Program-made: the position numbers and the translations under genes
Assembly: GCA_020073015.1 (NCBI GenBank)
Contig: JAIQFZ010000073.1
Span: forward strand, 1-44,836
Direction of reading: 5' to 3'
Length of the DNA: 44,836 nt
DNA from: Terriglobia bacterium
Lineage (GTDB): Bacteria; Acidobacteriota; Terriglobia; Terriglobales; Acidobacteriaceae
Notes under the pieces: model-generated
The model's input: only the letters and a program-made list of their open reading frames with translations
What the model was told of the DNA's origin: nothing
The model's database searches: none
Shown here: positions 1 to 44,836 of the stretch, in pieces
How positions within the stretch are numbered: the first letter of the stretch is position 1
Layout of the letters: every line of letters starts with the position of its first letter

Positions 1-161
1 CCTGTCTACGCTTCACTGAGTTCCTCGCGGTATCAGCGCAAGACTCGGGGCCGAGCGGATCGCTAATCCTTTCTCGTAAGAATTTTGCATTCTCTGCTTC
101 ATACCGGTTTATCCCGGCGCACAAACATCGCCGTTACACCAACAACGCCCCAAGTGCCTTG

Positions 162-1214
162 TCATGAGATGAGTTCCAGATAGTGGGTCGCCGGCACGCT
201 CCGCAACCGCGCGGCGGCCGCTTCGGGAGTGATGTCGCGCTGCGGCATGGCCAGCATTTCGTATCCCACCATGAATTTCTTTACCGTGGCCGATCGCAGC
301 AGAGGCGGATAGAAATGGGCATGCAAATGAAACTCTGGATGCTCCCGGCCATCGGTCGGCCGCTGGTGAAAACCCATGGTGTACGGGAATGAAGTCTGAA
401 ACAGGTTGTCGTAGCGGATCGTAATCTGCCGGAGGATGTCCGCCAGCGCCGTGCGCTCCTCATCGTTCAATGCTTCGAGCGATACCACTCGCCTGCGACT
501 CAGGAGCAACGTCTCAAACGGCCAGACCGCCCAGTAGGGCACCAGCGCAACAAAGTGACCGTTCCCGCAGACCAGGCGTTCCTGCTTTTCCAGCTCCAGA
601 GCCAGATAGTCGCCCAGCAGGCTGGTGGCGTGTCGCTGCTGATAGTCGCCGAACGATTCCAGTTCCTTCGCTAATTCATTGGGCAGGATTTCGTTGGCCC
701 AGATCTGCCCGTGAGGGTGCGGGTTACTGCATCCCATCATCTCGCCGCGATTCTCGAAAATCTGTACTGATTGCACGCGGGGCTGGTTCCCCAGCTCCGC
801 AAACTCCTGGATCCATGTGTCCACGACCGCACGCAATTCGGAAACGCTCATGCGCGCCATGGTCAGATCATGCCGCGGTGAATAACACACCACGCGGCAC
901 CGGCCAGTTTCGCTGCGAGCCACCAGCAACTCCCCCTCCCGCACTTCCTGGGCTGGGACCTCTGGTTTCAAAGCCGCAAAATCATTATCAAAAACGAACG
1001 TCGTAGGGTAGGCAGGATTCCTCACACCTCCTGCCCGCACACTGCCGGGGCAGAGGTAGCAGTTCGGGTCAAAGCGTACCTGCGCTTCGGGCGCAATGTT
1101 CTCCACTTGCCCTTGCCACGGACGCTCGGTACGTTGCGGCGAAACCAGTACCCATTCCCGGGTCAGCGGATTGAAGCGGCGATGCGGACGCGATGCGAGG
1201 TCGATTGCGCTCAT
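162..1214 (-). CDS. galT: galactose-1-phosphate uridylyltransferase GalT
   Basis: Cytosolic Leloir-pathway enzyme that exchanges UDP between UDP-glucose and galactose-1-phosphate. The nucleotidyl-transfer motif [10 protein letters not shown] is visible, with H166, H168 and Q170 (numbered from the chosen start) as the HxHxQ active site. A CxxC pair (NCYLC, about residues 52-55) fits the metal site of the family. The length of 350 residues is normal. The reading frame stays open upstream to 1325, but that start would overlap galK by 80 bases. The internal ATG at 1214, beginning [16 protein letters not shown], gives a usual N-terminus and a 31-base gap to galK. No clear Shine-Dalgarno sequence precedes it, so translation may depend on coupling to galK. 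The enzyme takes the product of GalK; no galE epimerase is present in the window. Confidence 0.95.
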
Positions 1215-1245
1215 CGGGATAGGTGTGAAATGGATCCGTGGTTGG

Positions 1246-2493
1246 TCAAGCGAGCCCCACCCCGTCGGCGGCCGAACAGACGTAAATCTCCGGCCTTCGA
1301 CCCGTGGCACGCTCGTAGCCTTCACTCACGCTTTGCTGGAAAGCATCGACGCAGCTGGCGTCGACCAGATTGATCGTGCAGCCGCCGAATCCTCCGCCTG
1401 TCATGCGCGCACCGTACACGCCTTGGGCCTGTTCCACGAGCTGCACCATCAAATCGAGCTCCGCACAACTGACTTCAAAATCGTCCCGCAGACTCCGATG
1501 CGACTCGCGCATCAGGTCCCCGAACGCGCTCAGTTCGTTCCGTGTCAGGGCGGCAGCGGCTTGAACCACGCGTGCATTTTCACTGATCACGTGCCGGCAG
1601 CGGCGCAGGATCTTGTCCGGCAACTCGCCGCTCAGTGCGGCGAGCTCTTCCAGCGTCGCATCGCGCAAGGCCCGCACGCTCCGGAAATGCCTCGACAAAT
1701 ACTTCACGCCCGCTTCGCACTCTGCGCGCCGCTGGTTGTATTCTCCGCCCGCGATCGCGTGCCGCACCATCGTGTTGCAGATTACCAGGCGTGCGTCCGC
1801 GCGGAGCGGCAGCAGGCGGTAGTCCAGCGACCGGCAGTCCAGGAGCAGCGCATGATCCCGCTTGCCGTGACTGGCCACGAACTGGTCCATAATCCCGCAG
1901 CGCGCGCCCACAAACTCATTTTCAGCCTGCTGGCACAGCCGCGCCAGCTGGGCCCGGTCCGTCTCCTGACCTGCGAGATCCATCAGTGCGTAGCCGACGG
2001 CCACCTCGACCGAGGCCGATGAGCTGAGCCCAGCCCCCACTGGAACGTCTCCGCAAATGAGCAGGTTCGCGCCCGTCAAGGGGATGCCGGATTCCGCCAA
2101 GACCTTGGCGACGCCTACAACGTAGTCGCTCCAGTGTCCAGATCCGCGAACGGGAAGTTGATCCAGCTCGAACGTGGCCTCCTCGGAGAAATTTTCGGAC
2201 CGGACGATCAGCTTGCCGTCGCGGCGCGGGGCAGCCGCCACTCGCGTGCACATCCCGATCGCGGCCGGCATCACGAAACCTTCGTTGTAGTCGGTGTGCT
2301 CGCCGATCAGATTCACTCGTCCGGGCGCCTGATATATCGTGGGTACATCTCCAAAGCGGCGCACGAAGTCCTGGGCCAAAGTCTGGACAGTACGCTCGTG
2401 GTGGGAACTGATGTCCTGCAAGTGTGCGGGCAAGCTCTTGCCAGTGTTTTCAGACCCGTTTGTACGATGGACCCAAACCGTTGTCAAGAACAT
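1246..2493 (-). CDS. galK: galactokinase GalK
   Basis: GHMP-family kinase that phosphorylates galactose at C1 with ATP in the cytosol. The galactokinase signature [16 protein letters not shown] lies at about residues 57-72, the phosphate-binding loop GAGLSSSAS at about 153-161, and the C-terminal GGGFGG motif near residue 375, so the whole GHMP fold is present in 415 residues. It is the first gene of a two-gene minus-strand unit with galT. The start at 2493 lies only about 50 bases from the divergent alpha-galactosidase gene, so a shared divergent control region is likely; no convincing sigma-70 boxes were seen there. The first 30 residues or so are weakly conserved and the true start could be slightly downstream. 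Confidence 0.95.
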
Positions 2494-2542
2494 GCGCTAG
2501 AATCGATGGCCGCAAGTTGATGCGTTGCTCACCGAGGTATTC

Positions 2543-3706
2543 ATGACCATTCGTCGCGTCGCCGAAATCGCGCTGTCTTGTGTTTCCACCGTGCTGATTG
2601 TGTGCTCCCTCTCTCCCGCCCAGTCCCATGACAGTGCGGCACTCGCCCTCACTCCTCCCATGGGTTGGAACAGTTGGAATAAATTTGCCTGCGATGTCAG
2701 CGAGAAACTCATCCGCGAAACGGCCGATGCCATGGTCAGCAGCGGACTGAAAGCCGCCGGATACCAGTACGTCAATATCGACGATTGCTGGCAGGTCAGC
2801 CGCGCCGCCGATGGCACCATTGTGGCCGACGCACAGCGTTTTCCAAGCGGCCTCAAAGCGCTCGCCGAGTACGTGCATAGTAAAGGATTGAAACTCGGCA
2901 TCTACACCGACGCCGGCCGCATGACTTGCCAGAAACGTCCGGGCAGTTACGAACACGAGGCGCAGGACATCAACACCTACGCAGCCTGGGGAATGGACTA
3001 CGTAAAAATCGACTGGTGCTATGCCGAAGGCCTGGATCCCGAAGTGCAATACGCGAAATTTCGCGACGCGCTGGCGCAAGCCGCTCACCCGATCGTTTTC
3101 AGCATCTGCAACTGGGGAGTCAAAGCGCCCTGGCGCTGGGGCCCTCACATGGGAAATCTGTGGCGCACCACCGGCGACATCAACGACACCTACGAGCGCA
3201 TGTCGTTGATCGGATTTTCACAGAATGGCCTGGAGAAATTTGCCGGTCCCGGACATTGGAACGATCCCGACATGCTCGAGGTCGGCAACGGTGGCATGAA
3301 CCGTGACGAGTACCGCACGCACATGGCCCTGTGGGCGATTCTGGCCGCCCCGCTGCTTGCAGGAAACGATCTCCGCAGCATGACTCCCGAAACCAAAGAA
3401 CTGCTTACCAATGCCGAAGTGATCGCGGTGGATCAGGACCCCAAGGGCACACAAGGTCACCGAGTGTGGGAAGAAGGAACGCTCGAAATCTGGGTCAAAC
3501 CGCTCGCCGACGGCAGCTACGCGGTCGGACTCTTCAACCGCACGGAAGCTGCGTTCAAGATGAGCTTCGACTTCAAGACCATTGGCATCGAGCATCCATC
3601 CAAGCTTCGCGATCTATGGGAACACAAGGATCTCACCGTACAGGGAGACTTATACACAACCGAGGTCCCTACGCACGGAGTCGTGTTGTTGCGCGTTTAC
3701 AGATGA
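2543..3706 (+). CDS. secreted alpha-galactosidase, GH27
   Basis: Glycoside hydrolase family 27 enzyme that releases terminal alpha-linked galactose, feeding galK and galT next door. An N-terminal signal peptide (about residues 1-27, hydrophobic core AEIALSCVSTVLIVC) points to export. The family opening TPPMGWNSWN follows directly. The nucleophile is D157 in DYVKIDWC and the acid/base is probably D212 in RTTGD, with the NDPDML substrate loop around residue 241. An upstream TTG at 2525 is also in frame, but the ATG at 2543 has GAGG 4-5 bases before it and begins exactly at the signal peptide. The C-terminal beta-sandwich is present and the length (387 residues) is typical. It diverges from galK. 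Confidence 0.93.
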   Translation: MTIRRVAEIALSCVSTVLIVCSLSPAQSHDSAALALTPPMGWNSWNKFACDVSEKLIRETADAMVSSGLKAAGYQYVNIDDCWQVSRAADGTIVADAQRFPSGLKALAEYVHSKGLKLGIYTDAGRMTCQKRPGSYEHEAQDINTYAAWGMDYVKIDWCYAEGLDPEVQYAKFRDALAQAAHPIVFSICNWGVKAPWRWGPHMGNLWRTTGDINDTYERMSLIGFSQNGLEKFAGPGHWNDPDMLEVGNGGMNRDEYRTHMALWAILAAPLLAGNDLRSMTPETKELLTNAEVIAVDQDPKGTQGHRVWEEGTLEIWVKPLADGSYAVGLFNRTEAAFKMSFDFKTIGIEHPSKLRDLWEHKDLTVQGDLYTTEVPTHGVVLLRVYR

Positions 3707-3758
3707 GCATGGCGAAGCACTGAGAAGGAGCAAGCCGCGTCTCTACCGGTCGGGACAG

Positions 3759-3782
3759 GGGGCGGACAGGAATGTCCGCCCC
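3759..3782. terminator. strong bidirectional hairpin between convergent genes
   Basis: Perfect 10-bp inverted repeat GGGGCGGACA / TGTCCGCCCC with a GGAA loop, lying between the stop codons of the convergent alpha- and beta-galactosidase genes. There is no T-tract, so it is a structural, bidirectional terminator candidate. It is also a reverse-oriented relative of two nearly identical hairpins at 42476-42499 and 43515-43538, so it belongs to a dispersed palindromic repeat family. Confidence 0.6.
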
Positions 3783-3794
3783 ACGCGACGAAGA

Positions 3795-5864
3795 TCAGTG
3801 CGTCGAGGACAGCACTGCCACCCCGTAACGCGGGAGGGACACGGTTTGTTTGGTCCCGCCCGCAAGAACATCCACCATGGCGGCGGGGAGAGTGACTGTC
3901 TCTTCCCGCTTCGCAAAACTGACGATCACGTATACCTCTCTGTTTTCGCCATATCTGGGGTAGACCTCGATGCCATCCGGAACAGGTCCCAGCGCAGGTT
4001 TCACCCCACTGACTTCCGACATCCACTTGGCTGCCGCGGCCATTGCGGCGTCGTCAAGCCATGCGCCGATGTAAGTGATTCTGCCCCTGCCCACTCGCCG
4101 GGTAATGGCGGCGGGTTGTCCGTCGAGCCAGCCGTTGCTTTTGCCATAGCGCGCCAGCACTTCAACATCGTCCGCCTTCGCGCTGAGAAGTTCCGCCCAC
4201 TGTTTGCCTTGCGCTGAGCCGAACTTTCCCGCGACTGGAACCGGATCCGCAAGAGCGTAGTACTGCTCGACGCGACCTCCCAACAACTCCACGAGCGGCC
4301 CAGGCTGACGCGCCGGTTGCAGGCCGTTGTCGTCATCTTTCATTCCGGAGCGCTGGCCCAGGACCAGGTGTCCTCCCTGTTGGACATATTCGGCCAGATT
4401 TTTCGCAGTGGATTCGGAGAAGACGTTCAGGCCAGGCGCGACCACCAGCTTGTATCGTTCGAGCCGAGCCGTCGGCGGGAGCACATCGATCGACTGAGAG
4501 ATCGCGCGCAACGGCCTGTAGTAGCTGATCAGTTCCTCGACCGGATCGTAGTCCTTGTTGTGCTTTTGCCACTGAATCGCCCAGCGGCTGTCGTAGGAAT
4601 GCAGGATTGCGACTTCGGACCGCGGCGAAGTACCGGCCAGCACGGATCCCGCGCGGGCAAACTCCTGACCAATCTGCTGCACCTCCGAATAGAGCGGAAC
4701 GGGCGTGCTGTCGGCTCCGACCAGAGTCCCGTGATATTCCTCCTGCCCGTTTAGCGCGCTCCTCCACTGCCAGTAACTCACCGCATCGGCTCCGTGCCCG
4801 ACATCGTGCCAGGCCATGGCACGTACTTCGCCTTTGTCGAGCGAGTTGTTGATCGGAGCCCAGTTCACGGAACCGGGCTGCGTTTCCATCACCCAAAAAT
4901 TCTTCTGTTTGAATCCCCGCGTAAGGTCGTGCGTCGCACCGTTGCGTGCCGGATCCAGATGTCCCTGACCCACATAGTCGTCCCAGGCTGCAAGATCCAG
5001 GTCCTGGGCCACCGTGTAGTGGTCATACCCGTCGAACCACCCCATCATGTTGGTCGTGATGAATTGCCTGGGGTCGGAGTTGGCCCGTATCACGTCAAGC
5101 TGGTTCTTCTGGTACGACCGCCAGGTATCGCTGACAAAGCGCTGCCAGCTCAGCAGGAGTCCCGGATTACCGTAGTCGGTCTCGATCGGAACCTGGTCCC
5201 AACTGGAATACGTCTGGCTCCAGTACGCAGTGGTCCAGCGGACGTTCAAACTGTCGAGCGTCCCGTATCGCGCCTTCAACCATTGCTGAAACTGGGAGCG
5301 CGTTTCCGGATCGAACGACACCTCGGCATATTCGTTGTCGATCTGCCATCCCAGTACCAGCGAATTGCGTCCGAAACGCTTCGCCATCTGCTCGGCGATC
5401 TTGCGTGCCAGTTCGCGGTACTTGGGATTGGCCCAGTTGAATTGCTGCCGATTGCCGTGCTCCGCGCGATGGCCTTCTTTGTCTACCCGCAGCGTTTCCG
5501 GATACTTTTGCGTCAGCCATGCAGGCGGTGCCGCAGTTGGCGTTCCAAGCACGGCGTAGATGCCGTGCTTGCCCGCAGCCGCGACTGCGCGGTCCAACCA
5601 ATCCAGATCGTAATGGCCCTCACTCGGTTCCATCCGGCTCCAGGCAAACTCGCCCACCCGGACCATTCGCACGCCCGCTTTTTCCATCAGACTCAGATCG
5701 GACTCCCATTGTGCTTCCGGCCACTGTTCGGGATACCAGGCCGTGCCCAACAGGATGGGAGGGGCCGAGGAGTTCTGGCTCCATAGGGGAGAAGAGAGAC
5801 ACAGCCCGACCAGACTCACAGCAACTACGAAGTGAAAACTGCGCTGTAGCGTGCTTCCATTCAA
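3795..5864 (-). CDS. secreted beta-galactosidase, GH42
   Basis: Glycoside hydrolase family 42 enzyme cleaving terminal beta-galactosides. A signal peptide covers about residues 1-29 (hydrophobic FHFVVAVSLVGLCLSS, then SQN), so it should leave the cytoplasm. The GH42 opening is LLGTAWYPEQWPE. The acid/base is E178 in GWQIDNEYAE and the nucleophile is E327 in WVMETQPG. The trimerisation-type Rossmann domain follows (about residues 420-620) with a short C-terminal beta domain. The start is a TTG, chosen because AAGGAG lies 7 bases upstream and because the signal peptide begins there; the nearby ATG is out of frame. It converges on the alpha-galactosidase across a hairpin, and with galK and galT it forms a galactoside-use neighbourhood. 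Confidence 0.92.
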   Translation of the reverse strand: MNGSTLQRSFHFVVAVSLVGLCLSSPLWSQNSSAPPILLGTAWYPEQWPEAQWESDLSLMEKAGVRMVRVGEFAWSRMEPSEGHYDLDWLDRAVAAAGKHGIYAVLGTPTAAPPAWLTQKYPETLRVDKEGHRAEHGNRQQFNWANPKYRELARKIAEQMAKRFGRNSLVLGWQIDNEYAEVSFDPETRSQFQQWLKARYGTLDSLNVRWTTAYWSQTYSSWDQVPIETDYGNPGLLLSWQRFVSDTWRSYQKNQLDVIRANSDPRQFITTNMMGWFDGYDHYTVAQDLDLAAWDDYVGQGHLDPARNGATHDLTRGFKQKNFWVMETQPGSVNWAPINNSLDKGEVRAMAWHDVGHGADAVSYWQWRSALNGQEEYHGTLVGADSTPVPLYSEVQQIGQEFARAGSVLAGTSPRSEVAILHSYDSRWAIQWQKHNKDYDPVEELISYYRPLRAISQSIDVLPPTARLERYKLVVAPGLNVFSESTAKNLAEYVQQGGHLVLGQRSGMKDDDNGLQPARQPGPLVELLGGRVEQYYALADPVPVAGKFGSAQGKQWAELLSAKADDVEVLARYGKSNGWLDGQPAAITRRVGRGRITYIGAWLDDAAMAAAAKWMSEVSGVKPALGPVPDGIEVYPRYGENREVYVIVSFAKREETVTLPAAMVDVLAGGTKQTVSLPRYGVAVLSSTH

Positions 5865-6950
5865 GTGTCACTCCTTAAGAAACTAAATGATATCGAGATT
5901 GGCGGCATTCTACTCTTGCACCAATTCGTCAACAAACGACTGGAGTATGATTTCGTCGAAGGTCCGCGTTCCCCTTCGCCAATCCCCGTGAAAACGCTCA
6001 ACGAAATCTATTCCTCGCTTTCGACCGGCCGGCGCTACGAAGTCTGGTTTGTTCGGCTGGGATTGGCGGACGGCGCCGGGGCCTGGTGGTTTCGCTATTT
6101 ACTGATGAACCCTGGGCGAGGCGGTTGCCCCGGAGACCCGCGTGGGATGCCGGTTCAGGTATGGGCCACTTGGTTTCCCCGGGATGGAAAGCCGCAAAGC
6201 TTCATTCAAGGATTCCCGCTGGAGGGTCTGAACCTCAGCGCCCGAGGGCGAAATCCATTCCACTTCCGAATCGGCAACAACGGAATTGACGAGAACTCAT
6301 GCCGGGGAGAGTTGGCGGTTGACGGACACACGATCTCCTGGGACCTGCATTATCGTTCCACCTTTCATTTCACGCTCAGCAGCAAGGGCTGGATTGGTTT
6401 CTTGCGAACGCCGCATTCCGACGCGCTTTTCTCCGGACAGATCGTGATGGACGGCCGGAGCTTTCTGGGGAACCCTCTGGGGTTCGGAGTGCAAGGGCAT
6501 AACTGTGGATACCGGCATCGCAACGTCTGGACCTGGGCACACGCGTATTTTCCGCGTCCCGATGGACCGCCGAGCACGTTGGAAGCCTTGCTGTACGACA
6601 TGCCATTCGGGCTCGTCTTTCGCAAGGCGATGCTCTGGCATGACGGGAAGCAGCGCCAGTTTCGGAATCTACGGGAGACCAGAAGAGATCCGGATAAATT
6701 TGCATGGAATTTTCGTTGTTCCACGCCGGATGGATTCCAACTGGAAGCGGCCATCGATGGAACCGGGCCGAGTCTCCACCGCTTGCCTTACGTGAAGACC
6801 GATTGCACTGGCAGCTTCGAAGTCCTGAACAACAGCCTCGCCAAAGCCTGGCTACGCCTGCAGCGACCAAACGCGCCCACCGAAAAACTCGAGACGACTA
6901 CCGGCGCTGTATTGGAGATGGCTGGCCGCCGCAATCATTCGGAAGAGTGA
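5865..6950 (+). CDS. uncharacterised protein, possibly lipocalin/CrtC-like beta-barrel
   Basis: Not firmly recognised. The protein is rich in Trp, Gly and aromatic residues with alternating hydrophobic strands. The central part (HTISWDLHYR about 146-155, then QGHNCGYRHRNVWTWAHAYF about 210-229) recalls lipocalin-like hydratase/AttH-type proteins, which act on hydrophobic ligands; this is resemblance only. No signal peptide or membrane helix was seen. The start is uncertain: the GTG at 5865 directly abuts the start of the divergent beta-galactosidase and has no Shine-Dalgarno, while in-frame TTG at 5916 or GTG at 5988 would leave room for a divergent promoter. Its last 16 bases overlap the 3' end of the convergent hydrolase gene. 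Confidence 0.6.
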   Translation: MSLLKKLNDIEIGGILLLHQFVNKRLEYDFVEGPRSPSPIPVKTLNEIYSSLSTGRRYEVWFVRLGLADGAGAWWFRYLLMNPGRGGCPGDPRGMPVQVWATWFPRDGKPQSFIQGFPLEGLNLSARGRNPFHFRIGNNGIDENSCRGELAVDGHTISWDLHYRSTFHFTLSSKGWIGFLRTPHSDALFSGQIVMDGRSFLGNPLGFGVQGHNCGYRHRNVWTWAHAYFPRPDGPPSTLEALLYDMPFGLVFRKAMLWHDGKQRQFRNLRETRRDPDKFAWNFRCSTPDGFQLEAAIDGTGPSLHRLPYVKTDCTGSFEVLNNSLAKAWLRLQRPNAPTEKLETTTGAVLEMAGRRNHSEE

Positions 6951-7741
6951 GCCTTGGCCAACCGTTGGGCAACGATCGCGTAGGCCGCAGGATTAAACGC
7001 CATTCCGATGTGGGTGGACGGGACTTCAAAGTCGACTTCGGCATGGTTGGTCATACAATAACGCCAGTCCACGATCCCGTCATGGCGGGTATAGATTGCA
7101 GTCTCAACCACGGACTCGGGAACATCGCGCTTCAGCGAGTCCAGAAAACTACATGTGCAACGCCCGGTGTAGCACTCGGGTAGTACGGCCCGGCCATTCT
7201 CCTGCAGGATGCGCTGGCGAACTGCTTCCACGGCGTTGAGAATTGCACGATGGGCGAGGGTGCCACGAAAAGGCGACGCCAGGGTAATCACGGAAGCGAC
7301 ATCGTCCGGCCGCTGGGCTGCGACCGACCGTGCGATCAGCCCTCCCAGGCTGTGGCCGATCAAGTGAACTTTTCGCTCGGTTTCGGTGAGGGCCCTTTCG
7401 ATCGTCTCGTTCAGATGACGCTGGATCAACAGGTTCGGGCACTCGGCGTTAACCCCGATGCCCGAAAAATAAGGCCGGTATCCGATGCGCCCCAGCCAAC
7501 TGTGGAGTTCCATCAAGTAAAGGTCAGTACCGAGAAAACCCGGAATGATGACGACCCCGGATCCATCACCGTGTGGTATGCCGAAGCCGTAATAGACAGG
7601 GGTTGCATGCAGCAGAAGAATCTCAGCGCCGAACAACGCCTCGGTCCAAAGTGGAGTATCGGCTTCCGCGAGAGCCGCTGGAATGTTCGTCCGTTTACCT
7701 GCCCTTGATGGACCCGTTGCAGTTTTCGGTTTGCGCCGCAA
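6935..7741 (-). CDS. alpha/beta-hydrolase, lipase/esterase-like
   Basis: Serine hydrolase with the nucleophile elbow GHSLGG (S131), a probable acid in TRHDGIVDW (D221 or D225) and histidine H244 in PSTHIGM. The order and spacing fit a complete catalytic triad, and the oxyanion region IIPGFLGTD (about residues 65-73) resembles triacylglycerol-lipase-type hydrolases. No signal peptide was seen, so it is likely cytosolic. The start is a TTG preceded by AGGGA; the first 20 or so basic residues are not conserved-looking and the start could be later. It lies just downstream of phaR on the same strand (133-base gap). Together with the phasin gene that suggests a role in turnover of storage polyester or neutral lipid, but the substrate cannot be read from the sequence. 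Confidence 0.8.
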   Translation of the reverse strand: MRRKPKTATGPSRAGKRTNIPAALAEADTPLWTEALFGAEILLLHATPVYYGFGIPHGDGSGVVIIPGFLGTDLYLMELHSWLGRIGYRPYFSGIGVNAECPNLLIQRHLNETIERALTETERKVHLIGHSLGGLIARSVAAQRPDDVASVITLASPFRGTLAHRAILNAVEAVRQRILQENGRAVLPECYTGRCTCSFLDSLKRDVPESVVETAIYTRHDGIVDWRYCMTNHAEVDFEVPSTHIGMAFNPAAYAIVAQRLAKAHSSE

Positions 7742-7874
7742 TTAAATCCCTGAGTTCGCCCGGTCTCTACCCATGCAGCCGCGGTGCGCGCGATGGGCAG
7801 AAGCGTTTGTGCTGCGGAATTATAACCTTGAGTTCTCGCTGGCTCCAACCAGATTTTCAATGCCAGAGACTCTC

Positions 7875-8438
7875 TCAACTCCCGGATCGGCGACGGCGGC
7901 CGAGCGGCTTACTGTTACGCGCACGTGTGGGTTGGCCTCCGTGCGCGCTCTTTTCGAGCCGGGCCTCCAGTTCCGCCACTCGCTTGCGGAGGGCATCGAG
8001 TTCTGGTTCCGCCTGAGTCTTGGGTTGGGACAGCGCCGACGCGCCCAGGAACCGCTTCATGGTATCCACGGGAGACAGAATGGCCGACTGGACGTCCGTT
8101 AAGCGGCTCTGCACCGCATCCTGCACCTTTTCGTAGGTGTCAAACGCGGACTTCAAATACCACATCACGAATTCCTGCCTCACCTCATCGGACGCGATGA
8201 TCAACTGGCGCAGCAGTTCCAGCGGCAAGCCAGTCGGCTTGTCCTTGGCATCTTCGGTAATGATCTGGGTCAGGGTCACACGGGTCAGGTCGCGACCCGT
8301 TTTCGCGTCCACAATCTGTACATCCTTGCCTTCCCGAATAAACTTGGCGATATCGTCGAGATTCACGTAGCGGCTACCGGCGGTGTCGTAGAGCCGGCGA
8401 TTGCCATACTTCTTAATGACGACGGTGGATGGCTTCAT
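7875..8438 (-). CDS. phaR: PHA synthesis repressor/regulator PhaR
   Basis: DNA-binding regulator of polyhydroxyalkanoate granule genes. In characterised bacteria PhaR binds the polymer and releases phasin promoters when polymer accumulates. The N-terminal domain is diagnostic: IKKYGNRRLYDT at about residues 8-19, followed by SRYVNLDDIAKFIREG and QIVDAKTGRDLT. The PHB-accumulation domain follows (ITEDAKD, then LPLELLRQLI, about residues 60-110), then a short coiled coil (about 148-165) and a basic tail of 20 residues. The gene is divergent from a phasin-like gene whose start region carries a perfect palindrome with the PhaR-type core CTGC-N3-GCAG. No PHA synthase (phaC) is in the window. Confidence 0.93.
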   Translation of the reverse strand: MKPSTVVIKKYGNRRLYDTAGSRYVNLDDIAKFIREGKDVQIVDAKTGRDLTRVTLTQIITEDAKDKPTGLPLELLRQLIIASDEVRQEFVMWYLKSAFDTYEKVQDAVQSRLTDVQSAILSPVDTMKRFLGASALSQPKTQAEPELDALRKRVAELEARLEKSAHGGQPTRARNSKPLGRRRRSGS

Positions 8439-8483
8439 GGTCAGTCCTGCCTATGTTGCTCTGCACAAACGAACAACTACATC

Positions 8484-8512
8484 TTGACATGATTTGCTTG
8501 CGCTTGTATAGT
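8484..8512 (+). promoter_or_regulatory. sigma-70 promoter of phasin-like gene 1
   Basis: Perfect -35 box TTGACA (8484-8489), 17-base spacer, -10 box TATAGT (8507-8512). Transcription should start near 8519-8521, at the left edge of the palindrome. The same spacing recurs in front of the second phasin-like gene at 41609. Confidence 0.8.
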
Positions 8513-8520
8513 TTAGCTGA

Positions 8521-8535
8521 TGCTGCAATGCAGCA
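8521..8535. promoter_or_regulatory. probable PhaR operator, copy 1
   Basis: Perfect inverted repeat TGCTGCA-A-TGCAGCA (7-1-7) placed 8 bases after the -10 box, overlapping the expected transcription start. It contains the CTGC-N3-GCAG core reported for PhaR in alphaproteobacteria. Repression by phaR, divergent 83 bases away, is inferred from core, position and neighbour. The same element, with G at the centre, lies at 41646-41660 in the same place relative to the other phasin gene. Confidence 0.75.
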
Positions 8536-8551
8536 ATCTGGAGGTATTCAT

Positions 8552-9487
8552 ATGGCAGTGATGGAGCACGAATCCTCTCGGACTCATCCCAGAGAAGCGT
8601 CCTTCGTTTCGATTCTCTCGGGCTGGGCGCAGCAGGGGGTTCAGACTTTCTTTACTACGCAACGGATTCTGCTGGATCTCGCGATGCGGCAAAACGCCAA
8701 CGTCATGCATGCTGTGCGGCAACAGTTGTCCGATCCGCACCACTCTCCGACCGCCATTCTGAGTGAAGTTGCCGGGCAGGGCGTGTCCAACTTCATTGAA
8801 GGGCAAAAGATTCTTCTCGATCTGGGGCAGCAACAGAACGAAATCCTAATGAGCGGCGTGAAAGAGCGGGTCGGGGACTGGCCCGCAGTGCACGCGGTCA
8901 CCGATCTGCTGCGGCGGAGCCTGGATGCTTTCATTACGATGCAGCAGGAATTCCTGAAGATTGCCGACAAGCAGACGCACACCTGGGTGGAAGCAACCAA
9001 GAGCGGCAAGGCGTATCAAGGCGAGCATCTGATGGAGTTGGCGCGGGAAGGCATGGAGAACTTCGTCAAAGCGCAGAAGCAGTTCCTGGATGTCGTCGCC
9101 GAGGAAACCGCCAAAGCCACCGGCGGAAAGCACACCAATGGCGCCGTCAAGAAAATGAAGAAGACCGAGTTGGCTGAACTGGCGCGCCAGGCAACTGACT
9201 CCTTCATCGATGCGCAAAAAAAGCTGGCGGACGTGGCCGGACAGCAGATGCACTCCAACCTGAAAACGGCGGGCAAGACCCTGGAACTGATGACGCCGTT
9301 TCCATTCCTGCCGCTGGCGGAACTGACGCGGGAAGGCGTGCAAAGCTACGTCGATGCCCAAAAGGCATTGATGGACGTATTAATGAAGTCGGCGAGTGCG
9401 CCCAAACACGCCGGCAAGACCGAACATCACGCGAAGCGGCCAGCACGTGAGGCCAAGAAGCATCCGGCGGCAGCGGTCGCCGTCTGA
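8552..9487 (+). CDS. phasin-like granule-associated protein 1 (six helical modules)
   Basis: Likely coats lipid or polyester inclusions. The 311-residue protein is almost entirely helical and built from six related modules centred at about residues 27-51, 75-100, 121-146, 165-190, 211-236 and 260-280, each of the form (E/R)G-x2-SFI-x-AQK-x-LLD-x3-QQ. A Lys/His/Ala-rich tail (about 281-311) could bind DNA or polyphosphate. No signal peptide or membrane helix is present. The ATG at 8552 has GGAGGT at good spacing. The frame is open upstream to 8429 but that stretch contains the promoter and operator, so it is not coding. A paralogue with five modules lies at 41675-42454. Control by PhaR is inferred. 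Confidence 0.85.
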   Translation: MAVMEHESSRTHPREASFVSILSGWAQQGVQTFFTTQRILLDLAMRQNANVMHAVRQQLSDPHHSPTAILSEVAGQGVSNFIEGQKILLDLGQQQNEILMSGVKERVGDWPAVHAVTDLLRRSLDAFITMQQEFLKIADKQTHTWVEATKSGKAYQGEHLMELAREGMENFVKAQKQFLDVVAEETAKATGGKHTNGAVKKMKKTELAELARQATDSFIDAQKKLADVAGQQMHSNLKTAGKTLELMTPFPFLPLAELTREGVQSYVDAQKALMDVLMKSASAPKHAGKTEHHAKRPAREAKKHPAAAVAV

Positions 9488-9500
9488 CAAGCCTGAAACG

Positions 9501-9582
9501 GTACCGGCTGCGTAACCGCGTGGCCGGTACTGTGCCACGCCGGGCTGACGTGCCCTAATGTGGTGCAGGGGCACGTCGCCCG
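9501..9582 (+). terminator. two hairpins after the phasin gene
   Basis: First hairpin: GTACCGGC (9501-9508) pairs with GCCGGTAC (9523-9530). Second and stronger: CGGGC-T-GACGTGCCC (9541-9555) pairs with GGGCACGTC-GCCCG (9569-9582), 14 bp with one bulged base. Neither is followed by a T-run, so this is a structural terminator candidate or palindromic repeat rather than a textbook intrinsic terminator. Confidence 0.45.
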
Positions 9583-9657
9583 GTCTCTGCCAGCACTATC
9601 GACAAATCAGCGGTCGCCCCAAAGACGCCGTCTTCCCTTCTCTCTGCGAGGCGCGCA

Positions 9658-11223
9658 ATGAAGATTCCGCTAACTCCCATTCGATTCCTGCGCTATGCGC
9701 GTGAGCAATTTCCCGACAAGATCGGAGTAGTGTGTGGCGAACAGCGGTTCACGTATGCGCAGTTCGCCGAGCGCGCCGCGCGCCTGGCAGGTGCCCTTCT
9801 GGCCGCCGGGGCAAAACCAGGGGATCGCATCGCCTTTTTAAGCACCAACTGTCACCGGTTGCTGGAAGCCTATTACGGGGTGTTGGAAGCGGGCTGCGTT
9901 CTGCTTCCCTTGAACATTCGGCTGGCCCCGCATGAGATCGCGTTCGTTGTGAATGATGCACAGGCCAGATTCTTGTTTGTTGAGCCGATGCTCTTGCCGC
10001 TGGCGGAGTCGTTTCGGACGGCCGCTCCGTCGATCGAAAAGTTTTTCCTTTTGGAAGGCGAGCCGCAGCCGAACTGGCTGGCTGGGCAAAACTACGAAAC
10101 CTTGCTCTCGGTCTCGCCCCCCTTCGAGTGTGACTTCACACAAATCAATGAGGACTCGGTTGCCGAACTCTTCTATACCAGCGGCTCGAGTGACCGCCCG
10201 AAAGGCGTGATGCTCACCCATCGCAACGTATATCTGCACGCGTTGTCGGTGATCGCCGCCGGACAGACCTCGCCGGCCACGCTGGCGGATATGTCATGTA
10301 AGACCGTGCTGCTCCATACCATTCCTTTGTTTCACGCCAACGGATGGGGCACCGCTCACACCATCACGGTGGTCGGCGGCACGCATGTCATGATTCACCA
10401 CTTCAGCCCGGTGGAAGTGTTCCGCCTGATCGAACGGGAACGAGTCAGCACCTGCGCCATGGTGCCGACGATGGTTACCGCCCTGGTGCATTCTCCCGAG
10501 AGGCCCAAGTACGACTTGAGCAGCTTGCAGACCATCATCATCGGCGGTGCGGCTTCGTCTCCTACGTTGGTAAAAGAGGCGGAGGAGAAGCTGGGTTGCA
10601 CCTGCATCTCCGGATACGGTCTGACCGAAACTTGTCCGACGCTGGCCAAGTCCCCAATGAAATCGGGGATCGCGTGGGAAGGAGGCCAACGCCATATCGG
10701 CCAGGCAATGACCGGGTTCGCGATCCCCGGAGTGGAGTTGCGAGTGCTGGGTGCCGACGGTAAGGAGGTGCCTCACGACGGCACGGCCATTGGCGAGATC
10801 GTAGTACGAGGCGACGTCGTGATGGAGGGTTACTGGCGTCAACCGGAGGCCACGCAGGCAGTGATGAAGGATGGCTGGTTTCACACCGGAGACGTAGCCA
10901 CGGTAGATCGGTACAACTACATTCAGATTGTCGATCGCAAGAAAGAGATCATCGTAAGCGGAGGCGAGAATATATCTTCGCTGGAAGTGGAGAAGGTGAT
11001 CCTCGCACACCCCGCCGTGTACGAGGCGGCCGTCATTCCTGTGCCCGACCAGAAGTGGGGTGAGGTGCCGATGGCGCTCGTGGTTTTGAAGCAAGGATCA
11101 CAAACCAGCCAGGACGAACTCCTGGAGTTTTGTCGCTCACGGCTGTCGCATTACAAGTGCAAGCTCTTGAAACGGGAGCTGCGGCAGAAATATGGAACGG
11201 CACAGAAAAGCACTGTTTCCTAA
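9658..11223 (+). CDS. long-chain acyl-CoA synthetase (AMP-forming), with C-terminal gap
   Basis: ANL-superfamily ligase that activates a carboxylic acid as acyl-AMP and then acyl-CoA. The phosphate loop YTSGSSDRPKGVMLTHRN (about residues 173-190) is present, with an unusual Asp for Gly in the TTG/SSG part. GYGLTET and the WFHTGD, DRKKEIIVSGGENISSLEVE and VPDQKWGE motifs follow in order. At the C-terminus SHYKC (497-501) runs directly into KLLKREL. The usual 16-18 residues between them (PKS...ALPxTxTG) are missing in frame, though the lysine that normally follows Gly in the A10 motif remains as K502. The enzyme may be impaired or altered. It is the first gene of a plus-strand run with an acyl-CoA dehydrogenase 58 bases downstream, fitting fatty acid activation before oxidation or transfer. 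Confidence 0.88.
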   Translation: MKIPLTPIRFLRYAREQFPDKIGVVCGEQRFTYAQFAERAARLAGALLAAGAKPGDRIAFLSTNCHRLLEAYYGVLEAGCVLLPLNIRLAPHEIAFVVNDAQARFLFVEPMLLPLAESFRTAAPSIEKFFLLEGEPQPNWLAGQNYETLLSVSPPFECDFTQINEDSVAELFYTSGSSDRPKGVMLTHRNVYLHALSVIAAGQTSPATLADMSCKTVLLHTIPLFHANGWGTAHTITVVGGTHVMIHHFSPVEVFRLIERERVSTCAMVPTMVTALVHSPERPKYDLSSLQTIIIGGAASSPTLVKEAEEKLGCTCISGYGLTETCPTLAKSPMKSGIAWEGGQRHIGQAMTGFAIPGVELRVLGADGKEVPHDGTAIGEIVVRGDVVMEGYWRQPEATQAVMKDGWFHTGDVATVDRYNYIQIVDRKKEIIVSGGENISSLEVEKVILAHPAVYEAAVIPVPDQKWGEVPMALVVLKQGSQTSQDELLEFCRSRLSHYKCKLLKRELRQKYGTAQKSTVS

Positions 11224-11281
11224 TGGCGCAAAGTCTTACAAGAACCAGGAACTTATCAACGATCTTTCATAGAGGTGAAAT

Positions 11282-13075
11282 ATGGCCACGGTTTCAGCAG
11301 TACCCACGACCAAGATCTCCGGCGGTAGCTTCCTGATCGAGGAGCGGGTGCCCGACGATGTGTTCACTCCAGAAGATTTCACCGACCAGCACTTGCTGAT
11401 CGCGCAAACGACCGAAGAATTCGCAAACAAGGAAGTCGTTCCCAACATCGAACGGATGGAGCACAAGGAGTTCGCCGTCAATCGCGAACTGGTGAAGAAA
11501 GCAGGCGAACTTGGACTCAGCGGGGTGGATATTCCCGAAGTGTATGGCGGCATGGAGATGGATAAGGTCACGTCCGCCATCATCGCCGACCGCCTCGCCA
11601 AGTACGGTGGCTTCAGCACGACCTGGGGTGCTCACACCTGCATTGGCACACTGCCCATCGTTTATTTCGGCACGGAAGAGCAGAAACAAAAGTATCTGCC
11701 CGGGCTGGCGAGCGGCGACACGGTGGGAGCCTATGCGCTTTCGGAATCATCCTCCGGATCGGACGCTCTCAATTGCCGCGCTCGCGCCACTCTTTCCCCG
11801 GACGGCAAGCACTATCTTCTGAACGGCGAAAAAATGTGGATCACCAACGCCGGTTTTGCCGACCTGTTCATCGTGTTCGCCAAGGTGGACGGAGAGAAGT
11901 TCACTGCCTTCATCGTCGAGCGCAAGTTCCCCGGCTTTGCGGTGGGCGCGGAAGAACACAAGATGGGCATTCGCGGCTCGTCCACTTGTCCGCTGATCCT
12001 CACTGACTGCCAGGTCCCGGTGGGGAATGTACTCGGTGAGATTGGCAAAGGGCACCACATTGCCTTCAACGTGTTGAACGTAGGCCGCTTCAAACTGGGT
12101 GCAGGATGCGTTGGCTCGGCCCGCGACTGCATCGAGAAGGCCGTGGCCTATGCGAAACAGCGCAAGGCGTTTGGCAAAGTGATTGCCGATTTCGGACTGA
12201 TTCGCGAAAAGCTGGCCAACATGGCGGCCGGCATCTTCACCGGCGAAGCCATGGCGTATCGCACCGTCGGCATGATGGATGTCGCGATCGCGCAACTCGG
12301 CGAGAGTCACACCGACATGACCCAGGTCCGCAAGGTGATCGACGAGTATGCCATCGAGTGCTCGATCCTGAAGGTCTGGGGCTCAGAGTTCATCAACCAC
12401 GTGGTCGATGAAATGGTGCAGATCTACGGTGGATACGGATTTGTGGAGGAGTACCCTGCCGAGCGCGCCTACCGCGATGCCCGCATCAACCGGATCTTCG
12501 AGGGGACGAACGAAATCAACCGGCTCGTCATTACCGGTTTCCTCCTGAAACGGGCGATGTCCGGTCAGCTCCCCTTGATGGCGGTGATCAAGAAGATGAT
12601 GGACGAAGTGCTCTCCGGAGTCAGGGACGAGGGCCCGTTGGGTCTACTTGCCGAAGAGCGGAAACTGGTGGCGACGGCCAAGAAGATCGGCCTGTTCGCC
12701 GCCGGAGTTGCCACCCAGAAGTACATGCAAGCGATCCAGGACCAGCAGGAGATCATGGGGGCAATTGCCAACATGGTCATTGAAACCTACGCCATGGAGT
12801 CAGCCGTGCTGCGTGCCGAGAAACTGACCATGCGGAACGGCGAGCCGCACGCCGCTTATGCCGGCGCCATGACCCGCGTTTACATGGCAGGCGCAATCGA
12901 AAGAATTGAAAGCGCGGCAAGAATGGTGATTGCAGCCTGCGCCGAGGGCGACATGCTGCGGTCGCAGATGGCAATCCTCCGCCGTCTGTGCAAGTACGAA
13001 CCATGGAACACGGTGGCTCTGCGGCAGACGATTGCACAAAAAGTGATCGAAACTGGCAAGTATGTGATTGCCTAG
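11282..13075 (+). CDS. acyl-CoA dehydrogenase, long VLCAD/ACAD9-like form
   Basis: FAD enzyme that introduces a trans-2 double bond into acyl-CoA and passes electrons to ETF (etfB/etfA lie 5 kb downstream). N-terminal helices, the beta domain (ALSESSSGSDA about 156-166, MWITNAG about 185-191) and the FAD-binding C-terminal helical domain (RKAFGKVIADF, then QIYGGYGF) are all present. The catalytic base is E407 in RIFEGTNE, the position used by medium- and very-long-chain enzymes. The extra 160 residues at the C-terminus match the extension that lets VLCAD-type enzymes associate with membranes and dimerise. AGAGGTGA directly precedes the ATG. It is a likely partner of the EtfBA-EtfD chain. Confidence 0.92.
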   Translation: MATVSAVPTTKISGGSFLIEERVPDDVFTPEDFTDQHLLIAQTTEEFANKEVVPNIERMEHKEFAVNRELVKKAGELGLSGVDIPEVYGGMEMDKVTSAIIADRLAKYGGFSTTWGAHTCIGTLPIVYFGTEEQKQKYLPGLASGDTVGAYALSESSSGSDALNCRARATLSPDGKHYLLNGEKMWITNAGFADLFIVFAKVDGEKFTAFIVERKFPGFAVGAEEHKMGIRGSSTCPLILTDCQVPVGNVLGEIGKGHHIAFNVLNVGRFKLGAGCVGSARDCIEKAVAYAKQRKAFGKVIADFGLIREKLANMAAGIFTGEAMAYRTVGMMDVAIAQLGESHTDMTQVRKVIDEYAIECSILKVWGSEFINHVVDEMVQIYGGYGFVEEYPAERAYRDARINRIFEGTNEINRLVITGFLLKRAMSGQLPLMAVIKKMMDEVLSGVRDEGPLGLLAEERKLVATAKKIGLFAAGVATQKYMQAIQDQQEIMGAIANMVIETYAMESAVLRAEKLTMRNGEPHAAYAGAMTRVYMAGAIERIESAARMVIAACAEGDMLRSQMAILRRLCKYEPWNTVALRQTIAQKVIETGKYVIA

Positions 13076-13605
13076 CGTTTTGCGTCAACAAGCCGGGATG
13101 TAGGCCCTGAGCGACAGGTGCGCTGTCGAAGCGAAGCCTTTCGAGGCGAGCGACTCAGGGCACTCAGCGGGGGCGGCGCGGCCCTGGTTCCATCGAGGCC
13201 ACGACGCCCCCGCGATCTTATAAGCTTCACGAAAAACTGCTGTCCGCCCCGCGGATGTCCAGGCCAATTCCGACTGTTCAAGCTCCTTCCGTTCATTGAG
13301 GTGTGATTTCAGTCACGGTGAAACGTGACCCATGAAGCTGACCGGTGCCGGGTCTGAGCGTTCTACTCATCTGGGATCGAGATTGCGGTATGGTTCAGCG
13401 CACGAACCACGGAAAGCTCGACCGCTTCGAAGTGGGTGTCACGCGTCTGCAGCAATCCCGACAGGTCTGGTTACCAGGCAATTGAGCAGGGGGGAGAACA
13501 AGTCGGCCTCAGGCAGACGATCTCGTTCGAATTCTCACCCGTATTGATGGCGATGGCCAGAATTGAGAGCCCGGTTCCCGATCGTTAGCACAGTGAGGTG
13601 ACTCC
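13076..13605. other. 530-base intergenic stretch without a convincing gene
   Basis: Short open frames here show no recognisable domain and lack ribosome sites. The stretch holds a long-range inverted repeat (GCCCTGAG at 13104-13111 against CTCAGGGC at 13154-13161) and a CRP/FNR-like site with an overlapping palindrome (13302-13329). It probably carries the end of the acyl-CoA dehydrogenase transcript and the control region of the next gene. Confidence 0.5.
13302..13317. promoter_or_regulatory. CRP/FNR-family-like binding site
   Basis: TGTGA-TTTCAG-TCACG matches the TGTGA-N6-TCACA consensus of the CRP family at nine of ten fixed bases. A second palindrome GTCACG-GTGAAA-CGTGAC (13312-13329) overlaps its right half. 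It lies about 290 bases before the glycine-zipper protein gene. Site identity is inferred from sequence alone. Confidence 0.45.
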
Positions 13606-13992
13606 ATGAAGGTCAGCGAGTGGTCGAAATCCAACATTGATTACGGCCGGAAGCTTTTCGATTCTGGACTGGAGGGAGCGCGTTCCGGCGAAGGAGCGTT
13701 TCTCCACGGAAAGCCGCTCGCTCCGTTTCTTGAGGAGTCGGCTCGGCATGCCTTAAAGCCCGCCGTCATTGGAGTGCTCCTCGGTGTGTTGGGCAGCCGT
13801 GCAGGCAACGGCCACAAGTCAACCGGCCGAGCGCTTGTGTTCGGGTTGCTCGGGGGAGCGATCGGCTTTGGCGTCGGCGTGGCTTGGGGCAACCGCCGTC
13901 TAGCCGCGAGCGTCACTTCGAGTGCGTTCAGGAGCATGGGTAAGGTTCGCGATGAGCACTGGCTGGAGAATAACCCGATCGACTACGCATAA
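13606..13992 (+). CDS. small membrane protein with glycine-rich segments
   Basis: Unrecognised 128-residue protein. Two hydrophobic segments are visible: ALKPAVIGVLLGVLGSRAG (about 48-66) and a glycine-zipper-like LVFGLLGGAIGFGVGVAWG (about 77-95), separated by a short basic loop. This suggests a hairpin in the membrane or, in this lipid-storage setting, on an inclusion surface. The N-terminal 45 residues are polar and the tail is acidic-polar. GAGGTGA lies 5 bases before the ATG. It directly precedes the WS/DGAT gene (78-base gap) on the same strand. Its function is unknown; a granule- or membrane-anchoring role is only a guess. Confidence 0.7.
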   Translation: MKVSEWSKSNIDYGRKLFDSGLEGARSGEGAFLHGKPLAPFLEESARHALKPAVIGVLLGVLGSRAGNGHKSTGRALVFGLLGGAIGFGVGVAWGNRRLAASVTSSAFRSMGKVRDEHWLENNPIDYA

Positions 13993-14070
13993 GACCGGCT
14001 GAGCGGAGGCTGGGCAGCCCCCTCAAGAATTTGCAGAGCAAGCGCCGGACAACTGAACAGGAGTTCTGTC

Positions 14071-15666
14071 ATGCAGAACCACAACCGCGGTGATCGCCTT
14101 TCCTGGGGGGACACCGTTTTTCTGCATCTCGAGCGCGAGGGCATGCCGCTCAACGTGGCCAGTGTCTGCGTGTTTGAGGGAGAGATCCCATTCGGATCTT
14201 ACCTGCGGTTCGTAGAGTCGAAGCTGCCGCTCCTTCCCCGCTACCTCAAGCGAGTCGTGTCGCCCCCGTTCGGAATTGGTCTTCCGAGCTGGGAATACGA
14301 CCCCACTTTTAAGATCCGCAACCACGTACGCCAGCTGACCCTCCAGCATGGTACCGACGCCGAGTTGAAGGCAGTCGCGGGAAAAATTCTGAGCAAGGTG
14401 ATGGATCGGCAGCACCCGTTATGGGACCTGACCCTGGTGCATGGCCTGAAAGGCAATCGCACCAGCATGATCATCCGCTTGCACCATTGCATGGCCGATG
14501 GCATTGCCGGCGTGGGCATCATGAATGTGCTCCTGGACGCGAGCCCGGCGGCTCCCCCGCCGCCGAGAAAAAAGCTGCGGCTGCCGGCCCCGCCGCGGCG
14601 TGACCCCCTGACCTCGCTCATGAGCGGAGTGGTGGATTCTTATTCGGATGTCGTCAAACGAATCCTCTCCGCGCTGGAAGATATGGTGAGCATAGCGGAG
14701 CAAGTCACCGCCAATGGCAGCGACCTCCCCACGGACCAATTCTCCCGTCTACTGCCGGAGATCACGGCGTTCACCGAGCGGCTACGGTTCAATGTTCCCT
14801 ACCGCGGACCGCAAAAATTCACCTGGGGCGAAATTCCGCTGGCGGACGTCAAAGCCATCCGGCACGCCTGCGGCACAAGCGTGAATGACGTCATTCTCGC
14901 CCTCATGACGGCGACCATTCGACGCTACTCCGAATTCCATGGCGATCGGGTCAAGGGCCGGTTGCTGCGCATGATGGTCCCCGTCAATCTGCGCGGCAGC
15001 GAGAGTCCCGGCGAGTTGGGGAACCGCATCTCCCTGGTCCCAGTCACAATTCCGCTGGATATACGGAATCCTCGAAAACTGCTGGCGGCCGCTCATGAGA
15101 GAACGAATTTTCTAAAGCGCGTGCATGCTGCGGAGTTGGTGAGTCTGGCAGGTGGTTTGATCGGCTTTTTCCCCACGTCAGTCCAGGCGCTCGCTGGCCC
15201 GCTCGCCAGCCAGTTGCCGATCACGCCCTTCAACCTGGTGTGCACGAATGTGCCCGGGCCGCAATTCCCGCTCTACCTGCTGGGCCACGAGATGCTGCGC
15301 TGTTACCCCTATGTTCCGGTCGGGGGCGAGATGGCGGTCAACTGCGCCATCCTGAGCTACAACGGCACGGTGTATTTCGGGTTCAGCGGAGATGTGCACG
15401 CAGCGCCGGATTTGGGACGTTTGGAAACATTTCTGGAACAAAGTTTCACGGAGCTGCGAGACGCTGCTCGCGGCCTGTCGCCGCAAAAAAAGAAAACAAA
15501 AAAGAAGAGGGCGCGCGCGAAGGTGAAGGTCGTTTCGAAGTCAACGCGCGCAACAGCAGCGACCGTTCGCGCACCCGTTTCCCCTCAGCCCCCTCCCGCA
15601 GTCGAATCGGCAGGAGCAGGCCCAATCACGGAAGAGGAGAGCCTTCGCACCGTCGCGAATGCGTAG
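14071..15666 (+). CDS. WS/DGAT-type O-acyltransferase (wax ester/triacylglycerol synthase)
   Basis: Transfers an acyl group from acyl-CoA to a fatty alcohol or diacylglycerol, making neutral storage lipid at the membrane or droplet surface. The catalytic motif HHCMADG (residues 138-144, H139 as base) is intact. The family's PLW motif (QHPLWDL, about 115-121), NDVILAL motif (about 274-280) and NVPGP are present, so both halves of the fold are there. A 60-residue Lys/Arg- then Ala/Pro-rich tail (from about residue 471) is an unusual addition that could bind a surface or nucleic acid. AGGAG precedes the ATG. It sits between the acyl-CoA dehydrogenase and EtfD-like genes, linking the acyl pathway to neutral-lipid storage. 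Confidence 0.92.
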   Translation: MQNHNRGDRLSWGDTVFLHLEREGMPLNVASVCVFEGEIPFGSYLRFVESKLPLLPRYLKRVVSPPFGIGLPSWEYDPTFKIRNHVRQLTLQHGTDAELKAVAGKILSKVMDRQHPLWDLTLVHGLKGNRTSMIIRLHHCMADGIAGVGIMNVLLDASPAAPPPPRKKLRLPAPPRRDPLTSLMSGVVDSYSDVVKRILSALEDMVSIAEQVTANGSDLPTDQFSRLLPEITAFTERLRFNVPYRGPQKFTWGEIPLADVKAIRHACGTSVNDVILALMTATIRRYSEFHGDRVKGRLLRMMVPVNLRGSESPGELGNRISLVPVTIPLDIRNPRKLLAAAHERTNFLKRVHAAELVSLAGGLIGFFPTSVQALAGPLASQLPITPFNLVCTNVPGPQFPLYLLGHEMLRCYPYVPVGGEMAVNCAILSYNGTVYFGFSGDVHAAPDLGRLETFLEQSFTELRDAARGLSPQKKKTKKKRARAKVKVVSKSTRATAATVRAPVSPQPPPAVESAGAGPITEEESLRTVANA

Positions 15667-15734
15667 TGGCCGGGGGCTTAGTGCTGTAGAAAAGTCGCCG
15701 GGTACGACCAGTTTTTTAGAAATAGGCGAGAGTC

Positions 15735-17933
15735 ATGATGGTCGGCCTGCAATCGCCCGAGCAAGCAACCTATTGGTTGATTCAAGGGCGAGTTCTATTC
15801 CTGATCATTCATCTTCTAGGCGTCGCATGTTTTGCCTACATTGTGGCGAAGCGCCTGACGCCGCTCCTTCGCGGAGAGCGTGATCTTCGTTTTGACCAGC
15901 CACTCGCCCGATTGGGAAGAGTTGCAAAATTCTGGCTGGGACAGTGGAAGCATCCGCGCTACAGGTTCGCAGGAATCATTCATATCTTTATTTTTGCGGG
16001 CTTTATTCTCCTCGCGACTCGCGCCTTCGCTCTGATTCTCGGCATCGCCGACACCGTTGCGCTGCCCGCAATCGTCGGTCATATCTACGACATCATCAAG
16101 GATTACGCCACGACCATCGTTTTCCTCTGCATGGTGGTCGTCGCAATTCGGCGGCTGGTTTTTCAACCCGCGCGCTACGCGGTGCCGCCCAAGTACGGCA
16201 GGGCGCACACGGCGGACGCTATCTTCCTCTTGGGGCTGATCGCGATCCTGATGGCGGCCGACAGCCTGTTTGCAGCCAGCAAGGCAGCCTTTCAGGCTCA
16301 GCAAGGCCAAACGGCTGATTTTCTGGCGGTCCTGTCGCTGCCGTGGCTACTGAAGCTTGCTCTCATTTCAACGTCCTTATCGACGCTGCAGAATCTCTAT
16401 CTCGGCGCATTTCTGGCGCACGACCTCACGTTCTTCTTCCTCCTTTGCTACCGGCCCTTTGGAATCCAGTTCCACGTGGAGACGTCCCTGTTCAACGTTT
16501 ACTTCGCAAAGTTGGATCGGGAAATCCTGAAGCCGGTGAGATGGGGCGTGAGCGATGAGCATCTGGATCAGGTGAAATCCTTCGGCGTCAAGACGTTCGA
16601 AGACTTCACCTGGAAACACATGCTCGATTTCTATTCCTGCGCCGACTGTGGGCGGTGCTCCGATAACTGCCCGGCCAACGCGGTGGGAAGGCCGCTGTCA
16701 CCACGGTTCATTTCCATCAAGGCGCGAGACTACGCCTTCCAGCACTATCCGATGTTCGGCAGTTCGACCAACGGTAAGCCGCTAATCGGCAACCTCTATT
16801 CCGAGGATGAAATCTGGTCCTGCACAACCTGCGGCGCTTGTGAAGCAGAGTGCCCGTTGCTGGTGGAATACATAGACAAGATCGTCGATTTGCGGCGAGG
16901 CATGATCGACGACGGGAAGGTGCCTCAGACTTTGCAAAAGCCGCTGAAGGCGCTGGAGAGCCGCGGCAACCCCTACGGCAAGATGGAGAAGAAGAAGGCC
17001 GACTGGGCCAAGGTCAAAGAGTTCCAGCAAACTTGCGAGGTCAAGATTCTGGACGGAAAAAGAGAAGCCGACACTTTGTATTTTGTCGACAGCATCACCG
17101 CCTACGACGACCGGATGCAGTCGATTGAGCGGGCCACCGCCAGGATTCTCAACCACGTTGGCGAAAACTTCGGAATTCTCGGCGGCGCAGAGCGAGATAG
17201 CGGGCATGAAGTCCGGCGGTTCGGCGAAGAAACGCTGTTCATGGCCTTGCGCGACCACAACGTGGACGCGATCAAAGCTTCGGGCGTCCAGCGGATTGTT
17301 ACGGCCGACCCCCACGCCTACAACGCTCTGAAGCATGACTATAAGGATGTGCCGCCGGTGGAACACATCAGTGAAGTAATCGCCGAGGAAGTAAAGGGCG
17401 GCAAGATCAAATTCAATCCGGTCGAGAACAAAGACTCCGTCTACACCTACCACGATCCCTGCTATCTGGGACGGCACAATCAGGTCTACGACGACCCGCG
17501 AGATGTGCTCGATGCGATTCCCGGTTTGAAGAGAGTCGAAATGAAGAGGTCCCGGGACCGCTCATTCTGCTGCGGTGGCGGCGGGCTGATGCTGTTCTAC
17601 GAGCCGAAAGAAGAGCAGCGAATGGGTGTAACCAGAGTCAAGATGGCGGCCGAGGCCGGGGCCACTGTGATTGTGACGGCCTGCCCATTCTGCATGGTGA
17701 ATATAGAAGATGCGATCAAGGTTGCAGGTCTGGAAGGAAAGATGACCGCCATCGACTTGGCGGAACTGGTCGACCAACAAATCGCGCGTGAAGTGGAGGT
17801 TGGACCCAACAGCCGGTCGAAAAACTTAATTTCTTGTCATCCCGACCCTGAGCTTGTCGAAGGGGAGGGATCTGCAGTTCTCCTAGGACTCGTCAACACC
17901 GCAGATTCCTCGTCGCTTCGCTCCTCGGAATGA
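15735..17933 (+). CDS. EtfD-like membrane Fe-S oxidoreductase (ETF:quinone route), first CCG domain without cysteines
   Basis: Membrane protein expected to take electrons from EtfBA and pass them to quinone. About six hydrophobic segments (residues 15-250) form a NarI-like region. Two 4Fe-4S motifs follow, CADCGRCSDNCP (about 302-313) and CTTCGACEAECP (about 365-376). The second CCG domain is intact (DPCYLGR, FCCGGGG, ACPFC). The first CCG domain keeps its frame of residues but has lost every cysteine: S453 for the VGC Cys, D488 for the C of CTGD, and D525 and A528 for the two of CPHC. A clustered bc-type heme is not obvious. The last 34 codons come from an inserted palindromic element (17833-17937), so the native stop was probably near residue 698. 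etfB and etfA follow at once, as in known EtfBA-D systems. Confidence 0.88.
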   Translation: MMVGLQSPEQATYWLIQGRVLFLIIHLLGVACFAYIVAKRLTPLLRGERDLRFDQPLARLGRVAKFWLGQWKHPRYRFAGIIHIFIFAGFILLATRAFALILGIADTVALPAIVGHIYDIIKDYATTIVFLCMVVVAIRRLVFQPARYAVPPKYGRAHTADAIFLLGLIAILMAADSLFAASKAAFQAQQGQTADFLAVLSLPWLLKLALISTSLSTLQNLYLGAFLAHDLTFFFLLCYRPFGIQFHVETSLFNVYFAKLDREILKPVRWGVSDEHLDQVKSFGVKTFEDFTWKHMLDFYSCADCGRCSDNCPANAVGRPLSPRFISIKARDYAFQHYPMFGSSTNGKPLIGNLYSEDEIWSCTTCGACEAECPLLVEYIDKIVDLRRGMIDDGKVPQTLQKPLKALESRGNPYGKMEKKKADWAKVKEFQQTCEVKILDGKREADTLYFVDSITAYDDRMQSIERATARILNHVGENFGILGGAERDSGHEVRRFGEETLFMALRDHNVDAIKASGVQRIVTADPHAYNALKHDYKDVPPVEHISEVIAEEVKGGKIKFNPVENKDSVYTYHDPCYLGRHNQVYDDPRDVLDAIPGLKRVEMKRSRDRSFCCGGGGLMLFYEPKEEQRMGVTRVKMAAEAGATVIVTACPFCMVNIEDAIKVAGLEGKMTAIDLAELVDQQIAREVEVGPNSRSKNLISCHPDPELVEGEGSAVLLGLVNTADSSSLRSSE

Positions 17934-17937
17934 CAAG
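17833..17937. repeat. MITE-like palindromic element at the 3' end of the EtfD-like gene
   Basis: The ends are imperfect inverted repeats: CTTGTCATCCCGA on the left against TCGGAATGACAAG on the right (12 of 13 bases pair). The about 105-base element encodes no protein of its own, but the upstream gene reads through it with peptide CHPDPELVEGEGS, typical of translated intergenic repeats. No target-site duplication is obvious. It separates the EtfD-like gene from etfB by only 49 bases. Confidence 0.7.
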
Positions 17938-17986
17938 GGTCTGAGATTTTTCAACGAGCGGCTAAAGCAATTCTGTGGAGGTGAAC

Positions 17987-18775
17987 GTGGAGATTTTAGT
18001 TTGCGCAAGAAGGGTGCCTGACACTTCGGAAAACGAGATCGAACTCAACAGCGCGGGAAATGACATCGAGCGCGATGAGTTGGTCTATTCCATCAATGAA
18101 CCGGACAACTACGCGGTCGAAGAAGCCCTGCAGATCGTCGCTCGGGTCGGAGGCAACGTCACGGTAGTTACAGTGGGCGGCGAAGACGACGAGGAAATCC
18201 TGCGCCGCGAAATGGCCATGGGCGTTCAGCATGGCGTGTTGATCTCAGACGAGGCATTCACTCGGTCGGACGGCCGGGGTCTCGCAACCATCCTGAAGGC
18301 TTATGTGCAGAAGGGTCGCTACGACTTGATCCTGACCGGCGTCCAGGCGGAGGACGGGGGGGCCCAGGTCGGCGGGATGGTGGCGGCGATGCTCGACTAT
18401 CCGTTCGCCTCGCTGGTGAATTCCATTGAAGTTCTGGACGGCAAGAAGCTGAAAGTCAGCCGGGAAATCGCAGGCGGCAACAAGGAGATGAATGAGATCG
18501 ATCTTCCCTGCGTGCTCTCCATCCAGACCGGCATCAATGAACCGCGTTATGTCGGAATGCGCGGCATCCGACAAGTGGCCTCGTTGCCGATTCCAACGTT
18601 CGACGCGTCCGAGTTGGGAGTTGACCCAGGTTCAGTTGGAGAATCGGCCGCGAAAGTGAAGCGGGTCGACTACTTTGTTCCGACTCTCGGTAAGGGAGCC
18701 GAGATGTTGCAGGGCAGCCGGGAAGAAAACGTCGACAAAGTCTTTGAGTTGGTGGCAGCCAAAGGAGGGTTGTAA
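17987..18775 (+). CDS. etfB: electron transfer flavoprotein beta subunit
   Basis: Binds AMP and, with EtfA, carries electrons from acyl-CoA dehydrogenases to the membrane oxidoreductase encoded just upstream. The N-terminal strand ILVCARRVPDT, the motif INEPDNYAVEEAL and the signature region with LTGVQAEDGGAQVGGMVA are all present; length is about 262 residues. The GTG at 17987 is preferred because TGGAGGTGA precedes it by 2-3 bases and the protein then begins MEILVC. A GTG 12 bases earlier lies inside that ribosome site. The stop is 2 bases before etfA. Group I (housekeeping, beta-oxidation) rather than the bifurcating kind is more likely given the EtfD-like partner, but this is inference. 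Confidence 0.95.
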   Translation: MEILVCARRVPDTSENEIELNSAGNDIERDELVYSINEPDNYAVEEALQIVARVGGNVTVVTVGGEDDEEILRREMAMGVQHGVLISDEAFTRSDGRGLATILKAYVQKGRYDLILTGVQAEDGGAQVGGMVAAMLDYPFASLVNSIEVLDGKKLKVSREIAGGNKEMNEIDLPCVLSIQTGINEPRYVGMRGIRQVASLPIPTFDASELGVDPGSVGESAAKVKRVDYFVPTLGKGAEMLQGSREENVDKVFELVAAKGGL

Positions 18776-18777
18776 CA

Positions 18778-19764
18778 ATGGCGCGAATTTTTGCTTACAT
18801 CGCACACAAAGGTGGCGTGCCTGACGACACTGCAACCCAACTGGCCGCCACGGCAAAACAAATCGATTCCGCTGCCTCACCCACGGCCATTCTCGCCGGT
18901 TGGGGCGCGGACCTCGATGCCGCGTGCAGTACCCTCCGTGCGTCCTACTCGGAAATTTGGAAGATCGCTAGCGAGGCTCTTGCCTATCCCAACGCCGAAC
19001 TGATCCGGCAAGCTCTGGTGAGTGTCCTGCCCAGCGGCAGCATTTTGCTCGTCGCCCATGAACATTTCGGAATCGATCTGGCGCCCGGGCTCTCCATCAA
19101 GATGAACTCGGCTTTTGTGTCCGACGTGTTGGCCATCGATGGAGTTGAGGGGGCCTCTCTCAAAGTGGTTCGCCAGGAATTCGGCGGACAAATGAGCACC
19201 CATGTTCATTGCGACATTTCCTCAGGCGCAGTGGTCACGGTGCGTCCCGGTGCATTCAAGCCCACGGAAAGCGCTGCTGTGGTCGGGCTCGTGGTCGACA
19301 AATCGTCCGAGGTTGGCGTTCTGTCAGCCGGTCGCCGGTATCTGGAGACGGTTGTTGCCGAGTCGGGCGCTGTCGATATCACCAAGTTCAACATTCTGGT
19401 TTCGGTCGGCCGCGGCATCCAGAAACCCGAGAACGTGGCCATCGCGCAGGAACTTGCCGACGCCATGGGTGCGGCCGTGAGTTGCTCACGACCGGTGGTC
19501 GACGCCAAGTGGATGGAAAAGTCCCGCCAGGTCGGCTCCTCCGGAAAAACCGTCAAGCCCAAAGTCTACCTGGCATGCGGCATCAGCGGCGCATTCCAGC
19601 ATCTGGCCGGTATCAAAGGCAACCCGTTCCTGATCGCCATCAACAAGAACCCCAAAGCCCCGATCTTCCAGGTGGCGGACATTGGGATTGTGGACGACAT
19701 CCTGGAGTTCCTCCCCGAATTGACTAACAGAGTCCGCGAAATGAAAACCGCAGTAGCAAAGTGA
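18778..19764 (+). CDS. etfA: electron transfer flavoprotein alpha subunit
   Basis: FAD-carrying half of ETF. The variable N-terminal domain (residues 1-185) is followed by the conserved C-terminal FAD domain: [62 protein letters not shown] (in pieces) and [21 protein letters not shown]. These include the Arg and the SGxxQH contact expected for FAD. It starts 2 bases after the etfB stop and ends 10 bases before the next acyl-CoA dehydrogenase, so the three genes are co-transcribed and the dehydrogenase is a natural electron donor. The length of 329 residues is normal. Confidence 0.95.
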
Positions 19765-19774
19765 GGACCTGACC

Positions 19775-21451
19775 ATGATTGCAGCCAAGACCCTAAAGCT
19801 GAGTTTGAAGTCGCTGAAGGACTTCGCCAAGAAACGCTTGCCCGACGAGAAACTTATCGAGCTGGATGAAAAGGACGAATGCCCACTCGAAATCGTCCGG
19901 TATATGTGCAGCCCCGACCAGCTGGGCATTCAACTCCTGTTCATCCCGGAAGACTGTGGCGGTTTCGGCGGCGGCGCCTTCGACGTGTACCTGGTTTGCG
20001 AAGAGATGGCGCGCATCGACCTGGGAGTTGCCACGGCGGTGCTGGCCACATTTCTGGGCAGTGATCCGATCACGGTCGGTGCCACTCCAGAGCAAAAGAA
20101 ACTCTGGCTGAGCCGCATCGCGGATGAGGGATTGTTATTCGCCTACGGCGCAACCGAGCCGGAAGCGGGCAGCGATCTGGGAGCTCTCCGCACCACGGCG
20201 GACCGAGTCATGGAGGACGGCCGCGTCGTTGGCTACAAGATCAACGGCAACAAACAATGGATCAGCAACGGCGGAATCGCGGACGCTTACTCGGTCTTAG
20301 CCAACACTCCCAGCGGTCCGAGCTGGTTCATTGTGGAGAAGGGTGCGAAGGGTTTCAGCCACGACGAGCCTGAAGATAAACACGGCATCCGCCTCAGCAA
20401 CACTGCCGCTCTCGCGTTCAGCGACGTTTATGTGGACGCCGATCGGCTGGTCGGCGGTGTGGAAGGCCAGGGATTGAACCAGGCACAGGCCGTATTCGGC
20501 TACACGCGCCTGATGGTGGCGGCGTTTGGCCTCGGCGCCGGCTGGTCCGCTCTCGATCGAGCGATCCCATATTCCACCAAGCGCATCCAGGCGGGAGCAC
20601 CGCTCTCCGAGAAGCAGGGCTACACGCACAAGCTGATCGTGCCGCATGTAGCCCACTTGGAGGCCGCCCGCTCTTACATCGAAGAAACGGCCGAGCGCAT
20701 CGACGCCGGCAACGAAGGCAGCTTGAACACCGAAGGCGCCATCGCCAAGTACATGGCGACGGAGGCTGGCAACGCGGCCGCCGACGCCAGTATCCAGGCC
20801 CTCGGGGGCTATGGCTACACCCACGAATACATGGTGGAGAAGATCAGTCGCGACGTTCGCATCACGACCATTTACGAAGGCACCTCCGAAATCATGGAGA
20901 TGACCATCGGCCGCGACCGCTGGCAGCTCCACCTGAAGACGCGTGGCCAGTATTATCACGAGCAAGCACGCCAGTACGAAGCGCTGCATGCCCGCCATCC
21001 GAATGTGGGCGCTGACGTCGCAGCGCTGGCTCTGCACGGACTGGCGGAAGTGATGGAAAAAGCCCGTCTTGCCCGCCTGACCCGCTACCAACACATTCTC
21101 CTGCGCCTGGGCGAGTGGATCGCATACGCCGAGTGCGCGGGCAGCTTGTGCCGCCGCGCATCGCTCATGGCGGAGGGCAAGCTGAGTGAGAAAGCCAATC
21201 GGCGCTTCGATGCGACCGCACTGGCGGCCCTGAGCCGCATCTTCGCGCGCGAGGCTGCGCTCAAGGTTGCGGAAGAAGCTTTGCGCTGGATCATCGGAGC
21301 CGGAGGCGTAAGCGAGGCCGAGGTGCCAGCGTTTGAAGCAAGTTTAGGAGTGCCCGCCGTTCACCGCTCGCAGGCGGGTCTGATATCGGACATGGATTAC
21401 ATCGCAGATGTTCTGTACGGCCGCGCTAAGCGCACAGAACTAGCTGCCTAG
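19775..21451 (+). CDS. acyl-CoA dehydrogenase family protein (with C-terminal extension)
   Basis: Second acyl-CoA dehydrogenase of the locus. The beta-domain motif [15 protein letters not shown] (about 119-133), WISNGG (about 161-166), [16 protein letters not shown] (about 339-354) and the catalytic base E368 in TIYEGTSE are visible. The C-terminal 170 residues are helical and unlike the other dehydrogenase of the window. GAGG lies 9 bases before the ATG, and the gap to etfA is 10 bases, so it is the direct partner of EtfBA. It is followed after 78 bases by the megasynthase, so it might work on the megasynthase product (desaturation, or degradation of the released acyl-CoA). The substrate cannot be read from the sequence. 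Confidence 0.92.
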
Positions 21452-21474
21452 CCGTTCATAAAAGTAGTGCCGGC

Positions 21475-21499
21475 ATCCGGCTCTCTCCAGGGGCCGGAT
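21475..21499 (+). terminator. hairpin between acyl-CoA dehydrogenase and megasynthase genes
   Basis: ATCCGGC pairs with GCCGGAT (7 bp, 11-base loop), followed by ACCCCCTTTTC. This resembles a weak intrinsic terminator or attenuator 30 bases before the megasynthase start. It could lower read-through into the 15-kb megasynthase/carboxylase unit. Confidence 0.4.
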
Positions 21500-21529
21500 A
21501 CCCCCTTTTCATAAAGCAGGAGTGTCATC

Positions 21530-24500
21530 ATGGAAACCACCGCGCATCGAGCCATTGCGATCGTGGGTGCGGGAGCCGTGCTGCCCGATGCCCCGAATGT
21601 GGACGCCTTCTGGCAAAACATCAAGAACAGCCGTTACAGCATTACTGAGGTGGAGCCTGAGCGTTGGGACCCGGCGCTGTATTACGATCCCGATCACAGC
21701 GCGCCGGACAAGACTTATTCGAAGATCGGAGGTTGGGTCCGCGAATTTGTCTGGGATCCGATGAAGTGGCGCCTGCCGATTCCGCCGCGCGTGGTCGATG
21801 CCATGGACGGGGCGCAAAAATGGGCAATCGCGGCCACCCGGGAAGCCCTGGAAGACTACGGCTACCCGAAACGGCCACTGGACCTCGATCGCACCGCCGT
21901 GATCCTGGGCAATGCCATGGCCGGCGAGAAACATTACCTCACCGCGTTGCGCGTGAACTTCCCGGAATACGCCCGCGAGTTAGCGGGGAGCACGAGCTTC
22001 GCGGCGCTCCCGGAGTCGGTGCGGCGCGACATCACCCGCGAATTGCACGACCGCATTGGCAAGTGCTTGCCCCCGGTGACGGAAGACAGCATGCCCGGCG
22101 AATTGGCCAACTGCATCGCCGGCCGCATTGCCAACATCTACAACTTCCACGGCCCGAATTACATTTGCGACGCGGCGTGCGCCTCCGCGATGGCGGCCAT
22201 CAGTTCCGCGATCGAAGGACTCGTGGAAGGAGACTTTGACGCCGTGGTCACCGGCGGAATCGACCGCAACATGGGCGCCCAGACCTTCGTCAAGTTCTGC
22301 AAGATCGGCGCGCTTTCGGCGACCGGCAGCCGTCCGTATGCCGAAGGAGCCGATGGGTTCGTCATGGGCGAAGGCGCGGCCATTTTCTTGCTCAAGCGTC
22401 TGGCCGATGCCGAGCGCGACGGGGACAAGATTTACGCCGTGCTGCGCGGCATTGGCGGAGCGAGCGACGGCAAGGGCAAGGGCATCACTGCTCCCAATCC
22501 CATCGGTCCGAAGCTGGCAATCAAGCGTGGCTGGCAGAATGCCGGCCTGTCGCCCGCCACCGCGACGTTAATGGAAGGCCACGGCACATCGACTCGCGTA
22601 GGCGACCTCGTCGAACTGGAAAGCATGGTGGATCTACTTGGCGGTTTCCATCTCCCCTCCGCCTCCGTGGCGCTGGGCTCGGTCAAGTCCAACATCGGGC
22701 ATCTGAAAGGTGCTGCCGGTGCCGCCGGATTGCTGAAAACCACTCTCGCGCTGCGCGACAAAGTACTGCCGCCTAGCGTCAACTGCCAGCATCCCAATCC
22801 CGACATCGACTTTGCCCACTCGCCGCTTTACGTCAACACCGAACTGAAACCGTGGACGATCCCGCCCGATGGTGTGCGGCGGGCAGGTCTGAGCGCTTTC
22901 GGTTTTGGCGGCACCAACTTCCACGCCGTGCTCGAGGAATATATCCCGCACAGGTTGAACGGCAATGGCAAGCGAACAGTCGCAGTCGGCGACATACCAA
23001 CCGCCGTGATGAACGAGGCAAGCATGAACACGAAGGATGTTTCCCCCACGTCTGCATCTTCTAAGGCGCCGTTACGGGGCGCGCTGGTGATTGGCGCCAC
23101 GTCAGAGACCGCGCTGGCCGAGCGTCTGCGTGCGGCACAAAAGGCCGCCCAGACCGGGCACGCACCGGCACCGGCCGCCCCGGCGGAAGCGGATCTGCGC
23201 GCGCCCGAACGTCTGGCGATCGACTACGTCGACGCTGCCGACCTGGCGACCAAGTCAGCCAACGCGCTTAAAGCGCTGGCCGCCAACCAGCCCGCGATCT
23301 GGAAAGCGCTGCGCGCCCAAGGCATTTTCCGCGGACACGGTCCTGCGCCCAAGGTGGCGTTCCTCTACACCGGCCAGGGTTCGCAGTACGTGAACATGCT
23401 GAAGCCCATTCGTGCCGCCGAACCAATCGTAGCCGAAACCTTTGCCGAAGCCGACCGCATCATGACTCCTCTACTGGGCAAGCCGCTCACCGATTTCATC
23501 TACGTTGACCCGGACGACCCCAAGGCGGTCGCCAAGGCGGACGATGATCTGCGACAGACCGAGATCACGCAGCCAGCAGTATTGGCGATCGATATGGCGA
23601 TGACCCGGCTGTTAGCGGCCTACGGCATCACGCCTGATTTCACCATGGGGCACAGTCTGGGCGAATACGGCGCCCTGATTGCCTCGGGCGCGATTCCCTT
23701 CGCCGATGCTCTGGAAGCCGTCAGCGCCCGCGGACGCGGCATGACCCAGGTGGCAGTCAAGGACCAGGGCTTGATGGCCGCCGTCTTTGCGCCGCTGGAG
23801 GAAGTTGAGCGAACGCTGAAGACGATTGACGGGTACGTGGTCATCGCCAACGTCAACAGCGAGCATCAGGCAGTCATCGGCGGCGCCAGCCAGGCGGTCG
23901 CCCAAGCCATGGAGGTCTTCCAAAAAGCCGGCTTCGAGGTCACAGGTTTGCCGGTCAGCCATGCCTTCCACACCACGATTGTGGCTGGGGCGAGCGAACC
24001 GCTACGGGGAGCGCTCGCGCGCCTGCATCTGGAATCGCCGCGTGTGCCCATCGTGGCGAACGTGACCGGCGAGTTTTATCCCACGGGGTCCGACGTTGTG
24101 CCTCAGATGTTGGACCTTCTCGCGAAGCAGGTCGCCGCTCCCGTGCAATTTGTGAAGGGCTTGCGCACCCTCTACGACGCGGGCGCGCGTGTCTTTGTTG
24201 AAGTGGGCCCAAAGAAAGCGCTGCAGGGATTTGCCGAGGATGTGCTCGGCGTTCATGGCGATGTGGTTTCCTTTTTTACCAATCACCCGAAAACTGGTGA
24301 CATCGCATCGTTCAACCAGACGCTGTGCGGCCTCTACGCGGCGGGATTGGGCCGCGGAACGGCGGAAGCTGCGCGTGAGGTCTCGAGCGTGTCAGTGTCG
24401 ACAGTTGCCGCGCCGCTAGAAAGCCCGAAACCAATTTCCGTGACGCCGCCGATCGCCAGCGTCCCTGCTGCGGAGACACCCGCACCAAGCACCCCGAGCG

Positions 24501-27500
24501 CAAAGACTGCGCCGTCCAATCGCGACCACTTCCTTGAGCTCGGTCATTTGTTTGCGGACGTTCTCGAGCGCGGCTGGCAGATTACCCACGGCCAAGACCG
24601 CGTGCCAACCGAAGTTCCTGTAGTGATCACCGGCGCGGCCTTAGGTCTGCCCGGCACCGAGCGCATCTTCGACGATGGCAACATTGGCCGCATCCTCCGG
24701 GGCGATCAGTTCATCGATGCCATCCCCACTCGCTTCCGCCAAGCCATGCTCGACAAACACATCACGCGCCTGGTGAAGAGCGACAACGGAGGAAGCTTCG
24801 AGACCCTCCACGATCTGGCGGATGTCATCAAGCTGGCAGCCCGCGGAAATGCCTTCGATCTGGAAAAGGAATTCGGAGCGTCCGCGGATCGCGTGGGCGC
24901 CCTCGACCGCGTGACCCAACTGGCAATCGGAGCCGGCATCGACGCGCTGCGTGACGCCGGCATCCCGCTGGTCATGCGCTACAAGACCACCAGCAAAGGC
25001 ACACAACTGCCGGATCGCTGGGGATTGCCCGACGCGATGCGCGACGATACCGGAGTGATTTTTGGCTCGGCCTTCCCCGGCCTCGACTCATTCGCCGATG
25101 AGATGGCGCGCTACTACACCGACCGTGCCCGCCGCGACCAGCTAACCATGCTGGAAAGCGTGCGCGACCGGGTGGTCGAGAACGTTGGACATTCCATCCT
25201 GGCGCAAGAGATGGACCGCCGCATAAACGAGTTGCGCGGCACCATCGAGAAAGAACCGTATGTGTTCGAGCGGCGCTTCCTGCTCAGGGTCTTGTCGATG
25301 GGACATTCACAATTCGCCGAATTCATTGGCGCCCGCGGTCCCAACACGCAAATCAACTCCGCCTGCGCCAGCACCACCCAGGCCGTAGCGCTGGCAGAGG
25401 ACTGGATCCGAGCCGGGCGATGCAACCGCGTGATCGTGATCTCAGCCGACGACGTAACTTCCGACCACCTGCTCGATTGGATGGGCGCCGGCTTCCTCGC
25501 CAGCGGAGCGGCCGCCACCGACGAAAAGGTCGAGGAGGCCGCCATTCCCTTCGATCGCCGGCGGCACGGTTTGATTATCGGCATGGGCGCCGCGGCGCTT
25601 GTGGTCGAGAGCGCGGAAGCCGCCCGCGAACGCGGAATGGCGCTTGTGGTCGAGAGCGCGGAAGCCGCCCGCGAACGCGGAATCCAGCCGATCTGTGAAG
25701 TGTTGAGCTCGGTCACAGCCAACAGTGCTTTTCACGGCACCCGTCTTGATGTCCAGCACATCGGCCAGGTGATGGAAGATCTGATCACCCAGGCCGAAGC
25801 AAACTGCGGCATCTCGCGTCATCAGATCGCACCCCAGACAGTTTTCGTCTCCCACGAGACCTATACGCCCGCGCGCGGCGGCAGCGCTTCCGCCGAGATC
25901 CACGCGCTGCGCCGCGTCTTCGGCGACGTCGCCGACCGCATCGTGATCGCCAACACCAAGGGCTTCACCGGCCACGCCATGGGCACTGGAATTGAAGATG
26001 TGGTCGCGGTGAAGGCGCTCGAAACCGGCTGCGTGCCGCCCGTGGCCAACTTTAAGGAAATTGACCCTGAGCTGGGACAGTTGAACCTGTCCAAGGGCGG
26101 CGTCTATCCCGTCGAGTACGCGTTGCACCTGGGCGCCGGGTTCGGATCCCAGATCAGCATGACACTACTGCGTTCGGTAAGGGCGAAAGATGGAGTTCGT
26201 CCCAGCCCCAACAACCTTGGCTACGCCTATCGCATTGCCGATACGACTGCCTGGAACACCTGGCTGAGCCGGATGGCGGGCCGTCCAGCTGCCGACCTGG
26301 AAGTGGTGCACCACACGCTGCGCGTGCGCGATCAAGGACCGGCAGCGCGAGTCGCGGAAACTGCTTCCGCACTTCGCGCGGCAGCTGTGCCAGCGCCCGC
26401 TCCCCAGGCACCGCCACCCATGCCAGTGGTCGCCGCCAGGCTTCAAGAGGCGAAACCGGCCGCTGCCAAACCGGCGCCACCGCCGCTGAGTGTTAAGGCC
26501 GAACCTCGCGTGGAAGTGAAGGCTGCTGCACCCGCGGGCGACGCGGTGAAAGCGCGGGTACTAGCTCTGGTAGCCGAGAAAACCGGCTACCCGGTTGACA
26601 TGCTCGATCTGGATCTGGATCTCGAAGCCGACTTGGGCGTCGACACGGTCAAACAAGCGGAGGTATTCGCCACCATCCGTGAAGCATACGGCATCGCCCG
26701 TGACGACCAGATCAAGTTACGCGACTTTCCCACGCTGGCCCATGTGATCCGGTTTGTGCACGAACGGCGGCCGGACCTTGTTGCTGAAGCCACATCCTCG
26801 ATGCCCACGCAAGCAAAACAAGAAATCAAGGTCGCGACACCGCAACCCGCGGCGAAACCCGCGAACGACATCACCGGCAATGCGGTCAAGACCGTCGCGT
26901 CTCCCGCCCCGGCAGCGCCAAAGACAGCGGTAGAAATCAAACTCGCGGTACCTGCACCGGCACTCGCCGTTGTGGCTCCGCAAGACGGCGCTGGCGATGG
27001 CGTGAAGGAACGCATCCTGGCCTTGGTCGTGGAGAAGACTGGTTACCCGAAAGACATGTTGGATCTGGACCTGGACCTGGAAGCAGACCTCGGTGTCGAC
27101 ACGGTCAAACAGGCGGAGATGTTTGCGGCGATCCGCGAGATCTACAACATCCCGCGCGACGAAAATCGCAAACTCCGCGACTATCCCACACTCGCGCACG
27201 TCATTCGGTTCGTGTACGAGAAGCGTCCCGACCTGGCAGGCGTCGCGGCCCCGGCAACGTCAAAGGCAGCGGCGGAGATCAATCCAACGGTAGCTGCACC
27301 CGCTGCCCCGGCAACCTCCGTTGTCGCTCCGCAAGACGGCGCTGGCGATGCCGTGAAGGATCGCATCCTGGCCTTGGTCGTCGAGAAGACCGGCTATCCG
27401 AAAGACATGCTGGATCTGGATCTGGACCTGGAAGCAGACCTCGGTGTCGATACGGTCAAACAGGCGGAGATGTTCGCGGACATCCGCGAGATTTACAACA

Positions 27501-30500
27501 TTCCGCGCGACGAGAACCGCAAGCTCCGTGACTACCCCACTCTGGCTCACGTCATCCGCTTCGTGTACGAGAAGCGCCCTGACTTGGCGGCCGATGCTCC
27601 AACCCCGGCAGCACCAAAGCCAGCGGTTGAGATCAAGCCCGCAGAACCGGCGCCTGCTGCACCGGCGGTCACCGTTGCTGTTCCGCAAGACGGTGCTGGC
27701 GATGCAGTGAAGGAGCGCATCCTGGCCTTGGTCGTCGAGAAGACCGGGTACCCGAAAGACATGCTGGACCTCGATCTGGACCTGGAAGCAGATTTGGGCG
27801 TCGACACCGTGAAACAAGCCGAAATGTTTGCGGCCATCCGCGAGATCTATAACATCCCGCGCGACGAAAATCGCAAGCTCCGCGACTACCCCACGCTGGC
27901 CCACGTCATTCGCTTCGTATTTGAGAAGCGTCCGGATTTGGCCGGCGCGGCTCCGGCTCCTGCCCCGCCGACGCCAAGAGCAGCGGAGGAGAGCAAGCCT
28001 ACCGCCCCCAGGGCGGCGCAAGGGCCCACGCCCGAATCTGTTAAGGAGAAAGTGCTGGAGATGGTGGCCCAAAAGACGGGCTATCCCAAAGAAATGCTGG
28101 ACTTGGATCTCGACCTCGAAGCGGACCTTGGGATCGACACGGTCAAACAGGCAGAAATGTTTGCGGCGGTGCGCGCAGCATACAACATTCCGCGCGATGA
28201 GAATCTGAAGCTCCGCGATTTTCCGACGCTCGCCAGCGTCATTCAATTTGCGGTCGACCGGTCGGCTCTAGCAGCTTCTCCCGTTTCTCCCGCAGCGACT
28301 GAGAAGCAAGCAGCGACCCCAGCCGCATCTTCACCCAAGACCGCGCCCCCGGTCGCACGCGTGCGCCCGGCCCTCGCCAGTCTGGACGCAGCAAATAGCA
28401 TTCCACGGCGTGTGCCGGTAGCGACGTTGCGCCCGGCGCTCAACCTGTGTAAACCGACAGGCGTCGTGCTCGAACGCGGCCGCAGGGTGGTAATCATGCC
28501 GGACAAAGGCGGCGTCGGAGAAGCTCTGGCGCAACGCCTGAAAGAGACCGGAGTAGAAGTTCTGCGCATCGAGGACGCGCCGGAGTCAGAAGCGCTGGCC
28601 GCTCGCCTCAAGAACTGGATGGCCGCCGGCCCGGTGCACGGCGTTTACTGGCTGCCCGCGCTCGATGATGAGGGGAACCTCCGCAATCTGGACCTCAATA
28701 CCTGGCATGAAGCCGTGCGCGTGCGCGTCAAACTGCTCTACACCACCATGCGCGCTCTCTATGAGCAAGTCGAGCAGCCGGGCACCTTCCTCGTCTCGGC
28801 CACTCGGCTTGGAGGTCAGCACGGTTACGATGACGCCGGAGCGGTCGCGCCCTTGGGCGGCGCAGTCGTTGGCTTCACCAAAACGTATAAGCGGGAGCGG
28901 ATGGAAGCTTTCGTCAAAGCGGTCGATTTCGATCCGAAGCGCGAGGCAGCAGAAGTCGCCGAAGTCCTCATCGAGGAAACGCTGCGCGATCCCGGTGCCA
29001 TTGAAATCGGCTACAAGGCGGGACAGCGCTGGACGGTTGGGTTGCAGGAACAGCCCGCTGCCGACGGCAAGCCCGGTTTGACGCTGGACGAGAACACCGT
29101 CTTTGTGATCACGGGCGCGGCGGGAAGCATAGTGTCGGCGATCACGGCCGATCTGGCCGCTGCATCCGGCGGCACGTTCTACCTGCTAGATCTGGTGCCC
29201 GACCCCGATCCAGACAATCCTGACCTGACGCGCTTCGTGAGTGACAAAGAAAGCCTCAAGCGTGATCTGTTCGCGCGCATCCAGGCGCGCGGCGAGCGAG
29301 CCACGCCCGCGCTGGTTGAAAAGGAATTGGCGGCCCTGGAGCGGGCGCAGGCTGCCCTTAGCGCGATCGACGCCGTCCGCGCGGCAGGGGGAACTCCGCG
29401 CTATTTCAGCGTCAACCTTGCAGACGCGGAGGGTGTAGCCAAGGTCATCAACCAGGTACGCAAGCAGAGCGGACGCATCGACGTGCTGCTGCACGCCGCT
29501 GGTATCGAACGCAGCCACCCTCTACCCAATAAGGATCCACGGGAATTCGACCTGGTCTTCGATGTCAAGAGCGACGGCTTCTTCAATCTGCTGCACGCCA
29601 TCGGCGACATGCCTCTCAAGGCGACGGTGGGGTTCAGTTCCATCGCCGCCCGCTTCGGCAACGCCGGCCAGACGGATTACAGTTCCGCCAACGATCTGCT
29701 GTGCAAGATCACGTCGAGCTTCCGCACCACCCGGCCGGCTACTCGCGGTATCGCCATTGATTGGACGGCTTGGGGAGGCATCGGCATGGCCACACGCGGT
29801 TCTATCCCGAAAATGATGGAACTGGCCGGCATCGACATGTTGCCGCCCGAAGCCGGCATTCCTCTGATTCGCCGCGAACTCACCACAGGCGGGACCCGCG
29901 GCGAAATCGTCATCGGGCAGCGTCTCGGCGTTCTGCTCAATGAATGGGACGCGACCGGTGGACTGGATACAACCGCCGACAAGAATCGCTTGGCCGCGCA
30001 AGGACCGCTGATCGGGAAGGTCGCATCGTTCGGCCTCTACAGCGGCTTGACGATCAAGAGCACGCCGGATCCGGCCATTCAAGGGTTCTTGCACGATCAC
30101 CAAATCGATGGCACACCGGTGCTACCGGGCGTGATGGGCGTCGAGGCATTTGCCGAAACTGCCCAATGCATGCTTCCCGGCTGGCATATCGAAGCGGTCG
30201 AAGAAGTGAATTTCCTGGCGCCGTTCAAGTTCTACCGCAGCGAGCCGCGCCCGATAACAGTCGAGGCTCAAATTCATCCGCAGGGCGACGCCGTGGTGGC
30301 AGGTTGCCGATTGATCGGCCGCCGGACACTCCCGAATCAAACCGAGCCGCAAGTGACCACGCATTTCACCGCTCATGTGCGGCTAACCAAACAGCCCCCG
30401 AAGGTGGTGAAAGTGCCGGCACTCGGCACTCCAGTAGGACATATCGTTGACGCCGCCGATATCTACCGCCTCTACTTCCACGGGCCCGCGTACCAGGTCC

Positions 30501-30910
30501 TGGAGCGGGCGTGGTGGGACGGAAATCGGATCGTTGGGCTGATGGCCAAGGGCCTGCCCGACAACCACCATCCATCGGAACTGCCGACGCTCATGGCGCC
30601 GCGACTCATCGAACTCTGCTTCCAAACCGCCGGAATCTGGGAGATGGGCGTACAAGGCCGCATGGGTCTGCCGCAGCACATTGATCGAGTCGCGGTAGTC
30701 CGCCCAGATCTCGCCGACGGCAGGCTCTATGCCGTGGTTACGCCTGATCTGGCTCGAGGAAGTTTCAATGCAGAGGTCATGGATACAGCAGGAAACTGCT
30801 ACGTACAACTCAGCGGGTACCGCACGGTGGCGCTGCCCAGCGCCGTCGATTCTGAGCGGTTAAAAGCACTACAGGCCCTCATGTCCGAGGAAGAAGTTAC
30901 GGCGGCGTGA
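21530..30910 (+). CDS. PUFA-synthase-like type I megasynthase: KS-AT-KS-ACP5-KR-DH
   Basis: Iterative type I synthase of the PfaA/secondary-lipid kind, expected to build an acyl chain from malonyl-CoA. KS1 (about 8-470) has C217, H351 and H391. AT (about 620-960) has GHSLGE with S709 and HAFH at H814, the malonyl-type motif. A second KS (about 1025-1555) keeps C1279, H1442 (SHETYTP) and H1482. Five carrier domains follow (about 1669-2245), but at the pantetheine position all have Thr (1706, 1858, 1975, 2093, 2204) in DLG(V/I)DTVKQAE. KR (about 2320-2800) has S2704, Y2717 and N2721. DH (about 2830-3100) has H2857 and E3028 where Asp is usual. No ER, TE or methyltransferase is present. CAGGAGTG precedes the ATG. 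The carboxylase gene follows 46 bases on, and an Sfp-type transferase lies 6 kb downstream. A 45-bp tandem duplication lies in KS2. Confidence 0.93.
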   Translation: METTAHRAIAIVGAGAVLPDAPNVDAFWQNIKNSRYSITEVEPERWDPALYYDPDHSAPDKTYSKIGGWVREFVWDPMKWRLPIPPRVVDAMDGAQKWAIAATREALEDYGYPKRPLDLDRTAVILGNAMAGEKHYLTALRVNFPEYARELAGSTSFAALPESVRRDITRELHDRIGKCLPPVTEDSMPGELANCIAGRIANIYNFHGPNYICDAACASAMAAISSAIEGLVEGDFDAVVTGGIDRNMGAQTFVKFCKIGALSATGSRPYAEGADGFVMGEGAAIFLLKRLADAERDGDKIYAVLRGIGGASDGKGKGITAPNPIGPKLAIKRGWQNAGLSPATATLMEGHGTSTRVGDLVELESMVDLLGGFHLPSASVALGSVKSNIGHLKGAAGAAGLLKTTLALRDKVLPPSVNCQHPNPDIDFAHSPLYVNTELKPWTIPPDGVRRAGLSAFGFGGTNFHAVLEEYIPHRLNGNGKRTVAVGDIPTAVMNEASMNTKDVSPTSASSKAPLRGALVIGATSETALAERLRAAQKAAQTGHAPAPAAPAEADLRAPERLAIDYVDAADLATKSANALKALAANQPAIWKALRAQGIFRGHGPAPKVAFLYTGQGSQYVNMLKPIRAAEPIVAETFAEADRIMTPLLGKPLTDFIYVDPDDPKAVAKADDDLRQTEITQPAVLAIDMAMTRLLAAYGITPDFTMGHSLGEYGALIASGAIPFADALEAVSARGRGMTQVAVKDQGLMAAVFAPLEEVERTLKTIDGYVVIANVNSEHQAVIGGASQAVAQAMEVFQKAGFEVTGLPVSHAFHTTIVAGASEPLRGALARLHLESPRVPIVANVTGEFYPTGSDVVPQMLDLLAKQVAAPVQFVKGLRTLYDAGARVFVEVGPKKALQGFAEDVLGVHGDVVSFFTNHPKTGDIASFNQTLCGLYAAGLGRGTAEAAREVSSVSVSTVAAPLESPKPISVTPPIASVPAAETPAPSTPSAKTAPSNRDHFLELGHLFADVLERGWQITHGQDRVPTEVPVVITGAALGLPGTERIFDDGNIGRILRGDQFIDAIPTRFRQAMLDKHITRLVKSDNGGSFETLHDLADVIKLAARGNAFDLEKEFGASADRVGALDRVTQLAIGAGIDALRDAGIPLVMRYKTTSKGTQLPDRWGLPDAMRDDTGVIFGSAFPGLDSFADEMARYYTDRARRDQLTMLESVRDRVVENVGHSILAQEMDRRINELRGTIEKEPYVFERRFLLRVLSMGHSQFAEFIGARGPNTQINSACASTTQAVALAEDWIRAGRCNRVIVISADDVTSDHLLDWMGAGFLASGAAATDEKVEEAAIPFDRRRHGLIIGMGAAALVVESAEAARERGMALVVESAEAARERGIQPICEVLSSVTANSAFHGTRLDVQHIGQVMEDLITQAEANCGISRHQIAPQTVFVSHETYTPARGGSASAEIHALRRVFGDVADRIVIANTKGFTGHAMGTGIEDVVAVKALETGCVPPVANFKEIDPELGQLNLSKGGVYPVEYALHLGAGFGSQISMTLLRSVRAKDGVRPSPNNLGYAYRIADTTAWNTWLSRMAGRPAADLEVVHHTLRVRDQGPAARVAETASALRAAAVPAPAPQAPPPMPVVAARLQEAKPAAAKPAPPPLSVKAEPRVEVKAAAPAGDAVKARVLALVAEKTGYPVDMLDLDLDLEADLGVDTVKQAEVFATIREAYGIARDDQIKLRDFPTLAHVIRFVHERRPDLVAEATSSMPTQAKQEIKVATPQPAAKPANDITGNAVKTVASPAPAAPKTAVEIKLAVPAPALAVVAPQDGAGDGVKERILALVVEKTGYPKDMLDLDLDLEADLGVDTVKQAEMFAAIREIYNIPRDENRKLRDYPTLAHVIRFVYEKRPDLAGVAAPATSKAAAEINPTVAAPAAPATSVVAPQDGAGDAVKDRILALVVEKTGYPKDMLDLDLDLEADLGVDTVKQAEMFADIREIYNIPRDENRKLRDYPTLAHVIRFVYEKRPDLAADAPTPAAPKPAVEIKPAEPAPAAPAVTVAVPQDGAGDAVKERILALVVEKTGYPKDMLDLDLDLEADLGVDTVKQAEMFAAIREIYNIPRDENRKLRDYPTLAHVIRFVFEKRPDLAGAAPAPAPPTPRAAEESKPTAPRAAQGPTPESVKEKVLEMVAQKTGYPKEMLDLDLDLEADLGIDTVKQAEMFAAVRAAYNIPRDENLKLRDFPTLASVIQFAVDRSALAASPVSPAATEKQAATPAASSPKTAPPVARVRPALASLDAANSIPRRVPVATLRPALNLCKPTGVVLERGRRVVIMPDKGGVGEALAQRLKETGVEVLRIEDAPESEALAARLKNWMAAGPVHGVYWLPALDDEGNLRNLDLNTWHEAVRVRVKLLYTTMRALYEQVEQPGTFLVSATRLGGQHGYDDAGAVAPLGGAVVGFTKTYKRERMEAFVKAVDFDPKREAAEVAEVLIEETLRDPGAIEIGYKAGQRWTVGLQEQPAADGKPGLTLDENTVFVITGAAGSIVSAITADLAAASGGTFYLLDLVPDPDPDNPDLTRFVSDKESLKRDLFARIQARGERATPALVEKELAALERAQAALSAIDAVRAAGGTPRYFSVNLADAEGVAKVINQVRKQSGRIDVLLHAAGIERSHPLPNKDPREFDLVFDVKSDGFFNLLHAIGDMPLKATVGFSSIAARFGNAGQTDYSSANDLLCKITSSFRTTRPATRGIAIDWTAWGGIGMATRGSIPKMMELAGIDMLPPEAGIPLIRRELTTGGTRGEIVIGQRLGVLLNEWDATGGLDTTADKNRLAAQGPLIGKVASFGLYSGLTIKSTPDPAIQGFLHDHQIDGTPVLPGVMGVEAFAETAQCMLPGWHIEAVEEVNFLAPFKFYRSEPRPITVEAQIHPQGDAVVAGCRLIGRRTLPNQTEPQVTTHFTAHVRLTKQPPKVVKVPALGTPVGHIVDAADIYRLYFHGPAYQVLERAWWDGNRIVGLMAKGLPDNHHPSELPTLMAPRLIELCFQTAGIWEMGVQGRMGLPQHIDRVAVVRPDLADGRLYAVVTPDLARGSFNAEVMDTAGNCYVQLSGYRTVALPSAVDSERLKALQALMSEEEVTAA
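25595..25684 (+). repeat. 45-bp in-frame tandem duplication inside KS2
   Basis: Two adjacent 45-base units (25595-25639 and 25640-25684) differ only at the last base, so ALVVESAEAARERG is encoded twice in a row (residues 1356-1370 and 1371-1385). One copy fits the normal KS helix after GMGAAA; the second is an insertion. The near identity points to a recent event or an assembly slip. Confidence 0.95.
26535..28255 (+). repeat. five tandem carrier-protein repeats within the megasynthase
   Basis: Five carrier domains separated by Ala/Pro-rich linkers. The Thr codons at the attachment position begin at 26645, 27101, 27452, 27806 and 28139. Copies 2-4 are nearly identical in DNA over about 260 bases (about 26975-27237, 27326-27588, 27680-27942), spaced 351-354 bases. 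Copies 1 and 5 are more diverged. This implies recent expansion or gene conversion of the middle repeats. Confidence 0.9.
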
Positions 30911-30956
30911 CGAACCCAACTCGACTTAGCGTGACGATCCGCTGATTGGAGTGCTT

Positions 30957-33900
30957 ATGCAGGCTGAATTTCAACGCGTAGCTATCGTCAATCGTGGTGA
31001 AGCCGCCATGCGCTTCATTCACGCCGCCCGCGAGTTCAATCACGAACACGGCACCTCGTTGTGCGCAATCGCGCTCTTCACCGATCCCGACCGTCATGCC
31101 ATGTTCGTCCGTGAGGCGGACGAAGCAGTGCCCCTCGGCCCCGCTCAGGTCATCGACGCAGCCACCCATCACTCCAAGAGCAGTTACGTCGACTATGGCC
31201 GGCTCGAACAGGCCTTAGTGGCCGCGCGCGCCGAGGCGGTGTGGGTGGGTTGGGGCTTTGTGGCGGAGCACGCTGATTTTGCCGACCTGTGCCGCGAGAT
31301 GGGCCTCGTCTTCATCGGCCCGGATGGCGACGTGATGCGGCGCTTGGGCGACAAGATCGCTTCGAAGCTTCTGGCCGAGCAGGCGCAAATATCGGTAGCG
31401 CCCTGGAGCGGCGGCCCGGTGGAGACGCTCACCGACGCCCAACACCACGCTGAGCGCTTAGGTTATCCACTCCTCATTAAGGCCACGGCCGGAGGTGGCG
31501 GCCATGGGATTCGTCGGGTGAATTCGGCAGGCGAGCTTCCCCAAGCCTTTGAGAGCGCCCGAGCCGAGGCATTCAAGGCCTTTGGGAACCCAACCGTTTT
31601 CATGGAGCAATTGTTGCAGGGCGCACGCCACGTCGAAGTCCAGATTATCGCCGATCACTATGGGACGACATGGGCCGCCGGGGTGCGCGACTGCACCATC
31701 CAGCGGCGCCACCAGAAAATTCTAGAAGAAGCGCCTTCGCCGGCGCTGTCGGTGGGACAGGATCTCGCGCTGCGCGAATCCGCAGTTCGTTTGAGTCAGG
31801 CAGCCGCCTATCACAACGCCGGTACCGTGGAGTTCCTGTACCAGCCGGAAACCCAGCGCTTCTCATTCATGGAGATGAACACCCGCCTGCAAGTCGAGCA
31901 CCCGGTGACCGAACGAACGACGGGCCTCGATCTGGTCAAGCTTCAGATTCATGTGGCGCGCGGCGGCCGCCTCGAAGGGCAACCGCCGCACACGAGCGGT
32001 CACGCCATCGAGGTCCGGCTCAATGCCGAAGATGCCGACAACGGCTTCGCCCCTGCCCCGGGCACCATTGAGCGCTTCCGGATTCAGACCGGACCCGGCG
32101 TGCGCATTGACACGGGTGTAGCGGAAGGTGATGCCGTTCCCGCAGACTTCGACTCCATGATCGCCAAAATCATCGCCTTCGGTCACAACCGCAAAGAGGC
32201 CCTTGCCAGACTCCAGGGGGCACTGCGTGAGAGCGTCGTGGTCATCAAAGGCGGCGCCAGTAACAAAGCGTTCCTCCTGGAGTTGCTGAACCGCCCTGAG
32301 GTGCAGAGTAGTGCAGTAGACATCGGCTGGCTGGATCGTTTAGCCGCTAGCGGCGAGCACCTCTCCCGGCGTTACGCCGATGTGGCCCTCGTAGCTGCCG
32401 CCCTCGAAGCCTACGAGGCGGAGTTGGCTGTCGAGCAGACCCAGTTCTATGCCTCGGCCGTGCGCGGGCGTCCGCAGGTGCGGAAAGGGGTAGGCCGGAG
32501 CGTGGCGCTGCGTTATCGCGGCCATGCCTATTCGCCGAAGACCTATCGCCTCGGACCCCGGCAGTATCGAGTGGAGTTGGACGGATCGGGCGTCGACGTT
32601 CACATCGACCGCCTCGGTCAGTTCGAATACTGGCTGACTTGTTTCGGACGCCGCTTCCACGTCGTCTCCGTAGTTCAGGGACTGAGCTACCGGATCGAGG
32701 TGGAGGGTGTGTCCCACCGCCTTGATCGTGACGACGGCGGTGTGGTGCACGCCCCCGCGCCCGCAGTGGTCGTTTCCATTGCCGTGAAACCGGGCGACAT
32801 GGTCTCCGCCGGAGATCGCCTCGCTGTGCTGGAAGCTATGAAAATGGAAATGCCCGTCGTCGCTCCCTTCTCTGGAAAAGTCCGGTGCGTGCTGACCATA
32901 CCCAACGTGCAAGTCGACACCGGAGCCCCTCTTCTGCAGATCGACGCTGCTGAGGATGGCCAGGCGGTCGCGGCCGGCGAGCGCGTCGTTCTTGGCGCTT
33001 CGCTCGCCCCCGACGGAAATCGAGAGGCGGTTCCTTCTCCCTGCAGCCAGAACTTGAAAGAACTCCGCCAGTTCATGCTCGGCTTTGATGTTGACCCAGC
33101 GCGTACCACGAAGTTGCTCGCTGAATGGGGCAAGGATTTCCCCACGGACAGCGACGAAATCCGGCAGTGCGAGAACGAAATCCTTAACATCTTTGTGGAC
33201 CTATACTCGCTCTTCCACCGCCAACCGGAGTTGGACGATCCCACGAGTGGCGAAGAGCCCAGTGCTGAGACTTACCTGTTTTCCTACTTGCGTATGCTCG
33301 AGACGCGCGGCGAGGGCCTGCCACCGGTGTTTGTCGACTCGCTCCGGCGTGCGCTCGCACATTACGGAGTGCGGACCCTGGATCCTTCGCCCGAGTTGGA
33401 AGAGAGTCTGCTCTGGATCTTCAAATCACACCAACGGCTGGAGCAGCAGCTAGGGCCTGTCATGCTGCTGCTCGAACAACGTCTGCAGCGCGTACAGGCC
33501 TTGGCGCCGCATGCGGACGAATCGTTTCGCACGCTCCTGGACCGGATGATCTCCATGACCCATGGACTCTTCCCCGCGGTTGGCGACCTGGCCCGGGAGG
33601 TGCGCTATCGGTACTTCGAACAGCCGCTGTTGGAGCGCGCCCGCAAGCAGATCTACGCGGAAGTGGAAGATCACCTCGCCTATCTTGCCGCCCATCCTGA
33701 TGCCGAAGATCGCCGCGAAAGAGTCCGCGCTCTGGTCGAATGTCCGCAGCCTGTGGTGAGCCTGTTCGCGGGCCGCTTCGCCGCCGCGACTCCTCCCTTG
33801 CGCCAATTGATGTTGGAGGTTCTGACCTGGCGATACTATCGAATTCGAATGCTCATGGACTTTCGCTCCCGCGAGGCGGACGGGCATTCCTATGTGTCGG

Positions 33901-36572
33901 CCGAATACGATCATGAGGGGAAACGGATCCACGTCTTCACCACCCACGCCGAGTATCTCCATCTACCGGATGTGGCGCGAAGGCTGTTTCCTGCGCTCGA
34001 GGAAGTACCCATCGACCATGACATCGTCATCGATTTTTATGTGTGGGATTCCGGCCTGCCAGGCGAACCGGGGGCGGTGCAGCAGCAAGTTCACTCCATG
34101 CTCAACCAATCCGGCTTTCCGCGCTCCATCCGGCGCATCGTGGTTGAAGTCGGCGGCTCGGGTTCCGCTCATGGTACGGACGGCATGCTGCATTTCACCT
34201 ATCGCCCCAGCGAGAACGGGTACGAAGAGGAGAAGTTCTACCGTGGGCTCCATCCCATGATGGGGAAACGGCTCCATCTCTGGCGACTCAGCAATTTCAA
34301 GATCGAACGCCTGCCCTCCGTCGAAGATGTCTACCTCCTCCGTGCCGTTGCTCGCGATAACCCGAAAGATGAGCGCCTGTTCGCTTGTGCGGAAGTGCGC
34401 GATCTGACTCCGGTGCGGGACAAAACCGGCCGCATCGTGCAGTTGCCGCATCTGGAACGTATGTTGATGGAAGCGCTCGCTGGCATCCGGCTGGTTCAGT
34501 CGCGGCGCCCACCCAAGGAGCGCCTCTACTGGAATCGGATCCTGCTTTACGTGTGGCCCCCCTTCAATCTCGAGCCCGATGAACTGAAAGACATTGTGCA
34601 CAAACTGCTCCCCGCGACCGAAGGCCTGGGGCTGGAACAAGTCGCGGTGCGCGCTCGCATTCCCAATCCGCAGACCGGCGAGTTGCGCGACATGCTGGTG
34701 CGGATCTCCGCCCCGGGCGGCAGGGGTTTGCTCATGACCTTCCGGCCCGCCAACAAATTGCTTCCCATCAAGCCGCTGGCCGAGTATGACCAGAAAGTCG
34801 TTCGCATGCGCCAGCGCGGCCTGCTCTATCCGTACGAAATCGTAAGAATGCTCACTCCCACGTTGGACGACACGCGCGCCGAATTTCCTCCCGGAGATTT
34901 TGTCGAGCACGATCTTGATCCCGATGGCCGTCTGGTTCCCGTGGATCGTCCCTATGGCAAAAACAAAGCCAACATCATCGTGGGCGTCATCCGCAATTTC
35001 ACTGCTCAGTACCCCGAGGGTATGACCCGCGTCGTGCTGCTCGGTGATCCCAGCAAGGACCTGGGCGCCCTCGCGGAAGCCGAATGCCGGCTCATTATTG
35101 CCGCCATCGATTTGGCGCAACAGATGGATGTTCCGTTGGAATGGTTTGCCATCTCAGCCGGCGCGAAGATCTCCATGGAAAGCGGCGTGGAGAACATGGA
35201 TTGGATTGCCCGCGTCCTGCGCAGCCTGGTCGACTTCACCCAAGCCGGCGGCGAAGTAAATCTGATCATCAACGGAATCAACGTAGGAGCCCAGCCGTAC
35301 TGGAACGCCGAAGCGACCATGCTCATGCACACCCGGGGCATCCTGATCATGACGCCCAAAGCGGCCATGGTGCTCACCGGTAAACGTGCCTTGGACTATT
35401 CGGGCAGTGTCTCAGCCGAGGACAATCTGGGAATCGGCGGCTACGATCGCATCATGGGTCTGAACGGCCAGGCGCAATATAAGGCCCAGGACATCGATGA
35501 AGCGTGCCACATCCTCATGCGCCATTACGAGCACACTTACAAAGCGGCGGGCGAGCGATTCCCCCGCCGGGTCCTAACCACCGATCCCGTCGACCGGGAC
35601 GTCCAGGCCTACCCGCACAGTCGCAATGGCGAGGAAGGCTTCACTCGGGCGGGCGAGATCTTCTCCAACGAGACGAACCCCGGACGCAAGCGTTCCTTCG
35701 ATATTCGCAGAGTAATGATGGCCGTCGTGGACCAAGACCATCCACCTTTGGAACGCTGGGGAGGAATGCGGGCGGCCGAAAATGCCGTGATCTGGGACGC
35801 TCATCTCGGGGGCTATCCCGTGTGCCTCATCGGCATCGAATCCCGGCCACTACCCCGCTTGGGATTTGTGCCCGCCGACGGGCCGGATCAATGGTGTGCC
35901 GGCACCCTCTTCCCGCTCTCTTCGAAAAAAGTGGCTCGGGCCATCAATGCGGCCACCAACAATCGGCCGGTCGTGATCCTGGCCAATCTCTCGGGCTTTG
36001 ATGGTTCCCCGGAGTCCATGCGCAAGCTGCAGCTTGAGTACGGTGCCGAGATTGGTCGCGCCGTCGTCAATTTCAGAGGCCCCATGATCTTTTGCGTGAT
36101 CTCACGCTATCACGGAGGCGCTTACGTGGTTTTCTCGCGGGCGCTGAACGAACAACTCAAAGTGGTGGCCTTGGAGGGAGCCTATGCATCTGTCATCGGC
36201 GGCGCGCCGGCGGCGGCAGTAGTCTTCGCCAGCGAAGTCGAGGCCCGAGCTCGCAAAGATGCGCGCCTGCAGGGGTTGACACAAGCGATGGCTCAGGCCG
36301 AAGGCGCGGAGAAGGGCCGGCTGCGCGCCCAGTGGGAGCAACTCTTTAAAGTCATACACTCCGAGAAACTGGGCGAGGTGGCCGACGAATTTGACCGGGT
36401 GCACAGCGTGCAGCGTGCCCTCAAAGTCGGCGCGCTCCATGAGATTATTCCACCCGCCAACCTTCGCCCTTATCTCATCCATTCGGTCGAAGACGCGGTA
36501 GGGAAAGAGGAGGAACTACGATCCGCTAAGCCTCAGGCTGAGAAATCTGACACCGTGGAAGCCGCCGCGTAG
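30957..36572 (+). CDS. single-chain biotin-dependent acyl-CoA carboxylase, eukaryotic-ACC-like
   Basis: Expected to make malonyl-CoA (or a related extender) from acetyl-CoA, bicarbonate and ATP. The order is biotin carboxylase (about 1-450; Gly-rich loop KATAGGGGHGIR near 173-184, EMNTRLQVEHPVTE near 306-319), linker, biotin carrier (about 595-665; K629 in EAMKMEM), a long middle region (about 690-1290) resembling the ACC-central domain of eukaryotes, and carboxyltransferase (about 1290-1835; LGDPSKDLGAL, FAISAGAKISMESG, SAEDNLGIGGYDRIM, WDAHLGGYPVCLIGIESR, ILANLSGFDGS). Typical bacterial enzymes split these activities over separate subunits. GTG at 30951 is in frame but ATG at 30957 has TGGAG at good spacing. 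It lies 46 bases after the megasynthase, so it is probably its dedicated extender supplier. Confidence 0.92.
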   Translation: MQAEFQRVAIVNRGEAAMRFIHAAREFNHEHGTSLCAIALFTDPDRHAMFVREADEAVPLGPAQVIDAATHHSKSSYVDYGRLEQALVAARAEAVWVGWGFVAEHADFADLCREMGLVFIGPDGDVMRRLGDKIASKLLAEQAQISVAPWSGGPVETLTDAQHHAERLGYPLLIKATAGGGGHGIRRVNSAGELPQAFESARAEAFKAFGNPTVFMEQLLQGARHVEVQIIADHYGTTWAAGVRDCTIQRRHQKILEEAPSPALSVGQDLALRESAVRLSQAAAYHNAGTVEFLYQPETQRFSFMEMNTRLQVEHPVTERTTGLDLVKLQIHVARGGRLEGQPPHTSGHAIEVRLNAEDADNGFAPAPGTIERFRIQTGPGVRIDTGVAEGDAVPADFDSMIAKIIAFGHNRKEALARLQGALRESVVVIKGGASNKAFLLELLNRPEVQSSAVDIGWLDRLAASGEHLSRRYADVALVAAALEAYEAELAVEQTQFYASAVRGRPQVRKGVGRSVALRYRGHAYSPKTYRLGPRQYRVELDGSGVDVHIDRLGQFEYWLTCFGRRFHVVSVVQGLSYRIEVEGVSHRLDRDDGGVVHAPAPAVVVSIAVKPGDMVSAGDRLAVLEAMKMEMPVVAPFSGKVRCVLTIPNVQVDTGAPLLQIDAAEDGQAVAAGERVVLGASLAPDGNREAVPSPCSQNLKELRQFMLGFDVDPARTTKLLAEWGKDFPTDSDEIRQCENEILNIFVDLYSLFHRQPELDDPTSGEEPSAETYLFSYLRMLETRGEGLPPVFVDSLRRALAHYGVRTLDPSPELEESLLWIFKSHQRLEQQLGPVMLLLEQRLQRVQALAPHADESFRTLLDRMISMTHGLFPAVGDLAREVRYRYFEQPLLERARKQIYAEVEDHLAYLAAHPDAEDRRERVRALVECPQPVVSLFAGRFAAATPPLRQLMLEVLTWRYYRIRMLMDFRSREADGHSYVSAEYDHEGKRIHVFTTHAEYLHLPDVARRLFPALEEVPIDHDIVIDFYVWDSGLPGEPGAVQQQVHSMLNQSGFPRSIRRIVVEVGGSGSAHGTDGMLHFTYRPSENGYEEEKFYRGLHPMMGKRLHLWRLSNFKIERLPSVEDVYLLRAVARDNPKDERLFACAEVRDLTPVRDKTGRIVQLPHLERMLMEALAGIRLVQSRRPPKERLYWNRILLYVWPPFNLEPDELKDIVHKLLPATEGLGLEQVAVRARIPNPQTGELRDMLVRISAPGGRGLLMTFRPANKLLPIKPLAEYDQKVVRMRQRGLLYPYEIVRMLTPTLDDTRAEFPPGDFVEHDLDPDGRLVPVDRPYGKNKANIIVGVIRNFTAQYPEGMTRVVLLGDPSKDLGALAEAECRLIIAAIDLAQQMDVPLEWFAISAGAKISMESGVENMDWIARVLRSLVDFTQAGGEVNLIINGINVGAQPYWNAEATMLMHTRGILIMTPKAAMVLTGKRALDYSGSVSAEDNLGIGGYDRIMGLNGQAQYKAQDIDEACHILMRHYEHTYKAAGERFPRRVLTTDPVDRDVQAYPHSRNGEEGFTRAGEIFSNETNPGRKRSFDIRRVMMAVVDQDHPPLERWGGMRAAENAVIWDAHLGGYPVCLIGIESRPLPRLGFVPADGPDQWCAGTLFPLSSKKVARAINAATNNRPVVILANLSGFDGSPESMRKLQLEYGAEIGRAVVNFRGPMIFCVISRYHGGAYVVFSRALNEQLKVVALEGAYASVIGGAPAAAVVFASEVEARARKDARLQGLTQAMAQAEGAEKGRLRAQWEQLFKVIHSEKLGEVADEFDRVHSVQRALKVGALHEIIPPANLRPYLIHSVEDAVGKEEELRSAKPQAEKSDTVEAAA

Positions 36573-36620
36573 CTGGCCAGGTGTGGGCTACTGGAGCCGC
36601 GGAACGGTGGCATTCGTTAG

Positions 36621-36874
36621 CCCAGCGCATAAGCGCTGGGAAGGCGAAAGGGGGAGAACGAGGAGTCCCGAAGGTGTCTGTTGCGTAGCTTGTCGGGATA
36701 CGAAACAGTGGAGTTTGAACAGTCGATCCCAGCCGCGAAGCGGCGTAAGAATGCAGCCCACAGGGTAAGCTGTGGGTTCCAAACGGGAAAGAAGAAGTGA
36801 GCCCCGGAGGGGCGAAAGAATAGCTATAACACAGACTCCGAAGGGACAGCACACGAGTTGCGACATTGTCCCTT
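36621..36874. repeat. cluster of palindromic intergenic elements after the carboxylase gene
   Basis: The 362-base gap between the carboxylase and transferase genes is filled with short hairpins: CCCAGCGC-ATAA-GCGCTGGG (36621-36640), GCCGC-GAA-GCGGC (36732-36744), CCCACAG-GGTAAG-CTGTGGG (36757-36776), GCCCC-GGA-GGGGC (36801-36813) and AAGGGACA (36841-36848) against TGTCCCTT (36867-36874). They look like REP-type elements and may end the 15-kb transcript or stabilise it. No gene is seen here. Confidence 0.65.
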
Positions 36875-36934
36875 CAGCCCGGAGGGTCGCCTGTCCTAAC
36901 CCTCAGAAGTATTCGTGAAACTAAGTGGTCAACC

Positions 36935-37726
36935 ATGACGGAAGTCTATTGGCTGGAACAAACCGAAGCCGACGTGCCGGCCAATAATGATTGGCTCAGC
37001 GAGCGCGAAGCGACCCGCCTCGATAGCCTGCGCTTTGCCAAGCGCCGCAGAGATTGGCGCTTGGGCCGCTGGACTGCCAAGCTTGCCCTGGCCACCTACC
37101 GGAACTTATCTGGCGATTCCCAAAGCCTTCGGGACGTAGAGATACGCCCCGCGCCATCCGGCGCGCCCGAGGTCTTTCTCACTGGCCAACCCGCGGACGT
37201 TGCTATCTCACTCAGCCACCGCGACGGCATAGCAATCTGCGCCGTCGCCCCGTCCAGCGTTGCGTTGGGTTGCGACCTCGAACTCGTTGAGATACGCAGT
37301 GACTGCTTTATCGCTGATTACTTTGCAGCAGAAGAAAAAGAATTCGTGGCACGAGCGTGCGCAGGCGACCGGTCTCGACTTTTGGCCCTGCTTTGGAGCG
37401 GCAAGGAAAGCGCGCTCAAAGCCCTGCGCGAGGGGCTTCGACTCGACACTCGGTCGGTAGTGGTCAGCCTCGACGATGTGGAACGATGCAGGGCCGAAGG
37501 CGGAGCGAGGCGCAGCGCAGATTCAATTCTCACCGCGCCTCTACCAGAGGCCAGTCGCTGGCTTCCGTTTCATGTTCGTTGCACCAGCGATCAAGTCTTC
37601 CACGGCTGGTGGCAGAACACTGAAAATATCGTGCGGACCTTGGTTGCCGCTCCGCCCCCGGTCCCACCGATGCTCCTCGAGGTTCCGGCCCATTCTGCCA
37701 ACCCCTCCGGCAGAAAACTCACTTGA
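36935..37726 (+). CDS. Sfp-type 4'-phosphopantetheinyl transferase
   Basis: Transfers phosphopantetheine from CoA to carrier domains; the obvious clients are the five carriers of the megasynthase. The two family motifs are clear: LGCDLELVE with metal ligands D114 and E116, and LWSGKESALKAL with W154, K157, E158 and K162. An upstream region with KRRRDWRLGRWTAK (about 36-49) matches the CoA-binding part. The length is about 263 residues. The frame is open upstream to 36866, but that part lies in palindromic repeats; ATG at 36935 (MTEVYWLEQ) is preferred, although its ribosome site is weak. The about 70 residues after the second motif are poorly conserved. Whether it accepts a Thr hydroxyl is not visible from sequence. 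Confidence 0.92.
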   Translation: MTEVYWLEQTEADVPANNDWLSEREATRLDSLRFAKRRRDWRLGRWTAKLALATYRNLSGDSQSLRDVEIRPAPSGAPEVFLTGQPADVAISLSHRDGIAICAVAPSSVALGCDLELVEIRSDCFIADYFAAEEKEFVARACAGDRSRLLALLWSGKESALKALREGLRLDTRSVVVSLDDVERCRAEGGARRSADSILTAPLPEASRWLPFHVRCTSDQVFHGWWQNTENIVRTLVAAPPPVPPMLLEVPAHSANPSGRKLT

Positions 37727-37783
37727 GTGGGACCTGTGATCGTTTGCCTTGAGTCGGCGCTGCGCCATTCATTTGGAAGATGA

Positions 37784-39019
37784 TCATCCGCGGGACTTGA
37801 CCGAATTCCCGGTTCGTTTCGCTGCCGAGCCTGCCTTGGACGGTTCCGCGTCTCCCTCCTTGGAAGAATAGAGAAAGTCTTCGATTTCATCGATTCGTTC
37901 GCTGGCGTCAAGGTAACCAATCTCAAGGAGGTCTCGAGTGTATTTGGACGTGAAGAGCAGATAACTCATCAGATCCGCACAGGAAGCTGCATCTCGGCCC
38001 AAACTGGATACAAAGTAATGGATCAGATGGGGCATGTCTTTCCGGTGCTGCTCTGCCAGATCGGATAAGTTGACCGAAGGCGTGATGATAAAGGTGCTCA
38101 AGGGCCGTATTTTTTGACACCCTTCAATCCCAGGCTGACGAATGTGGCCGTCGTTGAGCATCTGATTCAACCGTTCCAGATGCTCGACGTCCGTCGCCAG
38201 ATGGTCCAGAAACATAACATTGAAAAGAACTCCCATCACTTGCGCGATCGAAGGGTTGCTCTCATCCATGGTTTGCTCTTGAATCTCTTTATTTCCGCAG
38301 CGGACACCGATCGCGAAAACCTTCTTCGCCCCCAACCGGACCACCGGGCTGAGAGGTTGTTGCAGACGCACACAGCCATCGCCAAAGAAGGCGGACCCTC
38401 GCGGGGTTTTGAGTTTTACCGGCTGGAAGACCAAAGGAATCGCCGCGGACGCGCACACGTGGTCGACCGTAATCTTCGTCGCAACCGTCACCAGTCGGAC
38501 GCGGTTCCACATCGGATGGCCCTTCTGGCCCTGGATAAAGAGATAACTCTTCCCCGAGTTATAGTTAGTCGCGGAAATGGCTAGTGCGTAAAGATTCCCG
38601 CGCTTGATGTTTTCCTGGATCCGGTCGCACTGCAGGTGCCGATTGAGAAAACTGCGTAAGGGAGTGGCATCCAACAACGATCGGGCATTGCCTCCCCCCA
38701 GAACCGCTCCAAAGGAGAGATCGAGGATCCAGGTTAAGGAATTATGCGCCTGGGACAACACATCACAGTGAAAGATGTCGGAAGGTTTAAGAGTAGCCCA
38801 GAGTTCTCCAAGAATCCGGGTCGCCGAAGCAAAATCATCGCACCCGGTGGCCAGAGCAGAACCATTGACCGCTCCTGCGGAAGCGCCTCCGATGATCGGA
38901 AAGGGATTCCCCTGGGTTTGGACGCGTTTCAGTTCGCCAATCCGTTTGAGAACGCCGGCCTGATAAGCGCCACGAGCCCCGCCGCCCGTCATCACTAGGC
39001 CGACCGCGTTTTCCATCAT
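37784..39019 (-). CDS. patatin-like phospholipase/acylhydrolase
   Basis: Serine lipid acylhydrolase with a Ser-Asp dyad. The oxyanion loop GGGARGAYQAG lies near the N-terminus, the nucleophile is in GASAGAVNG and the Asp is in FGDGCVR (DGC instead of the usual DGG/DGA). The about 410-residue length, with a long C-terminal helical part, fits bacterial patatins. The frame is open to a GTG at 39064, but ATG at 39019 (with another ATG directly after it) has GGAGG 5 bases upstream and begins just before the conserved VGLVMTGGG. No signal peptide is seen, so cytosolic or droplet-surface action is likely. A near-perfect CRP-type site lies 124 bases upstream. Likely role: release of acyl chains from stored lipid or phospholipid. 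Confidence 0.9.
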   Translation of the reverse strand: MMENAVGLVMTGGGARGAYQAGVLKRIGELKRVQTQGNPFPIIGGASAGAVNGSALATGCDDFASATRILGELWATLKPSDIFHCDVLSQAHNSLTWILDLSFGAVLGGGNARSLLDATPLRSFLNRHLQCDRIQENIKRGNLYALAISATNYNSGKSYLFIQGQKGHPMWNRVRLVTVATKITVDHVCASAAIPLVFQPVKLKTPRGSAFFGDGCVRLQQPLSPVVRLGAKKVFAIGVRCGNKEIQEQTMDESNPSIAQVMGVLFNVMFLDHLATDVEHLERLNQMLNDGHIRQPGIEGCQKIRPLSTFIITPSVNLSDLAEQHRKDMPHLIHYFVSSLGRDAASCADLMSYLLFTSKYTRDLLEIGYLDASERIDEIEDFLYSSKEGDAEPSKAGSAAKRTGNSVKSRG

Positions 39020-39142
39020 CCTCCCCTCCGGCACCGCTTCCGGAACATCCAGACGTTTAATCACAGCACTCCGTGCAGCATCTCACTCGTCGACAATTCA
39101 ATCGTCCCCAACCCTATTCAACTCGCGTGCCTCACCCCTGAC

Positions 39143-39158
39143 TGTGACGAAACTCACA
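39143..39158. promoter_or_regulatory. CRP-family consensus site upstream of the patatin gene
   Basis: TGTGA-CGAAAC-TCACA matches the CRP consensus at all ten fixed positions. It lies about 124 bases before the chosen patatin start, a usual distance for class I activation. A starvation- or energy-linked control of lipid release is suggested, but the regulator itself is not in the window. Confidence 0.55.
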
Positions 39159-39239
39159 ACGCTGCGTGAGAACAATTCGAGGGGGGCGGGAAAGCGTAAG
39201 AAAGCAAGGCTGCTTCGATCCGAAGAAGGGACAGAAGAC

Positions 39240-39269
39240 GGCCGTGTGCGGCATCCACCGCCACGGGCC
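39240..39269 (-). terminator. hairpin after the coiled-coil gene
   Basis: On the minus strand GGCC-C-GTG-GCGG pairs with CCGC-A-CAC-GGCC, about 11 bp with small bulges, starting 25 bases after the stop of the 155-residue gene. No T-tract follows. Confidence 0.35.
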
Positions 39270-39294
39270 GATTTCGAGGTACCACGACTGGGAT

Positions 39295-39762
39295 CTAACC
39301 CTTGGTTGCGCCAATGACCGCTTCCGACTTGCGAATCGCCTGTTCGTGCCGATCCCAGGAGTCAATCGCTTTTCGACATCCTTCTCGCGCCAGGCGGGTG
39401 CTCAATTGCTTCTCGGCTTCGTCGAACGTGTCTTCCGCGTCCATCCTAACACGGTGGGCTTCGTCATCTGCGTCCTTCACCCTTTTGGCCAGGAGCGCGA
39501 CCTGAGAATCAATGCCTTGCGACGATTGTTTATGCTGTTGCCCTCCAGCACCATCGCTCTTCCCACCCAGTTCGCTATAAGCGGCCTTCAGTTCGTCATT
39601 CCAGTGGGCTTTGATTTCCTGGTCCAGTCGATCAAGGGTGGCGTTCGCCAGGTCCGCGGTCTTTCGCACTCTTTTCTTTTCTGACAGCCACTTCACCACC
39701 GACCACCCCATCGCCTCGGTCATCAATGCCTTGGCGTCCTCCACTTCGGTGAGTTTTCGCAT
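39295..39762 (-). CDS. hypothetical helical, highly charged protein
   Basis: Not recognised. The 155-residue protein is almost wholly helical and charged (many Lys, Glu, Asp, Arg, Ala), with likely coiled-coil stretches at about residues 30-65 and 85-145 and a Gly/Gln-rich break near 67-80. No signal peptide or membrane segment was seen. A weak AAAGAG ribosome site precedes the ATG. It is on the same strand as the patatin gene, 275 bases upstream of it, and divergent from the GMC oxidoreductase gene. Codon use is like its neighbours, supporting a real gene. Confidence 0.7.
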   Translation of the reverse strand: MRKLTEVEDAKALMTEAMGWSVVKWLSEKKRVRKTADLANATLDRLDQEIKAHWNDELKAAYSELGGKSDGAGGQQHKQSSQGIDSQVALLAKRVKDADDEAHRVRMDAEDTFDEAEKQLSTRLAREGCRKAIDSWDRHEQAIRKSEAVIGATKG

Positions 39763-39903
39763 CCGTCAGCTCTTTAGAAAACTATCGAAGATAGCTTGCC
39801 GCAACCGAAAAGTCCAGCGCCGCGGCGCACTTCGATCGCGAGAACCAGCAGCCGCAATGAGCGTATAGTAGAGAGTACGGCGCCACGCGACCCGTGGAGC
39901 TTT

Positions 39904-41580
39904 ATGGCGCCCCGCAACGACCAATTCGATTTTGACTTCATCGTCATCGGATCCGGTTTTGGGGGCAGCGTTTCAGCCCATCGCCTGGTGGAGAAGGGCT
40001 ATCGCGTCGCCGTCATGGAGATGGGTCGCCGCTGGACCCCCGACGACCTTCCCCGCACCAGTTGGTCTATCCATCGCTGGTTCTGGCGTCCCAAATTAGG
40101 CCTGCGCGGTTTCTTCGACATGCGCCTCTTCCGCCATGTGACCATCCTCCACGGTTGTGCTGTGGGCGGCGGATCGATCACCTACGCCAGCACACTACTG
40201 CCGCCCCCTGACAAGGTGTGGGAATCCGGAAACTGGACTGGATTGGCCGATTGGAAAGCGGAAATGCCGCGGCACTATGAAACCGCTGTGCGCATGCTGG
40301 GTGTAACCGAAAACAAGATTCTAGGGCCCGCCGACCGTCTCCTGAAAAAAGCGGCGGAAGCGGCCGGCTCGGGACACACCTTCTACCACACCCACGTCGG
40401 TATCTTTCAGCCGGAGGATGGAGAGCCCAGCTGCAAGACTTTCCCCGACCCTTTCTTCGGAGGAGAAGGCCCGCCCCGCACCACCTGCACCGCCTGCGGT
40501 GGCTGCATCATGGGTTGCCGGTACGGCGCAAAAAACACGCTCGACCAGAACTACCTGTACCTCGCGGAGAAGCACGGGGCTCAGGTTTTTCCCGAAACCA
40601 AGGTGGTGAACGTCAAACCGCTGGCCGGCAGCGACGATGGCAGCTCCGGCTACGAAGTCCAGACGGTTCGCTCCACGGCGTGGATTCGCCGCCACCCCCA
40701 GCGCGTCACCACCCGCGGCGTAGTTTTCTCCGCGTCTTCGCTCGGCACGATGGAACTGCTTTTTCACCTCAAAGAAAACGGTTCCCTGCCGGCCATCAGT
40801 CGCCAGCTTGGCAAGCACGTGCGCACCAACTCGGAATCGCTGATCGGCGCGCGCATCCCGGGATGCTCCGAGGACCTGTCCCAAGGCATCGCCATCGGCT
40901 CCGGCTTCTACCTCGACGAACACACCCACATTGAAGCCGTTCGCTACCCCAACGGCTCCGACACCATGGGCCTGCTCACCACGTTTCTCACCGATCGCCG
41001 CCCCGGCTCGCACCGAACTCTACTCTGGCTGAAGAATGCCCTCAGCTCTTTGCTGCACCACCCCTTCCATACTCTGCGCCTGTTTTGGCCCTGGGGCTGG
41101 GCGCGAGAGGCTGTGATTCTGCTCTGCATGCAGGCGCTCGATGGACAAATCCAGATGCGCTGGCAACGCCCGTGGTTTTGGCCGTTCCGGAAGTTTCTTG
41201 TCAGCCGGGGACAGAAAATACCCACCTACATTTCGCAAGCCAACGAGTTTGCCCGCACCTTCGCGCAGGTCGCCGGAGGCACTGCGCTGAGTATGCTTCC
41301 TGAGATCCTCTTCGATATCCCAGGCACGGCCCACTGCATCGGAGGCTGCGTGATTGCCGACTCCCCCATCCGCGGCGTGGTGGACTCTCGCCACCGCGTC
41401 TTCGGCTACAAGAATATGTACATCTGTGACGGCTCCGTGGTGTCGGCCAACCTCGGAGTCAATCCCAGTCTGACCATTACCGCGCTGACGGAGCGGGCCA
41501 TGAGTTTCATCCCTCCCGCCAAAGAGTCGGCGTGGAGCGATGCGGCCGACGCCGCGACTTCAGCCCACCGTGCCGCCTGA
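39904..41580 (+). CDS. GMC-family FAD oxidoreductase (cholesterol-oxidase-like) with ferredoxin-like Cys motif
   Basis: FAD-dependent oxidoreductase probably acting on an alcohol or sterol-like lipid. The dinucleotide fold begins at FIVIGSGFGGS (GSGFGG, residues 16-21). HGCAVGGGSITYAS is the GMC loop over the flavin, and the C-terminal block HCIGGCVIADSPIRGVVD then CDGSVVSANLGVNPSLTITAL is the GMC C-domain. CTACGGCIMGC (C195, C198, C201, C205) has the spacing of a 4Fe-4S cluster. The start at 39904 is chosen for GTGGAG 5 bases upstream; the longer in-frame opening (39796) lacks a ribosome site. A Trp-rich stretch (about 400-460) could touch membrane. It stands at the end of the lipid locus, before the second phasin gene. 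Confidence 0.88.
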   Translation: MAPRNDQFDFDFIVIGSGFGGSVSAHRLVEKGYRVAVMEMGRRWTPDDLPRTSWSIHRWFWRPKLGLRGFFDMRLFRHVTILHGCAVGGGSITYASTLLPPPDKVWESGNWTGLADWKAEMPRHYETAVRMLGVTENKILGPADRLLKKAAEAAGSGHTFYHTHVGIFQPEDGEPSCKTFPDPFFGGEGPPRTTCTACGGCIMGCRYGAKNTLDQNYLYLAEKHGAQVFPETKVVNVKPLAGSDDGSSGYEVQTVRSTAWIRRHPQRVTTRGVVFSASSLGTMELLFHLKENGSLPAISRQLGKHVRTNSESLIGARIPGCSEDLSQGIAIGSGFYLDEHTHIEAVRYPNGSDTMGLLTTFLTDRRPGSHRTLLWLKNALSSLLHHPFHTLRLFWPWGWAREAVILLCMQALDGQIQMRWQRPWFWPFRKFLVSRGQKIPTYISQANEFARTFAQVAGGTALSMLPEILFDIPGTAHCIGGCVIADSPIRGVVDSRHRVFGYKNMYICDGSVVSANLGVNPSLTITALTERAMSFIPPAKESAWSDAADAATSAHRAA

Positions 41581-41608
41581 CGCAATGCAGTAGTCGATCA
41601 CTTATTTG

Positions 41609-41637
41609 TTGACATATTGCGTTAATAATCATATATT
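41609..41637 (+). promoter_or_regulatory. sigma-70 promoter of phasin-like gene 2
   Basis: -35 box TTGACA (41609-41614), 17-base spacer, -10 box TATATT (41632-41637). Box sequence, spacing and the 8-base distance to the palindrome are the same as at 8484-8535. Confidence 0.8.
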
Positions 41638-41645
41638 TATGGTGA

Positions 41646-41660
41646 TGCTGCAGTGCAGCA
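41646..41660. promoter_or_regulatory. probable PhaR operator, copy 2
   Basis: Perfect inverted repeat TGCTGCA-G-TGCAGCA, identical to the element at 8521-8535 except for the centre base. It covers the expected transcription start and lies 14 bases before the phasin start codon. PhaR binding is inferred from the CTGC-N3-GCAG core. Confidence 0.75.
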
Positions 41661-41674
41661 ATTGGAGGTTGGTT

Positions 41675-42454
41675 ATGCGACACAACTCAAAACCCAAAGA
41701 CGAACTGTCTCCGGCGTCGATTTTCACCGAACTGGCCGTCGAGGGTGCATCGAGTTTTATCGAAGCCCAAAGGATTCTTCTCAATTTAGCCCAGCAGGAA
41801 AACGAAATCATAGCGACTGCCGTTAAGGGGCAGATCGCCGGTTCCACCCCAGGCGTGGCGATGATCGATCTGGCGCGCCGCAGCCTCGATACGTTGATCA
41901 CCATGCACGAGGACTTCCTGACCGCCACCAGCAAGCAGACCATGCACTGGATTGAGAAAGTCAAGGCCGGCAAAGGCTATGACGTCGCTCCCCTGACCGA
42001 CCTCGCCCGCGAGGAATGGGAAACCTTTACCAAGGCCCAGAAAAAGTTCCTCGAAGTGATTGCCCAGGAAACCGCCAAGGCCACCAGCGGCAAGCCCGAC
42101 CATACCACCAAGACCGTGTTACAGAAGGAACTGCCCAAGCTCGCGCGCGAAGCGGCCAATTCCTTCATCGAGGCGCAAAAAAGACTGCTCGATGTCCTGG
42201 GTCAGCAAATGAACGTGAACCTGGGCGCAGCCACCCGCGCCATGGAAATGCTGTCACCGACCCGGCTCTGGCCGATGGCCAAGCGCACCGGCGAAGGAGT
42301 GAAGAGCTTCGTCGAAGCCGAAAAGCGCATGATCGAGTCGATGACCAGGCCGCACAAAGGATCGAAAGTGGTCACCATGGCCAAGCGCCGCCCGGTCCAC
42401 AAAGCCCATGCGCGGAGGACCGTAAAGGCCCACCCAGTACACGCCCGGGCCTGA
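41675..42454 (+). CDS. phasin-like granule-associated protein 2 (five helical modules)
   Basis: Paralogue of the protein at 8552-9487. The 259 residues hold five modules that align with modules 2-6 of the longer copy; examples are SFIEAQRILLNLAQQENEII (about 31-50) and SFIEAQKRLLDVLGQQ near residue 165. The tail is Arg/Lys/His-rich (last 30 residues), as in the first copy. GGAGGTTGG precedes the ATG at 41675. The frame is open upstream to 41606 but that part is promoter and operator. It probably coats the same inclusions or a subset; sharing of operator and promoter with copy 1 argues for joint control by PhaR. Hairpin repeats follow the stop codon. Confidence 0.85.
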   Translation: MRHNSKPKDELSPASIFTELAVEGASSFIEAQRILLNLAQQENEIIATAVKGQIAGSTPGVAMIDLARRSLDTLITMHEDFLTATSKQTMHWIEKVKAGKGYDVAPLTDLAREEWETFTKAQKKFLEVIAQETAKATSGKPDHTTKTVLQKELPKLAREAANSFIEAQKRLLDVLGQQMNVNLGAATRAMEMLSPTRLWPMAKRTGEGVKSFVEAEKRMIESMTRPHKGSKVVTMAKRRPVHKAHARRTVKAHPVHARA

Positions 42455-42475
42455 TCGACCATCATTAGCTCGTGT

Positions 42476-42596
42476 AGGGCGGACACTCCTGTCCGCCCTC
42501 CGTGCTCAAACGGCAGAATAGGTGGCGCAGTGCTTTAGCGCTGCGAATAACCCGCTTTTTTTGGTCAGGGCTTTAGCCCCTGGGGGCCACCCTTTC
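42476..42596. repeat. palindromic repeats and terminator-like hairpin after phasin gene 2
   Basis: AGGGCGGACA-CTCC-TGTCCGCCCT (42476-42499) is identical to 43515-43538. CGCAGTGC-TTTA-GCGCTGCG (42526-42545) is followed after about 10 bases by a run of seven T, so it may end the phasin transcript. CAGGGCTTTAGCCCCTG (42566-42582) is a further palindrome. The 144-base gap holds no gene. Confidence 0.7.
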
Positions 42597-42598
42597 TC

Positions 42599-43168
42599 TC
42601 AATTCTCGACGAATTCCCCCTCTTCCCCGCCCTCGTCGTCCTCGCCCAACTTGTCCATCATCGCCGGCATAAGTCCCAACTGCTCCAGCAACCGCCGGGC
42701 CGCCACCTCCGGCGATTCCTCGCCGTCTTTGGTCGCGACCACGTCGTCATACTCACGCCCTGCGACCATCGACCAAGCCGTAGCCCCAATCGGACGCCGC
42801 CCCACGCACCCGCGATCAATCACCACCCGCGTAGGCAACTCCGGCTCAAACGACGTACGTTTCAGATTGGCCGACGCCGTCTGCAGCGCATACAGCAGCA
42901 GCCCCGCCGTCTTGTGATCAATCTGCTGCGTCACCAGCAGGCGCATCACCTCGACCAGCCCCATCTGGATGGAATCCGCGTCCTCCAGCACCGGCAGCGT
43001 CACTTGCCCCCGCTCCCGCTGCAGGTTGGAGTTGATCACCAGCCGCTTCTGCCGCCATTGTTTGTGGAAGTAACAGAACTTATGAAGGTGCAGCGCGGGC
43101 GATCCGCACTGCGTCCCGTTGACTTTCAAATGCTGACACCGAGCAATACTTTCCGGATATAACGACAT
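42599..43168 (-). CDS. hypothetical protein with N-terminal CxH-type zinc motif
   Basis: Function unknown. The N-terminus carries Cys and His residues in metal-binding spacing: C11 and H13 (ARCQHLK), C21 (TQCGS), C32 and H35 (FCYFH). A helical segment with LVEVMRLLVTQQIDHKTAGLLLYALQ (in two pieces, about 71-96) follows, and the C-terminus is acidic with a Glu/Gly run. Small proteins of this outline are common in Acidobacteriota. A purine-rich site GGGAGTGGGGGGAA directly precedes the ATG. The gene sits between two clusters of palindromic repeats, a setting suggesting a variable region. Confidence 0.75.
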   Translation of the reverse strand: MSLYPESIARCQHLKVNGTQCGSPALHLHKFCYFHKQWRQKRLVINSNLQRERGQVTLPVLEDADSIQMGLVEVMRLLVTQQIDHKTAGLLLYALQTASANLKRTSFEPELPTRVVIDRGCVGRRPIGATAWSMVAGREYDDVVATKDGEESPEVAARRLLEQLGLMPAMMDKLGEDDEGGEEGEFVEN

Positions 43169-43369
43169 TTCCCCCCACTCCCCTGTTTGCTTAGTAAGTT
43201 GACCCCTGCGACCACCACCGCCCCACGACGGCTATAGTCTGGATATTATTCTTATCTTCCGGAGCAGGACTTGTCAGTGAAGTACATCACAGCGCAAGGT
43301 GCGGACATCCTTGACAAAAGCGGTCCGCAGAAGGGTATGGCCTCACAGGCTGCCGGAAAACCTCGTGTA

Positions 43370-43538
43370 GAGACGGGGCTTGCCCCGTCTCAAATTGCGG
43401 AACAATCTTGGCTCGAGCGGGTTTTGGGAAGGGCACGGCTTCAGCCGTGCCGCCCGAGCACAATAAAAACGCGGGCTATAGCCCCTGAGGGCCGTCGCCG
43501 CTTGCTTCTAATGTAGGGCGGACACTCCTGTCCGCCCT
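43370..43538. repeat. cluster of four palindromic repeats
   Basis: GAGACGGGGC-TT-GCCCCGTCTC (43370-43391), GGCACGGC-TTCA-GCCGTGCC (43432-43451), GGGCTATAGCCC (43473-43484) and AGGGCGGACA-CTCC-TGTCCGCCCT (43515-43538). The last equals the element at 42476 and is related to the one at 3759. The 370-base stretch between the zinc-motif gene and the antitoxin-like gene has no supported coding region. Confidence 0.75.
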
Positions 43539-43570
43539 CGGTGCCGACATATCGAAATATCTCATGCAAT

Positions 43571-43972
43571 ATGACAGTACTGTGTCCGGCCGACAGCAAA
43601 GCGACCTATCCATTGATACGTCCGCTTTCCATCAAGAAGGCTGACCAGCGCCTCCCGAAAGAAGATGGCGTGTCTTTGAACCAATGGATCGCCGTAGCGG
43701 TCGCTGAAAAAGTTGAAGCGGTGGAAACCGCGGCCGAGTTTTTCAAGAAGCGGGCAGGCAAGGCCACCGGTGAAGGGCTCATGAAGCTTCTTCGCACCGC
43801 GCCCGAACCACCCGCCCTACAAGTGTCGAATCGCTTCTCAGAGCAACTGAACTTTGCGGAGACCGGGATTGATGTGGACAATTATCTTGGATTCTCGTTG
43901 TGCGTACTGCACTATGTCGCCAGTGCCCCCAAGGCCCTTGGCTGGTTTGCCGTCCCACACGGCAATGAGTAA
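43571..43972 (+). CDS. ribbon-helix-helix (HicB/Arc-type) antitoxin-like protein with aberrant C-terminus
   Basis: The first 75 residues look like a ribbon-helix-helix DNA-binding antitoxin: a strand followed by SIKKADQRLPKEDGVSLNQWIAVAVAEK (in parts), a helix with VETAAEFFKKRAG, and a KATGEGLMKLL stretch. From about residue 90 to the end (LNFAETGIDVDNYLG onward) the frame runs antisense through the 3' end of the SLOG gene and has no family resemblance, so the native stop seems lost. The start at 43571 is a choice among several; no good ribosome site is seen. No toxin gene is adjacent, unless the caspase-like gene plays that part. It may be a decaying gene. Confidence 0.55.
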   Translation: MTVLCPADSKATYPLIRPLSIKKADQRLPKEDGVSLNQWIAVAVAEKVEAVETAAEFFKKRAGKATGEGLMKLLRTAPEPPALQVSNRFSEQLNFAETGIDVDNYLGFSLCVLHYVASAPKALGWFAVPHGNE

Positions 43973-44320
43973 GGTGGACCGCCTGACAATGTTCTTCCCC
44001 GCCTCGTAGTAAGCCTTTTCGCTGGGTTCCTCGAAGTGGAGAACGCACGTTTGAGTCGCTAGTCGCAGAAAATGTCGATACTTGGCCAACCCGGCACGGT
44101 CAAATGTTTCCTCGTAACGGTTGCACGGAACTATTGCCAGGTATGAAATCTTGTGTTCAGCCAGTACCGAAGCGAACAATTGGTCTGCTCCGATTGCGAG
44201 CGCTGTCACGCCTAATTCAACCTTATGATTTCGAACTGTGGCTTCGATCTGTCTTCGCACCCATGCAACAGTAGCGGGCGCTCCAAGGTCCTGATGCCCC
44301 GTGAGGCCAGCGATCGTCAC
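43838..44320 (-). CDS. SLOG-fold (YpsA/DprA-related) nucleotide-binding protein
   Basis: Rossmann-like SLOG protein. Visible family features are the first strand and loop TIAGLTGHQDL (residues 2-12), GVTALAIGADQLFA (about 37-50), the strand LAIVPCNRYEETF, and LLIAVWDGKPAKGLGGTGDIVQYA, the second Gly-rich nucleotide-contact loop. The length is 160 residues. Its GTG start overlaps the stop of the caspase-like gene (GTGA), so the two are translationally coupled and made together. SLOG proteins are known from nucleotide-linked conflict systems, where they bind or sense a nucleotide signal; that role here is inferred. Its last 135 bases overlap an antisense reading frame of the antitoxin-like gene. 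Confidence 0.82.
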   Translation of the reverse strand: MTIAGLTGHQDLGAPATVAWVRRQIEATVRNHKVELGVTALAIGADQLFASVLAEHKISYLAIVPCNRYEETFDRAGLAKYRHFLRLATQTCVLHFEEPSEKAYYEAGKNIVRRSTLLIAVWDGKPAKGLGGTGDIVQYAQRESKIIVHINPGLRKVQLL

Positions 44321-44836
44321 AGTCTTCTCTCGTTAGCTAACCGCCAGTAAAACTGGCCTAGGGGCGTTAGCCTGCAGGACTTGCGGTTTATGGCTGCGAA
44401 ATACATATGTTCTTCACCCACTGGTACCAATAGTCGGGCAGCTCTGAATTTTTGAAGATCTCCAAAAATTTCTTCGTGTTCAGCGTGGGCTGGCTCAGCG
44501 TCCGGCTCGTACGAGGGATCGAGCTTGAACTCATCATTGGGTGTAGCAAAATACCTGGGTAGAAGTCGAAGGGTCTCCAGCGGAACACTTGGCCTACAAT
44601 TTCGAAGGGAGATCAACTTAGAAAGGTGCGACTTGAACAACGGTCGCTGGTCCCATGAGCCGAGTGCTTGATCGACATACGCGTATACGCTCGCAATCGT
44701 CACCTTGCCGAGAACGTCGGACGCGCCTCCGTTTAGAGCTCCCTTGACAAGCTCAGTGAAAAGTCCACCACCGTGGATCTCGACAGCCGCTTGGCCAGCT
44801 CTGCTAGCTGTCAGCACGGAAATTCCCTCACGCAGT
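44317..44836 (-). CDS. caspase-like (peptidase C14) protein, C-terminal part; cut by the window edge
   Basis: The reading frame is open to the right edge and its 5' part is outside the window. The visible start LREGISVLTASRAGQAAVE resembles the strand after the catalytic Cys region of bacterial caspase-like proteins. It is followed by GGGLFTELVKGALNGGASD, VTIASVYAYVDQALG and QRPLF, the usual end of the caspase fold. A further about 90 residues (from ISLRNCRPSV) form a C-terminal part with LLPRYF and RLLVPVGEEHMYFAAIN. The catalytic His and Cys would lie outside the window, so activity cannot be judged. Coupled to the SLOG gene by GTGA overlap. Confidence 0.78.
   Translation of the reverse strand, partial: LREGISVLTASRAGQAAVEIHGGGLFTELVKGALNGGASDVLGKVTIASVYAYVDQALGSWDQRPLFKSHLSKLISLRNCRPSVPLETLRLLPRYFATPNDEFKLDPSYEPDAEPAHAEHEEIFGDLQKFRAARLLVPVGEEHMYFAAINRKSCRLTPLGQFYWRLANERRL

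What the first reader, a model, noticed from the sequence alone, without database searches (positions are those of the whole stretch)
26645..28141. All five carrier domains have Thr where the pantetheinylated Ser should be
The attachment motif reads DLG(V/I)DT(V)KQAE in every repeat (T1706, T1858, T1975, T2093, T2204), against D-S-L/I in ordinary carriers. Five of five rules out a random mutation. The locus also encodes an Sfp-type transferase. Either Thr is modified, or the serine is elsewhere, or the carriers work without pantetheine. Similar DT-type carriers may exist in related giant synthases; I cannot search to find out.
Basis: seen in the sequence. Interest (0 to 1): 0.85.

Follow-up and report, generated by a model that had tools for sequence, protein, structure and literature searches.

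The report
Carrier domains with threonine replacing serine
A widespread family of bacterial lipid-making giant enzymes has threonine where carrier domains normally have the serine that anchors their pantetheine arm, a change used in the laboratory to switch such domains off, yet these enzymes look intact and usually come with their own arm-attaching enzyme.

Summary
All five carrier repeats of the 3126-aa synthase (21530-30910) read DLG(V/I)DTVKQAE. Relatives were found through the second ketosynthase, blind to the site, and read with a site-masked profile: 263 Thr of 266 distinct carriers, no Ser; the other three rows are broken by ambiguous bases or a contig end. All four Thr codons occur. 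A second family of synthases from a phylum titled Myxococcota has the same DTVKQAE carriers with the phosphopantetheinyl transferase fused to the chain (6 of 6 fetched in full). PfaA synthases, some in the same genomes, read DSIKRVE in ungapped alignment, so Thr stands at the Ser site. Both KS, AT and KR catalytic residues are intact in all 48 distinct synthases aligned. E. coli ACP S36T is in print as the unmodifiable control. Best reading: Thr is the phosphopantetheine acceptor, served by a dedicated transferase (0.7). Not shown biochemically. The layout matches the known 'Type R' synthase of unknown product; my ten paper searches found no Thr-type carriers described.

The parts
21530..30910 (+). 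3126-aa PfaA-like iterative synthase KS-AT-KS(CLF position)-5 carriers-KR-DH
   Evidence: Pfam; NCBIfam PfaA TIGR02813 1031.9 bits, cut-off 1010.1
21548..22786 (+). KS1, triad C217-H351-H391
   Evidence: Pfam; triad intact in 49 of 49 synthase rows, 48 distinct
23360..24229 (+). acyltransferase, S709 and H814
   Evidence: Pfam; 49 of 49 rows
24497..26239 (+). second KS, in the position called CLF in the Type R description; C1279-H1442-H1482 intact
   Evidence: alignment A1; 49 of 49 rows
26561..26782 (+). carrier repeat 1, Thr1706 codon 26645-26647
27017..27238 (+). carrier repeat 2, Thr1858 codon 27101-27103
   Evidence: AlphaFold model of window:27008-27229 has its second helix starting at this Thr
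27368..27589 (+). carrier repeat 3, Thr1975 codon 27452-27454
27722..27943 (+). carrier repeat 4, Thr2093 codon 27806-27808
28055..28276 (+). carrier repeat 5, Thr2204 codon 28139-28141
29345..29776 (+). ketoreductase, S2704-Y2717-N2721
   Evidence: Pfam; 49 of 49 rows
30005..30850 (+). dehydratase (two Pfam hotdog matches), HxxxGxxxxP with H2857
   Evidence: Pfam; His 48 of 49 rows, 1 gap
19775..21451 (+). 558-aa acyl-CoA dehydrogenase-like enzyme directly upstream, conserved neighbour
   Evidence: Pfam; upstream on the same strand in 57 of 58 named loci with 5 kb or more of upstream sequence held
30951..36572 (+). one-chain acetyl-CoA carboxylase-like protein (biotin carboxylase, biotin carrier, carboxyltransferase)
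   Evidence: Pfam; in 34 of 39 named loci with 10 kb held downstream
36866..37726 (+). Sfp-type 4'-phosphopantetheinyl transferase (TTG ORF from 36866; an ATG lies at 36935)
   Evidence: Pfam PF01648/PF17837; GCDLE and WSGKE; predicted fold matches Sfp:PCP 4mrt
14071..19764 (+). WS/DGAT, Fe-S/CCG protein, ETF genes: perhaps the same lipid locus
   Evidence: Pfam; kept in many acidobacterial loci

Best explanation
The five domains are genuine acyl carriers whose 4'-phosphopantetheine arm is esterified to Thr (1706, 1858, 1975, 2093, 2204) instead of Ser. A dedicated Sfp-type transferase, the second gene downstream (36866-37726), accepts Thr. The arms then carry malonyl and growing acyl chains between the AT, two ketosynthases, KR and DH of an iterative lipid synthase. 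Malonyl-CoA comes from the adjacent carboxylase, and the conserved upstream acyl-CoA dehydrogenase-like flavoenzyme acts on the product or, as no ER domain was found in the synthase, on an intermediate. SHOWN: Thr at the Ser site, its invariance, intact catalytic residues, conserved gene neighbourhood; carrier and transferase folds by prediction. INFERRED: the Thr-phosphopantetheine bond, transferase specificity, role of the dehydrogenase and the carboxylase, and the product class (lipid).
For: Thr in 263 of 266 distinct carriers, Ser in none, the other three unreadable; codons ACC 138, ACG 100, ACT 13, ACA 12; two other conserved Thr columns of the domain do tolerate Ser (4 and 2 cases). No conserved Ser column. 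DS carriers of PfaA-like synthases align ungapped, SIKRV against TVKQA; three of the eleven were scanned and all score as PfaA (1579-1818 bits). Models built only from Ser carriers find no credible Ser carrier in the DT loci (remaining non-DT hits are pieces of DT carriers or chance fragments) but do find Ser carriers in all eleven PfaA-like control stretches. KS1, AT, KS2 and KR catalytic residues intact in 49 of 49 synthase rows (48 distinct), DH in 47-48 of 49. Transferase in the held stretch of 25 of 39 named loci with 10 kb downstream; a homologue in 15 of 15 genomes searched further. Of 10 genomes, 9 have exactly one transferase scoring 232-307 bits with the locus profile, all others there being 65 or less. 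In 6 of 6 second-family synthases fetched in full the transferase is fused to a chain whose carriers are all DT. AlphaFold carrier model (pLDDT 86) has a helix starting at the Thr and matches ACPs.
Against: No biochemistry. E. coli ACP S36T is reported as not modifiable by 4'-PP and not functional (PMC3340395, passages) and as losing IscS binding (PMC13343975, passages), so Thr is rejected in that setting. I found no single 'Thr pocket' in the transferase, and its tree does not show one origin. One of ten genomes (G402, a MAG) lacked the locus-type transferase. In eight actinobacterial transferases the His of the SxSH motif is Asp. A distant relative (L022) shows no carrier after its second KS before a stop codon, and a deeper one (L230) has a degenerate repeat with Ala at the site.
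Confidence: 0.7

Rival explanations
1. The DT repeats are never pantetheinylated. They are spacers or docking modules, and a Ser-type carrier encoded elsewhere (for example the fatty-acid ACP) works in trans; the linked transferase serves that carrier.
For: The genome has six Ser carriers elsewhere. Natural ACPs without the site Ser and without pantetheine are in print: Plasmodium mitochondrial ACP has Phe (PMC8547962, passages).
Against: No credible Ser-type carrier in the held loci. In the second family the transferase is fused to a chain with DT carriers only. In Plasmodium the loss of Ser goes with loss of mitochondrial FASII and of the transferase, the opposite of what is seen here. A pure spacer would hardly keep DTVKQAE invariant.
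Confidence: 0.15
2. The carriers use Thr directly: the acyl group is esterified to the Thr hydroxyl without a pantetheine arm.
For: Only the invariance of Thr.
Against: An oxygen ester on a short side chain could hardly reach the several active sites, and the transferase would be left without a substrate; no precedent known to me (recalled).
Confidence: 0.03
3. A different residue of the domain is the attachment site.
For: None found.
Against: No conserved Ser column (at most 32 of 264); two other conserved Thr columns (8 and 58) exist but DS carriers have their Ser at column 29, the DT Thr.
Confidence: 0.02
4. Thr is modified, but by a general transferase of the cell; the linked one is not specially adapted and Thr is a neutral relic.
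For: No clear specificity residue was found; the transferase tree is unresolved.
Against: No Ser among 266 distinct carriers though one base separates the codons; linkage or fusion of the transferase.
Confidence: 0.1

Closest known systems
Type R secondary lipid synthase (Shulse and Allen 2011, PMC3098273, sections 7 and 8 read)
   Same: One PfaA homologue KS-MAT-CLF-ACP(3-6)-KR with a downstream PPTase; in Koribacter the two are separated by an acetyl-CoA carboxylase gene, as in the window. The P1a and P1b' motifs given for its PPTases fit the window's SGAP and ISLSH. Product unknown.
   Different: The window also has a DH after the KR, its 'CLF' has a complete Cys-His-His triad, and its five carriers have Thr. 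A find in the paper's main text gave no occurrence of 'threonine' or 'serine'. None of its named strains was in hand.
PfaA of PUFA synthases (TIGR02813)
   Same: Tandem carriers, KTGYP...LEADLGID, KS-AT-carriers-KR; window 1031.9 bits against a 1010.1 cut-off.
   Different: DS relatives scanned score far higher (1579-1818 bits, 3 of 3) and their carriers read DSIKRVE, these DTVKQAE; here a second KS and a DH are on the same chain.
Plasmodium mitochondrial ACP (PMC8547962, passages read)
   Same: A natural ACP without the attachment Ser.
   Different: Phe, no pantetheine, mitochondrial FASII and transferase lost; here catalytic domains and transferase are kept.
E. coli ACP S36T (PMC3340395, PMC13343975, passages read)
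   Same: The same Ser-to-Thr change at the same site.
   Different: An engineered control that cannot be modified there; natural and invariant in this family.
Enediyne PKSE with C-terminal PPTase (recalled, not tested)
   Same: Transferase fused to an iterative synthase, as in the second DT family.
   Different: Single Ser carrier, other domain order (recalled).

Membership tests
Acyl carrier protein domain (PF00550) | profile score above the curated cut-off | tested here: met
   five matches of 26-33 bits, cut-off 20.8
Acyl carrier protein domain (PF00550) | ACP fold with the attachment residue at the start of helix II | tested here: met
   AlphaFold model pLDDT 86, helix 32-46 starts at Thr32 of the model; Foldseek TM about 0.8 to ACPs
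Acyl carrier protein domain (PF00550) | Ser as phosphopantetheine attachment residue | tested here: not met
   Thr in 5 of 5 and in 263 of 266 distinct carriers incl. relatives, 3 unreadable
Acyl carrier protein domain (PF00550) | carries 4'-phosphopantetheine | not testable with these tools
   needs mass spectrometry
Type R secondary lipid synthase | KS-MAT-CLF-ACP(3-6)-KR | tested here: met
   with an additional DH and an intact triad in the CLF position
Type R secondary lipid synthase | downstream PPTase gene with P1a and P1b' motifs | tested here: met
   window SGAP and ISLSH; in eight actinobacterial relatives the motif's His is Asp
Type R secondary lipid synthase | KS phylogeny groups with the named Type R strains | not tested
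   no named Type R sequence was in hand
PfaA (TIGR02813) | curated score | tested here: met
   1031.9 bits against 1010.1, in three stretches
PfaA (TIGR02813) | DSIK-type tandem carriers | tested here: not met
   DTVKQAE
Sfp-type PPTase | GxDxE and WxxKE motifs, two-lobe fold | tested here: met
   window GCDLE and WSGKE; by regex GxDxE in 40 and W[STC]xKE in 38 of 42 PPTases (L229 reads WAAKE); predicted fold matches 4mrt and 2cg5

The most novel reading that the evidence does not exclude
Phosphopantetheine has a second natural acceptor. A branch of PfaA-related carriers, shared by two synthase families across several phyla, is phosphopantetheinylated on threonine by co-encoded or fused transferases, giving an orthogonal carrier/transferase pair inside cells that also run Ser carriers.
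Probability: 0.65. Interest if true: 0.9.

Novelty: new variant of a known kind. Interest (0 to 1): 0.8.

Why it matters
Serine is treated as the universal phosphopantetheine site, and Ser-to-Thr serves as a loss-of-modification control. If Thr is a natural site, motif-based annotation would misjudge these synthases as having dead carriers, the chemistry of transferases is wider than thought, and a naturally orthogonal carrier/transferase pair becomes available for labelling and pathway engineering. If Thr is not modified, the result is stranger: an iterative synthase with intact catalytic sites and no pantetheine site. Either answer is within reach of one mass-spectrometry experiment.

Tried and rejected
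Serine elsewhere: rejected. Sequencing or single-genome accident: rejected. Decayed synthase: rejected, catalytic residues intact. Loci without a carrier: eight of 80 named loci end at most 0.4 kb past the second KS; of the 26 loci, L017 ends 0.1 kb past it, L023 runs into a stretch of N, and L022 (52% identical) reads a stop codon with no carrier before it in the 0.8 kb left: an unexplained exception. PPTase tree to show one Thr-specific clade: inconclusive; my '_other' label also held the locus-linked transferases of the same genomes, so its group counts should not be used; I rely on the profile scores. Carrier tree: 69 columns, poorly resolved; the 17 DS rows other than AcpP form one cluster, direction of change not settled. 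Regex for KR/DH motifs was too strict and was replaced by an alignment. A regex for the fused transferase core failed in most rows; profile search and alignment are the evidence. Plasmid collection: 546 records matched by tblastn, but only Nonomuraea gerenzanensis matched at over 60% identity, without annotation.

Paper searches (all 10 used; PMC open licences only) showed no description of Thr-type carriers in the listings; two searches gave nothing relevant. Also looked at by find only: PMC13291983 (conserved Ser in chitinimine ACPs), PMC12391972 and PMC11744666 (Thr next to the Ser hinders Sfp), PMC3585217 (no hits). An older spinach ACP Ser-to-Thr study is recalled only.
Full report
WHAT IS IN THE WINDOW. 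ORF 21530-30910 encodes 3126 aa with KS, AT, a second KS, five carrier repeats, KR and a dehydratase. NCBIfam places it just over the PfaA cut-off (1031.9 against 1010.1 bits). Upstream on the same strand lie a 558-aa acyl-CoA dehydrogenase-like gene, ETF genes, an Fe-S protein and a WS/DGAT; downstream lie a one-chain acetyl-CoA carboxylase-like gene and an Sfp-type phosphopantetheinyl transferase. The closest named relatives are Acidobacteriota (Terriglobia) MAGs. Repeats 1-4 contain no Ser in the 74-aa domain; repeat 5 has two near its end.

IS IT MORE THAN CHANCE. Five of five in one gene is weak because repeats 2-4 are near-copies. I therefore searched relatives by the second KS domain, which says nothing about the carrier site. 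In the window's phylum 25 of 396 genomes, the window's own included, have it at E <= 1e-40; in the phylum of Paractinoplanes, 2 of 296 have a strong match (E about 1e-280), the next being FabF-like at 1e-43 or weaker. I then aligned carriers with a profile in which the site was masked (seeds picked with a pattern that allowed S or T): 337 carriers, Thr 334, gap 2, Arg 1, Ser 0. After dropping 71 exact duplicates, 266 distinct remain: Thr 263, gap 2, Arg 1; the Arg and one gap lie at ambiguous bases that break the frame, the other gap at a contig end. Codons are ACC 138, ACG 100, ACT 13, ACA 12; two other conserved Thr columns show Ser in 4 and 2 cases; no column has a conserved Ser. Carriers were read in 72 of the 80 named loci and 23 of the 26 loci. 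Of the misses, eight named loci and L017 end within 0.4 kb of the second KS, L023 runs into N, and L022, a distant relative, shows a stop and no carrier. By record title the carriers span Acidobacteriota, Actinomycetota, Calditrichota, KSB1, Krumholzibacteriota and Myxococcota among others; the genomes titled Calditrichota, KSB1 and one titled Bacteroidota fall in one phylum of the search tool. The six other carriers of the window's genome all have Ser.

CONTROL FOR BLINDNESS. The masked profile was seeded from this family, so I repeated the scan with a model built only from Ser carriers: on the window and L027-L130 it found 263 DT carriers, 5 edge pieces of the same kind and no Ser carrier at E<1. 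The same model, and a smaller one without PfaA or two AcpP seeds, find Ser carriers in all eleven PfaA-like control stretches L232-L242. The leftover non-DT hits in the DT loci are DT pieces or chance fragments; the best is a 22-residue antisense fragment at E 0.49 with the smaller model.

WHERE THE CHANGE SITS. In 112 genomes of the phylum of L108 (titled Myxococcota) 48 have carrier hits at E <= 1e-7, in bands. The top band is this family. A second band is a family of about 3000-4100-aa synthases, again DT (ELEADLGIDTVKQAEI). The third reads KTGYP..LEADLGIDSIKRVEIL, aligned without a gap so that its Ser falls on the Thr; three of eleven such synthases were scanned and all are PfaA at 1579-1818 bits. 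At least four genomes (G713, G738, G786, G808) hold both a second-family DT synthase and a DS one. S-to-T goes with R-to-Q and V-to-A in the same helix (SIKRV against TVKQA; I or V at the second place). In the phylum of the Calditrichota genome 9 of 82 have hits. Rows against a clean picture: L230 has DTVKQAT and a degenerate repeat with Ala at the site; L231 is a DS carrier of another kind.

IS THE SYNTHASE ALIVE. In 49 full-length synthase rows (48 distinct: L036 and L089 are the same) the KS1 Cys-His-His, AT Ser and His, second-KS Cys-His-His and KR Ser-Tyr-Asn are present in 49 of 49, DH His and Pro in 48 (one gap), DH Gly in 47. The second KS is called CLF in the Type R description but has a complete triad here.

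THE TRANSFERASE. The window's transferase has GCDLE and WSGKE; its AlphaFold model (pLDDT 84) matches AASDHPPT:ACP and Sfp:PCP complexes. Of 39 named loci with 10 kb held downstream, 25 contain it. I then searched 15 genomes, 14 whose held stretch had shown none plus L127: 15 of 15 encode a homologue, and for L051, L054, L062, L073, L079, L094 and L098 the coordinates and strand fit a place at or just past the end of the held stretch (contigs are shown by number only). Five of the fourteen misses were not searched further (L052, L067, L071, L087, L115). In 10 genomes scanned for PF01648, 9 have exactly one transferase scoring 232-307 bits with the locus profile while the others score 65 or less; one MAG has none. 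The strongest point is the second family: six members were fetched in full and all six carry the transferase domain on the same chain as their DT carriers, with no DS motif (Pfam run on two of the six). The eleven DS stretches gave no hit to this transferase profile, though their flanks are limited.

NEIGHBOURHOOD. The 558-aa acyl-CoA dehydrogenase-like gene lies directly upstream on the same strand in 57 of 58 named loci with 5 kb or more held upstream (exception L110), and the carboxylase in 34 of 39 with 10 kb downstream. Dehydrogenase, synthase, carboxylase and transferase recur in Acidobacteriota and Actinomycetota alike, with the transferase often on the other strand in the latter. I infer a conserved lipid pathway; the product is unknown.

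MECHANISM. Most likely Thr accepts the phosphopantetheine from the dedicated transferase and the carrier then works normally. The AlphaFold model puts Thr at the start of a helix as in ordinary ACPs. Against it stands the published use of E. coli ACP S36T as a carrier that cannot be modified and does not support growth (PMC3340395, passages) and that loses IscS binding (PMC13343975, passages). These concern AcpP in E. coli, so they show that Thr is rejected there, not that no transferase accepts it. A known natural case of a lost site Ser, Plasmodium mitochondrial ACP, goes with loss of the transferase and of mitochondrial FASII (PMC8547962, passages), the opposite pattern.

COMPARISON AND NOVELTY. 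Layout, linked PPTase, intervening carboxylase gene and PPTase motifs match the 'Type R' secondary lipid synthase (PMC3098273, sections 7 and 8 read), whose product is not known; a find in that paper gave no 'threonine' or 'serine'. KS phylogeny against its named strains was not tested. Ten paper searches showed no description of Thr-type carriers; the library holds open-licence papers only and I read few of the listed papers, so prior description cannot be excluded. I file the domains as ACP-fold carriers that fail the defining Ser, hence a new variant.

Noticed in passing
25594-25683: Perfect 45-nt tandem duplication inside the second KS domain, adding 15 residues absent from the 12 relatives in alignment A1; recent duplication or assembly artefact.
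   Followed up: partly
19775-21451: The 558-aa acyl-CoA dehydrogenase-like gene is the most constant neighbour (57 of 58 loci, 63-92% identity in the best segment), more conserved than the transferase; perhaps it acts on carrier-bound chains since the synthase has no ER domain.
   Followed up: partly
24497-26239: The second KS, in the place called chain-length factor in the Type R description, keeps Cys-His-His in 49 of 49 synthase rows, so two potentially active ketosynthases sit on one chain.
   Followed up: yes
L097, L099, L103, L109, L119, L121, L122, L127 transferase genes: In these eight actinobacterial locus transferases the His of the SxSH motif is Asp.
   Followed up: no
L224-L229 (phylum titled Myxococcota): A second family of about 3000-4100-aa synthases with DT carriers and a fused C-terminal transferase; in three of the six (L226, L228, L229) the carriers sit at separate places in the chain; product unknown.
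   Followed up: partly
39796-41580: GMC oxidoreductase over the NCBIfam cholesterol oxidase cut-off (883.8 against 850 bits) next to the lipid locus.
   Followed up: no
L230: Deeper relative with DTVKQAT and a degenerate second repeat in which the site reads Ala.
   Followed up: no
L022: Distant relative whose second KS is followed by a stop codon and no readable carrier to the contig end.
   Followed up: partly
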